Assembly: GCF_003343245.1 (NCBI RefSeq)
Contig: NZ_CP024901.1
Coordinates: 4,836,001 to 4,900,000 of the forward strand
Origin: Photorhabdus laumondii subsp. laumondii
Lineage (GTDB): Bacteria > Pseudomonadota > Gammaproteobacteria > Enterobacterales > Enterobacteriaceae
Direction of reading: 5' to 3'
DNA: 64,000 bases
Part shown: piece by piece, positions 1-64,000 of the stretch
How positions within the stretch are numbered: position 1 is the stretch's first letter
Layout: every line of letters starts with the position of its first letter
Notes under the pieces: model-generated
The model's database searches: none
Seen by the model: only the letters and a program-made list of their open reading frames with translations
Told to the model about the DNA's origin: nothing
Made by a program: the position numbers and the translations under genes

Positions 1-3000
1 GCCCCGCGCTGATAGACCTCGGAGGCCGCGTAACGTTCTCCCACGCTGCTGGTACGCTCCTCGCCTTGAATGGCCGTATCATCAATCTGTACCACCGCAA
101 CGCTGCCATCTTTGGCCTTGATCTGCTGCCAGAGCCAGGTCTTTTCGACAGAACTGGCTTCACGCAATATTGGATCATACTGCGCCCTGTAGTAGTCCTG
201 TGTAAGATTGAGTTGCTTGATCTGCTGGTCGATCAAGGCCGTATCACTTGAGGTACGTCGTGCTTGCTGGAGCTGGTAGAGTTTATCTGCCACCGGGTCC
301 ATGTTGGCTTTGACCTTGGCCTGAACCGCTTCACGCAACCGGGTCCATGCGGCAATCGCCGGATGCTCAGGAGAAAACTCCCCCTCGGTGTAGACGCCGT
401 CGGTAACTCCTTCGACCGACACCCCAAACTGCGTCGCCACCGTCTTCAGTTGTTGGTGAACCTGCTCGCGGTAAGTGGCGAATTCGGCTTGGTTACGCTC
501 CACCACCTGACTGCCGGCGATTTGGATTGAGAGCGGCTCCACATCACCGCGCAGTTTCGGCCAAACCATCTGTCCATCTCGTTGATATTCCTGTCGCTGG
601 AACACCAGTTGCCACTCACCATTGACGTACTGCATGTACGCTGCGGCAAAACCCCCAGCGGTATCGGATATCTGGTAATCTTTGTAGTCGACCGCCATCA
701 CCACGTTGTCATACAGCAGCGAGCTGTTGAACCGGCCATCGTGGTAGACCCGGTAGGTATTGTCATCGAGGCTGGTCACCACTAGCGAGCCGCCCGATAG
801 TGTCCCGGTGAACAGAAAGCTCCCTGCGGCCACATGCTTAGGAATGTCCACATAAGCGGGTACCGCATTGGCCTGGTTCAGGCCATTGTAGCCGAGGAAG
901 TACGCCGACACGCTACTTGAAGATATGCTATTAGCATTTTGTTTAGTGTACTCGATCTCGTATAAGCCTGACCTGACCTTCACCAACTGGGCACTCCCCT
1001 TTGCCGGGAGGTGCCCCGACCTGACCAGCACCTCAGCACTGATGGTGTGGGTTTTGGCGAACAGTGCAGGATCAGTGGCAAACTGATGGATGTCAGCACT
1101 GCCTTGTCGGGGCTCAAATCCATCACCTACAGACACCAGCCCAGCCTTGAGTTCGAGATCCTTCACCGCCTGCCCCAGCAGCGCCGGTTTTGGACCCATG
1201 TAGGTAAAACGCGGTGGATGGAATTCGTCAGCCGCTGGCAAGCCCTGATTAATGATCGGTAAGACCCGCGCCATCACTCCGTCATACAGTTCACCCCATA
1301 ACTCTCTCTTGCTGCCTTCGGCGCGGTACTTGTCGAACATCTGCAACATGTCCTTGCCGATACTGTCCGCACCTTCTGGTTCGTAACGCGCAGCGACATA
1401 GAGGGTTTCGAAGAACGAGTGATAGCCGTTACGGATCATGAAGGCCGCATTGGCCATCTGGAATTGCCAATATTGCTTGACGCTCAACGCGCCACCGAAT
1501 AATTCCGGTAAGGCATTACTGACGGTCTGGGTGGTCCCGGAAATTCCCCCCACGAACGGGGTGTCCAGGTCATTCATGTAGCGTGTAGCGTCATTCTTCG
1601 GGTCCGGACGGAACTGGTTGTAGCTGCGGTATTTATCGTCCTTGATCAGGTACGAATCCTCGTGATACGTCTGCTCCTCAGAGCTGGTATTGAGGATCAG
1701 ATACGGATCGGGCTGATTCAGCCGGTTATTAATCATGACCTTGCCGTCACCCAGCGCAGCGTGAGGATTGACCGGGACCGCGGCCTTGGAAAAGCTATCG
1801 GCTACTGGACGCAAAGCATGGAACAAGACCTGTTTGCGTAAGCTCCTGCCCTCATTGCTCAACAGCACCGCCTCAACCGCCGGACGCAGTTGCGCATCGG
1901 CGCTCTCAAGTCCCTGGGAACCAGTCAGTAACAGAGTGAGCAGTTTGTCGTCCAGCGATCGATCAACCGCAGCCTGATCGAAAACCTGTACTTTCGGATT
2001 GCTTGGATGCTGTGCCGCATTGGCGCTGGCAACCCGCTGGATTTCCACTTCGATGGCCCGAATGCGCCATTGTTCGTACAACGGTGCCAATAGCCCCCTA
2101 GCCTGGACAATGTCACTTTGCACATAGCCATTTTGCAAGACCTTAACCACAGCCGGGTTCTTCACCAGTCTCGTCGCCAGCCCGAACAGCAGCGGGTCAT
2201 TATCGCTGCTTCGCCAGACCGAAGCGGCGAACGCCTGTTCCCACAGTGCTTTGTTTAGGTTATTACCCTTGATATCGCGCATGTTGTTACGGAAGTACTC
2301 CGGTGCCAACACCCCTGCGGGGGTGATGTGGTTACGTTCGAGCAAACGCACCAGCTGCTGCTCGAACGCCTTGCGATCTTCGCTGCCTTTGAACAGACGA
2401 CTGGCCTTCGTACCACCGTCACGCAGTTGTTCCAGCTTCTCGAAAAATGCGGCGTTGTATTGATACAGTGTGTCGGTCTGCGCCTTGCTCAAGTGGCTGC
2501 TGCTGACCTTGTTGTCGTCAACGTTCATCACCCCAAAGGGCGTCGCGGATAGGTAACCGTTGCCCTGGGGCATTTCCAACAAGTACTGACGACTGGCAAA
2601 ACCGACTGAACGTTCCAGCTCATGGATATTAACGAAAAGCCCGTCACGGTCCGGATGGTAACCGTTCTGTCGAAACCCCTCCAGGCCGATAGTCTGGAAG
2701 CTAGCGATATCAGCATTCTGGTTGATCAGGTCACTCAAGGCGCTTGCCAATGGTACCTCACGGGTGATGGTGGTATTCGAAACCTGGCCGGATATCTGAA
2801 TCCCGACCTGGTTCGGCACCTTACGGTCAACGCTGGTCAGCAGCATTTTGCGACCGTTACCCAGCAACTGCGCCTTGAAGCCTTCACGCAAGGTGCTTTC
2901 CGAAACTAGGTAGTTGGCGAAGTACTTCTCGACGAATTCGGTTTTGACCAGCACCGAGCGAATTGGCGCATAGGTCGGCGAGCGAAAGGATGGTGGCTCA

Positions 3001-3884
3001 CTCTTGAGCCGGTATTGTTGTTGCCAGGCTAGGGAGCGGGCTGCGGTACCGAAGGAGAAGTTGAATACCTTGTCCGCCGACACAACTAATCTGCCGTTCT
3101 CTAGGAAGAAATCTTTGAAGCGGCCATCGGTGCTGGCATTAACTAGTGCGACGTTCATGCGGATGTAGCCAGGACGCTCCTCCATCATCAGCAACGAAAT
3201 ATTTACCGGCAGATCATCGGAGGCCGGAGGCACCGTGGTCAGCCCGCCGAGAGCTGCGGCCTCTTCCGTAGAGGATGCTTTTAGTAAGGCGTTGTAGCGA
3301 GCATTGACCTCCTTGTAGGCCTGTAATTCGGAAAACAGCATCACGTATTTTGGGCCGAACAACGTGGAGGCAGCCACCTGCATAGTCAGTTGCTGTTCCA
3401 GACGTTTGATCTTGATATCCAGCTTAACCTGCTTGCCTGCCGCGTTCTCTCTCAGAGTCGTCGTATTCAAGGTCTTAGAGCCGCCGGGATTGAGCATGGT
3501 CAAAGCTTTACGCCAAGTGCCGTCAAAATGCGTTATGGTCATCTGCTGTCGGCTGTATAACAGGATGTCGCGGTCCAGTTGCTGCTTGTAAGCGTTGATC
3601 GCAGGTGTGCCGGGCACATCGTTCATCTGCTGCCGTCTTTGCTGCAATGTCTGCAACTGGTCGCCGACAGAAACGGGGCTGTCCTGCATCTGAAAATGCT
3701 GAGCAGCCAGCACACTCAGCGTACTCTGCTGCATTTCCTGTAACCGCTCGTCTACCTGCCTGATGTAGTCGGCACGCTCATCAGGCCTCATATTAAACCA
3801 TTCGGTCTGACGACTTGCTGCCTCAATCTGTCCATCGATCAGGGTATTGAGCAGGTTCGTGAAGTCTTTGGATATAGAAACCAT
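1..3884 (-). CDS. N-terminal part (1294 codons) of a giant toxin-like protein, possibly Mcf1-like; runs off the window
   Basis: One frame stays open from an ATG at 3884 (AGGAG six bases upstream) to base 1, so the protein is longer than 1294 residues. It begins MVSISKDFTNLLNTLIDGQI and has a Gln-rich, probably helical stretch near residues 55-95. I see no signal peptide and no clear catalytic motif. The composition is clearly more GC-rich than the flanking DNA, which suggests transfer from another lineage. The Mcf1 ('makes caterpillars floppy') guess rests on size, GC content and my recollection that mcf1 lies on the same side of tccABC in P. laumondii TT01; the family is not proven from motifs. 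Another large pseudomonad-type toxin is the main alternative. The reading frame is certain, the function is not. Confidence 0.6.
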   Translation of the reverse strand, partial: MVSISKDFTNLLNTLIDGQIEAASRQTEWFNMRPDERADYIRQVDERLQEMQQSTLSVLAAQHFQMQDSPVSVGDQLQTLQQRRQQMNDVPGTPAINAYKQQLDRDILLYSRQQMTITHFDGTWRKALTMLNPGGSKTLNTTTLRENAAGKQVKLDIKIKRLEQQLTMQVAASTLFGPKYVMLFSELQAYKEVNARYNALLKASSTEEAAALGGLTTVPPASDDLPVNISLLMMEERPGYIRMNVALVNASTDGRFKDFFLENGRLVVSADKVFNFSFGTAARSLAWQQQYRLKSEPPSFRSPTYAPIRSVLVKTEFVEKYFANYLVSESTLREGFKAQLLGNGRKMLLTSVDRKVPNQVGIQISGQVSNTTITREVPLASALSDLINQNADIASFQTIGLEGFRQNGYHPDRDGLFVNIHELERSVGFASRQYLLEMPQGNGYLSATPFGVMNVDDNKVSSSHLSKAQTDTLYQYNAAFFEKLEQLRDGGTKASRLFKGSEDRKAFEQQLVRLLERNHITPAGVLAPEYFRNNMRDIKGNNLNKALWEQAFAASVWRSSDNDPLLFGLATRLVKNPAVVKVLQNGYVQSDIVQARGLLAPLYEQWRIRAIEVEIQRVASANAAQHPSNPKVQVFDQAAVDRSLDDKLLTLLLTGSQGLESADAQLRPAVEAVLLSNEGRSLRKQVLFHALRPVADSFSKAAVPVNPHAALGDGKVMINNRLNQPDPYLILNTSSEEQTYHEDSYLIKDDKYRSYNQFRPDPKNDATRYMNDLDTPFVGGISGTTQTVSNALPELFGGALSVKQYWQFQMANAAFMIRNGYHSFFETLYVAARYEPEGADSIGKDMLQMFDKYRAEGSKRELWGELYDGVMARVLPIINQGLPAADEFHPPRFTYMGPKPALLGQAVKDLELKAGLVSVGDGFEPRQGSADIHQFATDPALFAKTHTISAEVLVRSGHLPAKGSAQLVKVRSGLYEIEYTKQNANSISSSSVSAYFLGYNGLNQANAVPAYVDIPKHVAAGSFLFTGTLSGGSLVVTSLDDNTYRVYHDGRFNSSLLYDNVVMAVDYKDYQISDTAGGFAAAYMQYVNGEWQLVFQRQEYQRDGQMVWPKLRGDVEPLSIQIAGSQVVERNQAEFATYREQVHQQLKTVATQFGVSVEGVTDGVYTEGEFSPEHPAIAAWTRLREAVQAKVKANMDPVADKLYQLQQARRTSSDTALIDQQIKQLNLTQDYYRAQYDPILREASSVEKTWLWQQIKAKDGSVAVVQIDDTAIQGEERTSSVGERYAASEVYQRG

Positions 3885-4707
3885 TGCAATGCTCCTTTGC
3901 CTGTTTTTAAGCGAAACCCTTCGCGCTGCGAAAAGCTGTTTGTCGTTTGTCGTTTGTCGATACAGATTTGACATTCTTCCCGACCTAAAGACCATAACTT
4001 TAGGTACGAACGTATTCAGTTACCGCAGGGATTCCCGCACATACGGTCGAGTCGAAGGCAGATGTCATTTTGCATTACTTTATTTAAGTGATAGTTACAT
4101 ATCATTGTTATTTATATTCGTGAATATTAGATAGTCAACATTTATTTGCTCTGTAGTTGTAGTCATAATTATCCCCTTTATTTTTCGTTTATATTGTGGA
4201 TCACATGAGTGATGACATTGAAATATAATTAATTTTTTGTATATTTAAATTAAAATTATCAACAATATGAATTAGTTACATATGAAAATATTTTTTAATT
4301 ATATTGTTGCGTTTTTTATAAGACGTTGAATAAATAATAATGAATTTTAGGAAGGTTATTTATTAGTGAATTGTTGTATCTGATTTTTGCGTTAGAGCGC
4401 GATATTTAAAAGTTCTACTGCAACTGTCAAGCAACCCAAATTAATATAATGTTTTACGATTGATCGATTAGATACCTGTGTTTAAGTAACATACCTCCTT
4501 ATTTATCAAAAACCGTCAGAGGTACCATTTGCATAACCTCAAAAAAATTCCCTATCTGCAATTAAGGAATTTATATAGAAAGAGCAAATTCAGGCAACAA
4601 GGACAATCAATATTGTCTGATTAATATTCTCCTCTTTCCAGCTCAACATCGATATACAGAATCAACTCACGCTTCAATATTAAGACCCAAAAACTAAGGA
4701 GATACAC
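3885..4707. other. AT-rich intergenic region, no gene seen
   Basis: About 820 bases separate the start of the large toxin gene (read leftward) from the small rightward ORF at 4708. It is very AT-rich after about 4080 and should hold the promoters of both. A 95-codon frame over 3847-4134 has no ribosome binding site and overlaps the toxin start, so I do not accept it. I see no ERIC repeat and no clear terminator. Confidence 0.5.
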
Positions 4708-4839
4708 ATGCTAAAAATCCTGCGCCTATGTTTCTTCGTGACAAAAACAAAAGCGCCAACGATCACCTTTGATGAAAAGGTGAATAGATACAATGGCCGG
4801 CCACCATCGCCTTACTCAAATGGAAGAGATAGCGACTAA
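4708..4839 (+). CDS. 43-aa small ORF with strong RBS, candidate precursor peptide of the adjacent RiPP-like operon
   Basis: AAGGAG lies six bases before ATG 4708, an almost ideal ribosome binding site, and is followed by 43 codons and TAA. The peptide starts MLKILRLCFFVTKTKA and ends with an Arg/Asn/Pro-rich tail, RYNGRPPSPYSNGRDSD, in which the motif (S)NGR occurs twice. It is convergent with the operon on the other strand and its last 77 bases overlap the 3' end of the arginase-like gene antisense. A peptide arginase would act on arginines, which this tail contains, so a precursor role is attractive. It is inference only: the overlap could make it a chance frame, and precursor genes usually lie on the same strand as their enzymes. 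Confidence 0.35.
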   Translation: MLKILRLCFFVTKTKAPTITFDEKVNRYNGRPPSPYSNGRDSD

Positions 4840-6022
4840 GCAACCGAGCAGCCACTGCGGCTGCCCCGTGGGCACCTTGCGAAGCATCACCAATCTCGAC
4901 AAACTCCATACCAACAATACGGAACTCGCTTAACAGCCGCTCAAAACAAGCCAACAGAGGATAGTAATTCAGGCCACCCAGTACAGGGGTTGCTGTCTGC
5001 GGTACTTCCGTACCAAACAGCACATCGACGTCAAAACTAATGAACCAAGGTAAAGAACGATCCATATTCCTGAATAGGCGCTCGTAGCCCACGGTCTCTG
5101 CTTCAAAAGCCGAGAGCATATGGAACTTAGGATCCACTTCTAACTGGAGGTTTTCAGTAGGTTGACAAAAATAATCCCGAATACCAATCTGCCAAATTGA
5201 TGCAACATGGGGCATACGACGAACCCAGTGCATGACATTAGCATGGCTAAGCTGCAAATCGCAGGGAGTCCCCATAGCATACAAATCAGGATGAGCATCA
5301 AACTGCAACACCCCCAGACGTGGATAACGCTCGCTTAAAGCACTTATGCTGTAGAAAGCTTGGGCATGATCTCCCCCTAGGATTATTGGACATGCATCCC
5401 ACTCCACAATATTACGGCACACATAGGTAAGCCGTTCACCAACATCGGTAGCACTATCCATACTAGGGCGGTATACGATATCACCGAGATCGAACAGACA
5501 CAGACGTTCTGGCTCCAACCGAGTACCGAAATCAAGGTCCAGTAAAACACCCTTTCCCGCTGTACCCAGAGGATGTCTCAAGCACTGTACCAACTGGGAA
5601 CGCACGTGTTGACCACCACCTGCAACCGATATCTCTCCTCCAGTTGTCGTCAAGATAGGAGCATGTAATAACACGGCATCATCGGCCTGGAGTTCATCAA
5701 AATCAAAGACGCTAATTGACTGTCCCGCCGGTTCCGAAACAGGTATACAAAGTCCGCCTTCCAAGGCGGTACTCGCATCTTCCGGAAACAGAAAATGGTA
5801 CTTCACCATAGCCTCAAACACAGAAATCCCCAGACGCTGGACTATAATTGTTCCGACCAGAACAGCCTCTGACTTTATTTGTTCCAATAATGATCTTATT
5901 TTACTAGACACACGCAGTCGCTTAGTGCCTAGGGGAATACTGATCTCTATACGCCCAGGTTCAACAGGATCGTAGCGCAGGCCAGGGTGAACACGGTATC
6001 TAAGGTTTACGCGATCCTTCAT
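4763..6022 (-). CDS. arginase/ureohydrolase-fold enzyme, possible peptide arginase
   Basis: From ATG 6022 the product has 419 residues. This start overlaps the upstream stop as ATGA and has AAGGAGG about nine bases before it; an upstream in-frame start would add 20 residues inside the neighbour. The manganese-ligand motifs of the ureohydrolase family are all present: GGDH (216-219), FDAHPD (241-246) and SFDVDV (329-334), plus a TPVLGGL segment near 345. Residues 1-120 are an extra N-terminal region not found in plain arginase or agmatinase. Its place as last gene of an operon with an exporter and an oxygenase suggests it acts on a peptide, as peptide arginases that turn Arg into Orn in RiPPs do. 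Free arginine or agmatine as substrate is the alternative. Confidence 0.7.
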   Translation of the reverse strand: MKDRVNLRYRVHPGLRYDPVEPGRIEISIPLGTKRLRVSSKIRSLLEQIKSEAVLVGTIIVQRLGISVFEAMVKYHFLFPEDASTALEGGLCIPVSEPAGQSISVFDFDELQADDAVLLHAPILTTTGGEISVAGGGQHVRSQLVQCLRHPLGTAGKGVLLDLDFGTRLEPERLCLFDLGDIVYRPSMDSATDVGERLTYVCRNIVEWDACPIILGGDHAQAFYSISALSERYPRLGVLQFDAHPDLYAMGTPCDLQLSHANVMHWVRRMPHVASIWQIGIRDYFCQPTENLQLEVDPKFHMLSAFEAETVGYERLFRNMDRSLPWFISFDVDVLFGTEVPQTATPVLGGLNYYPLLACFERLLSEFRIVGMEFVEIGDASQGAHGAAAVAARLLSRYLFHLSKAMVAGHCIYSPFHQR

Positions 6023-6744
6023 GAGGTCATCCCTCCTTCCAACCAAGGACGTAATTGATGAAACTCTAAGGCTCGTGCACAACTGGTTACTGTGCGAGCA
6101 ATCTCTGGCGATACAAAGTTCCTAGTCAAGCTAATCGTCGGCCCTTCATTCACCACCTCATGCCACCAAGTTGCAGGAATGTATAACAAATCACCTTTGT
6201 TGACCTCCAGGTAGCACCACTCTCCTTGGTTGCAACGGGTTTCGAGCACTTGTAAGGCTTGAGCTCTCTGTTGCTCATACTCATGGTCCCAGCAAACTGG
6301 CGCATGTAAGGCTAACCGTTTCTTGCCCTCAATCACGGCCAGCCAAGCATGAGTTTCCAATACATCGTAATGGAGAGCTGTGCCCGAACAATCAGCACCG
6401 ATGAATATCCATAGAAGAGGCTTGAACAACTTCTCCGGAATGCCTTGTAACAGATCACCAATAGCAGGTATAGGCTCATTAAAGTCCTGCAACATATCTG
6501 GGTTATGCTCAAAGAATCGCCACCCGGAAGCATACAAGTTAGCCAATCGCCCTTCACCGCTTTTCAAAGCCTGAATATATTCACACACAGGAACTTCAAC
6601 CTCGAACTCGCCATTTGCATTACTCAGTGCTAGCTTCTGTTCCTGCATCCCTGCAAAGAATTCCCAACTCCAGCGCCGGTGAGCAGACCAGTCCAAAGTG
6701 ACTCCTTTTAGCAAAATAGGTGACATCAATATCATTTCACTCAT
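6019..6744 (-). CDS. JmjC/cupin-type Fe(II)/2-oxoglutarate oxygenase
   Basis: 241 residues, a usual size for single-domain JmjC hydroxylases. The iron-binding triad is visible as H125-x-D127 (LHYDVLETH) and H195 (ATWWHEVVN), and GKKRLALHAP (140-149) fits the segment that holds the co-substrate. YLEVNKGDLLYIPATWWHEV is the typical strand before the distal histidine. The start overlaps the ABC transporter stop by eight bases and the end overlaps the arginase start, so translation is probably coupled. Family members hydroxylate amino-acid side chains in proteins or peptides, so here it is likely a tailoring enzyme; the substrate is unknown. Confidence 0.75.
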   Translation of the reverse strand: MSEMILMSPILLKGVTLDWSAHRRWSWEFFAGMQEQKLALSNANGEFEVEVPVCEYIQALKSGEGRLANLYASGWRFFEHNPDMLQDFNEPIPAIGDLLQGIPEKLFKPLLWIFIGADCSGTALHYDVLETHAWLAVIEGKKRLALHAPVCWDHEYEQQRAQALQVLETRCNQGEWCYLEVNKGDLLYIPATWWHEVVNEGPTISLTRNFVSPEIARTVTSCARALEFHQLRPWLEGGMTS

Positions 6745-8602
6745 TCTTAGGATCCATTGATATTAGTTCCGGCACAGATTGGTCTTCACGATGCAGTAAA
6801 CGCTGAAAAAGGCCATTGCGTGCCTCCAATTCACTCGGTGTTCCTATATCAACAATCTGCCCTTGTTCCATGACCACAATCAGATCAAAGCGACTCAATG
6901 TCGCAACACGGTGGGTTACAACTATCACCGTACGTTCTGGCATTTTATCGAGCAAATAATTGAGGATACGAGTTTCGGAAATTGTATCTACCGAGGATGT
7001 TGCTTCATCAAAAATAAGTAATGGAGATTTCTTAAGCAAAGCGCGCGCAACACTCAGACGCTGCCGTTCACCGGTGGAAATTGATGCTCCACGCTCTCCG
7101 ACCAAAGTATCCAGCCCCTGAGGCAACCCTTCCACCAACATCATAGCTTGCGCCATTGTCAGCGCATGAGAGACTTCTTCAGCGCTACTGACAGCAGAAC
7201 CATAGGTTACGTTTTCCCGTACAGAACGGTTGAACATCAAAGCAGATTGCAAAGCTTCACTCGACACTCGATGCAAACTGCTCATCGAAAACTTGGCTAA
7301 AGGCAATCCATGCAGTTCCACTGTACCGGAATCCGGTACCATATCACCACGCAGCACAGCTAACAGAGTAGACTTCCCTGATCCCGAAGGTCCCACAATG
7401 CCTACTTTGGTACCCGGTTCGATACGCAGGCTAACATCACGAAGTACAGATGTTGCACCATAACTGCTACACACGTTGGATAACACAATTTGTCCGGGTA
7501 CCGGTAATATTGGTGAAGACTCGTTTGATTCAATGTCCACCGGAATTGAGGATAATTCTCGTAAACTGGACCGCAGCACCCCCAAAGAGTCAAAAATATC
7601 AACAAAATAAAATGCAACGGACTCAAAGTGCCAGGATAGCGAAATGATAAGGGAACAGGTCGTGATTAGCTGGGGCAGTGTCAGTTGACCTTGCCCATAT
7701 TGCAGACCAATATAGAGCAAGATAGCTATTCCAAATAACCATTTGTAGGTACTTTCAATCAGCAACACAAATACCCAGTAGCTACGTACCTGCCGACAGG
7801 CGTAAAGATCTTGTCGCAATGCCTGACTGAAACTGTGTCGCTCCGAGCGATAAGCAACAAAGCTCCTGATCAAAGGTACGTTAGTCACTATCTCCGCCAG
7901 ATCTGAGATCACTTTGGCATGAGCATCGCTGGCGTCCTCAACAATATTCATACCGGTATAGGCTAAATAACTAGAAAGTAATAATGCCGTTATCATCCAT
8001 ATCCCAGCGGCCATTGCCATAGGTGCTGATACGCTGGCCAACACCAATGTAGTGAGAAGCGCCACAGAGAGTAACTTGACCACTGTCTGCGCCACCAAAC
8101 CCACAACGTCTTCTAGGCTATTAGAAGCTAACTCAACACGTTCGACAAGATTGCCGACAGAGTTCTCCGCCAGATTCATCGGCTTAGCATGCATTAGCCG
8201 GGTAGAAAGATGGTCTGTCACACCAATACGCAGGTTTTGGCTTGAATACAAAAGGGCCAGGCTGTGAACAGCTTGCAACAGTGGCGCAGACACCCAAAGT
8301 GAGATAATAATGGCAAGCATCATCAACACTTGTTCCTGCTGACCTTGCAAGGCTAGCGCAGTCAACCCACCCAGCACATAAGATTGGCCAACATTACATA
8401 CAGTACCCAGCACGGTAGCGACAATCATGATAATGGTACTTACCGGGGCACAAGCCAAGATTGCTGCACGAATGTACTGATATATACTGTTACCTGACTG
8501 TTCAAGCGGAATCGCCTTTGGCTTGGCAATATCTAAAGAGGCCAAGCGAGCAATGCTATGCCGCCAGGCCGATTGAAAAATGGATTGCATTAGGGTCCTC
8601 AT
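6737..8602 (-). CDS. ABC transporter, fused permease and ATPase (peptide/metabolite exporter type)
   Basis: 621 residues with an N-terminal membrane domain (about 50-340) and a C-terminal nucleotide-binding domain. Walker A GPSGSGKST lies at about 404-412, the signature STGERQRLSVARALL near 507, Walker B LLIFDEATS near 528 and the H-loop THR near 563. There is no N-terminal C39 peptidase domain, so it would not cleave a leader peptide itself. The ATG overlaps the upstream stop (ATGA) and the end overlaps the JmjC gene. In this operon it most likely exports the final product, and may also give self-protection. Confidence 0.85.
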   Translation of the reverse strand: MRTLMQSIFQSAWRHSIARLASLDIAKPKAIPLEQSGNSIYQYIRAAILACAPVSTIIMIVATVLGTVCNVGQSYVLGGLTALALQGQQEQVLMMLAIIISLWVSAPLLQAVHSLALLYSSQNLRIGVTDHLSTRLMHAKPMNLAENSVGNLVERVELASNSLEDVVGLVAQTVVKLLSVALLTTLVLASVSAPMAMAAGIWMITALLLSSYLAYTGMNIVEDASDAHAKVISDLAEIVTNVPLIRSFVAYRSERHSFSQALRQDLYACRQVRSYWVFVLLIESTYKWLFGIAILLYIGLQYGQGQLTLPQLITTCSLIISLSWHFESVAFYFVDIFDSLGVLRSSLRELSSIPVDIESNESSPILPVPGQIVLSNVCSSYGATSVLRDVSLRIEPGTKVGIVGPSGSGKSTLLAVLRGDMVPDSGTVELHGLPLAKFSMSSLHRVSSEALQSALMFNRSVRENVTYGSAVSSAEEVSHALTMAQAMMLVEGLPQGLDTLVGERGASISTGERQRLSVARALLKKSPLLIFDEATSSVDTISETRILNYLLDKMPERTVIVVTHRVATLSRFDLIVVMEQGQIVDIGTPSELEARNGLFQRLLHREDQSVPELISMDPKNE

Positions 8603-9036
8603 AAGGGCTCAATTAATAGGCCACCCAAACGAACTATCATTCTGACGAGTTCAGCCACAGCCGCGGGACTGATCTTTCCAGCAACACTGCGCTCCAGTAC
8701 CTCATAGGGTACTCGCTCACCAGAATTCAACAGTTCACACAAGGTTGCGAAGAGCTCATTAGGACGCCCCCAGATCACTCTACGCCTAATCAATAGTGCC
8801 TGCCGGCTGCCGAGATTCATACACAGCAAAGGGCAACATGGATGAATACGCAAAGTGCTGAGACGCAACTCTGCTTCATTCACTGGAGCAACCACTACCG
8901 TACTCAACTCGGGTGGCGTTATGATGAAGCCATTGCTACGTACTGCCAAACGCCTGAGCTGAACCAGTTCCTGCAAAGAGATAGGTTGTTCAGCCACTGC
9001 CGCAAACGACTTATCATCCGGTGCAAATAAACGCAA
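8599..9036 (-). CDS. 145-aa protein, probably the C-terminal remnant of a larger biosynthetic protein
   Basis: The frame opens at a TTG (9036) with no spaced ribosome binding site and stays open only a few codons upstream, to a stop at the edge of an xpaC-derived fragment (9055-9229). This suggests the native 5' end was replaced. The C-terminal half (about 85-145) looks like a small winged-helix or peptide-binding module. I do not recognise the family. It ends overlapping the ABC transporter start, so the gene belonged to this operon. Whether the remaining piece is translated is unclear. Confidence 0.45.
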   Translation of the reverse strand: MRLFAPDDKSFAAVAEQPISLQELVQLRRLAVRSNGFIITPPELSTVVVAPVNEAELRLSTLRIHPCCPLLCMNLGSRQALLIRRRVIWGRPNELFATLCELLNSGERVPYEVLERSVAGKISPAAVAELVRMIVRLGGLLIEPL

Positions 9037-9054
9037 ACCTTCCGCGGCAAAATC

Positions 9055-9229
9055 TATTTACAAGCTCATGCAGTAATTCTCATAAATTTTTCAACCTTCA
9101 CTCTCTGTATCTCATACATCATGCCGGGCTTATAACGCTTGATCTGGACCAGTTGTTCATAGTATTCAGCAAATCCTGCCAGTGCTTCATCTCACTGACG
9201 CAGCTCCTCTGCTTGTTGACGAGCAACAA
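9055..9229 (-). pseudogene. decayed fragment of an xpaC-like gene
   Basis: This stretch matches two separate parts of the intact xpaC-like gene at 23029-24078 and its 3' flank. 9055-9097 matches the sequence around that gene's stop (22992-23036), and about 9100-9229 matches its codons at 23380-23510 (for example KRYK-GM-YE-Q). The intervening ~340 bases are missing, and the frame contains stops. It has the same orientation as the source copy and sits between two operon genes, contributing the last codons of one and removing the start of the other. Confidence 0.8.
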
Positions 9230-9492
9230 AATGTTGATGCAGTAGATACGCGCACGTTAAGGGCATTGTTCACGATTGCCGAAAATTCATCGATCTCTAT
9301 TGACAAAGGCTCGTATCGCAAACATCCCAAGGTACAGTCGAACAGTGCTTCCAGGCGTACCATAAATTCAATTGCATCACGTGGAGGGATCTCCAGCCGC
9401 CCGCGCCCGATTAATTCTTCTACACTATCACCTGTCGTATCGCAGGCGACTTTGATAATTAATTGCCGAATGTAATTCACTGATATTGACAT
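9187..9492 (-). CDS. acyl-carrier-protein-like small protein lacking the carrier serine, with altered C-terminus
   Basis: From ATG 9492 (GGGAG seven bases upstream) it has 101 residues; an upstream ATG at 9540 has no ribosome binding site. Residues 1-80 follow the pattern of a four-helix acyl carrier protein, with PPRDAIEFMVRLEALFDCTL (36-55) aligning with the usual DSLDAVE-MALEEEF helix. The phosphopantetheine serine (DSL) is replaced by PPR, so it probably cannot carry an acyl arm there. About the last 14 residues (SSTSRGAASVR and before) are read out of frame from the xpaC-derived fragment, so the natural C-terminus is lost. A carrier or recognition role is possible but unproven. Confidence 0.5.
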   Translation of the reverse strand: MSISVNYIRQLIIKVACDTTGDSVEELIGRGRLEIPPRDAIEFMVRLEALFDCTLGCLRYEPLSIEIDEFSAIVNNALNVRVSTASTFCCSSTSRGAASVR

Positions 9493-9558
9493 GATTTCTC
9501 CCAAAATCTTTCTGCATGATAGGCTGGCTGATATTGACATCAGGTTGAAAAGTCATAC

Positions 9559-12500
9559 TCAAGCCTCCGTGCCTATGGCACGAATAATAGCAATAGGGTC
9601 AACTTCATCCAGTTTAAAACGACCTTTCTCCTCTGCTGCGGTGTGAATCAGAGCACGTTGAATATAGGTTTCAATTTCCTCAGTTATGCCATAAGGCACC
9701 AACCCAAGCTGTTTGACGCATTGCTGGCATTGGCTGTCAGAGAGTAAATTAGCATGATAAGCGAGTAGGTATTCCTTGCAGCGCTTAAATTTACTTTGCC
9801 AGCCTGCAACTTCATCTGCAATCGTGGCGGCAGAGCTTGCATTCACAGCGATTTCAGGTACATGGTGTAATACCAAATCGCGCAAAGCTGCATTTTCTGG
9901 CTCTGCAATTAGCTGTTGCAATGTGGCAGTCAAGTCACGACGATGCAACAGACTTACACCTATTCGCTCAGCGGCAACAGGTGATAGCGGCACTTGTACC
10001 ATCCTCAACAGTGTCTGTTCCGGCCACATCGCTGAAAGCAGCAATCCCAATTGCCCTGCTGTGGTGTGAAGGACATGCCATTGATTTTGGTCAGCTTCTG
10101 TTTTCTCCAATTCTTCAGCCATACAACGAAAAGCTTTCCAGGCACCTTCAAAACCGGCAATGCAAGCTCCAATTACCTCATCACGTACAAACTGGTTCAG
10201 GCAGAGTGCTGCTAGAGTTGTGGCAAAGGGCAATGAATAGACTGTGATACGTTGAATAGAAAAATCAACCGCTGCTCGGTAAGCGGCATAAGCACGAAAC
10301 AGGTCACGCCAAGGAGAATGACCAACCATTTCATATACATGTGAAACTTCATCGTTAGGAACATACGAGAAGTCGTAAGCTGTATCGAACAGCACTCGTA
10401 ACCAGAGCACCAATTGATGGAGATCCTCAGCTTGCCAACGGGCACCATCAGTACGCTGCATGCGCAAGAAAAGCGTCCAAGTTCCTAACTGACAGACTCG
10501 ATTCGGTGATACTCGCCATATGGGTTTCCATTCGACAATACGCAATGCCAACGCTTCGAATACATGTAAACGGCCAATGTCCTCTTCCGGAGCGTTCGGT
10601 AGTTCGGCAAATTCAACGATCAATTCCTTCTCATTAAAGAGGAAGCTGGCCTTATGTACTACAAAGGGGAGTGAAATCTCTAGAATGTTCCGTGTTAACC
10701 TCAGCAGGCAAGAGCGTGCATCACCAAAACCATCTGCGATATTTATCAGTTTGCGTAGGGGAGCAGGCAGTTCAGAACCGGAGTGAGCTCGAAAGTGAGC
10801 CAACATCCACTGATGTAAAAGATTATGTAGTTGATGAGCATTTTCCATAGGCAGTTGATCAGGCATCATATTGCCAGCAATGGGTATTAAAACTTGCCAG
10901 CGCAAGAAGTCGTCGCCCAAACATTCCACCATGTCTTCTTTTAACTCAAGCAAAAAATTGTCTGGCATGGGTTGATAACGAACATGCTCTATCCACCTTA
11001 GGAAAGAACGCAATGCCGCCGCCTCCGTGGCAGAAAGAGTCGACAGTTGGGCAAATGCAATCCAACCACTTAGCAAATCCAAGTAACGCTGATGTGTACT
11101 GGGATCACGCCGATCGACCACATCGATTAATACCGCTTTAAGCACTTGATCATAAGTATCCACCAAGTCAATGCGACAAAGGCCCTGCAATGTCGGTAAG
11201 TTTGCTTTATGTAGAGTCTCCATTAGGCTAGCGGTGGCTTGCAGTAAATCAGCAACTTCGCTGGCTCCAGCTAATGCAGCGGCAGCCTTAAAACATCTCA
11301 AAGGAGTTAAAAACGCCAGATAGGCAGCACATGCTTTTGGGGCACACACCAAACTAGCGAGTGCAGTCGGTGCTAGTTGGCCGTGATGTATTATCTCTAA
11401 TAGAGAGGCCGGAGAAAGCGTAGATTCTGCTACATTGACCAGAGTATATACAATATTTAACCGTTCAGTATCCTCGTAAATGGACAGAATTTCTGTATCT
11501 GCAAGTACATGGAGTATACATTCTAACAACAAGCGTGCATCGCTATACGGTGCAGTTATCGCAGCATCGACCAATGACGTTAATTGGATAGACGGCAATT
11601 TTTCAATCCATGCTTCAGTTTTAATTAACTGCATAATTAAGCACAGATCATTGAATCGGGTGAGCCTGCCTGCAAGCGTTGGGATAGCTTTGCATAAGCG
11701 CGGTAACACAGATTGCGGATTGCTTTTAGCGGTAAGAGCACAGAGATAATCTGCCGTTGCATCAGTTGTCGGCCAATCAGAGGGGAAAAACTCAATAGCT
11801 CTCTCTCCTGCCTGTGCGAGGAGCCAACCTGTTAAACTGGGGCTTCGGATAGCATTACCATTTTGTAGCCAAGTGTCTGTTGGGAAAACCGTGCGTCGTT
11901 TAAGTGTGGTGTAGGTCTTTTCCGTTAACACAGGTAAGCCAATCAACGCATTTTGCAGAATATCGGTAACACGTTGAGATGTAAGCTCCGTTATTCGCAA
12001 GGATTCACTGTCGTCAAACACACGTTGTACTGAGATAGGCAAATTAACCGATTCGGCAGTTTCCGTTTTCAATTCGATAAGTGGCTTTTGTGCACTAAAG
12101 TAGGCCAATTCCCCCATACTATCAATGACTACCCAAGGAACAGCGGGTATATCCGTTAGTTGGGTAAGAAAAACCGGCAAATTTTGTTGTCGGAACATGA
12201 TACCAGCATGTTCACTGCCCACCCCAGATTCAACGAAGACAGCGGTAAGAGCCGTTTGCACAGACAGGGGAAAACGCAGGTAACGAGACCAAGCATCGTT
12301 CAATGTCGATGCAGAAAGGAAGCTACCTAAAGAGGGAAAAGAAGGGGGTAATAGCGCTGCCACCGGTACTGCTCGCATACAATGCGCCAGCTCGGTGCGT
12401 ACTTCGGCGGTTAACCGTTGAACACGACGTTCAAGCGTGTAACCAGGAGCAGGACGCACCTGTACTAACCAAAGTTTATCTACGTTCACTTGACGTAATT

Positions 12501-13242
12501 GTGTGCCATACCACAAGGGAGCGGCTAATGTTGGCCAATGATAGGCGACCGAGTTTACCCTTGAACCGGGCGATTGCGCCGCCGCAAAGCCAAAACCAAA
12601 CGCCAGTTCTCCCCGAACACCATTAGAACCGGCTAAGGTCAGTCCGGTGGCCGATACCAATCCATGATCTGTTTCCAATACCCACTCAGTATCCAACGCA
12701 ATTTCAGAAAAGTGCTGATGTAACTGCCTGATAATTTTGTACAAACTATGACATACATCAGCTGTCAGATAGGGTGCCTGTAAAAGTTCCACTTGAGGTG
12801 GAGTGCCTTGAATCAACCGCTGAACAAAACAAGTGACTGGCTGTGGCTGATAATCAGGATTGATTAACCGTTGTTGTGCGATAGCTTGAGGTTCAAAACC
12901 ACTGAAAGTAACCTCAGCAACAGTGTCGGCAAAATCTGCTGTACGATGGCAAATGACACTCGCATAGCCACCCGCATTGACGAAAATATCACCATCTTCC
13001 AGACCTGCACTACGAACAATCCAGAGAGGTGGACCACATACTTCCTCTACTTGTTTTACCCAATCGTGATGCTCTGTAATATATTTGCTGTAGATGGTGC
13101 GTAACAGCTCAGCATCAGCATGTGGAGAAACCGCGGTGATGGCAAACGCTTTATCGGCAGGAAATGCCAACAAAGGGGGAATAAGAGCCGAAAAATCGAC
13201 GTGCCGGGCGAGCTGTTGTAATCGTTCAAATTTTGCAGTCAT
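9559..13242 (-). CDS. 1227-aa protein with N-terminal PEP-synthase/PPDK-like ATP-binding domain and long unknown C-terminal region
   Basis: The N-terminal ~285 residues resemble the ATP-binding domain of PEP synthase / pyruvate phosphate dikinase. WIVRSAGLEDGDIFVNAGGY (74-93) fits the RSSA.ED...AG motif, CFVQRLIQG fits the MVQ.M strand, and EWVLE with KLWLVQVRPAPGYT (about 270) fits the closing E and WIVQARP motif. There is no phospho-His swivel domain and no PEP barrel. The remaining ~900 residues look largely helical and I do not recognise them. It is the first gene of the operon and should define its chemistry, perhaps an ATP- or phosphate-dependent activation. The ribosome binding site before ATG 13242 is weak. 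Confidence 0.6.
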   Translation of the reverse strand: MTAKFERLQQLARHVDFSALIPPLLAFPADKAFAITAVSPHADAELLRTIYSKYITEHHDWVKQVEEVCGPPLWIVRSAGLEDGDIFVNAGGYASVICHRTADFADTVAEVTFSGFEPQAIAQQRLINPDYQPQPVTCFVQRLIQGTPPQVELLQAPYLTADVCHSLYKIIRQLHQHFSEIALDTEWVLETDHGLVSATGLTLAGSNGVRGELAFGFGFAAAQSPGSRVNSVAYHWPTLAAPLWYGTQLRQVNVDKLWLVQVRPAPGYTLERRVQRLTAEVRTELAHCMRAVPVAALLPPSFPSLGSFLSASTLNDAWSRYLRFPLSVQTALTAVFVESGVGSEHAGIMFRQQNLPVFLTQLTDIPAVPWVVIDSMGELAYFSAQKPLIELKTETAESVNLPISVQRVFDDSESLRITELTSQRVTDILQNALIGLPVLTEKTYTTLKRRTVFPTDTWLQNGNAIRSPSLTGWLLAQAGERAIEFFPSDWPTTDATADYLCALTAKSNPQSVLPRLCKAIPTLAGRLTRFNDLCLIMQLIKTEAWIEKLPSIQLTSLVDAAITAPYSDARLLLECILHVLADTEILSIYEDTERLNIVYTLVNVAESTLSPASLLEIIHHGQLAPTALASLVCAPKACAAYLAFLTPLRCFKAAAALAGASEVADLLQATASLMETLHKANLPTLQGLCRIDLVDTYDQVLKAVLIDVVDRRDPSTHQRYLDLLSGWIAFAQLSTLSATEAAALRSFLRWIEHVRYQPMPDNFLLELKEDMVECLGDDFLRWQVLIPIAGNMMPDQLPMENAHQLHNLLHQWMLAHFRAHSGSELPAPLRKLINIADGFGDARSCLLRLTRNILEISLPFVVHKASFLFNEKELIVEFAELPNAPEEDIGRLHVFEALALRIVEWKPIWRVSPNRVCQLGTWTLFLRMQRTDGARWQAEDLHQLVLWLRVLFDTAYDFSYVPNDEVSHVYEMVGHSPWRDLFRAYAAYRAAVDFSIQRITVYSLPFATTLAALCLNQFVRDEVIGACIAGFEGAWKAFRCMAEELEKTEADQNQWHVLHTTAGQLGLLLSAMWPEQTLLRMVQVPLSPVAAERIGVSLLHRRDLTATLQQLIAEPENAALRDLVLHHVPEIAVNASSAATIADEVAGWQSKFKRCKEYLLAYHANLLSDSQCQQCVKQLGLVPYGITEEIETYIQRALIHTAAEEKGRFKLDEVDPIAIIRAIGTEA

Positions 13243-13554
13243 ACGTTTTATTTTCTTACCTTATAGAGCCAGAATCCCAAATGAGTTTTCACGTTGACAA
13301 GGGCGAGTCGCGATTTTCTTCCCATCGCTTGATTTATGCCAACACTAACAACATCGCTAATTAAGCCCCTAATAACACAAATATTACCAGCTCGATAGTC
13401 AATATATGGGAAAAAACAACTGTTAATTTTTCCTTGTCATAGTATCGATGTCGTTTATATAAAAAACTGGTCACACGTGCTTGTGTGTAATCTTAGTTTC
13501 TACCTCCGGTTTTACTTCAATTATAGGTTGTTCAAACGTTCTTAAAGAATTGCC
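13243..13554. promoter_or_regulatory. upstream region of the RiPP-like operon
   Basis: 312 bases without a gene between the start of the 1227-aa gene and an ERIC repeat. The operon promoter should lie here; the part from 13350 to 13480 is AT-rich. I see no convincing operator. Confidence 0.35.
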
Positions 13555-13682
13555 TATACCCTATGGATTCCAAGATGAATCGCGACGGCAAGGGAGCGAA
13601 TCCCCGGGAGCATAGATAACGATGTGACCAAGGTGAGAGAGTGTAGCCAACAAAGAGGCAACTTGAAAGATAACGGGTATAT
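13555..13682 (+). repeat. ERIC-type palindromic repeat (copy 1)
   Basis: About 127 bases running from TATACCCTATGGATTCCAAG to AACTTGAAAGATAACGGGTA, with the conserved core GAATCCCCGGGAGCATAG and GCCAACAAAGAGGCAAC. Its right TATA end is the insertion point of the IS630 element that follows. Confidence 0.85.
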
Positions 13683-14780
13683 ACCCGTAATCATTGAAGA
13701 TGCTTGATTTTATCCGAAATGGAGATCATTATCCTCGCTATGAAAATATTCATTACCGATGAACAAAAAGCCGAACTTGAACATCTCCATCACACCTGCC
13801 GTGATAAGAGGGAGTGTGATCGCATCAAAGCGGTCCTGCTGGCCTCTGAAGGCTGGAGTTCAGTGATGATCGCTCAGGCCCTGCGTCTTCATGAAATGAC
13901 CGTTAACCGTCATATCAGCGATTACCTTAATCAAGGTAAACTTAAATCTGATAATGGGGGGTCTGATAGTTTGCTTTCTCAAGAACAAACTGATTTTTTA
14001 ATCAATCACTTATCTCAACATCTTTTCCATCACACCCATGAAATCGTGGCCTATGTTGCTCAGCTCTGGAATATTACCTTTAGCATTCCCGGCATGAATA
14101 AATGGCTACACCGTCAGGGTTTTTCTTATAAAAAACCTTGTGGCGTCCCTCATAAATTCGACGCAGAAAAACAGCGACAATTTATTGAATATTATGAGAA
14201 TCTTAAAGTCACAGCGAAAGACGAACCCATCCTTTTTCTTGATGCTGTTCACCCGACTCAAGGCACCAAACTCGGTTATGGCTGGATGCGAAAAGGCGAG
14301 AAAAAAACAGTAAAAACAACAGGAAGCCGGACTCGCCTGAATATATTGGGCGCGCTCAACCTGAATGCCATTGGTCGTACGGTGTTCCAGGAATATCAAA
14401 CCATCAATGACTACAACATTTGCTGTTTTTTCAATGAAATAAGAAAGTCTTATCCTGACTATCATCAAAAAATTCATCTTATTGTGGATGGGGCGGGTTA
14501 CAACAAAGCTCATCTTGTTAAGGAGTGGGCTTATGTTAGCAATATTGAGTTACATTACCTTCCTCCCTATAGCCCAAATTTAAACCCAATAGAGCGATTA
14601 TGGAAGGTCATGAATGAACAGGTTCGAAATAACCGTTATTTTGCGGATAAACATGAATTTCGAGACAACGTCTTCAAATTTTTCACCACAACGCTACCGG
14701 ATATAGCGGACTCGCTGATGTCTAGAATTAACGACCATTTTCAGGTGCTAAAAACTGCATCTTGAAGTTTCTTGGGTATA
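13680..14780 (+). mobile_element. IS630-family insertion sequence
   Basis: The element spans an imperfect inverted repeat: TATACCCGTAATCATTGAAGATGC on the left and, in reverse complement, TATACCCAAGAAACTTCAAGATGC-like sequence on the right ending at 14780 (bases differ within it). It begins at the TA of an ERIC end, which fits the TA target of the IS630/Tc1 group. It contains one transposase gene. Confidence 0.75.
13740..14765 (+). CDS. IS630-family transposase
   Basis: From ATG 13740 (MKIFITDEQKAELEHLHH) the protein has 341 residues; an upstream start at 13704 would lie in the terminal repeat. The N-terminal ~110 residues contain helix-turn-helix segments (SVMIAQALRLHEMTVNRHIS). The DDE catalytic residues are visible in LFLDAVHP, LIVDGAGYNKAH and YSPNLNPIERLWKVM. 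The frame is intact and of full family length, so it may be active. Confidence 0.9.
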   Translation: MKIFITDEQKAELEHLHHTCRDKRECDRIKAVLLASEGWSSVMIAQALRLHEMTVNRHISDYLNQGKLKSDNGGSDSLLSQEQTDFLINHLSQHLFHHTHEIVAYVAQLWNITFSIPGMNKWLHRQGFSYKKPCGVPHKFDAEKQRQFIEYYENLKVTAKDEPILFLDAVHPTQGTKLGYGWMRKGEKKTVKTTGSRTRLNILGALNLNAIGRTVFQEYQTINDYNICCFFNEIRKSYPDYHQKIHLIVDGAGYNKAHLVKEWAYVSNIELHYLPPYSPNLNPIERLWKVMNEQVRNNRYFADKHEFRDNVFKFFTTTLPDIADSLMSRINDHFQVLKTAS

Positions 14781-15111
14781 GAATTATTAAAATTTGACGA
14801 TTGAGTATTGAATTCATTAAACACAGGTTCCACCTTGTATTTTTTCGAATCGTCTCTATTTTAAATAGAGTGGCAAGACTATTCTTGCCACCGACTAAAC
14901 TACAATTAACTAATCATGGGAATATAATAATGCTCTTCATCATCCCAAGTTCACTTAATAATCCCACTATTCCCATATATATTAGTCACCTTTACATTCA
15001 AACTATCGTTGACAGATTTCTATCCTAAAGCCTCACCTCTTACCTGAGGTAAAATAAATTCGTAGCTAACTAGTTTGAATAATTGATGAATAGTCAATAG
15101 ATCCCAATACA
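14781..15111. other. intergenic, nothing recognised
   Basis: 330 AT-rich bases between the IS630 end and the 3' end of the P47-like gene. Only short frames without ribosome binding sites are present. ATTTTAAATAGAGTGGCAAGACTATTCTTGCCACC near 14858-14892 can form a small hairpin (GTGGCAAGA / TCTTGCCAC). Confidence 0.4.
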
Positions 15112-16993
15112 CTAACAACAACTTTCCATACCGGGCGTACCATTAACACCCGTAGAATATTCCTTATACCTTGCTGGTGGATTTGTTAATTTTCCTTTTA
15201 CTGCAATTTGTTGCGTGTTGATAGTACCTTTATTTGTAATATAAAGAGGAATAACTTTTTTTAGATCGAAAATAGAATAATGAATGTTGAAGAGATTGAG
15301 CCATCGCTGTTTGATGCTGTCACTTTCACGGTTTCGACTCACCAATAGAGGCCACTGAAGGGGCTGTATAAAGTCCTGAAGTACTGATACTACCCAGATC
15401 TACAGGGCTGATTGACCATTTAACATTCTTAGCTGGGGTCACAGTAAATTGTTGGGTTTTATTGGCAGACAGAAGTATCTCTGCGGGTTCAACTTTCAGA
15501 CCTGTCAAGGTAGGGCTAATATCGCCGAATAAGACCAAATCTCCAGGAACAGCAATCTGATCAAATTCCAAAACTTCCGAGTTCGGAAACAGAATATGCT
15601 GAATATAAAATGTATTGATATCAGGTAATTCGAAAAAACCAGTCTTATTAATTTTATCTGTGAGCTGATTTGCCATCTTCTCTGTTCCATTACTTTCAAT
15701 AAGACTTAATCTACTATGTTCTGACTTAATACATTTAACGGTTATCTTGCCAACCGTTGAAAATGAAATAATATTATTTTCCTTCAGAGAAACTTCAGCC
15801 TTGCATTTCCCATCACAGCTAAAAGTGTAATCATTTAAATAATCTTGATGTATCCACCCTGCCGGGCCGTAATAATCCCAAGATGCTGAGAATCGATGAT
15901 TATAAGTATGGTTCTCAGGGAATTGTAAAACAACATGCTTACTTTCATTATCTTCAACATCAGCAGCTATAGTAAATTTATTAAATGGCAGGTGAGCAAC
16001 CTGCACCTCTCCTTTCTCATCACAGCTCTTATATCTAGTCGTTGAGTCTAAAAAAGTTACAGAACCATCTATAATTTCATTTGTCGGTGTATATCCTCCA
16101 GTAAACTGCAAAGTTACAGGACTATTCTGCCCTGAATTGATGGTTGTAAAAGCAGCATCATCAATATATTTTTTAAAATGTTCAGCAAATATATTACCGA
16201 ATAGGGTTGCGTTCCCAATAATGAGAGCTGCCGATTTTCCTTCTGGAATAATGTAAGGATAGTTATCTCCTGGCAGGTTACCCCCACCTGCATTATAATT
16301 AGTGGCAATAAAAAGCAGTACAGCTCCATCACCATAGTTTTTAGAATCTCGTAATGTTCCGCTAGGGGCTGGTTGTGTGCGAACAATAAATTTTTTAGGA
16401 TAAAGTCTATTTTTACCATTATTAGGCTTTAATACACCTAGAATATATTCATTAGGATTAGACTGAATATATTGCCTAAAATACTGCACAATCTCTGCTG
16501 GAGCATCATTTAATCCTTCTATATCCAGTAAAGTACCTTTCTCAAATTTGATGACAACCTTACCACTATTCTCAGAGACCCCATTACCGATATTCTCAAC
16601 AACCCCATTACCATATTCCAGATTTACATTAAGCTTGATAGCATAATTATTCGCTGGACTGATCTTTTCCCATTTAATAACTTGACCATTAGAGTTTGTA
16701 TAGACAATCGAACCAGAAATAAATTTCATAGTTGCTGTGGCCTGACTGGCCGTAATTTTGGAATCCTCAAATGAAATGAGTGGCACACCTAAAACGACAT
16801 CCTGGAGTTTTATTCCATACTTCTCATTTTCAAAACTTATAGGAGGATATTGCACCCCCGCAGCTCTCTTTTCTATATATTGCTGAAGCAATAATTGATT
16901 AACTTTATTTCGATCATAAGCAACAACGGCATCCCAACCCAACGCAACACTGCACATTCTTAAAGAGTTAATTATATCATTTGCGTTACTCAT
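15112..16993 (-). pseudogene. P47-like (TULIP-type) toxin-associated protein with C-terminal Ig-like domain, frameshifted near its 3' end
   Basis: Translation starts best at ATG 16993 (MSNAND), with GGAGG five bases upstream. The first ~450 residues, opening GWDAVVAYDRNKVNQLLLQQ, resemble P47-type lipid-binding proteins encoded beside clostridial toxins. A bacterial Ig-like domain follows (LTGLKVEPAEILLSANKTQQ ... GSISTSGLYTAPS). The main frame stops at 15326, but the next frame continues the domain (TVKVTASNSDGSISSTFII), and a second shift near 15265 leads into FDLKKVIPLYITNKGTINTQ, ending at 15112. Two frameshifts therefore break the tail. The main body could still be made. P47 assignment is by remembered pattern; the Ig domain is clearer. 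Confidence 0.55.
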
Positions 16994-17429
16994 TACATCC
17001 TCCATCTATTTAAATAACAAATATAGTTAATAGTGGCCAGTCAATTTAAATAGAGACTACCCATGCCACTAATTATCAATAAATTAACAATCCCAGATAC
17101 AGAAAATCTAAGTCATTACTCCATACAACATTATTTTATGAATAAATCATTCATAGAAAATTAATAGCCCACCTGAAAAACACCCAACAATATAAATATT
17201 AGGCGATAAAAATAAACCCTCTTTAGTTTAATCCCCCGGATGATTTACTCAACACTTCCGACAAATTCAATTAACGATTAAATATTAACATTAACACTAC
17301 CTTAATATACTATAAAAATAGAAAACCCATTCCAATAACCTAACTATTAACTACTATATCACTATCAATAAATCTTAACCATAATCTAATAGTTCACATC
17401 TTTAAATATAATAAATTAATGTATTATCA
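16994..17429. other. AT-rich intergenic region
   Basis: About 435 bases upstream of the P47-like gene, extremely AT-rich. It probably carries that gene's promoter. No frame, repeat or clear RNA gene is seen. Confidence 0.4.
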
Positions 17430-17926
17430 AAAACAGTCAGCGACAGCGGATTATATACTCCGCCGAAGAAGTTCGAGGGTGGTTACCATTTTGTCAGTAT
17501 TATTGCCAGTTTGCCGTCAGGAGAAGAAACGCGAGCCATTGTCTGCCTGGCTAGTCAAAATACGATAGCTGAGTTTAAAGTGACGCCTTCATACGCTTTA
17601 AATATTACTCCACAGAAAAAAGTCACCTTTACAACAAAAAGTGAAGATTTTGAAGGTAATTTATGGGAGATTTATCCGAAGAAAGGGAGCATAACGGATG
17701 TAAGCTACAAAGAAGAAGGTGATTTCTCAGTTTATACCCGTCTTTGCTATGCTCCCGGGGATTCACTCCCTTGCCGCCGTGATGCATCTTTAAATCAATA
17801 GGGTATATACAGCAACGTATCAGAGCCCCATAGAACAAAACCAGCGGATGCAATGTCTTGTCCAGGTCATGCAAAAGAATAAACCGAAACGTTCTGGATA
17901 TGCTGTAGTTGATTTAATTCCTTAAT
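17430..17926 (+). pseudogene. fragment of an Ig-like-domain protein gene, interrupted by a partial ERIC repeat
   Basis: A frame with no start codon reads VSDSGLYTPPKKFEGGYHFV and on through an Ig-like pattern that parallels the SxSGLYTAPS repeat of the P47-like neighbour. It is coherent up to about 17730 (EEGDFSVYTR), where a shortened ERIC copy enters. After the repeat, a coherent short tail ends GYAVVDLIP and stops at 17926, probably the old C-terminus. The 5' end of the gene is missing. The piece may come from a second P47-like gene, now on the opposite strand. Confidence 0.55.
17733..17807 (-). repeat. ERIC-type repeat, internally deleted (copy 2)
   Basis: Only ~75 bases long. Both TATACCC ends and the core GCTATGCTCCCGGGGATTC are present, but the segment carrying the GCAACTTGAA and GGTGAGCGAG parts is missing. 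It lies inside the Ig-like gene fragment. Confidence 0.7.
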
Positions 17927-17941
17927 TGTTTTAAAGAAATT

Positions 17942-17970
17942 TTACAAGGTAAGCTCAGCTTACCTTGTAA
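17942..17970. terminator. perfect 14-bp palindrome, likely bidirectional transcription terminator
   Basis: TTACAAGGTAAGCT, a single C, then the exact reverse complement. It lies between the end of the rightward gene fragment and the end of the leftward lrp-type gene. There is no strong T-tract, so termination efficiency is uncertain. Confidence 0.5.
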
Positions 17971-18016
17971 TCTAAATAGAAGAGTGCCTCATCAAGTTAT
18001 TCTCTTCATCCTTTAA

Positions 18017-18481
18017 TTAAATGCCGTATGCCAACGGAAGAGGGCGATCTTGGATAACGGTTTTCATGACGAGTGTAGATATTAGGCGCTGAACACCGGG
18101 CATACTAGACAACCGTTCGTCATAGAGCTTCTGAAAAGCTGGCAGATCATGCGTAACGACGTGCATGAGATAGTCAGGATCACCGAAAAGCCTTTGCGCC
18201 AAGATAATCTGCGGTATTTCCGTAACAGCGTCTTCAAATGACCTGATTGCCAACCTGTCCCCTTCACGCAAGGTTACGAACACAATCGCGGAAAAGTTAA
18301 AACCAAGGCTGCTGGGATCAAGATGGGCACGATAGCCTCTGATAATCCCCGCTTGTTCCAGTGATCGTACCCGGCGATGACATGGTGAAAGGCTGAGACC
18401 TACCCGTTCAGCAAGGTCGGTCACGGAAAGACGACCGTCCGCCTGTAGCTCAGCAAGAATCTTGCGATCAATCTTATCCAT
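18017..18481 (-). CDS. Lrp/AsnC-family transcriptional regulator
   Basis: From ATG 18481 (MDKIDRKILAELQADGRLSV) the protein has 154 residues, the usual family length; in-frame starts upstream add 17 residues with no homology. The N-terminal winged helix-turn-helix (VTDLAERVGLSLSPCHRRVR) is followed by an effector-binding RAM domain (from about 60). It is divergent from a LysE-type exporter gene 260 bases away, the usual arrangement in which an Lrp-type protein senses an amino acid and controls the exporter. Confidence 0.9.
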   Translation of the reverse strand: MDKIDRKILAELQADGRLSVTDLAERVGLSLSPCHRRVRSLEQAGIIRGYRAHLDPSSLGFNFSAIVFVTLREGDRLAIRSFEDAVTEIPQIILAQRLFGDPDYLMHVVTHDLPAFQKLYDERLSSMPGVQRLISTLVMKTVIQDRPLPLAYGI

Positions 18482-18742
18482 TTGGAAGGATCTCTCTTTT
18501 ATCTGCATCAAAACAATCAAAGTTGGAAACACATTTTAACGATAGAAGGATATTCTTTCCACTGACGTAAACAGCCCGGATGTACTTATATTTTTCATCA
18601 AAATGGTAATCCGGTAGTGAGAATAATAAGGTGGAAAAAATATGTGTATATCCTCATGTTGCAGGAATCTTTCAGACTGGAAGACGCTAAAATTTGTGAC
18701 TAGAGAAGCTGTAACCCTGCAATCTGATTGGGGGGTAAAACT

Positions 18743-19357
18743 ATGGAGTTAAGTCTGTTTGCTGCATTCTGGATTGTATCCGTTCTGTTTATCATCACTC
18801 CAGGTGCAGATTGGGCTTACACCATCTCTGCGGGTATGCACGGTCGCGCAGTACTTCCCGCGGTCATGGGATTACTGTGCGGGCACCTCATTGCGACAAT
18901 TGTTGTGGCAGCTGGTGTAGGAGCGATTGTTGCTGGTACGCCAATAGCTCTGACAGTGTTAACAGTAGCCGGAGCGGGTTACCTGCTGTGGCTTGGCATC
19001 AACATGATCCGTCATCCTTCCGTACCTACAGCAAGCAATGAGCGGGAGGTAGGTTCCAGGTCCCAATGGGCGATAAAGGGACTCTGGGTCAGTAGCCTGA
19101 ACCCAAAAGTCTTCCTGCTATTTCTGGCACTGTTGCCGCAGTTCACCAATCCAACAGCCGCTTGGCCGATCCCGGTACAAATTATGGCACTGGGTCTGCT
19201 TCACATTTTAAGTTGTGGCGTAATTTATCTGATAGTCGGATACGGTTCCCGAGCAATCCTAAAAACCCGCGCACAGGCCGCGCACATTGTCAGCCGGGTA
19301 TCCGGCTCTGTGATGATTATCATCGCAGTACTCTTATTGGCAGAGCAGTTCATCTGA
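18743..19357 (+). CDS. LysE/RhtB-family amino-acid exporter
   Basis: 204 residues from ATG 18743 (MELSLFAAFWIVSVLFIITP), preceded by GGGGGG seven bases upstream. It has about six membrane segments and the family motif TPGADWAYTISAGMHGR near residues 18-35, followed by a Gly-rich helix (VGAIVAG) and SSLNPKVFLLFLALLPQF. It should sit in the inner membrane and export an amino acid or derivative by proton exchange. The substrate cannot be read from sequence. Control by the divergent Lrp-type protein is likely. Confidence 0.9.
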   Translation: MELSLFAAFWIVSVLFIITPGADWAYTISAGMHGRAVLPAVMGLLCGHLIATIVVAAGVGAIVAGTPIALTVLTVAGAGYLLWLGINMIRHPSVPTASNEREVGSRSQWAIKGLWVSSLNPKVFLLFLALLPQFTNPTAAWPIPVQIMALGLLHILSCGVIYLIVGYGSRAILKTRAQAAHIVSRVSGSVMIIIAVLLLAEQFI

Positions 19358-19593
19358 GAATGTAACAAATGTCTGATATCACAATCACACAATTGAAGAG
19401 TATGAAACAGTGCAGCGAAAAAATCGCCACATTCGTTCCGTTGGACTTCAACCCCTAAGATGACCGGTTGTAGTACCTCAGTCCTTCACCTTCTCACTTG
19501 CACCTGCCAAGCAGCGAAGCATTTTGGAAAACACCGATGATGTAGAACTTGTGTCAGCGGAGAAGCCCTTGTAGTGCTCTGCACCACTAATAA

Positions 19594-19642
19594 AAACTCA
19601 GTCCGATTGGTAAAATTTTGTTGCACAATTCGGACTGAGTTT
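19594..19642 (-). terminator. rho-independent terminator of the decarboxylase gene
   Basis: AAACTCAGTCCGA and TCGGACTGAGTTT form a 13-bp stem with a 23-base loop. Read leftward, the stem is followed by a run of T (TTTTTATTAG), so it fits as terminator of the leftward decarboxylase gene. Confidence 0.7.
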
Positions 19643-19698
19643 CCTTCTGGTAATTCACTATTTGGAGTGAATTAATTAGGTTTGAACCCCGTATAAAG

Positions 19699-20178
19699 TT
19701 ATCGGAATCCAGTTCCCGGGTTGACCAGTTGCGACAGATTATTTAGAGCTCCTGTTCTGTCAAAGGCACCCGGCTGGCGTAATGCATCTATGAGCAAGTT
19801 AAGCATCTCATCCGTCACATGTTCCATAACGAAAAGATGTGCATACTCAATCCCATTTTTTGTCTCAGTAGAGAGAGAGAACTCTTCAACAATGTCGTTG
19901 TTAGGACAAAGGAACAGGATACTGAGAGAGAGTGGCGAGCGATGGACGTAAAGATCACGACCAAGTTCCGCACTCAATGCCTGTAGTTTCTGATAAGCGC
20001 TCTCACTCATCTGGAGTTGATGTACGATTTTTTCAATCTGGTCTTTATGGGAGTATTTAGTCAGGTAGTGCCAAAGAATCAAGGCCGAAAAACCATTTCG
20101 CGAGCCCGCTAATGTGGAATCCTGAGCGCCTATATAATCTACAGTTAGGAAATTCAGGAGATATTTTTTGTTTTGTTA
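19699..20178 (-). pseudogene. C-terminal fragment of a PLP-dependent group II (histidine/aromatic-type) decarboxylase
   Basis: The frame is open from the IS200-type element edge to the stop at 19699. It reads NFLTVDYIGAQDSTLAGSRN, the conserved 'GSRNG' segment downstream of the PLP lysine in group II decarboxylases, and then about 130 further residues ending NPGTGFR. No native start is present. It is the continuation of the N-terminal part at 20756-21838, separated from it by the element. Confidence 0.75.
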
Positions 20179-20759
20179 ACTAAACAACCACCTACTAAAG
20201 TAGGTGGGTTAGTGATTAACGGACTGAAAGTCCGGATACGCGTCGGCTAAACGACGCGTCAATTATCCATCCTGAAATTATCATTCGGATTGGGTTCAAA
20301 ATGATGTTCTAAATAGCTTTTGATCATTTCCTCCGTTAACTGCCCCACCGTTGCACAAAAATAGCCTCGCCCCCAAAAATGTTGGCCCCAGTACCGCTTT
20401 TTCAAATGCGAAAATTCTTCAAACAGCTTACTGGCCGTTCTCCCCTTCAGCCTTCTCATGATTTCACTTGGCGCTAATGTTGGGGGACTGCTGACGAGTA
20501 TATGCACGTGATCTTGACTCACAACTCCCTTTAATATTCTGATTTCAAAGGAGCCGCATGTCTGACGGATTAATTCTCGCACTCGACTTGCCACTTCTCC
20601 TGTCAGCACTTTGTATCTGTATTTCGTTACCCACACAAAATGGTATTCAATCTGAAATACCGTGTGGCTGCCATATCTGTAATCCATGTTGCACCTCCGG
20701 TACAACACAGTATCGCAGCTAAAGCTGACCGGCTAAAGCCGGTGGTTTTAACCTTTCAT
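20179..20759 (-). mobile_element. IS200/IS605-type element, copy 1, inserted in the decarboxylase gene
   Basis: 581 bases with subterminal hairpins rather than terminal inverted repeats: CCACCGGCTTTAGCCGGT at one end, and CCGGACTTTCAGTCCG plus CCACCTACTTTAGTAGGTGG at the other. It has one transposase gene. It is the same length as, and at protein level identical to, the copy at 22157-22737, in opposite orientation. Confidence 0.8.
20259..20687 (-). CDS. tnpA: IS200/IS605-family transposase TnpA
   Basis: 142 residues from ATG 20687 (MDYRYGSHTVFQIEYHFVWV), with GGAGGT seven bases upstream. HVHILVS gives the HUH metal-binding motif, and the catalytic tyrosine is in EEMIKSYLEHH near the C-terminus. 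Length and motifs match active Y1 transposases. No tnpB gene accompanies it, as in IS200 proper. Confidence 0.92.
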   Translation of the reverse strand: MDYRYGSHTVFQIEYHFVWVTKYRYKVLTGEVASRVRELIRQTCGSFEIRILKGVVSQDHVHILVSSPPTLAPSEIMRRLKGRTASKLFEEFSHLKKRYWGQHFWGRGYFCATVGQLTEEMIKSYLEHHFEPNPNDNFRMDN

Positions 20760-21838
20760 TTGGAAGAATAAATGCCGGTAGGCCACGGAGCACCCATTTC
20801 TTTGTGTCCGCTGGTCACGATAGAATGAACTGGGTTTCTGAAATCAAATGAAGGAAGATGTCCCTCACCAATATCTATTCCCTGCTCTCTCGCTTTCTCT
20901 AAAAACGGACCATACGCAGCCCCCAAAGCACCGTCAATGTGGAACCAATAGCCATTACGAAGGCTTTTAATAACTTTGCCATTTTCCAAGGTAATTTCAA
21001 GAGTCCGCTCTTTGAGGCCGTGCCGCTCAAGTATCGGTAGTAGCAGATCAATCGCGCCACTTACATCATCAAGCGCACCTTTAAAAGAGGTTCCATAGTT
21101 GAAGTTTACCACTATAGGGAAACCACGTGATGCAAAAAAATCCACCAATACACTAAGCTTAGCTATATCAACAGATCCCGTTGGGAGGGACGGAACCTTT
21201 GTCGGCCATTTTCCATCACTCGTCTTGATGGGACATTGCCCTGGATAAAGAGACTCCCCTAGTTTGGAGAAAGTGGAGAGCGCCAAAATATCTTTTGCTT
21301 TATCAATTGAGTAATGTGTATCTTCGGAATAAAAAAGTACGGGTGTAAGCGAGTTCTCGTTACCACCTACGAACTCCCCTTGTTCAAGGGAGCTGTTCGC
21401 ATTCGAATCAACCCAGAGAACTTTTGCAGCTAGATAATCACGCGCATTGCGCAGTGCATATAAATTCCCCTCAGTGCTTCCCATTGACAACACATAGCCC
21501 CAGTATGCCTCGCCCGGAGTGGTGCTATCTCTGCCAGGAGCGTTCCAAAGTTTAGCAAAATAATCCAGTACGGCACGCTCAACAAACTTTGAGTTAAGTC
21601 TGAAATTGCCCGCCATAAACGGGTCGCCAACATTATTTAACTGAACATCTAAGTACTTGCTAAATTCCGATGAATAGTGGAGTTCTTGGTTGGCTTGATA
21701 GCCAAGAAATTTTTCTCGCGTTTTCTTTACATACGAATCTAACTCTGCCAGGGCCTGCCCTCGTTCAGCATCTGTTAATCCGTGTTCAGATAGTTCAAAC
21801 AGAGATTCGTTAATTGCCACATAAGTTTCATTATTCAT
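20756..21838 (-). pseudogene. N-terminal fragment of a PLP-dependent group II decarboxylase, cut by the IS200-type element
   Basis: About 360 residues from ATG 21838 (MNNETY), with TTGGAG upstream. Family motifs are clear: FYSEDTHYSIDKAKDIL, the PLP-face HIDGALGAAYGPFLEKA, and the PLP lysine in SGHKEMGAPWPTGIY. The frame then meets a stop inside the inserted element. With the C-terminal part at 19699-20178 the original protein would have had about 515 residues. It resembles histidine-decarboxylase-like enzymes more than glutamate decarboxylases; the exact substrate is unknown. Without the C-terminal part it is almost surely inactive. Confidence 0.8.
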
Positions 21839-22156
21839 ATTTGGCTCCAATGTAATGATCTATTAAGGCAAACGGTATGTTAAGCATGGGTTATATCTTG
21901 AGAGCGCCTCCTTAATTGTTGGCTTGTTGCTGAGGCGTAATTAATAAAAATAATTTATATAAACATCCCTGTGTTTCAATCTCTTTTTTCCTGACATATT
22001 GTAAACATCAAGCATGATCAACGGCTGACATAGTGATAACACCCATTTTGAGTTAGATTATATATAAATAAAATCAATTAATTCATTACTAAACGAATGG
22101 ATAAAAAGCAACAAATGCAATGGAGTCAATATGGTGTTCATTATTTATTCTTCCAA

Positions 22157-22737
22157 ATGAAAGGTTAAAACCACCGGCTTTAGCCGGTCAGCTTTAGCTG
22201 CGATACTGTGTTGTACCGGAGGTGCAACATGGATTACAGATATGGCAGCCACACGGTATTTCAGATTGAATACCATTTTGTGTGGGTAACGAAATACAGA
22301 TACAAAGTGCTGACAGGAGAAGTGGCAAGTCGAGTGCGAGAATTAATCCGTCAGACATGCGGCTCCTTTGAAATCAGAATATTAAAGGGAGTTGTGAGTC
22401 AAGATCACGTGCATATACTCGTCAGCAGTCCCCCAACATTAGCGCCAAGTGAAATCATGAGAAGGCTGAAGGGGAGAACGGCCAGTAAGCTGTTTGAAGA
22501 ATTTTCGCATTTGAAAAAGCGGTACTGGGGCCAACATTTTTGGGGGCGAGGCTATTTTTGTGCAACGGTGGGGCAGTTAACGGAGGAAATGATCAAAAGC
22601 TATTTAGAACATCATTTTGAACCCAATCCGAATGATAATTTCAGGATGGATAATTGACGCGTCGTTTAGCCGACGCGTATCCGGACTTTCAGTCCGTTAA
22701 TCACTAACCCACCTACTTTAGTAGGTGGTTGTTTAGT
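22157..22737 (+). mobile_element. IS200/IS605-type element, copy 2
   Basis: Same 581-base element as copy 1, in inverted orientation about 1.4 kb away, with the same end hairpins. Both copies follow the same 14 bases, ATTTATTCTTCCAA, so the exact left boundary cannot be fixed and a target preference is suggested. Confidence 0.8.
22229..22657 (+). CDS. tnpA: IS200/IS605-family transposase TnpA
   Basis: Identical in sequence to the product at 20259-20687: 142 residues from ATG 22229 with GGAGGT before it, the HUH motif HVHILVS and the tyrosine helix EEMIKSYLEHH. Identity of both copies points to very recent movement. Confidence 0.92.
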   Translation: MDYRYGSHTVFQIEYHFVWVTKYRYKVLTGEVASRVRELIRQTCGSFEIRILKGVVSQDHVHILVSSPPTLAPSEIMRRLKGRTASKLFEEFSHLKKRYWGQHFWGRGYFCATVGQLTEEMIKSYLEHHFEPNPNDNFRMDN

Positions 22738-23028
22738 GCAACGCGAACAGCCATATTAAACGGTGAGCTAGAAACACAATTTGGGCGCTGGTACCCAAGA
22801 GTAAAATTAGGGGAAGAAACAGAGAACCATTGTGGAATGAAAACACGAGAAAAATCGTCGATATCAAAGAAAAATTCGACTAATACAACTAATTTGTCCA
22901 TGCCTGTTCCTTATTTAGATCTTTTTTTCTTGGTCGAAAGTTCTGATCTTGGAACAGGCGCTTAATTCAATTTTTTTATCAAGAATTCAGATATTTACAA
23001 GCTCATGCAATAATTCCCATAAATTTTT

Positions 23029-24078
23029 TCAGCCTTTTTGATCATACTTAGCAGCAAACCCTTGGGAACGGACCAACTGATTCATTACTTTTAGATCTAC
23101 CAATAGATCGTCAATATCGTTATCTAACAGACGCTGGTGCATTTCGCTAAATACTACGCTCATTTCCTTTATCCCTTGATAAGTCAGGGATTTCACCTCT
23201 TCGAATTGGGCGCTATCAGCACTTTGCTCCTCTAACGAAACACAACGCTCCAATGCTTTGACAATCATTGGCAAATAACGGTTGAGAAATAACTTACCGG
23301 GAGTGACATCCCTGGCATCAGCCTGCATACAGTCAATGATCGCCTGCGTTTTCTCCTCAATCAGGTTAACCAATTCCTGCATCTCATACGCCATACCAGA
23401 CTTATAACGTTTGATCTGAGCCAATTGTTCATAGTATTCAGCAAACTCTGCCTGTGTCTCATCTTGCCGACGCTGCTCCTCTGCCTGTTGACGAGCAACA
23501 AGCTGTTGTTGCTGTTGCAGCGCTTTCTGCCGTCGAAAATTATTCCAAGGCTCAATCAACACCGTTACCAGCACGACGACAAAAAATACGACACCAAACC
23601 AAACAGGAATCGCATGGGCATCAATTCTAAACAACGCGACAATAGTACTCGCTGTCATCAGTAATAATGGGAACCTGCTTACCTCTAGTTTACGTTGTCT
23701 GATAATCGTGATGAGCAAAGCCGCCAGCCCGCCAAACAATAGTGCGGCAGCCCACAGCTCCGCCAGCGGGCTCAACACCACCACCAACCAACCGGCCAAA
23801 GTCGCGGGCCTATGTGGACGTGACGGATAGAGAGCCAATAATCCGATATAGACTGATAACACCACTATGCTGGAAATATGACCATCACCCGCAGGCAAGA
23901 CCAAAAAAGACCAAGGAGTATACAGAACAACACAAGCCAGTATAAAAGCGAGGACAAAGATTTTGATATGAAACAGTACACGTGATAGAGACCGCTTGAT
24001 GCTACCGAACAGAGATATTACTCCCTGTTCCTGCTGTTGTGCCGCATCACGGTCAGACGATGATTGAGGTGTAGGCAT
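23029..24078 (-). CDS. XpaC-like membrane protein (5-bromo-4-chloroindolyl phosphate hydrolysis family)
   Basis: 349 residues. A soluble N-terminus (1-30) is followed by several membrane segments (about 40-180, for example IFVLAFILACVVLYTPW and WFGVVFFVVVLVTVLIEP). A long coiled-coil, Gln/Glu-rich cytoplasmic part follows (KALQQQQQLVARQQAEEQRR, from about 190). It ends 60 bases after the telA-like gene upstream; this gene pair is common and is usually linked to stress or toxic-anion resistance. The 'hydrolysis' name is historical and the biochemical role is unknown. A decayed fragment of a second copy lies at 9055-9229. Confidence 0.75.
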   Translation of the reverse strand: MPTPQSSSDRDAAQQQEQGVISLFGSIKRSLSRVLFHIKIFVLAFILACVVLYTPWSFLVLPAGDGHISSIVVLSVYIGLLALYPSRPHRPATLAGWLVVVLSPLAELWAAALLFGGLAALLITIIRQRKLEVSRFPLLLMTASTIVALFRIDAHAIPVWFGVVFFVVVLVTVLIEPWNNFRRQKALQQQQQLVARQQAEEQRRQDETQAEFAEYYEQLAQIKRYKSGMAYEMQELVNLIEEKTQAIIDCMQADARDVTPGKLFLNRYLPMIVKALERCVSLEEQSADSAQFEEVKSLTYQGIKEMSVVFSEMHQRLLDNDIDDLLVDLKVMNQLVRSQGFAAKYDQKG

Positions 24079-24138
24079 AGGGTATTTTACTCCTCTTACT
24101 ATTATCCATTACTGTCAGGAAAGCACCTGATAAGGTCG

Positions 24139-25242
24139 CTAATATTGTGCATTAGCCGCCGCAGTTAAACGCTGACGTAAATTACCTTCCATTGAGGAGA
24201 GCTCTTTCTCAATTTCAGTCCGCTTAATGCGCGCTTCTGACGCAATGCGCATTGTATCCTCAATCGTATTGACTAAACGGCTCTGCACATCGCGCAAGGT
24301 TTCAATGTCAACGATAGAGCGTTCCACTTCAGTAGCCGTTGCAATGCTGCTCTGTTGCAGGATTTCAGCATTTTTGCGTAATAATTCGTTGGTCGTATCG
24401 GCCACCTCTTTTTGCAATTTAGCCGCTCGACTCTGAGCTTTCAGTGACAGATTGAGTACCATCTGACTTTTCCAGATTGGTAATGTAGAAAGGATGCTAC
24501 TTTGGATCTTTTCCGCCAGTTGCTGGTTATTATTTTGTACAATCCGGATCTGTGGGGCAGTCTGTATAGCAATGGTCTTTGACAGTTCCAAATCGTGAAG
24601 ACGGCGTTCAAAACGATTAATATTCTCCAGCAGATCTTTAACACTCTGCGCATCCATCATATCTTGAGACGTCTCAGCCTTTCTCTGCAATGAGGGCAAC
24701 TCCACCGTTTTAATCTGCCGCAACTTCTGTTTGCCCGCTTCAACATAGAGCGATATTTCTTTATAAAAACCTAGATTGCGATCGTAGAGTTGATCTAACA
24801 CCGTGATATCACGCAGCAAATTAAGCATTGCACTATCCAAATGAGTGGCAATGGTATCGACCTGTTGTGTTAGCGTCTTTTGATCAATCATAGTGCGTTC
24901 AACTTTCTTAAAAATCCCGCCGATCAACGGTAATTTTCTCAGAAAGCGACTACTTTTCTCTTCTGGGGACAGCGCATCATGCTCACGAATAAACATGACC
25001 AAATCCGAGAGTTTTTGGCCTACCTCATCAGCTTCTTTGGTTTTTACATTCTCCAATAACGTATCAGCAAAACGGGCAATCCCTCCCATAGGCTGAGCAC
25101 CATAGCCGATCACCGCCGCAGGTTGCGAAATATCGATCTTTTCTATTAGCGTGTTGATGTGCTCCTGATCAATCAGAACAGTTGACTCGTTGATAGCCAT
25201 ATCACGACCAAATGATGGGATAGGTGTAACTTTAGTACTCAT
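24139..25242 (-). CDS. TelA/KlaA-like toxic anion resistance family protein
   Basis: 367 residues, the usual length for the family, largely helical and without membrane segments. Typical parts include RFLRKLPLIGGIFKKVERTM (about 100-120), DRNLGFYKEISLYVEAGKQK (about 165-185) and LSLKAQSRAAKLQKEVADTT near the C-terminus. It precedes the XpaC-like gene by 60 bases in a likely two-gene operon. The family was named from tellurite resistance plasmids, but its function is not established. The start MSTKVTPIPSFGRD is the only reasonable one. Confidence 0.85.
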   Translation of the reverse strand: MSTKVTPIPSFGRDMAINESTVLIDQEHINTLIEKIDISQPAAVIGYGAQPMGGIARFADTLLENVKTKEADEVGQKLSDLVMFIREHDALSPEEKSSRFLRKLPLIGGIFKKVERTMIDQKTLTQQVDTIATHLDSAMLNLLRDITVLDQLYDRNLGFYKEISLYVEAGKQKLRQIKTVELPSLQRKAETSQDMMDAQSVKDLLENINRFERRLHDLELSKTIAIQTAPQIRIVQNNNQQLAEKIQSSILSTLPIWKSQMVLNLSLKAQSRAAKLQKEVADTTNELLRKNAEILQQSSIATATEVERSIVDIETLRDVQSRLVNTIEDTMRIASEARIKRTEIEKELSSMEGNLRQRLTAAANAQY

Positions 25243-25639
25243 AACATAACCCTGTTAGCTGAATCGATAAAATTAATTGCGTGGAAAATAAGGAATTATC
25301 ATATAGCGTCTACGATGTGTTTAAAACAAATTCTACTTTCTAACCTGCCTGTAAATATTAAACATTAGCGAAAAATACCTGCATAAACCCGCGTTGTAAG
25401 CTAATTAGGTAACCTTAATTGTACCGAATACGTAACGCTCCCTAACCAGGCAGGAGTTATTCAACAACGATATTTTTGTCAAACTCATCTAATGAACAGA
25501 TTTCAGCGAATTTCCTTCATTAACGTAGAAGAAAAACTTAAATTATTTAATTCACATTATTATCGGTATTATTGTAATAATTACTCCTAAGCGAGTTTTG
25601 GATTATAGTAAATAAAAATATGTCAATAAAACCAGCGCA
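25243..25639. other. intergenic, upstream of telA-like gene
   Basis: About 400 AT-rich bases. The promoter of the telA/xpaC-like pair should be here. No coding or RNA feature was seen. Confidence 0.4.
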
Positions 25640-25800
25640 TATACCTATAGATTTCAAGATGCATCGCGACGGCAAGGGAACGAATCCCCGGGAGCATAGA
25701 TAACTATGTGACCGGGGTGAGTGAGTGCAGCCAACAAAGAGGCAACTTGAATGATCTCCATTTCGGATAAAATCAAGCATCTTCAATGACTACGGGTATA
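25640..25800 (+). repeat. ERIC-type repeat with an embedded IS630 end (copy 3)
   Basis: A normal ERIC copy up to GGCAACTTGA (25750). It then carries 49 bases that match, almost base for base, the reverse complement of the left end of the IS630 element at 13680-13727 (TGATCTCCATTTCGGATAAA ... TACGGGTATA). It looks like a solitary IS end left in the repeat. Confidence 0.75.
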
Positions 25801-25925
25801 TACCCTATGGATTTCAAGATGCATCGCGGCGGCAAGGGAGTGAATCCCCGGGAGCATAGGTAACTATGTGACCGGGGTGAGCGAGAGCAGCCAACAAAGA
25901 GGCAACTTGAAAGATGACGGGTATA
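25799..25925 (+). repeat. ERIC-type repeat (copy 4)
   Basis: Complete ~127-base copy directly adjoining copy 3, ending GATGACGGGTATA. The tandem arrangement is unusual within this window. Confidence 0.85.
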
Positions 25926-25968
25926 GATTATATTGAAGGTGATTATTCAATATAACAGGGTTAGAATC

Positions 25969-26235
25969 ATGAAAAATTTGTTTGTTATTATGTTACTTCT
26001 CTCCGTAATAACCGGGTGCTCCGGTAAAAATAACCCAAACAGACAAACACAAGCAGAAGAGGGATTGAAATTTGCATTTTCATCCGGCGGCAATTTTATC
26101 TTAACTCACGCTTGTACCGATAAAATCGATTATTTAGGGCCAGACGAAGGGGGGAATGACCAGATAGAAATAGCGATAAAAAACGATAAACAATGCTTTG
26201 CTCACTTTGATGCTTTAATCGTAATGTTCCGGTGA
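25969..26235 (+). pseudogene. 5' part of a small lipoprotein gene split by IS66
   Basis: From ATG 25969 (MKNLFVIMLLLSVITGCSGK) the product has a lipoprotein signal peptide with lipobox VITGC. It then reads for about 70 residues before the IS66 element interrupts it. The remaining C-terminus is at 28544-28717. The start 36 bases further upstream is less likely because it precedes the signal peptide. The family was not recognised. Together the two parts would encode about 145 residues. Confidence 0.6.
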
Positions 26236-26273
26236 ACTCACCTTGCGTGGTCAGATAACCACAAAATGGGATG

Positions 26274-27779
26274 TTAACGGAAGGGATTCTCAGGCCAGGG
26301 CAACAGCTCATTCAACCGATTGTTCGGCCAGACAGGCAGCCGGCTGAGGACATCACGTAACCAGACCCAGGGCTCATGTCCGTTGGCTTTGGCCGTTTCC
26401 AGCAGGCTCATTATCATGGCCGCCCGTTGCCCCGCGGCCAGTGAACCCGCAAAAAGCCAGTTCTTTCGGCCGAGCGCCACACCCCGGACCGCATTCTCCG
26501 CCCGGTTGTTGTCTATCGGCACCCCCCCGTCATCCAGATAACACACCAGCGCCGACCAGCGCTTCAGCGTGTAATCTATCGCTTTGCGTAACCCCGAGTT
26601 GGGGGCCGTTTGGGTCTGCATCGTTTGCAACCAGGACCGGAACTCATTCAGCCACGGCCGGGCATAACGCTGCCGCCACTGACGCCGTTTATCCGGCGGC
26701 CGGTGTTTGATTTTTCGCTCCAGCTTGTACAGGTCACGAATGCCATCCAGCGCCTGTTTCGCCACCGGACTTTGGCTCGCTTTGTATTGGTCAAAGAATT
26801 TGCGGCGGGCGTGAGCCCAGCAACCCGCTTCGGTGATATCCGCCCGGGCATGCAGTGCGTTGTAACCGGCATAGTCATCCGTCACCAACGTGCCGCCCGA
26901 CCAGTCTTTCAGCAGGCTCTGGGCATAACGGCCGCTGCGGCCGGGATGCAGCTCATAGTATACCACTGCCGGCGAGGTATCGGGGCCGGTGACAGACGTC
27001 CACAGGTAAGCTCGCTGGGTCTGGCCTTTTCCCGGGGCCAGTATCGGCAACGGGGTCTCATCGGCATGCAGCACCGGGGACGTCAGCAGCGTCTGCTTCA
27101 GGGCATCGGCTAACGGTTGCAACGCCACCGCCACCTGCCCCACCCAGTCCGACAGGGTGCTGCGGGCCAGGGTGACACCGCTGCGGGCATAGATTTGCTG
27201 CTGACGGTAGAGCGGCAGGTGGTCACGATATTTAGCGACCACCACCTGAGCCAGCAACCCCGGCTCTGGAAGGCCCTTTTCAATAAGATGGGCGGGCTGG
27301 GCTTTAGCATGCACACACTGACAGCGCGCGCAGCTGTACTGCGGGCTGATATAGCGCCGGACGATAAACGTGGCCGGACGGTATTCCAGTCGCTCACTGA
27401 TTTCATCACGCAAAAAGCGCAGGGCATGACCGCAATCCGGGCAGCTCTCCGTCTCCGGCGCCAGCCGGATATCTTCACGGGGTAAAGTCGCCGGCAAAGG
27501 CTGACGTTTAGGCTGGGCCGGGGTCGCGTTTTCCTTGATATGCAGGCGTGACAGCCGGGTTTCCAGCACCGCGATATCGGTATCGGCATCTTCCTCAAAC
27601 TGACTGCGTTTGGGACCGGCAGGCAGGGTTTCGCTGTGCGCGCCAAAACGCCAGCGTTGCGCCTGTTTCAGGGCCTCTTCCAGCTGGCGAATATAATCAC
27701 CTTGTTGCTGAAGCAGCGCCAGTGCCCGCAGGCGGAACTGGCCGGGGTCATCCAGCGCGATTAAGTCATTGAGCGTCAT
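26274..27779 (-). CDS. tnpC: IS66-family transposase TnpC
   Basis: 501 residues, full family length. An N-terminal helical region (EEALKQAQRWRFGAHSETLP), the zinc-finger-like CPDCGHALRFL and CARCQCVHAKAQPA, and the DDE core are visible. The core includes VLHADETPLPIL (first Asp region), LVTDDYAGYNAL (second Asp) and a C-terminal VPIDNNRAENAVRG helix carrying the Glu. It is the last gene of the element. No frameshift. Confidence 0.92.
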   Translation of the reverse strand: MTLNDLIALDDPGQFRLRALALLQQQGDYIRQLEEALKQAQRWRFGAHSETLPAGPKRSQFEEDADTDIAVLETRLSRLHIKENATPAQPKRQPLPATLPREDIRLAPETESCPDCGHALRFLRDEISERLEYRPATFIVRRYISPQYSCARCQCVHAKAQPAHLIEKGLPEPGLLAQVVVAKYRDHLPLYRQQQIYARSGVTLARSTLSDWVGQVAVALQPLADALKQTLLTSPVLHADETPLPILAPGKGQTQRAYLWTSVTGPDTSPAVVYYELHPGRSGRYAQSLLKDWSGGTLVTDDYAGYNALHARADITEAGCWAHARRKFFDQYKASQSPVAKQALDGIRDLYKLERKIKHRPPDKRRQWRQRYARPWLNEFRSWLQTMQTQTAPNSGLRKAIDYTLKRWSALVCYLDDGGVPIDNNRAENAVRGVALGRKNWLFAGSLAAGQRAAMIMSLLETAKANGHEPWVWLRDVLSRLPVWPNNRLNELLPWPENPFR

Positions 27780-27842
27780 GCCGACAGTGTACCGGATAAT
27801 TCCCCGTCGTTATCCGGTAAAAGTGTGACCGGGGTAGCGGAA

Positions 27843-28178
27843 TTAGTTTCGCCAGCCGGACAGGTCATCTCCCTCGACCTGTTGCCAGTGAATGCCGCGG
27901 ATGAGCCAGTCAAACTGGGCGGGCGTCATCACCCAGCTGCGCTCGCCCTGCTTCGGCCAGACAAAATGGGCCCGGTGCAGACGGCGGGTACACAGCCAGA
28001 CGCCGTGTCGGTCCCAGCGCAACACCTTGAGACGGGAGCGGGCCTTGTTGCAGAAAATAAAAGCGGCTTCGTCCTGCCAGCGCAAATTCAGCCCCTCCAG
28101 GTGCTGGGTCAGGGCATCAATGCCCCGGCGCATGTCGACGGGCTCTCGCACCAGAAAGAGCTGTTGCGGTTTCAGCAT
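27843..28178 (-). CDS. tnpB: IS66 accessory protein TnpB
   Basis: 111 residues with the family signature FLVREPVDMRRGIDALTQHL and AFIFCNKARSRLKVLRWDRHG. It overlaps the end of tnpA by seven bases, so the two are probably translationally coupled. Required for IS66 transposition in studied members. Confidence 0.92.
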   Translation of the reverse strand: MLKPQQLFLVREPVDMRRGIDALTQHLEGLNLRWQDEAAFIFCNKARSRLKVLRWDRHGVWLCTRRLHRAHFVWPKQGERSWVMTPAQFDWLIRGIHWQQVEGDDLSGWRN

Positions 28179-28474
28179 CGGGTCAGTACCCGCATCACGT
28201 CAGGCAACAGCGTCAATGGACAGGCGATGGCATAGCCGTCTGGGGTATGCAGGGTGACGGTGCGCGCGTCGTCAGGCTGGAGTGAAACCGGTAAGAGGGC
28301 GGGCAGTGTCTGGCTGAGAGGTTGGGGGATGTTGTTACTGTCGGCAATCCAGTCGCGGAAAGCGGAAAAACTCAGCTGATGCTGTTCGCAATACTGTTTT
28401 CGGGTCAGGTCACTGTGGCGCCATTGGGTCACATGGTGTTGTTTTTGTTCCGGGGTATATCGGCTACGGCTCAT
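28172..28474 (-). CDS. tnpA: IS66 accessory protein TnpA
   Basis: 100 residues from ATG 28474 (MSRSRYTPEQKQHHVTQWRH); an upstream in-frame ATG would add 21 residues without family support. The N-terminal helix-turn-helix (SDLTRKQYCEQHQLSFSAFR) is typical. It is the first gene of the element. Confidence 0.88.
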   Translation of the reverse strand: MSRSRYTPEQKQHHVTQWRHSDLTRKQYCEQHQLSFSAFRDWIADSNNIPQPLSQTLPALLPVSLQPDDARTVTLHTPDGYAIACPLTLLPDVMRVLTRC

Positions 28475-28543
28475 GGTGTCAGTCTCCAGGTGAAGATAAG
28501 GAAGCGGTAGCGTGCATGGGCCGGAGAGGAAGAACAAGGTGAG

Positions 28544-28717
28544 ATGACCGGACGTTTACCTTTAATCAATAAAAACATCGGCACCCAAATGACAATATCA
28601 TTTAAAGGTACTCATCTTGTCACAGCGACTATTCAAACTTCTTTAAATCCTTCATTCAGAATGGGGGTAAAAGATAAAGAGCAAGCCATGAGTATTATGA
28701 GCGCACTAAAAAATTAA
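28544..28717 (+). pseudogene. 3' part of the lipoprotein gene split by IS66
   Basis: Without a start codon, the frame reads GRLPLINKNIGTQMTISFKG and ends SIMSALKN before TAA at 28715-28717. It is on the same strand as the 5' part at 25969-26235 and directly adjoins the IS66 right end, so it is the missing C-terminus. Confidence 0.6.
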
Positions 28718-28750
28718 ATTGTTTTTGATATTAAAGCAGCCGCATCCCGC

Positions 28751-28787
28751 CTCGAAATCTCCGCCCAATATTGGACGGAGATTTCCG
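28751..28787. terminator. hairpin between converging genes
   Basis: GAAATCTCCG and CGGAGATTTC form a stem with a short loop between the end of the lipoprotein remnant and the end of tccC1. No long T-run follows on either strand, so terminator function is plausible rather than clear. Confidence 0.45.
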
Positions 28788-28797
28788 GCAATGTTTA

Positions 28798-31700
28798 TTA
28801 CAAAGAAATAACCCGTCGTGCGGCACCTATCGCACTGGTTCCATAATCTATCGCATTGGCGATCCCGGTTGTGGTCAGAACCCTGCCTCTGATCTGATTA
28901 CCAATCATGCCAGCAAGATGATCTATACCACTACCAGCAGCACTTAGCCCTCTGGAAACCCAACTGTCTCTTCCCATCACTCTGTGCAGACCAGTTCCAA
29001 TGCCACCGGCAAGCCCGCCGAGAACACTAAATATCGGCTCAAAGACAGGTCTGGCTATACTGAAATGCACTAATTGTCTGGCTAAACCGGCGGCATATGG
29101 GCTGACAGCCCGGCCTAATAACCTCCCCAAGAATCCGCCACCTATTACTCTGTTGATCGCCATTTCCGCCCCCAAACCCGCGGCATAACCCACCGCGTAA
29201 TTCGCTAAATGTCCGGCAGGGTTACTGGCGACATCTAAACCAAAACCAATCCAGGAGCCATAATAGGTGCCAATACCGGCATGAATCCCGGCTCTGGTAC
29301 TCCCCTGTGTACCGGTGATCATCCCACCAGCCGCTCCCCCCGCGGCGGCGGCTACTTCATGTGTAAGGGTGGAGGAAGTCCCCAACATGGTATCAATGGT
29401 GCCTACCGCACTCCCGGCCCCAATAGCGCCACCAATCCCCCGGTCAGCATTATTTATCCATGATCCCACCGCGCCCGTTACCGCCCCGGCGGCTGATGCA
29501 ACACCTACACCTTGTGCTCGCGCACCATAAGCCGCGGCTGAACTCGCCCCAGCAGCAGCGCCCGCCGCTGACTGTACTAACGTCGATTTCCCCTGTACGA
29601 GTCGAGCGAGTAATGCCCCACCTTTTTCCAGCAAGCTACCGACGTTATACCCCATCAACGCACCAATCCCTGCACCTACGGCCGCAACCCCCAGAATGAC
29701 AGGGAGAGCCGCGCCAGCCGTACCAGCAATGGCAGCCGCAAGACCGCCAATCGCAAGCCCGCCAGCAATGGCTCTGCCAATTTTTTGTCCCCGTCTCATT
29801 GACGCAGACATTCCCTCATCAGGTTTACGAAACAAAAATGAAGCAAACCAAAATGTATTCCGATTTCGGTTCGGAGACGGCGCTAATCCGTCATGGTCAG
29901 TCAATGTGATGGGGTTATTCCTCACCATCCGGTACACATTCAACCCATCCACGGTTCCCGCCGGATCAGCACTCAACCAGCGGCCCACCCAAGGCTGATA
30001 ATAACGGTAGCCGTAATAATACAATCCGGTGGCATCCCGCTCTTTACCGGAATAACGAATAAATTTGTAGCTGGCTTCTGTCTGATTTTTCGCTGCCCAT
30101 ACCGCGGTGCCGCCATACGGATAATACTCTTCCTGACTAAGAATCTGCCCTTCGCTATCCAATTCAATCTGGCTGGAGCCGAGCAGATTATCGTAACTGT
30201 AGCGCACCTGATTGTTGTCGATATCTGCCGGCTTACCACTTTCCCAGTGCAATACCCTTACCTGTGCGCGCCCCGCCTCACCTACCGTAATCACCTGCAA
30301 ATTTTGAGTTGTTTTATCTGCCACTCCAGTTATGCGCAGCTCTAATCCCGGCAGATAAGTCACCCGTTGTACTTGAGTACTGTTGCCCGTCTGCTGTTCA
30401 CTCACTTTTAGCAGCCGCACGCCATCACTGCTATAACGATACCATTCACTGTCACTGCTATTTTCGCGGCTCACCGGTGTTACTCGCTGCAATTCACCCC
30501 GCATATTCCAATCCAGATTCTGCCCCGGTATTAACGTCTTCTGATGACCGCCGGCATCAAATAGCCCATCCACTTGGGTTGGATCTGTCGTTAATGTACT
30601 CAATACCGTCCGGTTACTGCGGCTTGAAACGGTCATCTCCGTGGTGTAACTATTTTGAGTCGCGGGTGAACTGTGTCGGATTTGAACCAAATTACCGCCA
30701 CGGTCATAACTATAAGTACGCTGGTAATTGGTATAGGTGCTGTTGTCGGCAGGAACAGGCATAGCAGGTGAGGGAAGTTGGTTGCTTTGCTGGCCGATAT
30801 TAGCCATTTCACGCCCTGTCGCACTCATAAGCTGATACAGCGAATCATAAACATAGCGGTTCTCAGGCTCCACTTTCTGATTGCGCCAAAAGCGGGTGGC
30901 TTCAGCATCATTATGGATACTGATGACATTCCCCACCGGATCATACTCATAGCGGAGATCCTGTAATACTCTCGCCTCTGATTGACTCTCTTCGGCTCGC
31001 CGGGTAGTGATACCCATCAAACGTTGAGTTTCCGGTTCATAACTGTACTCGGTAATCACGCCGTTACCATGCTCTTCACGCAGCTTATGACCTGCGGCTG
31101 ACCAGCTCAGAGACTTAACAATCACCTGTTCACGCTGGCCTTTCACCGTCAACCAACTCCCTTTTAACTGACCGGCAATGTCATAAGCCAGACGCTGAAT
31201 ATTGCCTTTCGCATCGGTTTGGGTCAGTAAAGCCCCGATGGCATTGGTTGTACTTTGTGTTGTATAGACCTCACTTGCCAGCATCCGCTGCCAGACAGTT
31301 TCGTCGTCACCGCTCCAGTTAGCCTCCTGCCCTTCTGCCAGCCATTGGTGAGATTGGGATAAAATAGCACCCGCCAGTGACTGACTCATCAACCGGGTAA
31401 CGCCCGCCGTGTCGTAGTGGCGTATACACAGACCAGAGAGGTTATATTCTTTCTCTGCTGTGGTGTTCTCCGCCCAGATAAAGCGCTCTGTCACTTGAGA
31501 AGTTTCCTGATCAAAAACTTGTTCACTCACAGATAACAAACGACCGGGCAAGGTATTACCTTCATAGCGACGAGTCTGACGAACACCTGTCGCATTCATC
31601 GTCATTACCGGACGACCTTCAATATCATTTAATGCAACAGTACGACCAGCATCGACACTCTCTGTCCGCAAGGCATGACCGGCCAGATCATACTGCCAGA

Positions 31701-31929
31701 CAAAATTAGGTTTTACTGAGTTATCAGCCTGCTTTGCATCATACAAGCGTGGGTCAATACTGTGGTTCAGGTATCCACGGGCATCATACTGGTGACGGGT
31801 GACGCGGGTGTCAATATCCCCGCCAATCACAACACGGTGAAAACCGATATCACGAATGGACAGGCCACGATTATCTAACACGCTGACTGTTGGGGTTTGA
31901 GTATAAAGAGCAGTATCAGGCGTACTCAT
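28798..31929 (-). CDS. tccC1: TccC1, toxin-complex C subunit (RHS core with C-terminal effector)
   Basis: 1043 residues, the length I recall for TccC from P. luminescens W14, and near-identical to it in remembered sequence. The N-terminal ~680 residues are the RHS/YD-repeat shell (LRYEYDPVGNVISIHNDAEA, YSYDRGGNLVQIRHS), ending in the conserved core GLYYYGYRYYQPWVGRWLSADPAG near 650-680. The rest is the variable effector part, here very Gly/Ala-rich with membrane-like segments (GGLAIGGLAAAIAGTAGAAL). In Tc toxins the B and C subunits form a cocoon that shields the cleaved C-terminal effector. It lies 133 bases after tccB in a tccA-tccB-tccC1 order. The action of this effector is not clear from sequence. 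Confidence 0.95.
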   Translation of the reverse strand: MSTPDTALYTQTPTVSVLDNRGLSIRDIGFHRVVIGGDIDTRVTRHQYDARGYLNHSIDPRLYDAKQADNSVKPNFVWQYDLAGHALRTESVDAGRTVALNDIEGRPVMTMNATGVRQTRRYEGNTLPGRLLSVSEQVFDQETSQVTERFIWAENTTAEKEYNLSGLCIRHYDTAGVTRLMSQSLAGAILSQSHQWLAEGQEANWSGDDETVWQRMLASEVYTTQSTTNAIGALLTQTDAKGNIQRLAYDIAGQLKGSWLTVKGQREQVIVKSLSWSAAGHKLREEHGNGVITEYSYEPETQRLMGITTRRAEESQSEARVLQDLRYEYDPVGNVISIHNDAEATRFWRNQKVEPENRYVYDSLYQLMSATGREMANIGQQSNQLPSPAMPVPADNSTYTNYQRTYSYDRGGNLVQIRHSSPATQNSYTTEMTVSSRSNRTVLSTLTTDPTQVDGLFDAGGHQKTLIPGQNLDWNMRGELQRVTPVSRENSSDSEWYRYSSDGVRLLKVSEQQTGNSTQVQRVTYLPGLELRITGVADKTTQNLQVITVGEAGRAQVRVLHWESGKPADIDNNQVRYSYDNLLGSSQIELDSEGQILSQEEYYPYGGTAVWAAKNQTEASYKFIRYSGKERDATGLYYYGYRYYQPWVGRWLSADPAGTVDGLNVYRMVRNNPITLTDHDGLAPSPNRNRNTFWFASFLFRKPDEGMSASMRRGQKIGRAIAGGLAIGGLAAAIAGTAGAALPVILGVAAVGAGIGALMGYNVGSLLEKGGALLARLVQGKSTLVQSAAGAAAGASSAAAYGARAQGVGVASAAGAVTGAVGSWINNADRGIGGAIGAGSAVGTIDTMLGTSSTLTHEVAAAAGGAAGGMITGTQGSTRAGIHAGIGTYYGSWIGFGLDVASNPAGHLANYAVGYAAGLGAEMAINRVIGGGFLGRLLGRAVSPYAAGLARQLVHFSIARPVFEPIFSVLGGLAGGIGTGLHRVMGRDSWVSRGLSAAGSGIDHLAGMIGNQIRGRVLTTTGIANAIDYGTSAIGAARRVISL

Positions 31930-32017
31930 ATCATATTCCTTTTATTTTGTTTTAAAGCTTCCCTTCCAATGAAATGGAGAAAGATCGCAAGATTGATTTT
32001 AGATATGACAGATCCTT

Positions 32018-32042
32018 TCCCACTCTGGCGACCAGAGTGGGA
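32018..32042. promoter_or_regulatory. hairpin in the tccB-tccC1 gap
   Basis: TCCCACTCTGG, CGA, CCAGAGTGGGA: an 11-bp perfect stem with a three-base loop, 20 bases after the tccB stop. No T-run follows in the direction of tccC1. It could be a partial terminator or an mRNA-stability element that adjusts tccC1 relative to tccAB. Confidence 0.5.
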
Positions 32043-32062
32043 AGTCTTAGTTAAAAGTTAAT

Positions 32063-35000
32063 TTAAAAGAGTGTCTTCTTGACTTGGTTTGCGAAGCTGG
32101 CACCGCCGTCGCAGGCGGTATAATGCACCTGCACCAGTACATCATCCATATTCGCCAACAGTGCGGCCTGCATCTCATCCGCCTTCAATGTTTTATCGTC
32201 AATATGCTCATCCACCGAACGCGGGAAGGTAAGCGTCCATTTGGAGACCGCACCCGTGCCCTCAAACGATAGATAGCGCTCATCTTCCAAACGCAGCTCA
32301 AAGCTACCGGCATCATTAATGCCAGAAGAGAGCGCCACCTGCTGGCTGGCCCGCAGATTGGTGACAATATGCGTCGCATCCCCCTCTTTACCTGTCGGAT
32401 CATTGAGACGTTTAACACCATTGATATCTGCTGTGAGCAGCGTACTACTGCTGGTCTGGGTGAGCGTTGCCTTCACGTTTTGATACGGCCCGATCAACGT
32501 CGGCAGTGTCACTGACACGGTTTTAATCTGGCGCAAATAATGCCCCGGATAGTCGTTGTCAAACAGCTTTTCGCTTAATGGAAAGTCAACTTTGCCCTCA
32601 GTTTTTAACTTACCAAAGCCATCATCACCCAATAGGCTTTTGAGCGACACAGTACGGATCACATTAAGACGGCGCTCATGACGAACTAAATATGCCGCTT
32701 CCATTTGGAGCAAATTGAGTTGCAGAGTTTCTCCCACTTGCAAACCACGGTAATGGTCATTCCAAGTACCGGTCTGAATAAACGTGGTGGCGTAATCACC
32801 CAATTCATACTGCCAGCAAGCTTGGGCGGACAAACACAGAGAGACCACAGCGTCGTACGCTTGATAGTACAACGCGGATAATTGACCACTCAGCCACTGA
32901 TATAAAGTCGCTTGGGTGAAACGAGTCGTTAGGTAAGTCAGCATGGTTCGAATTTGCACCTGCTGTGCCTTCGCCTGTTGCAGGGAAGTCTGAGCCGCTT
33001 TTTCGCGCACCGCCAGCGCATCCAACTGTTTCTGTAATGCGTCGACCTCAGACTGTGCCTGCTGGTATTGGATTTGCCACTCTTCACGGCGACGGCGGTA
33101 ATTCTCCGTGGTTGCCAAACGCTCGGCCACCACGCTGGTGGCTTGTCCGGCAGCCATTAACCCAATGGCAATCGCTTCCGTTACCCCTTCATAGCGTGAG
33201 CCACCATCAGCCAAACCAAAGATATTCGGGATCACTTTCAGTGCGCCACTGGCAGTCTGTACACCGGTGGAGGAAGATATCAGGGATTGTGCTGACGTTT
33301 GGGTGTCCATCACCAGTTGTTCCGCACTGGAGATGTTATTTTGATACAGCGTGTAATAATGGTCATGACGCTGTTGCGCCGTCGCCTGACTAGCCAACAG
33401 CGCCAGACGATCCGCCGCCAATCCATCCAACGCCTGTTGTTGCAATGTGATGGCATAGCTGGACATATCCAACAGTTGCTGTTGCGCCAGCTCTTCTTGA
33501 CCGGCCCGTTCGCTACGTTCCAACAAGCTAAGCAGGTTCTGACCAAAACTGGTCAGCGTACCCACAGCGCTGTAAGCTCGCGGCAACATAGCGCTGAAAC
33601 GGTATGGCGGTACCGTCAATATGGCACCACTGACGCCATTCGCCAACGTGCCGGACTGAGCGCGCTGAGCCAACAATGCTACCGGATCAGCCGGCGCAGC
33701 ATACAACGGCAGAGAAAGCGGCTTGCCATCAACGGTCAGGTTATGACGCAGGTTGTATAACCGTGCATCCAACGTATCCCAGTGGGACAACATCAGAACA
33801 TTGAGCGGTTCGTTAAAGTAGCCATTATCTGCCAGTTTCAAGTGGCTAATGTTATTGCCCGGTAATGCGGGTAAGACAGTATTACTGTTAGCCAATTGGT
33901 GCTCAAAGTCACGCAAAGCCGTTTTTTGCCCGGCGGCCAAGGTATCCAGGGTTTGCGGTGTCCAGGTGCTGCTCAACGATACATCCGGCCGAGGCCCTAG
34001 CAACTCAGCGGCCAAATTGTAATAGACACGGGCCTGAGTCAAACCATCACGAGTCAATTGGCGATACCACATATCTCCCTGAGCAATCAAGTTGCTGACA
34101 TAAGCGATAAACACTGCTTTCTGGTATATCACCGGATGAGCATAAGCCTGAGTATCCGGATCGATAGGATCTCCCAAGTGACGTGATAGATCGCTGTGTA
34201 CTTCAACCAACGGACGTACATTCCAGTAAGCCGGAGCATTGTGTGGCTTGTTTTTCATCGCCGGATCAAAGATGTAATGCAAACTCTTTTGTGCCGGCGA
34301 AAATTGCTGTTCGTTGGCAAAGCGTGTAGCAACTAAAAACGGCAAGTGAAAGAATAACTCCCAGAAATAGAGACCGTTTGAACCATCAAAGTCCATCGGC
34401 TCACTTTTGCCGTCAGTGACCAGATCGGCCTCCAGAGAAGGATCTGCCTGCAAGGTGTAATCCAGCAAACTATCCAATCCCAGATTAGCCTTCTCAATCA
34501 AAGTACGCACAAAGGTGGTGTTAAGACGAGTTTTCGCAGGTAATGATGAGGTCCAGAAGTCTAAATATTGCACCAGACCACGCTTGCTATCGTAACGGGA
34601 AATCAATCGAGGAATGGCATCCGGAGCTTTGCTATCTTGCAACTCAACATACACGTTAAACCACTTGCTGACCCAGGAATAGGCCCCTTTTCTCCCTGAT
34701 GGTCGGTCATAATGATCCCAAACAACGTTCAAACAAACCTGTAGGTAGTTTTTATCCGGATCAGTAGAGAAATCCGCTTCGGACAAAGTATAAGTCGTAG
34801 GATAGGTTGCACCACTGGCAAGTTGGAAAGTTTGCTCACTGTAGTGTTTAAATAGATTGCGCCCATCCGCCGTCTCAGCATTGATTTCCTGATAGAATTT
34901 GCGGTTATCGGCGATCTTACTGAAGTTTTTGATAGTGGTTAATGTTGGCCAATCTGGAGACGTAAATACAGATTCAAGCTTATTAAGACTAATAGCAAAA

Positions 35001-36757
35001 TTTATTTTATCAGACCAATCTAGCAACATTGTACCGTCTGGGATAGGTAAATAATAACTGGCAGGTGTCTCCCCCTCCCAAGCGATATAACTGCCCTGCA
35101 CAGTAATAGTATGGTGAGCATCAAGCAAGGGGGAAATAGCCCATCCCTCATTAACTCGCTGTTCCAACGCCCACGTTCCATTAGGAACAGATCCACCACC
35201 ATATCCAGCCGGATAGTAGTTGATCGCTGCATTATGAAAGGTGTAATAATTGCCATCATGGTAATCCAGATAAAAACCTTCATTCCCTGACCACGTGAAA
35301 CCATAACCAGACTTAGAATCATATACAATATCGTTATATCCAAATATATGACGATTAACAAAATCCCCATTAGTCGTGGTTTGGATATGGAGTGTCAGGC
35401 CATCTTGGTCGATATATACATAGGCCCCGGTAGTACCCAGTTTCAAATCATCAACTTTACCTACCCAACCGGTATTTTCGGGATCTTCGGTTGGCTTGCC
35501 TGAAATAACCTTAGTAATCACATACTTTTTATCGTATACCGCGAATTGCAAGCAGTTCTGATCATTTGTTTCATCACGATAGGTACTGAACAAAAAATCC
35601 TTACTCAATGGCCTGAGAATATGGTGATTGAAGGCTGAGTCACAATACAAGTAACCATACACAGCAGGACGGTTTTGATGTGGAGTCCCCGTAAAATTAC
35701 GCACAAATACCCCCAACATCAAACGGCCATACGGGTTACTGTCCGTTTCCTCCGTCGGGTCAATACTAAAATCAGTGGTAGCCAGTAAATTAACCTTCCG
35801 CAGTGTAGTCTTCGATTCATCAATCAGCAGGCTGGATCGCTGTGTTTCTGAACTTTCATCTGCTTGCTGCGTCATCAGCGTGGTGGTATTCGGTGCCGTC
35901 CAGGTATCATCATAACGTTTATAGCCAAATTTTATGCTGTAGGCATGGGTTTTTCCGATATTTTTACCGTCAGCATCCTTCTGTACTGCCGGGTCACGTT
36001 CAACCCAAGCGACATACAGCCGGTCATTATAAAATACTGGGCGAACTGTATGCTCCAGCACCGTATCACCAGACAACGGCAAGGTAATTTCCTGCCAATC
36101 ATTCCAGCAATTTGGCGTCACCGGATTCCCTGCTGGATCTTGACGATTTTTACTCAAATCCATCTGACGCCAGTAATACCGATATGGTTTGGTGGTGGTA
36201 CGACCAATAAAATAGTAAATGGCCTGATCAAATTTATCCTGATTAATATAACCGCTGAGCACATACAGATTACTCACCGCCTCAAACTCATTGAGGTATC
36301 CCAGAACAGCATCCTGCACCCGGTCCGGATCGAGCCGGTTCTGGTTTAACGTGGTCTCCAGCTCCGAGAAATAATGGCTTTTTTCCTGCCGGGTGATGGG
36401 GGAAATGTAGTTTTCAGCGTAATTTCGAACCTCAGCCCCCGCAGCCCAGATAGCATATTGGCTATCATTGTCACGCCATTCGTTAGCGGTAGAAAGCTCC
36501 ATCGCCTGACGCCCCGGTTCGGAACCATTGACCAGACGAGTCATATATTGCTGTATGCTGGCAATCGCTTGAGCAACTCGGCTGGTCTCAACTTCATCAG
36601 CCACTTCCGGGTCAATCAACAAGTATTCGTACAAGTCTTCCACCGTCACTGGCTGACCATCGACACCTTTCAGTGTCGAGGCCACAAAATTCATATAGCC
36701 AGTCACCAACGCATCACGCTGGGATTCATTCAGTTGCTTTTCCATTGTCGATAACAT
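32063..36757 (-). CDS. tccB: TccB, toxin-complex A-component C-terminal half
   Basis: 1564 residues, matching TccB of P. luminescens W14 in length and in remembered sequence (MLSTMEKQLNESQRDALVTG). Together TccA and TccB correspond to one TcdA-like protein, the pentameric pore-forming A component. TccB covers the neuraminidase-like and receptor-binding regions and the C-terminal pore-forming domain, with long helical segments near 1110-1330 (QLVMDTQTSAQSLISSSTGV, QYQQAQSEVDALQKQLDALA). It starts 94 bases after tccA; the ribosome binding site is modest (AAGG). No frameshift or truncation. Confidence 0.95.
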   Translation of the reverse strand: MLSTMEKQLNESQRDALVTGYMNFVASTLKGVDGQPVTVEDLYEYLLIDPEVADEVETSRVAQAIASIQQYMTRLVNGSEPGRQAMELSTANEWRDNDSQYAIWAAGAEVRNYAENYISPITRQEKSHYFSELETTLNQNRLDPDRVQDAVLGYLNEFEAVSNLYVLSGYINQDKFDQAIYYFIGRTTTKPYRYYWRQMDLSKNRQDPAGNPVTPNCWNDWQEITLPLSGDTVLEHTVRPVFYNDRLYVAWVERDPAVQKDADGKNIGKTHAYSIKFGYKRYDDTWTAPNTTTLMTQQADESSETQRSSLLIDESKTTLRKVNLLATTDFSIDPTEETDSNPYGRLMLGVFVRNFTGTPHQNRPAVYGYLYCDSAFNHHILRPLSKDFLFSTYRDETNDQNCLQFAVYDKKYVITKVISGKPTEDPENTGWVGKVDDLKLGTTGAYVYIDQDGLTLHIQTTTNGDFVNRHIFGYNDIVYDSKSGYGFTWSGNEGFYLDYHDGNYYTFHNAAINYYPAGYGGGSVPNGTWALEQRVNEGWAISPLLDAHHTITVQGSYIAWEGETPASYYLPIPDGTMLLDWSDKINFAISLNKLESVFTSPDWPTLTTIKNFSKIADNRKFYQEINAETADGRNLFKHYSEQTFQLASGATYPTTYTLSEADFSTDPDKNYLQVCLNVVWDHYDRPSGRKGAYSWVSKWFNVYVELQDSKAPDAIPRLISRYDSKRGLVQYLDFWTSSLPAKTRLNTTFVRTLIEKANLGLDSLLDYTLQADPSLEADLVTDGKSEPMDFDGSNGLYFWELFFHLPFLVATRFANEQQFSPAQKSLHYIFDPAMKNKPHNAPAYWNVRPLVEVHSDLSRHLGDPIDPDTQAYAHPVIYQKAVFIAYVSNLIAQGDMWYRQLTRDGLTQARVYYNLAAELLGPRPDVSLSSTWTPQTLDTLAAGQKTALRDFEHQLANSNTVLPALPGNNISHLKLADNGYFNEPLNVLMLSHWDTLDARLYNLRHNLTVDGKPLSLPLYAAPADPVALLAQRAQSGTLANGVSGAILTVPPYRFSAMLPRAYSAVGTLTSFGQNLLSLLERSERAGQEELAQQQLLDMSSYAITLQQQALDGLAADRLALLASQATAQQRHDHYYTLYQNNISSAEQLVMDTQTSAQSLISSSTGVQTASGALKVIPNIFGLADGGSRYEGVTEAIAIGLMAAGQATSVVAERLATTENYRRRREEWQIQYQQAQSEVDALQKQLDALAVREKAAQTSLQQAKAQQVQIRTMLTYLTTRFTQATLYQWLSGQLSALYYQAYDAVVSLCLSAQACWQYELGDYATTFIQTGTWNDHYRGLQVGETLQLNLLQMEAAYLVRHERRLNVIRTVSLKSLLGDDGFGKLKTEGKVDFPLSEKLFDNDYPGHYLRQIKTVSVTLPTLIGPYQNVKATLTQTSSSTLLTADINGVKRLNDPTGKEGDATHIVTNLRASQQVALSSGINDAGSFELRLEDERYLSFEGTGAVSKWTLTFPRSVDEHIDDKTLKADEMQAALLANMDDVLVQVHYTACDGGASFANQVKKTLF

Positions 36758-36851
36758 AATTATCTGCCTTACTTAAATGGCGGTTTAGAAATAGCCTCAT
36801 TGGGCCATACGGAAAAATCAAATCCACTCAGGTAGTGAGCTTCTGCCATGC

Positions 36852-39752
36852 TCAGTGACTACCCTTAACATGAGATACGCCAGCCACCATCGCCTGACCG
36901 GTGCTTTGCCAAAGGGTATAATCACTATCACGGCTCAGGACATAGCCTTGCTGTTGCTGTGTAACGCCAAGGCCAGTCTGGCTCTGTGCCTGTTGCAGAC
37001 GCAGCAGCGTATCCAGTTGCGGAGTGGTTTTGGCAATCCCGCCCAATACTTCCCAAGCGGCTTGCAACTCGTTTGTCTCCCAACCCAGTAGCGTTGCCAA
37101 CGTTTGTGCAGCATCCGCCTGACTCAACGGCGTAGCAGCATTAGCCACGCGCAGGTAGGCCAACACATCATCTTCCGTACCACCACCGGCTTTACCCACT
37201 TGGAGCAGTAGATCGCTGTAACGGCTTAAGGTATAGAGCATCCACAAACTGATATCGGTCACTACTTCTGCGGAAGCGCCAAAATAGGCTGGATAGTCCA
37301 GCAAAGTTTGTACCATTGCAGGACTTAGCGTGAATTGTTGGGTCAACAAGGAGCGGCGTACCACTTCACGCAATAGGCTCAGATAGCCAGCGGGAATATC
37401 AGCCGCGATTTTAACAGTATCCTTCAATGCCCAAGTCGCACTCAGCCACTGATAGGTTGTTTGCCCACTCCAGCGCAACAACAACGCAGGCAGTGACTGA
37501 CTCACGTTCAGAGTTTGCGCCAACAGACTGACAGCCACGCCTTGCTGAGTTTGCTGCGCTTGATACAACGTATTCGTCAGAGTAGTGATTGCCAGCTTCT
37601 TATCTTCATCAGATAAGCTTTGTGTTTTGACCACCATTGTTATAACACTTTCTATACCTGCATCGGTCACCAGACCAACCTGATCGATAAGCGGGCTATT
37701 ACCTGCCGAGAGCAGAGCAAACCAGTCAATAGCGTGACCGTTGGTATCAACTAATGGTGCACCACTACGGGATAATAATGTTGCACTCACAAATGTACTG
37801 CCCAAGTTCTGCCACACCTGACGGATAAAATTCAATTGATCGTCAGTGCCTTGAGCGGTGAAGGTAGAACCGCTACTCAACAGTAAAAGTAAGGTTTCAA
37901 TGGGTAAATCGCGCTGTTGTTGCCATTGAGCGATCACACTTAGCGCTTGCAGCAAACTCAAAATATCCGCCGCCAGCGGAGAATCTTTTTGCGGTACCAT
38001 GATGATGGGTTTTCCTGCCAATTGCTGCCAGACGATGCCTGTACCTGCATCTAATCGATCAACCAAAGCACAGAAAGACTCTGGGTTTGTCCCCAATGTG
38101 CGCGCCAAATTAGCCAAACGGTAGAAAGCTGACACCACAAACAGATTACAGTTGAGTGTGCTTTGTGTGATATTCCCCTGTTGACGGGCAATATTATCCG
38201 CCAATAACAGGAACTGACGATGATTAAGGCCCAGTGCCGTGCTGATATGCTTAACACGCGCCCCATCTCCCCCGGTGGTCAATGTATAGACAAAATCCTG
38301 ATTATCTATCACAAACGGTGTATCAAAGGTGCCAACAGAGTTAAACACCTGATCTAAGAATGGTGTTGCGGGTGTAATGGCAAACGGGGTTACCACGCGC
38401 AGCCAACCAGCAAATTGTTTAGCGGTAACACCGTACTTCGCCTGATAATGTTTGAACACCCCCAACATACGCAACGTATTGTCGTTCATCGACAACGCGG
38501 TATTTCCCGTTTCCGCATCCATAGCAGAAGTCACCAACAGGTCAATATCCTCATAGGGCAGATTCAGCCATTTTTGCAGACGTACTGTGCGGTTAATACG
38601 GTCCAACTTGTCATCGGTCAGATTGTTAACCGTCAGAGCAAAATGCGCCTCCGCTCCACTGCGACTCAGAGTAATCGCCTGCGGCTTACCGGCATGAATA
38701 AAGCGGGCACCGTAAGCAAATGGCGTCGCTGTCGTGTCACCAGAACTGACATTATCAGACTTAACCACCGTAGAACCGCCAACCGTTGAACACAACATCA
38801 GCTCTACCTGAGGTACAGTCAAACTTGTTCTATCAGTCAGTACGGTCATGTCGCTGAAACTGTTCGCCGTCAGCAAACTGTCACCATAATTTAGCTGATA
38901 GAAATTCTGACCGACGGTTTCCACCATGATTTTCTGCTGCTCTGGCGAAAGCTGACTCGCCATGATTTGCAGGCGAGTCAAAGCACCGGCAGTCGCATCA
39001 CTCAGTTTTCCTTTTGCTGTTGCCCAGAAGTTTTGCGGCAGATCCAACGTCTGTGGCAAAGTGATATCTTGTAACGTGGTACCTAATACCGACTGAGCCG
39101 TCTGAATCTGCTGGTGACCATAATGATATGGCAAATTATTCGGGTAACGGGTGGTGGAGAGTTTGGCGTTTACCGCTTCCAAATCAGTCAAACTCAGTTT
39201 CTTCTGAATGGCTTTGGACAGAATTTCATTGACCAATTGTAATTGCGGTATCACCTCATTGATCGCTTTATCATTAATCAACAAAGCCCCGATATCGGGT
39301 CGGCGCTCCACCAGCGTATTCATAATGGCACTAGCACCACTCTTTTCCTGATCAAGGGCCAATTGATAAATATGAGTCAGATAAGCTACCGGAGCATCAT
39401 TCGCTTCTGGTGACCCACTAGGTGCTTTATCTTTCCAGCCAGTGTTTGCATCAAGAAACTGATTGGCGTAATCGGGACCTGACACAGAGAATGGACTTCT
39501 TAAGCTAAACTGAACCGCTTCACTAAGAGAATTACGGCGAAAATGGTGTAACACCTGATGAGCATAGCCCACCGCCAGGTCATACATTTTTTCAGCACTG
39601 CGTCCCAGATCAGCACGATGCTCACGAATAAAGCGCTCACGCGGCATACGTACCACATCAAACACTGAGGTATAACCAAGATCGGTCAACTTACCGGGCA
39701 GGTTGTGGATCTCTTCGGTGCGGGAAATCAGGGGACTGGCGAGTTGATTCAT
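36852..39752 (-). CDS. tccA: TccA, toxin-complex A-component N-terminal half
   Basis: 966 residues from ATG 39752 (MNQLASPLISRTEEIHNLPG), with AGGAGT before it. The in-frame start 57 bases upstream adds a non-family leader. Length and sequence match TccA of P. luminescens W14 as I remember it. It corresponds to the N-terminal helical shell of TcdA-type proteins and contains the VRP1-type start (SVFDVVRMPRERFIREHRAD). It needs TccB as partner in the cell-binding pore complex. It is first gene of tccA-tccB-tccC1, and its promoter should lie in the AT-rich stretch 39753-40179. Confidence 0.95.
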   Translation of the reverse strand: MNQLASPLISRTEEIHNLPGKLTDLGYTSVFDVVRMPRERFIREHRADLGRSAEKMYDLAVGYAHQVLHHFRRNSLSEAVQFSLRSPFSVSGPDYANQFLDANTGWKDKAPSGSPEANDAPVAYLTHIYQLALDQEKSGASAIMNTLVERRPDIGALLINDKAINEVIPQLQLVNEILSKAIQKKLSLTDLEAVNAKLSTTRYPNNLPYHYGHQQIQTAQSVLGTTLQDITLPQTLDLPQNFWATAKGKLSDATAGALTRLQIMASQLSPEQQKIMVETVGQNFYQLNYGDSLLTANSFSDMTVLTDRTSLTVPQVELMLCSTVGGSTVVKSDNVSSGDTTATPFAYGARFIHAGKPQAITLSRSGAEAHFALTVNNLTDDKLDRINRTVRLQKWLNLPYEDIDLLVTSAMDAETGNTALSMNDNTLRMLGVFKHYQAKYGVTAKQFAGWLRVVTPFAITPATPFLDQVFNSVGTFDTPFVIDNQDFVYTLTTGGDGARVKHISTALGLNHRQFLLLADNIARQQGNITQSTLNCNLFVVSAFYRLANLARTLGTNPESFCALVDRLDAGTGIVWQQLAGKPIIMVPQKDSPLAADILSLLQALSVIAQWQQQRDLPIETLLLLLSSGSTFTAQGTDDQLNFIRQVWQNLGSTFVSATLLSRSGAPLVDTNGHAIDWFALLSAGNSPLIDQVGLVTDAGIESVITMVVKTQSLSDEDKKLAITTLTNTLYQAQQTQQGVAVSLLAQTLNVSQSLPALLLRWSGQTTYQWLSATWALKDTVKIAADIPAGYLSLLREVVRRSLLTQQFTLSPAMVQTLLDYPAYFGASAEVVTDISLWMLYTLSRYSDLLLQVGKAGGGTEDDVLAYLRVANAATPLSQADAAQTLATLLGWETNELQAAWEVLGGIAKTTPQLDTLLRLQQAQSQTGLGVTQQQQGYVLSRDSDYTLWQSTGQAMVAGVSHVKGSH

Positions 39753-40179
39753 ACGGACTCCTGAATTGAGGTTTATTATGAGAAACAGGTTTTTTCGTGC
39801 AAAAAACAACCACCATCGTTATGTGTAAGAAAGGCACCAGAACAAACACACGCCTTTAGAACATCAGTTAGCACGACCTTCCAAAGACGCCATACACAGT
39901 GATGATGTGTGATGAAAAATATAATAAATCACAAAACTTGCTTACATTAAAAAACAAAATACAGACAATAAAATAACTTTACCTTTATATAATTACTTAT
40001 AATAAACATTTACTTATATTGATGATTAATTTACAAAAAAACCAATACAATGAATATTCTTGGTGTATGTTCATTGTTTTTTTTAAGAAAAATAGTTTAT
40101 TGAAAAGTAATGAGAAGTGAATAAGTCAAATTCCGCATATCCGAATAGTTAAAGTTCTAAATAAGAATCTCTTTATTGA
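39753..40179. promoter_or_regulatory. upstream region of the tccABC locus
   Basis: About 430 bases, AT-rich from 39905 on. It lies between the tccA start and the last immunity-like gene, whose transcripts also enter it from the right. I cannot point to a specific promoter or operator. Confidence 0.4.
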
Positions 40180-40647
40180 TTACCAACGGATTTCTGAGGT
40201 AGGTAAAAAAGTCACTAGTCTGACTCGTTCCTGCAAATCGTAATCAACCTGCATGCTAGTTGGAATACGGAAATCCAATAAGGTATATAATTCAGTCCAG
40301 CCAATTTCTTTAGTTAACCTTTTCCTTGGTGGAAGTGATTTTTCAGGTTTACCAAAATGCTGATGAATTAATTTCCGGGACATCAGCGGTATCAAAGGGG
40401 AAGGCAATTTATTAGGAAATATAAAATTAGGTCGTTTGTGATTAATGAAAGTTAACGTTATCTCTGTAAGTACTTTATTTTCTCGCAAAAATGATAAGAA
40501 AATCCCTTCTTTAGCCATATCAAGAGATATATCAGAGTCTCCGGGATAACCTGATGGCTTAGTTTTATAAGGAATTAATCCTTCATCGAAGATTTCCTGA
40601 TAAGTTTTGCCTAAACTATTAATTAAAGCTTCAATGTTGATAGCCAT
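40180..40647 (-). CDS. immunity-like paralogue 7 (DUF6392-type)
   Basis: 155 residues. It shares with its neighbours the opening [20 protein letters not shown], the segment [20 protein letters not shown] and the end [15 protein letters not shown] recognise the type as the small proteins found after pyocin-like effectors, believed to be immunity proteins. It is the last copy of the array. The middle region (residues 50-100) differs from other copies, as expected if the copies recognise different toxins. No signal peptide, so cytoplasmic. Confidence 0.65.
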
Positions 40648-40755
40648 TATTTATATCACCTCTGTTCTTGATTTAGCCAATTCACCTACGACTTTATTTT
40701 TCAAATTACCCGCAAATGAATTGGCTTTTAAAAATAACCTCCCATCTATTGTTGA

Positions 40756-41223
40756 TTACCAAAGTACTTCTGATGTGGATAAGAATGCAACTGACTTCAC
40801 TTGTTCCAACAGATCGTAATCAACCTGCATACTGGTTGGTATCCGAAAATCCAGTAGCGTATACAGTTCCGTCCAACCAACATCTTTCTTGAGAAATTTT
40901 CTCGGCGGAAGAGCCTTTTCTGGCTTACCAAACTGCTCATGAACCCATACCCTAGTCATCAAAGGCTTCAAGGGAGAAGGCAATTCATTAGGGAATTGGT
41001 ATAAAGGTCTTTTCTGATCAAGCAGAAAAAGCTCTACAGCAAATAAAATCTTACCATCTCTTTTAAAAGCTAAATGCATACCCTCTTTAGCCATATTCAG
41101 AGCAATAAATGAAGCTCCAGGGTATCCTGTTGGTTTGGTTTTATAAGGGATTAGCCCTTCATCAAAAATTTCCTGATAAGACTTTCCTAGACTATTTATT
41201 AGTGCATCTACGTTGACTGTCAT
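40756..41223 (-). CDS. immunity-like paralogue 6 (DUF6392-type)
   Basis: 155 residues, very close to the copy at 42461-42928 ([20 protein letters not shown] and the [20 protein letters not shown] segment are shared), so these two arose by a recent duplication. Its start lies ten bases after a truncated paralogue remnant (41233-41322). Confidence 0.65.
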
Positions 41224-41232
41224 TATTCATAC

Positions 41233-41322
41233 TCATGATCTATTATTTGGGATAAATTGTTTTTCAACCAACATATCGGTTGTCTGTCCTAAACTATTTA
41301 TGATTGCAAGAACATCAATCAT
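41233..41322 (-). pseudogene. truncated 29-aa remnant of an eighth immunity-like paralogue
   Basis: Starting at ATG 41322, which overlaps the stop of the preceding gene, the frame reads MIDVLAIINSLGQTTDMLVE and stops after 29 residues. This matches the N-terminus of the divergent copy at 41315-41782 (MIDVIEIINSLGKTADMLVE). The rest of the gene is missing, as expected from unequal recombination between copies. Confidence 0.7.
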
Positions 41323-41782
41323 TATTTACCGACTGTTCAAATAACAGTGCATCCACACGAAGATCAGTTTGATAAAGGAAGCGAATTTCTGTATTTGGGT
41401 ACTGATCATTTAGTTTACGAGTATAGGCATCAAATCCGCCTACTAAGCCAATTACCGGAATTCTCTCCGGTCCACTACTGTAATCGGGTTCTCCCATAAA
41501 TGCTCTGACAATAGCTTTATTCATTTTGTGAAGGAATGGAGCAGGCATATCACCACTATATGTACCAGTATCATCAACAGTGTTGATTAATGTGAATTGA
41601 ACAGAAATCAACACTGTTGATATAATATCGAAAACTAAAGTAAGACCCGTCTCTGGTTCAACACTAAATCTAGAATAACCTTCGAAAGCAAACTCAAACT
41701 TTTCCTCTGGAATAAGTTTATTTTCAACTAACATATCTGCGGTCTTCCCCAAACTATTAATAATTTCAATAACATCTATCAT
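41315..41782 (-). CDS. immunity-like paralogue 5, divergent
   Basis: 155 residues with the same opening pattern (INSLGKTADMLVENKLIPEE) and length as the others, but otherwise different. It lacks the GYPG and W-LY segments and ends DLRVDALLFEQSVNND. It is the most divergent member and may protect against another toxin type. It has a truncated sister immediately downstream. Confidence 0.6.
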   Translation of the reverse strand: MIDVIEIINSLGKTADMLVENKLIPEEKFEFAFEGYSRFSVEPETGLTLVFDIISTVLISVQFTLINTVDDTGTYSGDMPAPFLHKMNKAIVRAFMGEPDYSSGPERIPVIGLVGGFDAYTRKLNDQYPNTEIRFLYQTDLRVDALLFEQSVNND

Positions 41783-41891
41783 TATTTACATGACCTCTAT
41801 TCTTGGTTAAACCAACTCATCTGAGATTTAACTTTTCAAGCTGTTGATTAATGAATTAGCTCTCAAAAGAACCTTCCCTTTCTGCTAACTA

Positions 41892-42353
41892 TCAACGCAC
41901 TTCACTTGTAGGTAGAAATGTAACTCGACTGACTCGATCTAGAACATCGTGCGATACTTGCATACTAATTTCCGACTTACCCTGATAGTAATAAAGATAT
42001 GTCCAACCAAATCTATATGTCAATGCTTCAAATGGAGGTGCTGATTTAATTGGTTTACCTAAATTCTTATCTACCCATTGGCGGTTCATTTCCTTAATTA
42101 AGGGATATGGCATGTTGTTCGGAAAAACAAAACTGGGACGCTCAGGTATAAGTAAAGTTAAAGTCATCTCTATGAATGTCTTAGTTTCTCGATCAAATGA
42201 TAAGAAAGTCCCTTCTTTAGCCATATCAAGAGATATATCAGAGTCTCCGGGATAACCAGATGGCTTGGTTTTATAAGGAATTAGCCCTTCATCAAAAATT
42301 TCCTGATAGGTTTTCCCCAAGCTATTAATTAACGCTTCAACGTTGATCACCAT
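41892..42353 (-). CDS. immunity-like paralogue 4 (DUF6392-type)
   Basis: 153 residues. The first ~50 residues are nearly identical to the copy at 40180-40647 ([20 protein letters not shown]), while the second half is different (RFGWTYLYYYQGKSEISMQV). This mosaic pattern points to recombination within the array. Confidence 0.65.
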   Translation of the reverse strand: MVINVEALINSLGKTYQEIFDEGLIPYKTKPSGYPGDSDISLDMAKEGTFLSFDRETKTFIEMTLTLLIPERPSFVFPNNMPYPLIKEMNRQWVDKNLGKPIKSAPPFEALTYRFGWTYLYYYQGKSEISMQVSHDVLDRVSRVTFLPTSEVR

Positions 42354-42460
42354 TATTCATATAACCTCTATTCTCGATTCAGCCAATTCATCTAAGATTT
42401 AATTTCCAAACTGTTCGATAATGAATTGGCTTTTAAAAATAACCGCCCACCTATTGTTGA

Positions 42461-42928
42461 TTACCAACGCACTTCTGAGGTAGGTAAAAACATTACAGAA
42501 TCAACACGCTCAAACAGGTCATAATCAACCTGCATACTGGTTGGTATCCGAAAATCCAGTAGCGTATACAGTTCCGTCCAACCAACATCCTTCTTTAGAA
42601 ATTTTCGCGGCGGAAGAGCCTTTTCTGGCTCACCAAACTGCTCGTGAACCCATTTCCTGATCATCAAAGGCTCCAAAGGAGAAGGTAATTCATTAGGGAA
42701 TTGGTATGAAGGTCTCTTCTGATCAAGCAGAAAAAGCTCTACAGCAAATAAAATCTTACCATCTCTTTTAAACGCTAAATGAATACCCTCTTTAGCCATA
42801 CTTAAAGTAATATCTGGAGCTCCAGGGTATCCTGTTGGTTTGGTTTTATAAGGAATTAATCCTTCATCAAAAATTTCCTGATAGGTTTTCCCCAAGCTAT
42901 TAATTAACGCTTCAACGTTGATAGTCAT
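42461..42928 (-). CDS. immunity-like paralogue 3 (DUF6392-type)
   Basis: 155 residues, nearly identical to the copy at 40756-41223 over most of the length, with a shared 3' intergenic segment as well, so the duplicated unit is the gene plus its spacer. Ends [14 protein letters not shown]. Confidence 0.65.
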
Positions 42929-43036
42929 TATTTATATCACCTCTATTCTTGATTCAGCTAATTCATTGGAGATTTGACTTTTCAAACCATTCACAAATGA
43001 ATTGGCTTTTAAAAATAATCGCCCATCTATTGTTGA

Positions 43037-43504
43037 TTACCAACGTACTTCTGAGGTAAGTAAAAACGTTACCGATTTTACTCGTTCCATCATGTCATAA
43101 GAAATCTTCATACTTGTAGGAATGTGGAAATCAAGCAATGTGTATAACTCTTTCCATCCAAACTGACGTTTCATAACCATTTGGGGTTGCTGTGATTTCT
43201 TAGGTTCACCAAACTGCTCATGGACCCACTGTCGAGACATCAGAGGCACCAAAGGAGAGGGAAGCTTATTAGGAAACTGATATAGAGGTTTCTTTTCATC
43301 AAGCAAAGTCAACGTAATCTCTTTTAAACGCTTACCATCCCGATAAAAAGCTAGAAACACCCCTTCTTTTACCATATCCAAAAATATCACCTCATCACCA
43401 GAAGAACCTGTTGGCTTGGTTTTATAAGGAATTAGCCCTTCATCGAAGATTTCCTGATAGGTTTCCCCCAAGCTATTAATTAACGCTTCAACGTTGATAG
43501 TCAT
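43037..43504 (-). CDS. immunity-like paralogue 2 (DUF6392-type)
   Basis: 155 residues with the common opening [20 protein letters not shown] and ending [14 protein letters not shown]. The central part ([20 protein letters not shown]) is its own. The gene starts about 110 bases after the preceding copy, a spacing repeated along the array. Confidence 0.65.
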
Positions 43505-43612
43505 TATTCATATAACCTCTATTCTTGATTCAGCCAATTCATCTACGACTTTATTTTTCAAACTACCCGCAAATGAACTGGCCTTTAAAAATAATCTCCC
43601 ATCTATTGTTGA

Positions 43613-44071
43613 TTACCAACGAACTTCTGAGGTAGGTAAAAACGTTACCGATTTTACTCGTTCCATCATGTCATAAGAAATCTGCATACTGATTTCGTCT
43701 GTGAAACGATATAAATCTTTCCAACCAAATTGGTTTCTTAAAATTTGCCTTGGTGGTATTGACTTAATCGGATCACCTAAATTTTCTTTAACCCATACCC
43801 TATCCATAGAGTGCTTCAATGGTGATGGCAATTCATTTGGGAATATAAATGAAGCTTTATCGTCCCTAAGCAACCTTAAAGTAATTTCGTTTAATATTTT
43901 ACTACTCCGTTCAAACGATAAAAAAATCCCCTCTTTCACCATATCAATGCCAATACTAAGTACCCCAAGGGGACCGCTTGGTTTACTTTTATAAGGAATT
44001 AGCCCGTCATCAAAAATTTCCTGATAAGATTTTCCTAAGCTATTTATGAGTGCATCTATGTTGACTGTCAT
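43613..44071 (-). CDS. immunity-like paralogue 1, likely cognate to the PAAR effector
   Basis: 152 residues, directly coupled to the effector gene: its ATG at 44071 overlaps the effector stop at 44068. This is the usual position of the cognate immunity gene. It shares the family opening ([20 protein letters not shown]) and ends [14 protein letters not shown], but the middle ([20 protein letters not shown]) is distinct. Confidence 0.7.
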
Positions 44072-45729
44072 TTGTATAACCCCTGTTCTTGGTTAAGCCT
44101 GTGTATTTTGGCTCTGGCGTTTTCAAGTTGTGCTTTTGTTGCCCCGTAATTTCTCAATTCTGGCTCTATCGTACTGAAATCACGCTCCACAGCTGCTCTT
44201 AAGTCTTTAGAATCCTGTTCTATTTGCGTCTGAGAATTCCGGCCGCCATAAGTTGCACTGAACTTCTGGTGAACCTTTGCCGGGATAATGATTGCTGCAA
44301 CATTTTTTTCAATAAGACTTAACTCATCCATCTCCAAATCGGGATATAACATTTTTAATTTCGCTCGAACAGCCGCTGCCGAAGGCATATGATCCGCGTG
44401 TGTTCCATTCCTCAGCCGCCCAGCAAAGTTTCTATATAAATCCACTTCAAACAATTTCACCGGCGGTTTACTCAGATACACATACACCGGCGGCATATTC
44501 GGAATGGGGAATACCAGAATATAATCGCGGAAATCCTTCTCTTCCGGCATTGGCAACGATTCAATATCGCTGCCCACTTTATCCGGGATCGGCAACACGG
44601 TTATTTGCGACGGAATAAACGGCTGTTCTTCATTCCCGGTATGGGCTGGAGCCTTGAATTCCTGTTCATTCGGCGTCCATAAAATCGTCGGCCGGGTTTC
44701 TCCCGGTTCCCAGAACTCGTAATTACCGGTGGTCCGATTGAGCGTCATCATGCAAACCGGCACTTTATCCAAGCCGCTTTCCGGGCTGACGTGATATCCC
44801 TGAACCGTCATCCTGCCGCTTTTTTCATCTCTGATCCAGCGAAAACGTACACGAGTTGGTGCTTTTCCATACTGTTCCGCTATCTGTCTCAGGCGATACG
44901 GATCTAAGTAATCCTCTTCCCCCTGATTCAACGACGGTGAATAAAACAGCCCCATCAACCCAACCGTTACCGGATTCGGTGCCGCCAGCCAACGTCCAGC
45001 ACTGATAGCACCGCCACCAATGTAACGCATCACCAGCGTTTCCCCTTCCGCTACCGCGCTGCGGGTAGTGGCGGCCACAGCGGTAGCCGCCGCTTCGGCA
45101 TTATCTTTTCCACTACGAAACCACCGCTTATACCACGGTAATTTTTTATCCCGCGGCTTACCCGGTTCCGGCGGGTGTTTCTTGTCCTGCGGGGGTGGTT
45201 CAGGCTTTTGCGCCGTGGCTGGCGCAGGAGATGACGGCACCTGATATATCGCCATTCTGCCAAAGTTATTTGCCGATTCAGGCTCAGTTCCAGCGTCAGT
45301 ACACCCTTTACCCCGCTGGCAGGACTTCGTAAACACCGGTATCGGCGGCGGAGGTACCTGCGTTGCAGGCGGGCTTCCCACATCCTTTACCGGAGAAGAG
45401 AAATGCTGTTGCGCCATATTCGTGGGAGCGGCAACCCGGTCAGCAGTCTTATCTTGCTTCTCATAACTGTCCATCTCCGAATTGATAAACCGAGCCCGAC
45501 AGGGACAAGTACTGACACTATCCAACGTGCCAGCCAACTTGCGCCCCATGTCAAACACATCGGATACACCACCAACAATCACGTAAGTACCGGGATGTTT
45601 GCCACAGGTAACCTTATCCCCTTCACGAGCGGTTGCTCGCCCATTAAATGTCATGGTGTGGTCACCAGTAATAATCTGACCACCACAGGTTGTTTTATCA
45701 CCAACGAGCAGGAAATACCCTATTGCCAT
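44068..45729 (-). CDS. PAAR-domain effector with S-type-pyocin region and C-terminal toxin domain
   Basis: 553 residues. The N-terminal ~85 form a PAAR domain ([36 protein letters not shown]), the spike tip of type VI secretion and related injection systems. A Pro-rich linker (about 95-205) leads to a region resembling the S-type pyocin domain (about 250-420, [30 protein letters not shown]). The last ~120 residues hold the toxin module, with HADHMPS and [17 protein letters not shown] giving His-rich, nuclease-like motifs. No secretion genes are nearby, so it would use a machine encoded elsewhere. The next gene overlaps its stop and seven immunity-like genes follow, which supports an antibacterial role. 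Confidence 0.75.
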
Positions 45730-46129
45730 TTATTCACTTCTCCAATGAGTTACAACATGAAGAGTGAATCTAACTGAAATCATCATCATGCTTTTGCCAT
45801 TTATGGATTAATAAATGTTCAATAGTGCAATGAATTTCACTTAAAAATATATAGGAATATTCTGAAAGTTAGAGAAATAATGTCGATTGATGCTTGTAAT
45901 TCATCATATTTTGCAACACTTTTATTACTATTAATTATCAAAAGTGAGAATTCAAGCAGCAGTGACGAATTGGCAGAAGTACACCGCAGATTTTTTCAAA
46001 TTATGGTCAGACGGTTAACCGCTATCCGTCCAAAGTGCTGACCAAAAGACCAACACTTTGTCAAAAATCTGCAAAACTATTCAAGCTTTGATGGGCTTTA
46101 CCAGATTACCTCTGATAATCGCAGGTGGG
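45730..46129. other. intergenic between effector and Lux-like operon
   Basis: 400 bases. The first part (to about 45950) is AT-rich and should carry the promoter of the effector/immunity operon. CGCAGATTTTTTCA (about 45991) and CAAAAATCTGCA (about 46061) are complementary arms that may fold as a terminator for the leftward operon. Confidence 0.4.
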
Positions 46130-47053
46130 CTATGCTCCTGCACAAGCAAACATGCTTTGTTGGTGCAAACGACGAGCAAACTGACAATCTAAGGTCAACT
46201 CTTTCCTACTATGTCCTCGAACCAGTAAAGCTTCCCAATGGTGATGATGACCGGGCACAAACCCTGTACAGGCAAATCCCGCCTGCTGCAAAATTTCCAT
46301 TGCCTGAAGCGTCCCTTCCCCTACCGGCAGTCTCACATATATCAGTTTGTGTGCCGGTAACTCTGCCACCTCTTTTACCCGCTCGGTTGTCTGCTTTTCT
46401 ATCCACACTTCCAACCGACGTCCATGATTGGTTATACGGATATCTGCATCAACCAACTCCTCCGGTTGCAGAGGCTCTTGACCAAACACTTGAGTCACCG
46501 ATGTCAACCACAGTTGCCAACCGGAAGGCCAATGTACCTCTGGAAACGGCCAGCTTTGTAAAGGTAAACAACCCAGTACTATGCTTTCCGGGCGTGCCTG
46601 ATCAAACGGTGATGTTACATAGTCCGGCAGCAATCCCGTGGTGTGAAACCCCAGATTTTGGGCCAGACGCTGACTATGGTTATGCGACGACACTTGCTTA
46701 ATTGTGAGGATACTTAACCCCATTTTCTTAGCCTGATCACACAAGTATCGTCCAAGCGCGGTAGCAATACCCTGCCCACGTGCCTGTGGATGTACTGCGA
46801 TCAACGCCAGTTCAGCGCTTAATGAGCAGTGTTCATCCCGCCACAGTGCGGCATGCCCCAACACGTGTCCATCCTGTACCGCAACAGCGGAATACCACTG
46901 TTTTGCCGCGTTATAACGGCCAAGCATGGTAGGTAAATAGACTTCCGGGTAGACATAATCTTCGCCGTAAACAACCCGAAATAACGCACTAATACCGGTA
47001 GAATCCTCTTCCCGGAATAATCGAACTAATGGTATTCCTAGATTCATGCTCAT
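46130..47053 (-). CDS. GNAT-family N-acetyltransferase
   Basis: 307 residues. The N-terminal half is a GNAT domain with the acyl-CoA binding motif VHPQARGQGIATALGRYLCD (about 88-107) and the later NLGFHTTGLL. Residues 160-307 form a second, degenerate domain. Its ATG overlaps the upstream ligase stop (ATGA), so it is the last gene of the LuxE-LuxC operon. It probably transfers an acyl or acetyl group to an amine of the pathway product. The antisense 189-codon frame over it has no support. Confidence 0.8.
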   Translation of the reverse strand: MSMNLGIPLVRLFREEDSTGISALFRVVYGEDYVYPEVYLPTMLGRYNAAKQWYSAVAVQDGHVLGHAALWRDEHCSLSAELALIAVHPQARGQGIATALGRYLCDQAKKMGLSILTIKQVSSHNHSQRLAQNLGFHTTGLLPDYVTSPFDQARPESIVLGCLPLQSWPFPEVHWPSGWQLWLTSVTQVFGQEPLQPEELVDADIRITNHGRRLEVWIEKQTTERVKEVAELPAHKLIYVRLPVGEGTLQAMEILQQAGFACTGFVPGHHHHWEALLVRGHSRKELTLDCQFARRLHQQSMFACAGA

Positions 47054-48321
47054 GCTGCCTTCTCTTCAGCACCATAACCACGATGATCAACCACCCGCAT
47101 TAATTTACCGGAGCGTGGATGAGTGACCATATTTTCCAAAGCGCAGTAAGTGACTTCCACATGCAAAAATCCCTGATCACATAACTTTGCCATCGCGGGT
47201 TGTGCCGCCAACAATGTCTGATGCACTGATGTTGTCGATGACGCCAGTGATGAATCGCCCGCTAACAAGAGTTCTATCTTATCCATGCCACCCTGACGGC
47301 TCAGCAATAACTGCCAAGCCAGTATGCCCTCTTGCTGTTGCAGTAAACGCGCAATATGGTCAGGAAAAATGGACAGCGAGAAAACTCGCACTCGGTGAGC
47401 GCTGCCCGCTCGCCCCTGCAAAGCGAATTTGCGACTCGGCTGCCCTGACTCTTCACACCAACAGGCCATGTCACCGGTAGGATAGCGGATAACTGGCATC
47501 AAGCGTCGCTGCAGATTGGTCACAACCAACAGGCCATTTTGGCCGGGCACCGTAATCGGCTGACCATTGGATTCGTCAATAATTTCAACAATGGTATCCG
47601 TATCAAAAACCCGATGTTCGCCGTAACAGCAATCGGGAGACGCCGCCCCAATGAGGCCCGCATCAACGCTGGCACAACCAACTGAACCAATACGCGCATT
47701 AGGAAATACCTGACTCAAGAGTGTCAATTGCTCTGGAAACAGGCTTTCACCGCCGTACAACAGACGATCAATGCCGGGAATAGACTGGCCCCACTGCTGC
47801 AAGGTACTGGCAAAACGTAATAGCTGCGCCGTCACGCCGGCCAAAACATTAATCCTCAAGCTGACAATCGCATCGGCCAGTGCCCGATCATCAACTGACC
47901 AAGTAAACGGATACTCCACTACCGGCACTGGTGAATAGGACAACGCACCGTGAATAAACAATAAACTGGTATACAAATCACCAGCCACAAACAGATTAGC
48001 AACGCGATCACCGGGCTGTAATTGCTGTGCAAGCCCTTGACCAAATGCGCGCACGAAAGCACGCCATTCGCTACAACTGAATACCGACAATCGACCATCA
48101 CTGGTAGAGCCACCGGTTTTAAAAACATGACCACCGTTAACCGGACCGGTTAATACCGGCCAGTTTTCCAGCGATTGCGATTGCTGCCAATAGTCATCAG
48201 GATTGATCAATGGTAGATCAGTTAGCGCCCAACCGGATCGAGGCAGATCACGATAAAGATCCTTAAAAAAAGGTGCATGATTGCGGGCGTATTCAACCAG
48301 ATCGTGTAATGATAGTGTCAT
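47050..48321 (-). CDS. adenylate-forming ligase of the PaaK/LuxE-like type
   Basis: 423 residues. FKTGGSTSDGRLSVFS (about 89-104) is the phosphate-binding loop of adenylate-forming enzymes, YGGESLFPEQLT (about 188) and RYPTGDMACW (about 275) are later family motifs. Length and order resemble phenylacetate-CoA ligase. It follows the LuxC-type gene by 29 bases. Activation of a carboxylic acid as acyl-AMP is likely; the acid is unknown. Confidence 0.75.
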   Translation of the reverse strand: MTLSLHDLVEYARNHAPFFKDLYRDLPRSGWALTDLPLINPDDYWQQSQSLENWPVLTGPVNGGHVFKTGGSTSDGRLSVFSCSEWRAFVRAFGQGLAQQLQPGDRVANLFVAGDLYTSLLFIHGALSYSPVPVVEYPFTWSVDDRALADAIVSLRINVLAGVTAQLLRFASTLQQWGQSIPGIDRLLYGGESLFPEQLTLLSQVFPNARIGSVGCASVDAGLIGAASPDCCYGEHRVFDTDTIVEIIDESNGQPITVPGQNGLLVVTNLQRRLMPVIRYPTGDMACWCEESGQPSRKFALQGRAGSAHRVRVFSLSIFPDHIARLLQQQEGILAWQLLLSRQGGMDKIELLLAGDSSLASSTTSVHQTLLAAQPAMAKLCDQGFLHVEVTYCALENMVTHPRSGKLMRVVDHRGYGAEEKAA

Positions 48322-48350
48322 GATTTACCCAAAAAGTAGTATTATTGGTC

Positions 48351-50756
48351 TCAGAATCGGCTATCCAGCACCAGCGGCGTTTTGCCACTTTGCGGGTGAC
48401 GATGGAACTGTCCAACAGGTGTCGGGATAACTTCCAATTGAAGCAATCCACCACTGACAACCTGGTTCAGCATCCTATGTTGCAACAGATGCATACGTAC
48501 CTGCTCAGCATCCCCGTCGGCTAATATATGGATATAATCACAACCACTGGAGCTGTTCCCTACCAACCACTGCACCGGAAACGGCAACCCGGCGGATAAT
48601 TCGGTTGGGTTCAGAAAAATAGAACCTACCCGCGTCAACACCCCATGACGGCCTCCCAGTTTAAACCGCGGCGTTGGTAACCCGCAGTCGCAGAGATCTG
48701 GCAGCCAATAACCTAAGTCGCCTATATCATAACGCTGGACCACCTGCCCTTCCCGCGCCAGAGGGGTAAACACCAGTCGACCGCTTTCCCCTGTCGGAAC
48801 AGGCTGATCACTATCAAGAGCCAAGATTTCCAACCATTGAATATCAGATAACAGATGGAACTCCCCCTCTTGGCAACAAGCACAAGCATGACCTAACGGA
48901 CCGGCATCCACGGAACCGTAAATCGCCGAGCGAATTATCTGTACACCAAAACTGGACAGAAACCGACACCGCTCTTCACCAATATGCTCACCGCCAGTAA
49001 AAATTTTGCGTATCCCACCATAGGCGCGCAACGCAGCCTCTTCACATTCAAACAGTCGGTGGATAGTGCTTGACATTCCTGCCAGCGTATTGATTCCCTG
49101 AGTGACAATAAAGTGCCTGATTTGGCTAAAATCATCGTCTATCGGGCCGCCCATCGGGTAATGCGGCACGGATAATTTATCCAGCACAGTGAAGAAACTC
49201 GTCAAACCGCCATACAAGTTACTGCCATAAAACAAATTCATTACCCGGTCTTGGGATGGCTCCAGACCAGCAGCGAACAAACCATCTGCCGCGGCCTGCA
49301 TTTGACTGTGATAATCTCGATGGCTGAAACCCGCCAACTTTGGCTCGCCGCTACTGCCACCGCTACGAAAAAACACCTGTGCTTTTGCCGTCACACCGCC
49401 GTTCTGAAACTTTGCTTTATCCATCACTGGAATCCCTGCCAGTTCCGGCGGATTGGCTGACCCTTTATCTAATGCGACATGTCCCGGCAGTTGCTCAGGT
49501 TTTAAGCTGACGGAGACGCGTCGCGCCAGCCGAGTCAATGCGTAAACACCATCATGTGGCTCACCCTCATAGCCATCATGCATAACTCCGGCCTGACATA
49601 TCCGGCTAACACCGGCGGCCAACAACTGACGACTCAACATCGGCAGCTCTTTTTCTTTCACTATCAGAGCGCAACTTTGCAAATAGGGGCGCCACGGCAA
49701 CAAAATCTCAACCAATTGTGCACGTGGTGCCGGACGGACTTGCAAAGTACGGTACAACGGTGATGGAGCAAGCTCTTGACGCTGTATCCAGGCGACTCGC
49801 CAGCCATTGCCCTCTTCTACCGAACCGCGGAGTTCAGCAAAAGTGTGATCCAACTTCAAAAATGCCATCTGACTGCTGATTTCCGCCGCTTCCTGTATGT
49901 CTGTCTGTAAGGCAGGCCATATTGTCGCGCGTCGTGCCAATGCGGCGGCCACAGCACTAACGACTTCCCGTAAAACGTTCTCGTCAGCGCTATCGACCAA
50001 CAAACACTGTGGACTGGAACACGCTTGTTGGTCAAAACGGCAAACATCATCAGCCAATGCATCGTAATCAGCATCACTGGCAGCCATCGGGTCAAAATAA
50101 GCAAAACTGATACGATGTCCCCAATCTATCCAACGGCAACCGGGCCGCAATTGGCTACGGATAGCGGTCAGGGCGCTATTACTGCCCCAGGCGGATACGG
50201 CATCAGCACACGCCAGTAATTCTGATAATTGATCAGACGGCAAAGGCAACACAGAGATATAAGGTGCCAACGTGCCGCTCAGGTCATGACGTAGGAATTC
50301 AGCCAGTATCTGCGCATTAAGGCCGTGATCACTGCTACTAGGACGTAACCAGTTGACATTACCCACTAGCAAGCTCTCTAACACCGCCATAAATGGCAGT
50401 AAAGGCGCGTTGGCCGGCGTAATATGCACCACCAATCCCAATGGTTGCCAAGTTTCAAAACGGGGCTGTGTATAGTCAAAGCGACGCAGAGAAAAGGGCT
50501 GTTCTCCCAATTCGTGCCGCAACTTTGCCTCTAAAGAATCGCGATGGCAGAAGTGACGTAACGCAGTGAGGGCGGCGGTATCCAGCGCAAGCTTAACAGC
50601 AACATTATCGAGATCATCAACGAAGCGCTCAGCACACGCCAATACCTGTTGTACACTTGGGGGACAAGCCAGCGTCTCAGCCAAATTACCTTTCAGTTCC
50701 GCCAATACGCTAGCGGGCTCCAAGTCAGAGATAACCTTACCATTCACTAAATACAT
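48351..50756 (-). CDS. fusion of LuxC-type acyl reductase and adenylate-forming ligase
   Basis: 801 residues. Residues 1-400 match LuxC acyl-CoA/acyl-protein reductases: ETWQPLGLVVHITPANAPLL (101-120), SAWGSNSAL, and DQQACSSPQ with the acyl-accepting Cys246. Residues 420-801 are a ligase domain like the separate enzyme downstream (FRSGGSSGEPKLAGFS near 455; FTGGEHIGEERCRF near 575). Ordinary LuxC has about 480 residues, so the fusion is unusual. The start has AAAGGAG inside the end of the LuxE-like gene. The protein should both activate an acid and reduce it to an aldehyde with NADPH. Confidence 0.8.
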   Translation of the reverse strand: MYLVNGKVISDLEPASVLAELKGNLAETLACPPSVQQVLACAERFVDDLDNVAVKLALDTAALTALRHFCHRDSLEAKLRHELGEQPFSLRRFDYTQPRFETWQPLGLVVHITPANAPLLPFMAVLESLLVGNVNWLRPSSSDHGLNAQILAEFLRHDLSGTLAPYISVLPLPSDQLSELLACADAVSAWGSNSALTAIRSQLRPGCRWIDWGHRISFAYFDPMAASDADYDALADDVCRFDQQACSSPQCLLVDSADENVLREVVSAVAAALARRATIWPALQTDIQEAAEISSQMAFLKLDHTFAELRGSVEEGNGWRVAWIQRQELAPSPLYRTLQVRPAPRAQLVEILLPWRPYLQSCALIVKEKELPMLSRQLLAAGVSRICQAGVMHDGYEGEPHDGVYALTRLARRVSVSLKPEQLPGHVALDKGSANPPELAGIPVMDKAKFQNGGVTAKAQVFFRSGGSSGEPKLAGFSHRDYHSQMQAAADGLFAAGLEPSQDRVMNLFYGSNLYGGLTSFFTVLDKLSVPHYPMGGPIDDDFSQIRHFIVTQGINTLAGMSSTIHRLFECEEAALRAYGGIRKIFTGGEHIGEERCRFLSSFGVQIIRSAIYGSVDAGPLGHACACCQEGEFHLLSDIQWLEILALDSDQPVPTGESGRLVFTPLAREGQVVQRYDIGDLGYWLPDLCDCGLPTPRFKLGGRHGVLTRVGSIFLNPTELSAGLPFPVQWLVGNSSSGCDYIHILADGDAEQVRMHLLQHRMLNQVVSGGLLQLEVIPTPVGQFHRHPQSGKTPLVLDSRF

Positions 50757-50757
50757 T

Positions 50758-51888
50758 TCAGGACTCCTTTATCAACTCAGAAGCGGCAATCGCACAACTG
50801 CGGCTTTTACTGGTACCGGCACGACCCAGTAACTCAAACCAATCGGTAGCTAACTCACAACCACATTCAGCAGCGGGATGCAGCACCGCCAAATCGCTCA
50901 CCACAATACTGTGTGCCGGGCTGGAAGTGATATAAGGTGATACCAGATGCAGAAAACCTGGCTTACCATAGGGTTGAACCGCCATGTTAGCGGTATCGCG
51001 AACATAGGTTCGGGCATAGACCGGCACATGAAAATGGTGATTTCGGCATTCAACATAAGGCACCGGATGCTCCACCGAACCGTAACCATCCCGGCACCGC
51101 TCGTCAGGAATACCCAGTTGTTCCCCTAAACGCTGATACAGTAAGGATTTTGGAATAGCTTTATCCGCGTGCGTTTTCCAACCGCCACCTAAAAAGACCA
51201 GTGATTCAGGATGCAACTGCACCGGCGGCAACCCCATGTCCTGCATCCGTTCCAGCGTGAACCACAAAAATGCAGGAAAGCCCAAGATCCGCACCGGCAG
51301 CCCTTGTGCCGCAAATTCTTGTAAGGATCGGATCACACCAAAAGGATCAAACTCATTGCTTTTTCCATTGTGGCGCAGTGCATAACAGGCTTGGTTTACC
51401 GGTGCATATTTGCACAGATATTGATCGGTATACGCGGTTCCCAACGTCACCATACCGGCAGGCTCATAGCTTAGCAGCAAGTAATTACAAGGCTGCTGCG
51501 GCGTATTCCAACCGTAATACTCGAAAATCCGTTCAACCATATTTTGAGCTGCACGCATACTACGTGCATCGTAACGCATACGGCTCTTTTGGCCGGTTGT
51601 CCCAGAAGAGGTCAGTTCCAATGCATTCCTACCCGTGGTACTGAGCAACAACTGGCGTTTGAAATAATTAGCGAAAATAGGCGGCAAACGCGACCAATCG
51701 TCCAGTTTCTCCAGTCTTTCCACTTCCAGACCGTTAGCCTTCAACCACTGAGAATAACCGGGAGTATTTTCACAGTGGTACAGCGTCAACTCACGCATGG
51801 CAGCATCAAATAATTGGTCGCAAACGCTATCGACCCGATAAGGATGATCAAGCGCGCAAAGGGCGTCAACATAAGCAAGAGAGGTCAA
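50758..51888 (-). CDS. LuxE-like acyl-protein synthetase
   Basis: 376 residues, the length of LuxE. The motif LELTSSGTTGQKSRMRYDAR (about 89-108) is the ATP-binding loop of the family, and LLSYEPAGMVTLGTAYTDQY and DGYGSVEHPVPYVEC follow in order. LuxE activates a fatty acid and passes it to LuxC. Here it is first in an operon with a LuxC-ligase fusion, a ligase and an acetyltransferase and without luxA, luxB or luxD, so the system is not for light. The one-base gap to the next gene suggests coupled translation. Confidence 0.85.
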   Translation of the reverse strand: MTSLAYVDALCALDHPYRVDSVCDQLFDAAMRELTLYHCENTPGYSQWLKANGLEVERLEKLDDWSRLPPIFANYFKRQLLLSTTGRNALELTSSGTTGQKSRMRYDARSMRAAQNMVERIFEYYGWNTPQQPCNYLLLSYEPAGMVTLGTAYTDQYLCKYAPVNQACYALRHNGKSNEFDPFGVIRSLQEFAAQGLPVRILGFPAFLWFTLERMQDMGLPPVQLHPESLVFLGGGWKTHADKAIPKSLLYQRLGEQLGIPDERCRDGYGSVEHPVPYVECRNHHFHVPVYARTYVRDTANMAVQPYGKPGFLHLVSPYITSSPAHSIVVSDLAVLHPAAECGCELATDWFELLGRAGTSKSRSCAIAASELIKES

Positions 51889-52842
51889 AAGTCGTCTCCA
51901 GAAATTAAAGAAAAAAGGGCATTTACTCCCTTAAAATAATAGGTACGTTATTTCAACCTCCGGCAAATCAATTCCGCCGAAGAAAAAATAATGACATGTT
52001 GAATACAACGCCTTAACCAAATAAAAACAGGTCACCGTTCTGGTAAAACTAACATTTAAATTTGTTAATTCCTTGTAAGAAAAATAATAAAAACATAACA
52101 ATTATGAATTAATAAACACTAATGTAATAAAAAATTTTATATTTAATAACCTTATCAACGAATTTGGACATCATTATTTATGCGTAAATAACAGGTGAAA
52201 AAAGTCTATAATCACTCATCAAATATGAATTTATAGTCAATATTTAACATTTGAAAAACAAATAGGATGCTGAGATCTCCATGATATTTACGCAATTAAT
52301 ATTTAGTATAATAATCAACAACGTTATTTCTTTATTCTCGTCAATTTCCCAACAGGTAAAGTCTCTAAACTTGAAGTAAAACCATCAAAAAGTTAAAAAT
52401 AAAAAACACATTTCTATACCCATGATAGAAATTTGCTTTTATATAATTAATTTACCTATCTTACTAATCATTCATGTTAATATTTCTTTATCAACCATTA
52501 TAACTCCCGGAAAGAATAAAATATTTCAATAACAACCAAAATAAGAATTGCCAATAAGCAATATTATATATAATGATATTTCAATAAAAAACCAAAAGTT
52601 TTTATTTTGCAAATATCTAAAATACACAAAATATAACACTTAATTTTAGCCGCAACCTCCATTTATAACACTATAAATATAACATTTATATTTATAATTG
52701 CCGATATCCATGCATTGCTTTACAATTTAACCAATAATTACAATAAAATATTATTTATTTTGTCAAGATAACAAAATAAAATTAACTAATATCTGACTCA
52801 TAATGTATTTCAATATTAACCCGATGAAATAATCACATTATT

Positions 52843-52969
52843 TATACCCTATGGATTTCAAGATGGATCGCGAGGGCAAGGGAGCGAATCCCCGGGAGCA
52901 TAGATAACAATGTGACCGGAATGAATGAGTGCAGCCAACAAAGAAGTAACTTGAAAGATAACGGGTATA
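52843..52969 (+). repeat. ERIC-type repeat (copy 5)
   Basis: Complete ~127-base copy with several changes from the others (GATCGCGAGGGCAAGG, GTGACCGGAATGAATGAGTG), so an older copy. Confidence 0.85.
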
Positions 52970-53317
52970 TTCCAAGCAAAGGTTTAAATCAGTGATACTG
53001 ATTAAAATATCTGCCAGACAAACTCATCCGAGTTTCGAATATGGACGAATATCAAAAATTATTTAGCCAATAAAATAACTCATATTTACAACAGATAACT
53101 ATATTTATAGTTAATATTCCCAAAACACAACTAAATGTTAAATAAAGATAAATTGCTTTTCATTTTGTTAAATTCACCTATTAACAGAAAAAACAGCCAT
53201 AAGCGATAGCAAAAAATCCCAACGCTGTTTTCTACGATACTTGTGTACGTCTACCTATACTTGCTACTGTTGCTCGGTTACAGCAGCGCCGTTGAGCAGC
53301 ATACTTCTGAATGAGAT

Positions 53318-53444
53318 TATACCCAATGGATTTCAAGATGGATCGCGACGGCAAGGGAGTGAATCCCCGGGAGCATAGATAACGATGTGACCGGGGTGAG
53401 CGAGTGCAGCCAACAAAGAGGCAACTTGAAGGATAACGGGTATA
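53318..53444 (+). repeat. ERIC-type repeat (copy 6)
   Basis: Complete copy, beginning TATACCCAATGGATTTCAAG and ending GGATAACGGGTATA, about 155 bases before the second tccC gene. Confidence 0.85.
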
Positions 53445-53600
53445 TTCCTGCTTATCCCCTGAAATCTTGCATACCGCTAGTATCTCAATAGAAAGGTTAT
53501 CCTCATTATATGGAGAAATGGAACTTAACATTCATTCGCTGCTGTGCAGATAAAAAATTATTTAACACCACAATGAGTTAACACCACAAAGAGGGAAATT

Positions 53601-56498
53601 ATGAACAACTTTGACCCCAAAATTTACCAACACACTCCCACTATCACTGTTCACGATAACCGTGGGCTGGATGTCCGTGAAATCCATTATCACCGAGCTA
53701 CCGCAGAAAAAAATAGTGATATCCGTATCACCCGTCATCAGTATGATGTTCTCGGACACCTGCACCAAAGTATTGACCCACGCCTGTATGACGCCTGGCA
53801 GAAAGATAGCTCGGTAAAACCCAATTTTCTCTGGCAGTATGATTTAACGGGCAGCGTCCTACGTACAGAGAGTGCCGATGCGGGTAATACTGTCACTCTT
53901 CATGATATTGAAAACCGTCTGGTCCTGACTGTAACGGCAACGGGTGTCAAGCAGACCCGGCAATATGAAGATAATTCTCTGCCTGGTCGTCTGCTATCCG
54001 TAACCGAACAAGAGCCAGACGAAAGGGCATCCCATATCACCGAACGTCTCATCTGGGCTGGAAACACGCCGGCAGAAAAAGAGCAAAATCTTGCTGGTCA
54101 GTATGTACATCACTACGATACAGCAGGAGCGACCCAACTGAATCACCTTTCCCTAACCGGAGCGGCTTTATCACAATCCCGTCAGCTACTGGTTGATGGC
54201 CAAGAAGCGGATTGGTTCGGCGATGATAAAAAGATCTGGGATAAGAAATTAAGTAACGATGTATACACCACCGAAAACAAGACGGATGCTACCGGCACTC
54301 TGTTGACACAAACCGATGCCAAAGGAAACATCCAGCATCTGGCCTATAATGTAGCCGGACAATTGAAAGGAAGCTGGCTAACGGTAAAAGGCCAAAAAGA
54401 GCAGATTATCATTAAATCCCTAACCTATTCAGCCGCAGGACAAAAACTACGCGAAGAGCACGGTAACGGTATCATCACCGAATATACTTACGAGCCGGAA
54501 ACCCAGCGACTAATGGGCATCACAACCCGTCGTTCAACTGATAGCAAGGCTTTACAAGACTTACGTTATGAATATGATCCGGTTGGCAACATAATCAGTC
54601 TCCGTAACGATGCAGAAGCGACCCGCTTCTGGCGCAATCAGAAAATGGTGCCAGAGAATATCTATACCTACGATTCCCTGTATCAGCTTATAAGCGCAAC
54701 AGGGCGCGAAATGGCGAATATCGGCCAGCAGAATCAGAATCTCCCCTCTACAGCACTCCCTTCCGATAACAACACTTATACCAATTACACCCGCACTTAT
54801 GCCTATGACCGTGGTGGCAACCTGACCCAAATCCGGCATAGCTCACCCGCGAGCCAAAACAACTACACCACAGACATAACCGTCTCGAACCGCAGCAACC
54901 GCGCGGTACTGAGTACCTTGACCACTGACCCGACCAAAGTGGATGCATTGTTTCAGGCAGGTGGTCATCAGGAGACATTACTACCGGGACAAAACCTAAA
55001 CTGGAATGCACGAGGTGAACTACAACAGATGACACCGGTAAAACGGGATAACCTCACTGACCGTGACAGCGACATAGAGTGGTATCGCTATGGCAACGAC
55101 GGAATGCGGCTGTTAAAAGTCAGTGAACAGCAAATGCAGAATATCCTCCAGCAACGACGAGTCGTTTACCTGTCAGGATTAGAACTACGTACAACACAAA
55201 ACGGTGATATCACGAAGGAAGAGTTGCAGATTATTACCGTGGGTGAAGCGGGTCGTGCGCAAGTGCGAGTTCTACATTGGGAAAGCGGCAAACCGGAAAA
55301 CATCAACAATAATCAGGTACGTTACAGTTATGGCAATCTCATTGGCTCCAGCCAGCTTGAGCTAGATAGTGATGGGCAAATTATCAGTCAAGAAGAGTAC
55401 TATCCATTTGGCGGTACAGCGCTCTGGGCCGCAAGAAACCAGACAGAAGCCAGTTACAAAACGATCCGGTATTCTGGTAAAGAGCGGGATGCCACCGGAC
55501 TGTATTATTACGGCTATCGGTATTATCAGCCGTGGGTGGGAAGATGGCTAAGTGCTGATCCAGCAGGAACGATAGATGGGCTAAATTTATATCGGATGGT
55601 CAGGAATAATCCCATTTCCTATCACGATAATAACGGATTACATCCAAATAGTAATAACAATGGACTAGAACGAAATCATCCACTTTACTATCTGGATTTA
55701 GCTGGAGTTTATTATAATGTCAACGATAAAGAAGCAATTTTATCTACACTTAAAAGAAGTTTTGCGGCAACTTCTTGGGGAAACAAAGTCAGTGATAAAA
55801 CACAAACAATACTTTCCGCCTCAGCAGAATATGGAAATTTAAAACACAAAAAACAAATGGAATATAATAACAAAAAGTTAAATGAGACATCTCCTGATGG
55901 TAAATTCAAATATGCGAAAACAAAATTACAAGATCAAGCGGCACATGCCGGGATCGCATTTAACCTGCACCCGATATCCGATAACGAGAAAGAAGGATGG
56001 ACATTTAATTATAAAGATGAATTTGTTAACTTAAAAGATAAAGAAAAATCCTTAGGAAAAGGAAAATTATTCCCTGGTGTCGAACTCCTGCCGGATAATC
56101 CAGAGCACTATAAAGTTCAGAATGTTAGCGAATTTATTTCTGGGATTGAATCCGCCTACAAAAATAATGGAGTAGAGTTACATCCATTTACATCATCATT
56201 AATTAAAAAACACATTCTTAAAAATGAAGAGGTTTTACCAATGATGGCGGGAATCGCGGGTCTACATGCTGAAGTTCAGGCAATGAATTTTAGATTTATA
56301 AAAGGTGATTTGGATAGTAAGGTAGAAATCGGCTCAAGAAGTAAACGGAGTTATGAAATAGACATGCTTGATTCATATATTTTTACTGAGCGTCTTACAA
56401 CTAAAGAAAAAGGGAAAGAATTCACTGCATGTTTTAATTGTACAGGTATATTGCAATGGCCAACGAGGGTTATGACAGGAACGATGAGGAGACAATAA
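53601..56498 (+). CDS. tccC6: TccC-type toxin-complex C subunit with deaminase-like C-terminal effector
   Basis: 965 residues from ATG 53601 (GAGGG upstream). The N-terminal ~680 residues are the same RHS shell as TccC1 (LRYEYDPVGNIISLRNDAEA, YAYDRGGNLTQIRHS, GLYYYGYRYYQPWVGRWLSA). The C-terminal ~285 residues are unrelated to TccC1. They end with HAEVQA (His889, Glu891) and ACFNC (Cys944, Cys947), the zinc-binding and catalytic pattern of the cytidine-deaminase-like superfamily, closest in layout to YwqJ-type toxin deaminases. The gene stands alone; partners for its RHS shell would come from other Tc loci. The number 6 is by position relative to tccABC and the ant genes in TT01 as I remember it. 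No neighbouring immunity gene is obvious. Confidence 0.85.
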   Translation: MNNFDPKIYQHTPTITVHDNRGLDVREIHYHRATAEKNSDIRITRHQYDVLGHLHQSIDPRLYDAWQKDSSVKPNFLWQYDLTGSVLRTESADAGNTVTLHDIENRLVLTVTATGVKQTRQYEDNSLPGRLLSVTEQEPDERASHITERLIWAGNTPAEKEQNLAGQYVHHYDTAGATQLNHLSLTGAALSQSRQLLVDGQEADWFGDDKKIWDKKLSNDVYTTENKTDATGTLLTQTDAKGNIQHLAYNVAGQLKGSWLTVKGQKEQIIIKSLTYSAAGQKLREEHGNGIITEYTYEPETQRLMGITTRRSTDSKALQDLRYEYDPVGNIISLRNDAEATRFWRNQKMVPENIYTYDSLYQLISATGREMANIGQQNQNLPSTALPSDNNTYTNYTRTYAYDRGGNLTQIRHSSPASQNNYTTDITVSNRSNRAVLSTLTTDPTKVDALFQAGGHQETLLPGQNLNWNARGELQQMTPVKRDNLTDRDSDIEWYRYGNDGMRLLKVSEQQMQNILQQRRVVYLSGLELRTTQNGDITKEELQIITVGEAGRAQVRVLHWESGKPENINNNQVRYSYGNLIGSSQLELDSDGQIISQEEYYPFGGTALWAARNQTEASYKTIRYSGKERDATGLYYYGYRYYQPWVGRWLSADPAGTIDGLNLYRMVRNNPISYHDNNGLHPNSNNNGLERNHPLYYLDLAGVYYNVNDKEAILSTLKRSFAATSWGNKVSDKTQTILSASAEYGNLKHKKQMEYNNKKLNETSPDGKFKYAKTKLQDQAAHAGIAFNLHPISDNEKEGWTFNYKDEFVNLKDKEKSLGKGKLFPGVELLPDNPEHYKVQNVSEFISGIESAYKNNGVELHPFTSSLIKKHILKNEEVLPMMAGIAGLHAEVQAMNFRFIKGDLDSKVEIGSRSKRSYEIDMLDSYIFTERLTTKEKGKEFTACFNCTGILQWPTRVMTGTMRRQ

Positions 56499-56583
56499 TT
56501 ATCCTGATGAATCTCTAATCTGAAAGGAATAACTGAGATTTATGACTAAAGTAAGAGTTTGAAGCGTCATCTCAAAAAACCAT

Positions 56584-56711
56584 ATATATTCTATGGATTT
56601 CAAGATGGATCGCGACGGCAAGGAAGCGAATCCCCGGGAGCATAGCAAACGATGTGACCGGGGTGAGCGAGTGCAGCCAACAAAGAGGCAACTTGAAAGA
56701 TAACGGATATA
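56584..56711 (+). repeat. ERIC-type repeat (copy 7)
   Basis: Complete copy between the converging tccC-type and P450 genes, with diverged ends (TATATTCTATGG ... AACGGATATA). Confidence 0.8.
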
Positions 56712-56814
56712 ACGCAGTGTTGCCGTCCTATTCTTGGGAATATCTGACGGAAAACTAAGTGAAAAATAGTGAGAAAGAAAAAAGAGGTGAAATTCTTATT
56801 TTCTATAAAATCTT

Positions 56815-57918
56815 TTATTTCTTCGATATTTTCAATGTAAACTTTGAACAACCGATGGCTAACGAGCCAACAGTGACTTCATGAATTTCAACATCATCAA
56901 GTTGATAACAAGAGAGTATTTTAGTTATCAACTGGCAGGTAAAATGTATGGCGATATTCATACCAATACACTTTTTCACTCCTACACCAAATGAAAGTGG
57001 GCAGCCTTCACGATCAAGCTGAAATTGGTAAGGATGGTCAAAAACCGTGGCATCGAAATTGGCTAATCCGGTATAAAACAGGACTCGATCGCCCTTATTG
57101 AAACAGCTATTTTTATATATCAATCTCTCTTTAAATACTCTATTTACCGCAAGAACTGGGCTAGATAAACGATAAGTTTCAGTAACAATACTTTTAATAT
57201 TATTTTCCGTCACCGTGATTACATGGCTTTTAATATAAAGAAATGTGGCAATGATCAATTGCATCGTCGTTTCATGAGCGGCAATAAATGTTACCGATAG
57301 ATCAGCCACAAATTTTTCAATATGGATCACATCCTCTGCCCCACCGTTGATGGTTATTTGCCGTAAAACTTGCTGATATATAGCAATAAAAGATTCCGCA
57401 ATCGATACAAAATGCGCTCTCCCACTCATGCTACCATCAAAGAACATACCGACATTCAGGGCATGAGCAGAAAAGAACGCCGAAGCTTTCAACCCCACTA
57501 AAGAAGCAGCCAATAAGTTATTCACTCCCCTTAGATGTTTTGCAGTCAAAAGATCACACTGTTTTAAAGGAGATAAAAGATCATTAGCGATGACTTCAAA
57601 ATTCATCTCATTAAATTTTCCACGTATAAAACTTACTGCATCAGTATTATATTTATCATCATTAAAAATGAGAGAATTATTAAGATAAAGAATGAATCTG
57701 GCAACTCTACTCTGATCTGACGCAGAAAATATTTCCAGCGGAATGCTCAACTTCTTTTTAGTCACATAATCCGAGTTCAGAAAATAAGAGCAGATATCAT
57801 ATGAATAGCAATGCCATATTGCTTGCTTTGCATCGTAAAAAAATCCCTTTCTCTCAGGATCACCTAATCTTACACTATCCATTTTCTTCTTATATTCATT
57901 TATTAAAACATTCATCAC
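56815..57918 (-). CDS. cytochrome P450
   Basis: 367 residues, at the short end for bacterial P450s. The haem-binding loop FGVGVKKCIG carries Cys317, the I-helix has AAHETTMQ with the acid-Thr pair for oxygen activation, and the K-helix ExxR is in ETYRLSSP. It is a single gene with no ferredoxin or reductase beside it, so electrons must come from elsewhere. It may tailor a metabolite, possibly from one of the nearby pathways; there is no evidence which. Start at ATG 57918 (MMNVLIN). Confidence 0.9.
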   Translation of the reverse strand: MMNVLINEYKKKMDSVRLGDPERKGFFYDAKQAIWHCYSYDICSYFLNSDYVTKKKLSIPLEIFSASDQSRVARFILYLNNSLIFNDDKYNTDAVSFIRGKFNEMNFEVIANDLLSPLKQCDLLTAKHLRGVNNLLAASLVGLKASAFFSAHALNVGMFFDGSMSGRAHFVSIAESFIAIYQQVLRQITINGGAEDVIHIEKFVADLSVTFIAAHETTMQLIIATFLYIKSHVITVTENNIKSIVTETYRLSSPVLAVNRVFKERLIYKNSCFNKGDRVLFYTGLANFDATVFDHPYQFQLDREGCPLSFGVGVKKCIGMNIAIHFTCQLITKILSCYQLDDVEIHEVTVGSLAIGCSKFTLKISKK

Positions 57919-57996
57919 AGATGCGCCTATGTAAATTTCATCTCTTTGAGTTATAAATTCTCACGCTATTTGACAATAAATATATTTATTGCCATC

Positions 57997-58123
57997 TATA
58001 CCCTATGGATTTCAAGATGCTTCGCGACGGCAAGGGCGCGAATCCCCGGGAGCATAGAGAACTATGTGACCGGGGTGAGTGAGTGCAGCCAACAAAGAGG
58101 CAACTTGAAAGATGACGGGTATA
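57997..58123 (+). repeat. ERIC-type repeat (copy 8)
   Basis: Complete copy, TATACCCTATGG to GATGACGGGTATA, upstream of the P450 gene. Confidence 0.85.
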
Positions 58124-58245
58124 AAAACCATAAGATATTTCACCGGCTATTATTTTTAGTCTGTTAATCCATTTATAATCAAGAGACCTTTTTTACCATT
58201 AATGGCTGACCTCACACTGATATAAACTCACCTCTTATTCTTATA

Positions 58246-58372
58246 TATACCCTATGGATTTCGAGATGCATCGCGACGGCAAGGGAGCGAATCCCCGGGA
58301 GCGTAGATAACGATGTGACCGGGGTGAGTGAGTGCAGCCAACAAAGAGGCAACTTGAAAGATAACGGGTATA
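58246..58372 (+). repeat. ERIC-type repeat (copy 9)
   Basis: Complete copy, about 120 bases after copy 8, same orientation. Confidence 0.85.
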
Positions 58373-58946
58373 AAAAATAAAACCGTTCTAACCTATATTC
58401 AGGCCACATAATTAAAAACATAACCTCTCAAATAACTCTGCCACATGCCCTCTATTTGTATTTCCATTACGTTTAACAACTCAAAATAATCACCATACAA
58501 AATTATCACATTGCTTTTTATTTTTAGTTCAATATGGTTACTTGTGCGCGTTTTTTAACATAAATCGTGATAAATATCACAAAATTTTTCCTCCCCCTAA
58601 AGACGAAAAATTAATTAAATCATTAAAATCAACATATTATAAAAATTCATCTCATAATGGCCTATTTTTCCTGCCTGAGATACCAACCCAATAAAATAGC
58701 TATTCAAACCATTTTCCGATTCACAATTAACCTTCATTTAATATTCATGTAAAACATTCATGATGATATACTTTATATTCTGTATTTTTACACTAATATA
58801 AAAACATATTATATATAATTTCTGACTATTACTCATCATAAATGAAATTAACCCATAGACAACAAACCATCCAGAATAGTAATAAAATACTGTGACTAAT
58901 AGATCAATAAAAATCACCCATTTTACCCATTAACCAGGAGTTAAAG
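58373..58946. other. AT-rich intergenic region
   Basis: About 570 bases without a coding frame, very AT-rich. It should contain the promoter of the small gene at 58947. Nothing else was seen. Confidence 0.4.
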
Positions 58947-59291
58947 ATGAGAGAATCTGAGGAAAAAGAAAAAGGGGAAATGCTTGAAATTAATAATCAT
59001 TATTTTTTCGTCATTAATCTTACCAATGAAAACTTAATCGGTGATGTGATTTGGAGCAGCTCTGGAAATACGAGCACTCTCAATGTTGATGGGTTAAATC
59101 CAGCAACCGCTTCACTTATCCAAGAATTCTATCCAGAAAGTTGGAAAAATGATTATTGGCAATGGACGGCAAAAGGGAGGAGATATCAATTAAATTGTTA
59201 TGACAATGATATCTATGTCGCTGTTGTAATTAGCGATTTTGGCATTAGTGTATTACCCACTGGCACCAGCCCGGATGCATGGAAATGGTAG
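58947..59291 (+). CDS. hypothetical 114-aa protein
   Basis: ATG 58947 has AGGAG seven bases upstream, and a strong terminator follows the stop, so this is probably a real single-gene transcript. The protein is acidic and Trp-rich (PESWKNDYWQWTAKGRRYQL) with no signal peptide or membrane segment. I do not recognise a family. Size and composition are like small immunity or effector-associated proteins, but no partner toxin lies beside it. Confidence 0.7.
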   Translation: MRESEEKEKGEMLEINNHYFFVINLTNENLIGDVIWSSSGNTSTLNVDGLNPATASLIQEFYPESWKNDYWQWTAKGRRYQLNCYDNDIYVAVVISDFGISVLPTGTSPDAWKW

Positions 59292-59385
59292 CTTTTCTTC
59301 CACTTCATTATTTATGTAAGAAACATGCATCATGTAGAAAATATTAATAGCACTCTTACATAAAGACAAGCTCGCAAGTCGACAA

Positions 59386-59420
59386 AACAAAGATCGTGAT
59401 GGCATCACGATCTTTGTTTA
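59386..59420. terminator. strong rho-independent terminator
   Basis: AAACAAAGATCGTGATG, one G, then the exact reverse complement: a 17-bp perfect stem flanked by A-run and T-run, so it can act in both directions. It lies 95 bases after the stop of the 114-aa gene. Confidence 0.85.
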
Positions 59421-59524
59421 ATCGAATTAAAATCTTACCCTGAAAAAATTCTTGAACTTTATTATCCACAATCTCAAACCCACCCTATGTTGTTCATTAC
59501 CCCAGATTACCAAATTAAGTGATT

Positions 59525-59651
59525 TATACCCGTTATCTTTCAAGTTGCCTCTTTGTTGGCTGCACTCACTCACCCCGGTCACATAGTTATCTATGCTCCC
59601 GGGGATTCGTTCCCTTGCCGTCGCAATCCATCTTGAAATCCATAGGGTATA
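59525..59651 (-). repeat. ERIC-type repeat (copy 10)
   Basis: Complete copy in the reverse orientation (TATACCCGTTATCTTTCAAG ... CCATAGGGTATA). Confidence 0.85.
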
Positions 59652-59934
59652 TACTACCATTCACAATCGGTACTCTAGGGCTTTTTCCTAATAATTATTC
59701 TTGTCCACTCGATCCTTTAAGGGATCTCGTCCCTAATTTTTAGCAAATAAAACCGAATCTTAGCAAACCTAATAAAATCACTAAACTTTTCGAACCCTCA
59801 GTATAAATAAAAGTAGAAAGTTCAGATAACCATCAGAATTTACTCTATATTTGCAACTCTATACTTAATAGAAAGAACAATTAAACATGAATAGGATAAA
59901 TACTCACATAAATTACTCATCCGTAATCATTTAT

Positions 59935-60636
59935 TTAGGATAAATTATTATCAGACAATCCCTCTTTCTCACTCCATTTTTTTAGTAATAATATTCTATC
60001 TTGGATATATTTTTCAGACAATACTTCCAGTTTCTCTATTTTCCCTACTTGTAACTTAAGAAAATTATGACTGAATTCACACCAAGAAACTAAAAAGAAT
60101 TCATTATTGAAAAAGATCGACAGTGGGCAGGTCGTCTTCACAATATGTGTATTATTTAAATCAATAAAAGTTATCACTATTTTTGATTTATGGTATATCG
60201 CCCTTCTGATATCAGATAACATTAAGTTATTATTTGTAACTTTGCTGTAACCTTCTGTTTTTACAAACATTGGCGAATAATATAGCTGATCACGCTGTTC
60301 TTCAGGCAACACTGCGGCAATCTTAGATATAAAGCTATGAGCAGATTTAGCCAAAACAACATCATTTTGTTCAATAACCCATTTATTGCCCAAAACTAAG
60401 GCATCAATTTCATCCATCGTAAACATTAAAGGAGGTAACATGAAGCCCGGCCGTAATATATAGCCCAAACCTGGCTCACCCTCTATATTTGCCCCCTGAC
60501 TGTTTAGTAAAGCAATATCTCGATAAAGTGTGCGCAAGCTTACATTTAAATCACTAGCGAGTAATTTACCACTGACAGGGTACCTTCTCTGTCTCAAGTA
60601 TTGCAATAATACGATAAGTCTTTCGGTTCTTGACAT
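59935..60636 (-). CDS. WYL/YafY-type transcriptional regulator with N-terminal HTH
   Basis: 233 residues from ATG 60636 (MSRTERLIVLLQYLRQRRYP), with AGGAG six bases upstream; the start five codons earlier would lie on that site. Residues 1-60 are a winged helix-turn-helix (SGKLLASDLNVSLRTLYRDI), followed by GYILRPGFMLPPLMFTMDEI, the usual linker, and a WYL-like C-terminal part in which the WYL residues are weakly kept. A ligand-sensing regulator is likely. Regulation of the nearby ant or P450 genes is possible but not shown. Confidence 0.8.
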   Translation of the reverse strand: MSRTERLIVLLQYLRQRRYPVSGKLLASDLNVSLRTLYRDIALLNSQGANIEGEPGLGYILRPGFMLPPLMFTMDEIDALVLGNKWVIEQNDVVLAKSAHSFISKIAAVLPEEQRDQLYYSPMFVKTEGYSKVTNNNLMLSDIRRAIYHKSKIVITFIDLNNTHIVKTTCPLSIFFNNEFFLVSWCEFSHNFLKLQVGKIEKLEVLSEKYIQDRILLLKKWSEKEGLSDNNLS

Positions 60637-60720
60637 TTCCGAACTCCTCATTTTAATAAAAATTAAATAGGATAAGGTTTTACTGAATAAATAATATTGC
60701 GTTACTAGCTAGTTACCCAA

Positions 60721-60846
60721 TATATCCGTCATCTTTCAAGTTGCCTCTTTGTTGGCTGCACTCTCTCACCCCGCCCACATCGTTATCTATGCTCCCGGGG
60801 ATTCGCTCCCTTGCCGTCGCAATCCATCTTGAAATCCATAGGGTAT
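60721..60846 (-). repeat. ERIC-type repeat (copy 11)
   Basis: Complete reverse-orientation copy (TATATCCGTCATCTTTCAAG ... CCATAGGGTATA) upstream of the WYL-type regulator. Confidence 0.85.
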
Positions 60847-61454
60847 AACTATCTATTCTTAATTATCTATTATGGAACAATATCGAGATTTCTCTATAAA
60901 ACCATCAACTCGAAATCCTATACTTAATATAGACCTCAATTGTCAGGATTGACGAAAATGCTATTGCCGTCTTACATAATTACCAAACTCTGTCAAGAGT
61001 AAATGTTCAATGCATTACGCCGAAACAAGGTTAAAGTAAATATCGAACATCAAACATAGCGCAAATATTTAAAATTTTAATATACTGCTAATTAATACAA
61101 AAAATAAAACTTACACTCAACAAGATAACTTATCATAAGTAAATTTACTATGTATTAATGATATAAGAAAACACAAATATTAAAGTCAATTTTCATACTG
61201 CCAGTTAATACCTCAGCAGAAAAATTATGGCTTTATTATTCTGACATATCGCTTCGTAATGCCTGGGAAGATGTTTTGATTTTATTACTAATGTAAAATA
61301 GCAGTGGAACTAAAAGGCATACCCAAATAGGTTTAACCTTAACTTCTGTTGAAAAAATAAATTTCTTTAGACAAGATGAATAATCCCTAGCTTATCTTTA
61401 ATTTATTTTTAATATCGAATAACAATATCTCAATTGGTTAATAACTTTATGATC
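60847..61454. other. AT-rich intergenic region
   Basis: About 600 bases between two ERIC copies. No credible gene and no clear RNA structure were seen. Confidence 0.4.
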
Positions 61455-61581
61455 TATACCCGTTATCATTCAAGTTGCCTCTTTGTTGGCTGCACTCTCT
61501 CACCCCGGTCACATAGTTCTCTATGCTCCCGGGGATTCTCTCCCTTACCATCGCGATGTATATTGAAATCCATTGGGTATA
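61455..61581 (-). repeat. ERIC-type repeat (copy 12)
   Basis: Complete copy, reverse orientation, just after the stop of antI, where it may form the 3' end structure of the ant transcript. Confidence 0.85.
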
Positions 61582-61588
61582 AAATCAA

Positions 61589-62743
61589 TTAACCTTTTTT
61601 ATAGCCATTTAGCCAAAATTGTTCACTAACCCAATCTGAAACTTGTATCATATATTCGTTTATTTTATTTAAGCAAACATGAGCCTCTGATTCATAACAT
61701 AATAACTGGTGATTATCACCCCATAGTTGATCTAATTTTTTCACTTTATCGATCTGAAATATATCATCTAATTCACCATGAACAGTAAAAACCTTGGTTT
61801 TACAAGGTAAAGAGATGTCCAATTTAATTTCGTCAAAAATAGACTGCATATGACTATTATCTTGCATAAATGCAAACTGGAAATCTTCTTTAAGCCTTCT
61901 TGGCAACTTATCAAACTCTGCTATTTCAGGCCCACCGGATAAATTGACGATACAACAAAATTTATCGCCAATTCTTTGCGCAACGCGTAGAGCAAAATAA
62001 CCACCAAAACTAATTCCTAAGAAACAAAGAAGATTACTATTAATTCGGGCATCATCTTCTAATAATTTAACTATAGAGCTAACATATAATTCCATATCAA
62101 TAGCTATTGGTGATTTCCCAAGATTTATTCCCTGCCCTGGTCCATCAAATATAGCTACCGCCATATTTTTCCCTAAGAAAAACTCGGCCAAAGATAATAT
62201 TTCAATTTCAGTCATTGAATCCAATCCATTGGATAAAATAACACAAGGCAAAGGATGATTCTCTTCTTCTTTATACCCTTTAGGGAATATAAGGAAGAAC
62301 GGCATATGAAATTTATCGACGACAATATATTGGTGGTCAACCAGCAAATCACTATATTTTATACTAGATAAAAAACATGAACGAATATACTCTCTGAGCT
62401 GTATCTTTCTACTCCTATCACTAAAATACATAAATTCTGCCCAATGATAACAGGCAGCGGCACTCCTCAAAGCACGAACATGACTAACTTCACTCTTAGC
62501 CGAGTTAGCGATATTAATATAGCTATCACCCACTTTTGACCAATTAATCATCCATTCATACCAAAACTCTTCAGAGGATAAGTCTAAGTTTCCCGCTGGA
62601 AAATGACTCAATGCCGCAACAACATCTCCCCAATGAACTTGGGGAGCATATTGAGAATTTAAGAAGAATATTCTTGGCATAAAATAACCACAAGTAGCAA
62701 GAAGTTCTGGCGAAATTCTATTGGGTTTATTTTTATTATTCAT
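61589..62743 (-). CDS. antI: AntI, alpha/beta hydrolase of anthraquinone biosynthesis
   Basis: 384 residues. The catalytic triad is visible: nucleophile Ser245 in GISFGGYFA, Asp326 or Asp327 in VHGELDDIF and His355 in EAHVC. An N-terminal helical part (1-140) precedes the hydrolase fold, as in FrsA-like hydrolases. AntI is known to shorten the octaketide by a retro-Claisen cleavage during anthraquinone formation in Photorhabdus. The cyclase gene lies 19 bases upstream, consistent with the end of the ant operon (antH-antI). The start is well supported by AAGGAAAATAAG before ATG. Identification is by remembered family, length and context. Confidence 0.8.
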   Translation of the reverse strand: MNNKNKPNRISPELLATCGYFMPRIFFLNSQYAPQVHWGDVVAALSHFPAGNLDLSSEEFWYEWMINWSKVGDSYINIANSAKSEVSHVRALRSAAACYHWAEFMYFSDRSRKIQLREYIRSCFLSSIKYSDLLVDHQYIVVDKFHMPFFLIFPKGYKEEENHPLPCVILSNGLDSMTEIEILSLAEFFLGKNMAVAIFDGPGQGINLGKSPIAIDMELYVSSIVKLLEDDARINSNLLCFLGISFGGYFALRVAQRIGDKFCCIVNLSGGPEIAEFDKLPRRLKEDFQFAFMQDNSHMQSIFDEIKLDISLPCKTKVFTVHGELDDIFQIDKVKKLDQLWGDNHQLLCYESEAHVCLNKINEYMIQVSDWVSEQFWLNGYKKG

Positions 62744-62762
62744 CTTATTTTCCTTTAAGTTA

Positions 62763-64000
62763 CTAAATACGAGTGTCTAACCACTCTTTGCAAGCAAAAA
62801 CCATTTTTTTACTATTTTCTGAAATAGCATTTTTTACTATCTCTCGTTGTTTTTCTTTATCTTCCGTACCAAATTTAACTGCACATAATTCATAATTTAA
62901 CTCAACATCATGGCTAGAAACAATGTACGAACCACTCCCTTTACTCAATATCTGCCATGAACCACTATGAGACTTTAATACTAAAGGCGGCTCTGGTTGA
63001 AAATATTCAATCAATAAATTATCCACATCACAGAATCGTATACTACGGAAAGTCTCATTTCCATTTGGTGTTGATACTTCCATATTAAATTCTTGATGTT
63101 TATCATCATTATAAATGACTTTTACTGAATCACAATGCGGTAATATCTTGCTCCAGTCATCGATATTTAAAAAGATCTTATAAACATCATCAACCTGATG
63201 AGGAATATAATATCCCGCTGAGAAAGTTAATAAATTTGATTTTTTATGACTTTCTACCTGACTCTTTATACTATCCATCTCCATTCGAGTATTATCATTG
63301 ATAAATGAGATAATAAAGGAATTAGCCTGGTCATGATTATCAATACCATCAACGATACCACTGACATCTTCTAATAAACCCCAGTTCCTTTGTACCGTTA
63401 GAATACAGCGTTGATCATTAATAGGAATAATTTGCCATCTGCCATTCATTGTTTTTAATAATGGCATCGGTGTAGGCATAACATAATCAACCCGGTAAAT
63501 AGTATCAAAATAATATCGCTGCGTTTGCCAACTTACTGCTTTATTATTTTGTTTTGCTTTGATTTCAACTAATTCTTCATTACCTGATCTCTTTAAAACT
63601 TCTGCACCATCACAGAATGAAAAAATACCTGTCCAACAAGAGACATCTTTAACTAAAGTATAAACCTGCTGTGCCGGCACCTCACATACGACTGAATGAG
63701 TAATCGTTCCTGTTAATACTTTTTCCGATCCCTCCGTTGATTCGACGATATTTTTTATATTATTGAGCTCTTTAACTGAATTGGTATCAATAGCTTTACT
63801 AATAAATTGGTGCGCCTGCTCTATTGTTTCAACACCATCAATTAACCCGGCTACTTCAGACTCAAGATCATATAAATGCTCCAACAACAGTACACATTGC
63901 TGAGAATTGATTTTAATTACGCGCCATGACGTTTCCATTTCTTTAACTAATGTCATTGGGGGATTCAGTTTTGATTTTATACTGAATGTTTCTGGATAAA
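62763..64000 (-). CDS. antH: AntH, aromatase/cyclase with tandem SRPBCC (START-like) units; 5' end outside the window
   Basis: The frame has no stop up to the window edge: codons before the internal Met at 63956 read PETFSIKSKLNPPMTLVKEM. The visible part (at least 412 residues) contains one incomplete and two further START-like units. The repeated segment GRWQIIPINDQRCILTVQRN ... VDGIDNHDQANSFI recurs as SWRVIKINSQQCVLLLEHLY ... IDGVETIEQAHQFI. Such proteins shape and aromatise polyketide chains made by type II synthases. It precedes antI by 19 bases. The ATG at 63956 is therefore not the true start. Confidence 0.75.
   Translation of the reverse strand, partial: YPETFSIKSKLNPPMTLVKEMETSWRVIKINSQQCVLLLEHLYDLESEVAGLIDGVETIEQAHQFISKAIDTNSVKELNNIKNIVESTEGSEKVLTGTITHSVVCEVPAQQVYTLVKDVSCWTGIFSFCDGAEVLKRSGNEELVEIKAKQNNKAVSWQTQRYYFDTIYRVDYVMPTPMPLLKTMNGRWQIIPINDQRCILTVQRNWGLLEDVSGIVDGIDNHDQANSFIISFINDNTRMEMDSIKSQVESHKKSNLLTFSAGYYIPHQVDDVYKIFLNIDDWSKILPHCDSVKVIYNDDKHQEFNMEVSTPNGNETFRSIRFCDVDNLLIEYFQPEPPLVLKSHSGSWQILSKGSGSYIVSSHDVELNYELCAVKFGTEDKEKQREIVKNAISENSKKMVFACKEWLDTRI

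Follow-up and report, generated by a model that had tools for sequence, protein, structure and literature searches.

Six genes lie close together on one strand of the window, by which is meant the whole 64,000-nucleotide stretch of Photorhabdus laumondii DNA analysed here. An earlier note on this DNA described them as a RiPP-like operon of same-strand genes, most of them overlapping. All six are open on the minus strand, but overlaps occur at three of the five junctions (8599/8602, 6737/6744 and 6019/6022), and the two upstream junctions have none. The genes are divided here into unit A, the 1227-aa protein and DUF6137, and unit B, the JmjC2 stub, the ABC protein, the cupin and the arginase; very likely they do not form one pathway. 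From upstream to downstream, the features are:

13266..13536, minus strand: pieces of a broken histidine-phosphatase (BtrP-like) gene upstream of the 1227-aa gene, unit A (tblastn fragments, shifted frames)
9559..13242, minus strand: 1227-aa protein in the BtrA position, unit A, with an ATP-grasp (PPDK_N-type) domain, a phospho-His swivel domain containing His345 and C-terminal ~800 aa of unknown fold
9477..9521, minus strand: 45-bp tail of a PIG-L deacetylase gene, unit A, overlapping the DUF6137 start and left by an internal deletion (collinearity with L018)
9187..9492, minus strand: DUF6137 small protein, unit A, 101 aa from ATG, no carrier serine (PF19634, 5.6e-40)
9105..9243, minus strand: fragment of a gene with a full copy at window positions 23029-24078, overlapping the 3' end of the DUF6137 ORF (blastn to L013/L014/L017)
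9046..9098, minus strand: unit B leftover from upstream of the lost precursor ORF (94% to L066 13334-13387)
9045..9046: deletion junction, at which L066 has a further 2,679 bp (precursor ORF, JmjC1 and the first 237 codons of JmjC2)
8599..9036, minus strand: C-terminal stub of a JmjC2-like protein, unit B, 145 of 385 aa, TTG start
6737..8602, minus strand: ABC exporter, unit B, 621 aa, membrane and ATPase domains (PF00664, PF00005)
6019..6744, minus strand: cupin_8/JmjC oxygenase-like protein, unit B, 241 aa; closest solved relatives JMJD6 and JMJD5
4763..6022, minus strand: PF00491 arginase-fold enzyme, unit B, 419 aa, with an extra N-terminal domain

The 1227-aa protein combines an ATP domain of the PPDK/rifampin-phosphotransferase type, ending near residue 270, with a phospho-His domain that starts near residue 291 and carries the catalytic histidine, which places it in the PEP-utilising dikinase superfamily. 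The previous description of an ATP domain lacking its phospho-His is rejected: His345, in the motif EHAGIMFRQ, is invariant in 19/19 and 22/22 aligned rows. The best structural matches, rifampin phosphotransferase and PPDK/PEP synthase, share the ATP-grasp and swivelling phospho-His domains. In rifampin phosphotransferase, however, the substrate domain sits between the ATP and His domains. The 1227-aa protein has no substrate domain at that place; unlike in its structural matches, the ATP and His domains directly follow one another, and the ~800 aa presumed to bind the acceptor come after them. PPDK and PEP synthase carry a PEP/pyruvate-binding barrel at the C-terminus; sequence searches with the C-terminal part of the 1227-aa protein gave nothing significant in Pfam or the PDB, and the profile of the protein found no solved relative by sequence. 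The protein would pass a phosphate from ATP via His345 to an acceptor bound by its own C-terminal part, and DUF6137 would act as its partner.

DUF6137 occurs in 21 of the 36 loci encoding the 1227-aa family. It had been called ACP-like, a label that is withdrawn because the protein has neither the serine nor a PF00550 match: alignment by eye found a serine at the carrier position in none of the 21 loci, and the 74 PF00550 matches that the genome contains do not include the position of this gene. Within locus L034, no DUF6137 was detected, and the ACP there is a true PF00550 carrier. Fusions of the 1227-aa protein with DUF6137 (P0007-P0009) were considered as proof of joint function and set aside because the fusion junction coincides with a deletion scar (L016). 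A literature search found no paper mentioning DUF6137.

Loci of the 1227-aa family include those of Paenibacillus chitinolyticus, Streptomyces albogriseolus, S. catenulae, Pseudomonas and Xenorhabdus, and a BtrL-like predicted ribosyltransferase lies within the fetched flank in 28 of the 36. Butirosin/neomycin-type clusters for ribosylated 2-deoxystreptamine compounds contain the 1227-aa family, a ribosyltransferase, PIG-L, a DHQ-synthase-like enzyme and aminotransferases, whereas the window retains just the 1227-aa and DUF6137 genes. These two genes are likely the opposite ends of what is predicted to be a ribosylated 2-deoxystreptamine aminoglycoside cluster. The fullest gene set examined is L018, which has an intact histidine-phosphatase gene (PF00300) at the place matching the fragments in the window. 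The window and L018, 74% identical here, run collinearly from inside the phosphatase gene through the 1227-aa gene (up to L018 position 13660); a 3,911-bp jump then leads to the last 45 bp of PIG-L (L018 ORF 16821-17615, collinearity resuming from 17571). Three genes that separate the 1227-aa and DUF6137 genes in relatives are absent from the window, apart from this tail of the last of them. The Photorhabdus genome itself has no match to the BtrL-like ribosyltransferase and does not qualify on that count as encoding a ribosylated 2-deoxystreptamine cluster. In a literature search combining Photorhabdus with 2-deoxystreptamine-type aminoglycosides, the available text of PMC6804068 names Photorhabdus for other matters.

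The family gene in L034 is presumably BtrA, to judge from gene order, and some species with 1227-aa family clusters make compounds that lack an aminohydroxybutyryl side chain. If the L034 gene is BtrA, this distribution speaks against a side-chain role for it. The available text of PMC11405602 counts BtrA among the aminohydroxybutyryl side chain genes.

Outside such clusters, the orphan 1227-aa gene is open in six Photorhabdus loci, with a median dN/dS of 0.18 vs 0.15 in clusters (pairs with dS > 0.05 only). A seventh orphan copy, L036, is a fragment only. Judged from sequence, the orphan gene is a relic by gene content, yet not a dead gene.

Unit B is also incomplete in the window. In its complete form, the order is short ORF, JmjC1, JmjC2, ABC, cupin and arginase, and the same order is seen in L017, G002, G010, G006 and G854/L090; a distant Burkholderiales genome has unit B without unit A. 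The deletion at 9045|9046 removed the short ORF and JmjC1 and left only the end of JmjC2: what appeared to be a 145-aa protein corresponds to the last 145 residues of a JmjC-like protein 385 aa long. As a query, this piece found two proteins, the window's own and one other from Photorhabdus. JmjC1 has no match in the Photorhabdus genome itself, and no solved relative of it was found by sequence. At E 1e-60, the unit B arginase family was detected in 1 of 369 genomes of the class and 1 of 394 of the order (in both cases the genome's own copy), in none of 11 genomes of one genus and in 1 of 398 genomes of one family. No match was found in plasmids at E 1e-40, and a ten-genome check at E 1e-30 gave just weaker arginase matches, in 3 of the 10. 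A literature search found no paper joining Photorhabdus, biosynthetic gene cluster, arginase and RiPP.

The short conserved ORFs that the earlier note had suggested seeking near homologous loci do exist in relatives. An ORF of 46-51 aa, preceded by a Shine-Dalgarno site in every case, stands ahead of JmjC1 in all seven examined loci that have a close JmjC1 copy; in three loci with a longer, ~40% identical JmjC1-like protein (L070-L072), no such ORF was found. The motif GLEVVED-x-P-x-IS is invariant in the seven, and the end of the ORF is rich in arginine. In 14 of the 15 pairs with computable dS, dN is below dS; in the pair L068/L069, dN is slightly above it. The terminal RPVRHIR stretch is kept in all four clusters in which every gene is open and altered in all three damaged clusters. 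For a RiPP core, it is unusually conserved. Cysteine is absent from this stretch, and five of the seven precursors have none. A profile search with the precursor gave matches in 6 of 19 genomes; the ORF is absent from the window, and the search found no match elsewhere in its genome.

The enzyme assignments in unit B have largely been borne out. An arginase fold with its metal ligands had been proposed, and the protein matches PF00491 (1.2e-34) and no other family; DAHPD fits the first test motif, while GGDHA and FDVDV replace the other two. The proposed JmjC oxygenase is a cupin/JmjC protein (PF13621, 3.7e-17; HYD at 125, His195), and the proposed exporter without a peptidase has ABC_membrane and ABC_tran as its sole matches above cut-offs, with no peptidase domain listed. 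The arginase scores 83.9 bits against the agmatinase equivalog TIGR01230 (NCBIfam), for which the cut-off is 174.3. On the question raised by the earlier note, whether the arginase groups with agmatinases or with OspR-type peptide arginases, the evidence is divided. In a quick tree with long-branch warnings, the family branches apart from 41 other PF00491 rows (SH-aLRT 99). The tree held 79 rows, 78 of them different: 37 family rows, the window arginase and the 41, which are every second of 82 hits (P0121-P0202), with P0120 left out. OspR, the landornamide peptide arginase, is similar in the type of reaction proposed, but belongs to PF12640, and the nearest solved folds of the unit B arginase are agmatinases and other free-guanidine enzymes (ureohydrolases only among the best 50 matches listed).

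The arginase also has a small N-terminal domain, modelled with strands at 14-17, 22-27, 30-34 and 41-45 and helices at 46-57, 63-70 and 72-80. An RRE has three strands followed by three helices and a groove that binds the leader. The strand and helix order of the arginase domain resembles this in the model only, with no profile match, and no profile link was found between this domain and the JmjC C-termini (hhalign 0.4 and 0.5%). Some family members (P0114, P0116 and P0119) are shorter, and in P0111 the arginase is fused to a Cupin_8 domain.

On these sequence grounds, the peptide-tailoring idea is supported for unit B as it occurs in relatives. The exported peptide would come from the C-terminal RPVRHIR stretch of the precursor, whose leader motif, GLEVVED-x-PQIS, would be gripped by small accessory domains of the enzymes. 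The arginase would turn a core arginine into ornithine, the partner cupin would hydroxylate the new ornithine (or an arginine), oxidation of other core residues would fall to the two JmjC-like proteins, and the ABC protein would export the product.

The conversion of arginine to ornithine followed by hydroxylation is suggested by analogy with the biphenomycin and enteropeptin enzymes. According to the available text of PMC12257519 and PMC12707348, biphenomycin pathways use an arginase (PbsE or BipC) and then a cupin/JmjC ornithine hydroxylase (PbsQ or BipG), and the biphenomycin/pbs clusters resemble unit B in their short precursor and arginine-bearing core. However, the biphenomycin arginase is of the UPF0489/PF12640 type, and an MNIO and a B12 radical SAM enzyme drive the chemistry, whereas the unit B genes examined encode JmjC-type oxygenases; in L017, L066-L068 and L090, where flanking ORFs were profiled in part, the genes assigned to the cluster include neither MNIO nor B12 radical SAM genes. 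The biphenomycin core, FHAFRF, also differs from RPVRHIR and occurs in none of the seven unit B precursors. Enteropeptin KgrD, as described in the available text of PMC12703449, is a PF00491 arginase inside a RiPP pathway, although it requires an arginine-adjacent thiomorpholine made from cysteine, a residue that the RPVRHIR stretch lacks.

It may instead be that unit B is not a ribosomal-peptide cluster, that the short ORF encodes a small regulatory or carrier protein, and that the arginase and oxygenases act on free metabolites. The conservation of the C-terminal stretch beyond that of usual RiPP cores and the solved folds nearest to the arginase would fit this alternative. It is nonetheless unlikely: the core is altered in exactly the three examined loci with damaged enzyme sets, the ORF accompanies every close JmjC1 copy, the arginase falls outside the other PF00491 proteins and below the agmatinase cut-off, and the available biphenomycin texts establish the pairing of an arginase with a JmjC/cupin enzyme, both directed at the same peptide residue, for RiPPs.

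A separate possibility concerns the window copy, whose remaining genes may still be used without a precursor of their own, with the arginase, cupin and exporter acting either on a peptide from another source or on a guanidino compound in free form. These three genes are open, and their dN/dS (0.07-0.19 in window comparisons) is near 0.1, like that of intact loci; the surviving genes may therefore be in use, or the deletion may be recent. Since a recent deletion yields equal dN/dS, and neither a precursor-like match nor JmjC1 was found in the genome, continued use in this form has a low probability.

The six genes are probably two gene-cluster pieces lying end to end: the upstream pair would derive from a predicted aminoglycoside cluster of the ribosylated 2-deoxystreptamine type, the downstream four from a predicted ribosomal-peptide cluster. 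Each piece is collinear with a larger cluster in relatives except for an absent stretch, and each is therefore likely a relic; the block looks like a join of the two. Of the operon first proposed, the arginase, cupin and exporter can be read as parts of a ribosomal-peptide cluster, a reading that the conserved short ORF in relatives supports, but the genes for DUF6137 and the 1227-aa protein are part of predicted aminoglycoside clusters. One observation counts against a two-piece origin: the units are neighbours in L017 as well as in the window, and in L066 DUF6137 adjoins the upstream side of unit B, a linkage beyond what rearrangement alone explains. A single functional operon, in which the products of both units (1227-aa protein and DUF6137; exporter, cupin and arginase) jointly make and export one tailored peptide, would fit this adjacency as well as the shared strand and short spacing, but it is strongly disfavoured, indeed very improbable, and is rejected on co-occurrence across loci and the deletion scars in both units. 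Unit B lies within the fetched flank in 1 of the 36 loci with a 1227-aa family gene, and the unit B stretches L065, L067, L068, L069 and L090, including those of G010, G006 and G854, yielded neither of the unit A genes. The order is A-B in the window vs B-A in L017, and the search of the genome for a precursor gave none.

A joint reading of the two pieces can be put forward tentatively. Unit B may found a new ribosomal-peptide family, common to insect symbionts and Burkholderiales, in which the 46-51-aa precursor bears a leader code and a near-fixed core, and in which a PF00491 arginase with its own leader-reading domain and three JmjC-type oxygenases would yield an oxidised, hydroxy-ornithine cationic peptide. 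The adjoining 1227-aa/DUF6137 pair may be a histidine-shuttling dikinase unit, kept alone by selection after loss of the rest of the antibiotic cluster.

As a caution, a tidy series of overlapping genes can consist of two deletion remnants. Unit B pairs a PF00491 arginase with JmjC-type enzymes, while the available literature ties arginase and JmjC to biphenomycins through another arginase family. Its intact clusters in Photorhabdus relatives and a Burkholderiales genome, with a defined precursor ORF and a conserved arginine-rich core, give genetic access to a peptide family that appears to be undescribed. The 1227-aa protein, found beside a predicted ribosyltransferase in most of its loci, is likewise brought into focus; its active site is of the dikinase type and selection maintains it outside clusters, so that the step it catalyses is directly testable.

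All six ORFs that an earlier note had read as one unrecognised RiPP-like operon (4708..13242) are present on the minus strand of the window, overlapping at three of the five junctions. The arginase/JmjC peptide pathway in that reading was sensed correctly; it had been joined to an unrelated unit (A), and the pathway's own peptide gene is gone from the window. With their Pfam matches, the ORFs are:

4763-6022, minus strand, unit B: arginase (PF00491, 1.2e-34)
6019-6744, minus strand, unit B: cupin (Cupin_8 PF13621, 3.7e-17)
6737-8602, minus strand, unit B: ABC exporter (ABC membrane and ATPase domains)
8599-9036, minus strand, unit B: 145-aa stub of JmjC2 (no match)
9187-9492, minus strand, unit A: DUF6137 protein (PF19634, 5.6e-40)
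9559-13242, minus strand, unit A: 1227-aa protein (no match)

At E <= 1e-3, 80 relatives of the 1227-aa protein were found among 7,993 scored candidates (the window's own counted in), and a single pattern scan across GTDB species genomes places its family at 36 loci spanning Photorhabdus, Xenorhabdus, Pseudomonas, Trinickia, Mitsuaria/Roseateles, Rugamonas, Streptomyces, Paenibacillus and Clostridium. Clustering of neighbouring ORFs reveals a conserved gene set around it. At L018, the fullest reference locus, Pfam identifies a class III aminotransferase, a histidine phosphatase, a DHQ-synthase-type enzyme, a PIG-L deacetylase, radical SAM enzymes and, by weak matches, a PRPP-type phosphoribosyltransferase (0.0028) and a glycosyltransferase; one more neighbour, read by eye, is a DegT-type aminotransferase. 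We take this set to be the genes of ribosylated 2-deoxystreptamine aminoglycosides, of which P. chitinolyticus produces butirosin, S. albogriseolus neomycin and S. catenulae paromomycin. The 1227-aa gene presumably occupies the place of btrA in the butirosin gene order, judged by position only. An L018-like ribosyltransferase lies in the flank at 28 of the 36 loci and was not found in the flanks of the other eight (L013-L017, L030, L036 and L037); DUF6137 is found in 21. At L030 (Clostridium tepidiprofundi, 3098-7279), the 1227-aa family gene is followed by DUF6137, and none of the tested aminoglycoside genes was found in the flank; judged from these sequences, this is an independent stand-alone pair.

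The gene order at L018 is phosphatase, 1227-aa protein, ribosyltransferase, aminotransferase, PIG-L, DUF6137 and DHQ-synthase-type enzyme. The window is collinear with it, at 74% identity, from within the phosphatase gene (broken fragments of which remain at 13266-13536) through the 1227-aa gene. The alignment then leaps from L018 position 13660 to 17571, skipping three genes, and picks up again within the final 45 bp of PIG-L, immediately before DUF6137. A jump of this kind is also seen in L013-L017. No ribosyltransferase match was found in the window's own genome; DUF6137 occurs without one in genomes G000, G005, G007, G008 and G009, and together with one in G001, G002, G006, G010, G011 and G015. 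By this alignment, unit A in the window is likely the remnant of a larger cluster. In all six orphan loci compared (the window and L013-L017), the 1227-aa gene has kept an open reading frame, with a median dN/dS of 0.18 vs 0.15 among six cluster copies. One further orphan copy in Photorhabdus, the seventh (L036), is a mere fragment, and the same strain also has a cluster copy (L023). In most orphan loci the pair has probably been retained for some function.

Unit B is intact in some relatives. L017, from P. caribbeanensis, appears to correspond to G007 (JmjC1 100% identical). Here a short ORF, JmjC1 (420 aa, weak JmjC_2 match) and JmjC2 (385 aa) precede the genes for the ABC protein, cupin and arginase. 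Profile comparison shows the two JmjC-like proteins to be homologous (hhalign 98.8%), and by eye both keep an H-x-D and a distal His. A JmjC1 search hit 8 of 58 relatives, with close copies (78-100%) in six and about 39% identity in two, and gave no match in the window's own genome. Seven loci were read: L017 and L065-L069, which are the six from Photorhabdus that have a close copy, and that of the Burkholderiales genome G854 (L090). Complete sets occur in L017, G002, G010 (with an additional JmjC1 fragment), G006 (JmjC1 interrupted by a stop) and G854; G004 and G008 have the short ORF and JmjC1 only. In the stretches from G004, G006, G008, G010 and G854, no copy of either unit A gene was found, and in that from G002 (L066) DUF6137 is present and the 1227-aa gene was not found.

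Several Photorhabdus also have a second, longer JmjC1-like family (605-651 aa, about 40% identical; L070 7286-9241, L071 7393-9210, L072 7025-8842). Two ORFs of about 307-334 aa adjoin these genes, as does a 1624-1625-aa ORF in L070 and L071; no LEVVED-type short ORF was found near them at the three loci.

The short ORF, the predicted precursor gene, encodes 46-51 aa and lies directly upstream of JmjC1 in all seven loci, each time with a GGAG-type site a few nucleotides 5' of its ATG. GLEVVED-x-P-x-IS is invariant in the product, and RPVRHIR stands at the C-terminus. In 14 of the 15 pairs with computable dS, dN is the lower of the two, the exception being L068/L069; dS was not computable in the six pairs with L090. 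RPVRHIR is retained in the four loci having all genes open (L017, L066, L067 and L090) and altered in the remaining three, to RSVQPIR in L065 and CPVRQIC in L069, both without arginase, and to RPVRQIC in L068, where JmjC1 is broken. Arg residues that serve as the substrate would be expected to give this pattern, seven loci being few.

Window 4711-9045 corresponds to L066 6321-10655 at 93.4%, and window 9046-9098 to L066 13334-13387. Between these two matches the window lacks 2,679 bp, and with them the precursor gene, JmjC1 and 237 of the JmjC2 codons. A precursor search of the rest of the window's own genome gave no match; the same search was positive in 6 of 19 genomes. The surviving unit B genes have a dN/dS of about 0.1, similar to intact loci, so the deletion may be recent, or these genes may still be in use. 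A fragment from a neighbouring gene (139 bp, 9105-9243; full copy at 23029-24078) and the relative order of the two units, which differs in L017, point to rearrangement in this region. A transposase (DDE_3; 13704-14765), which we take to be IS630-type, lies just upstream of unit A and is a possible agent.

Elsewhere in the window, large ORFs at 28798-39809 and 53601-56498 resemble, by eye, insecticidal Tc-type toxin components. At 40180-44071 and 44068-45729, a 553-aa ORF judged PAAR/Rhs-like by eye is followed directly downstream by seven short tandem ORFs, a possible immunity-gene array; both of those tested belong to DUF6392. The gene run at 46130-51888 (GNAT, AMP-binding-like, a LuxC plus AMP-binding fusion, LuxE-like) is perhaps an aldehyde/acyl-transfer set, and genes for a P450 (56815-57918), an esterase-like protein (61589-62743) and a double polyketide-cyclase/lipid-transfer protein (62763-63956) perhaps form another small biosynthetic locus.

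The unit B arginase retains the ureohydrolase metal motifs, and its closest solved kin are agmatinases; in a quick, midpoint-drawn tree with long-branch warnings, it falls outside 41 other PF00491 proteins (SH-aLRT 99). Its N-terminus carries an additional domain that most of the listed family shares (shorter members are P0114, P0116 and P0119); the model gives this domain four strands and three helices, and it is putatively RRE-like. The closest solved kin of the cupin are JMJD6 and JMJD5, and in the Acinetobacter protein P0111 the arginase is fused to a cupin. In biphenomycin pathways, ornithine is made by an arginase and then hydroxylated by a cupin/JmjC enzyme (PMC12257519, PMC12707348). 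KgrD is a precedent for PF00491 arginases acting within RiPP pathways (PMC12703449), and JmjC proteins with RRE-like domains have also been reported, their closest bacterial homologues being in RiPP-like contexts (PMC12710340). From these precedents and the arginase and cupin features, we infer a route in which the arginase would convert Arg to Orn within RPVRHIR, hydroxylation would follow Orn formation in the same stretch, JmjC1 and JmjC2 would carry out further oxidation, and the ABC protein would export the product. Unit B looks like a RiPP type new to the literature searched.
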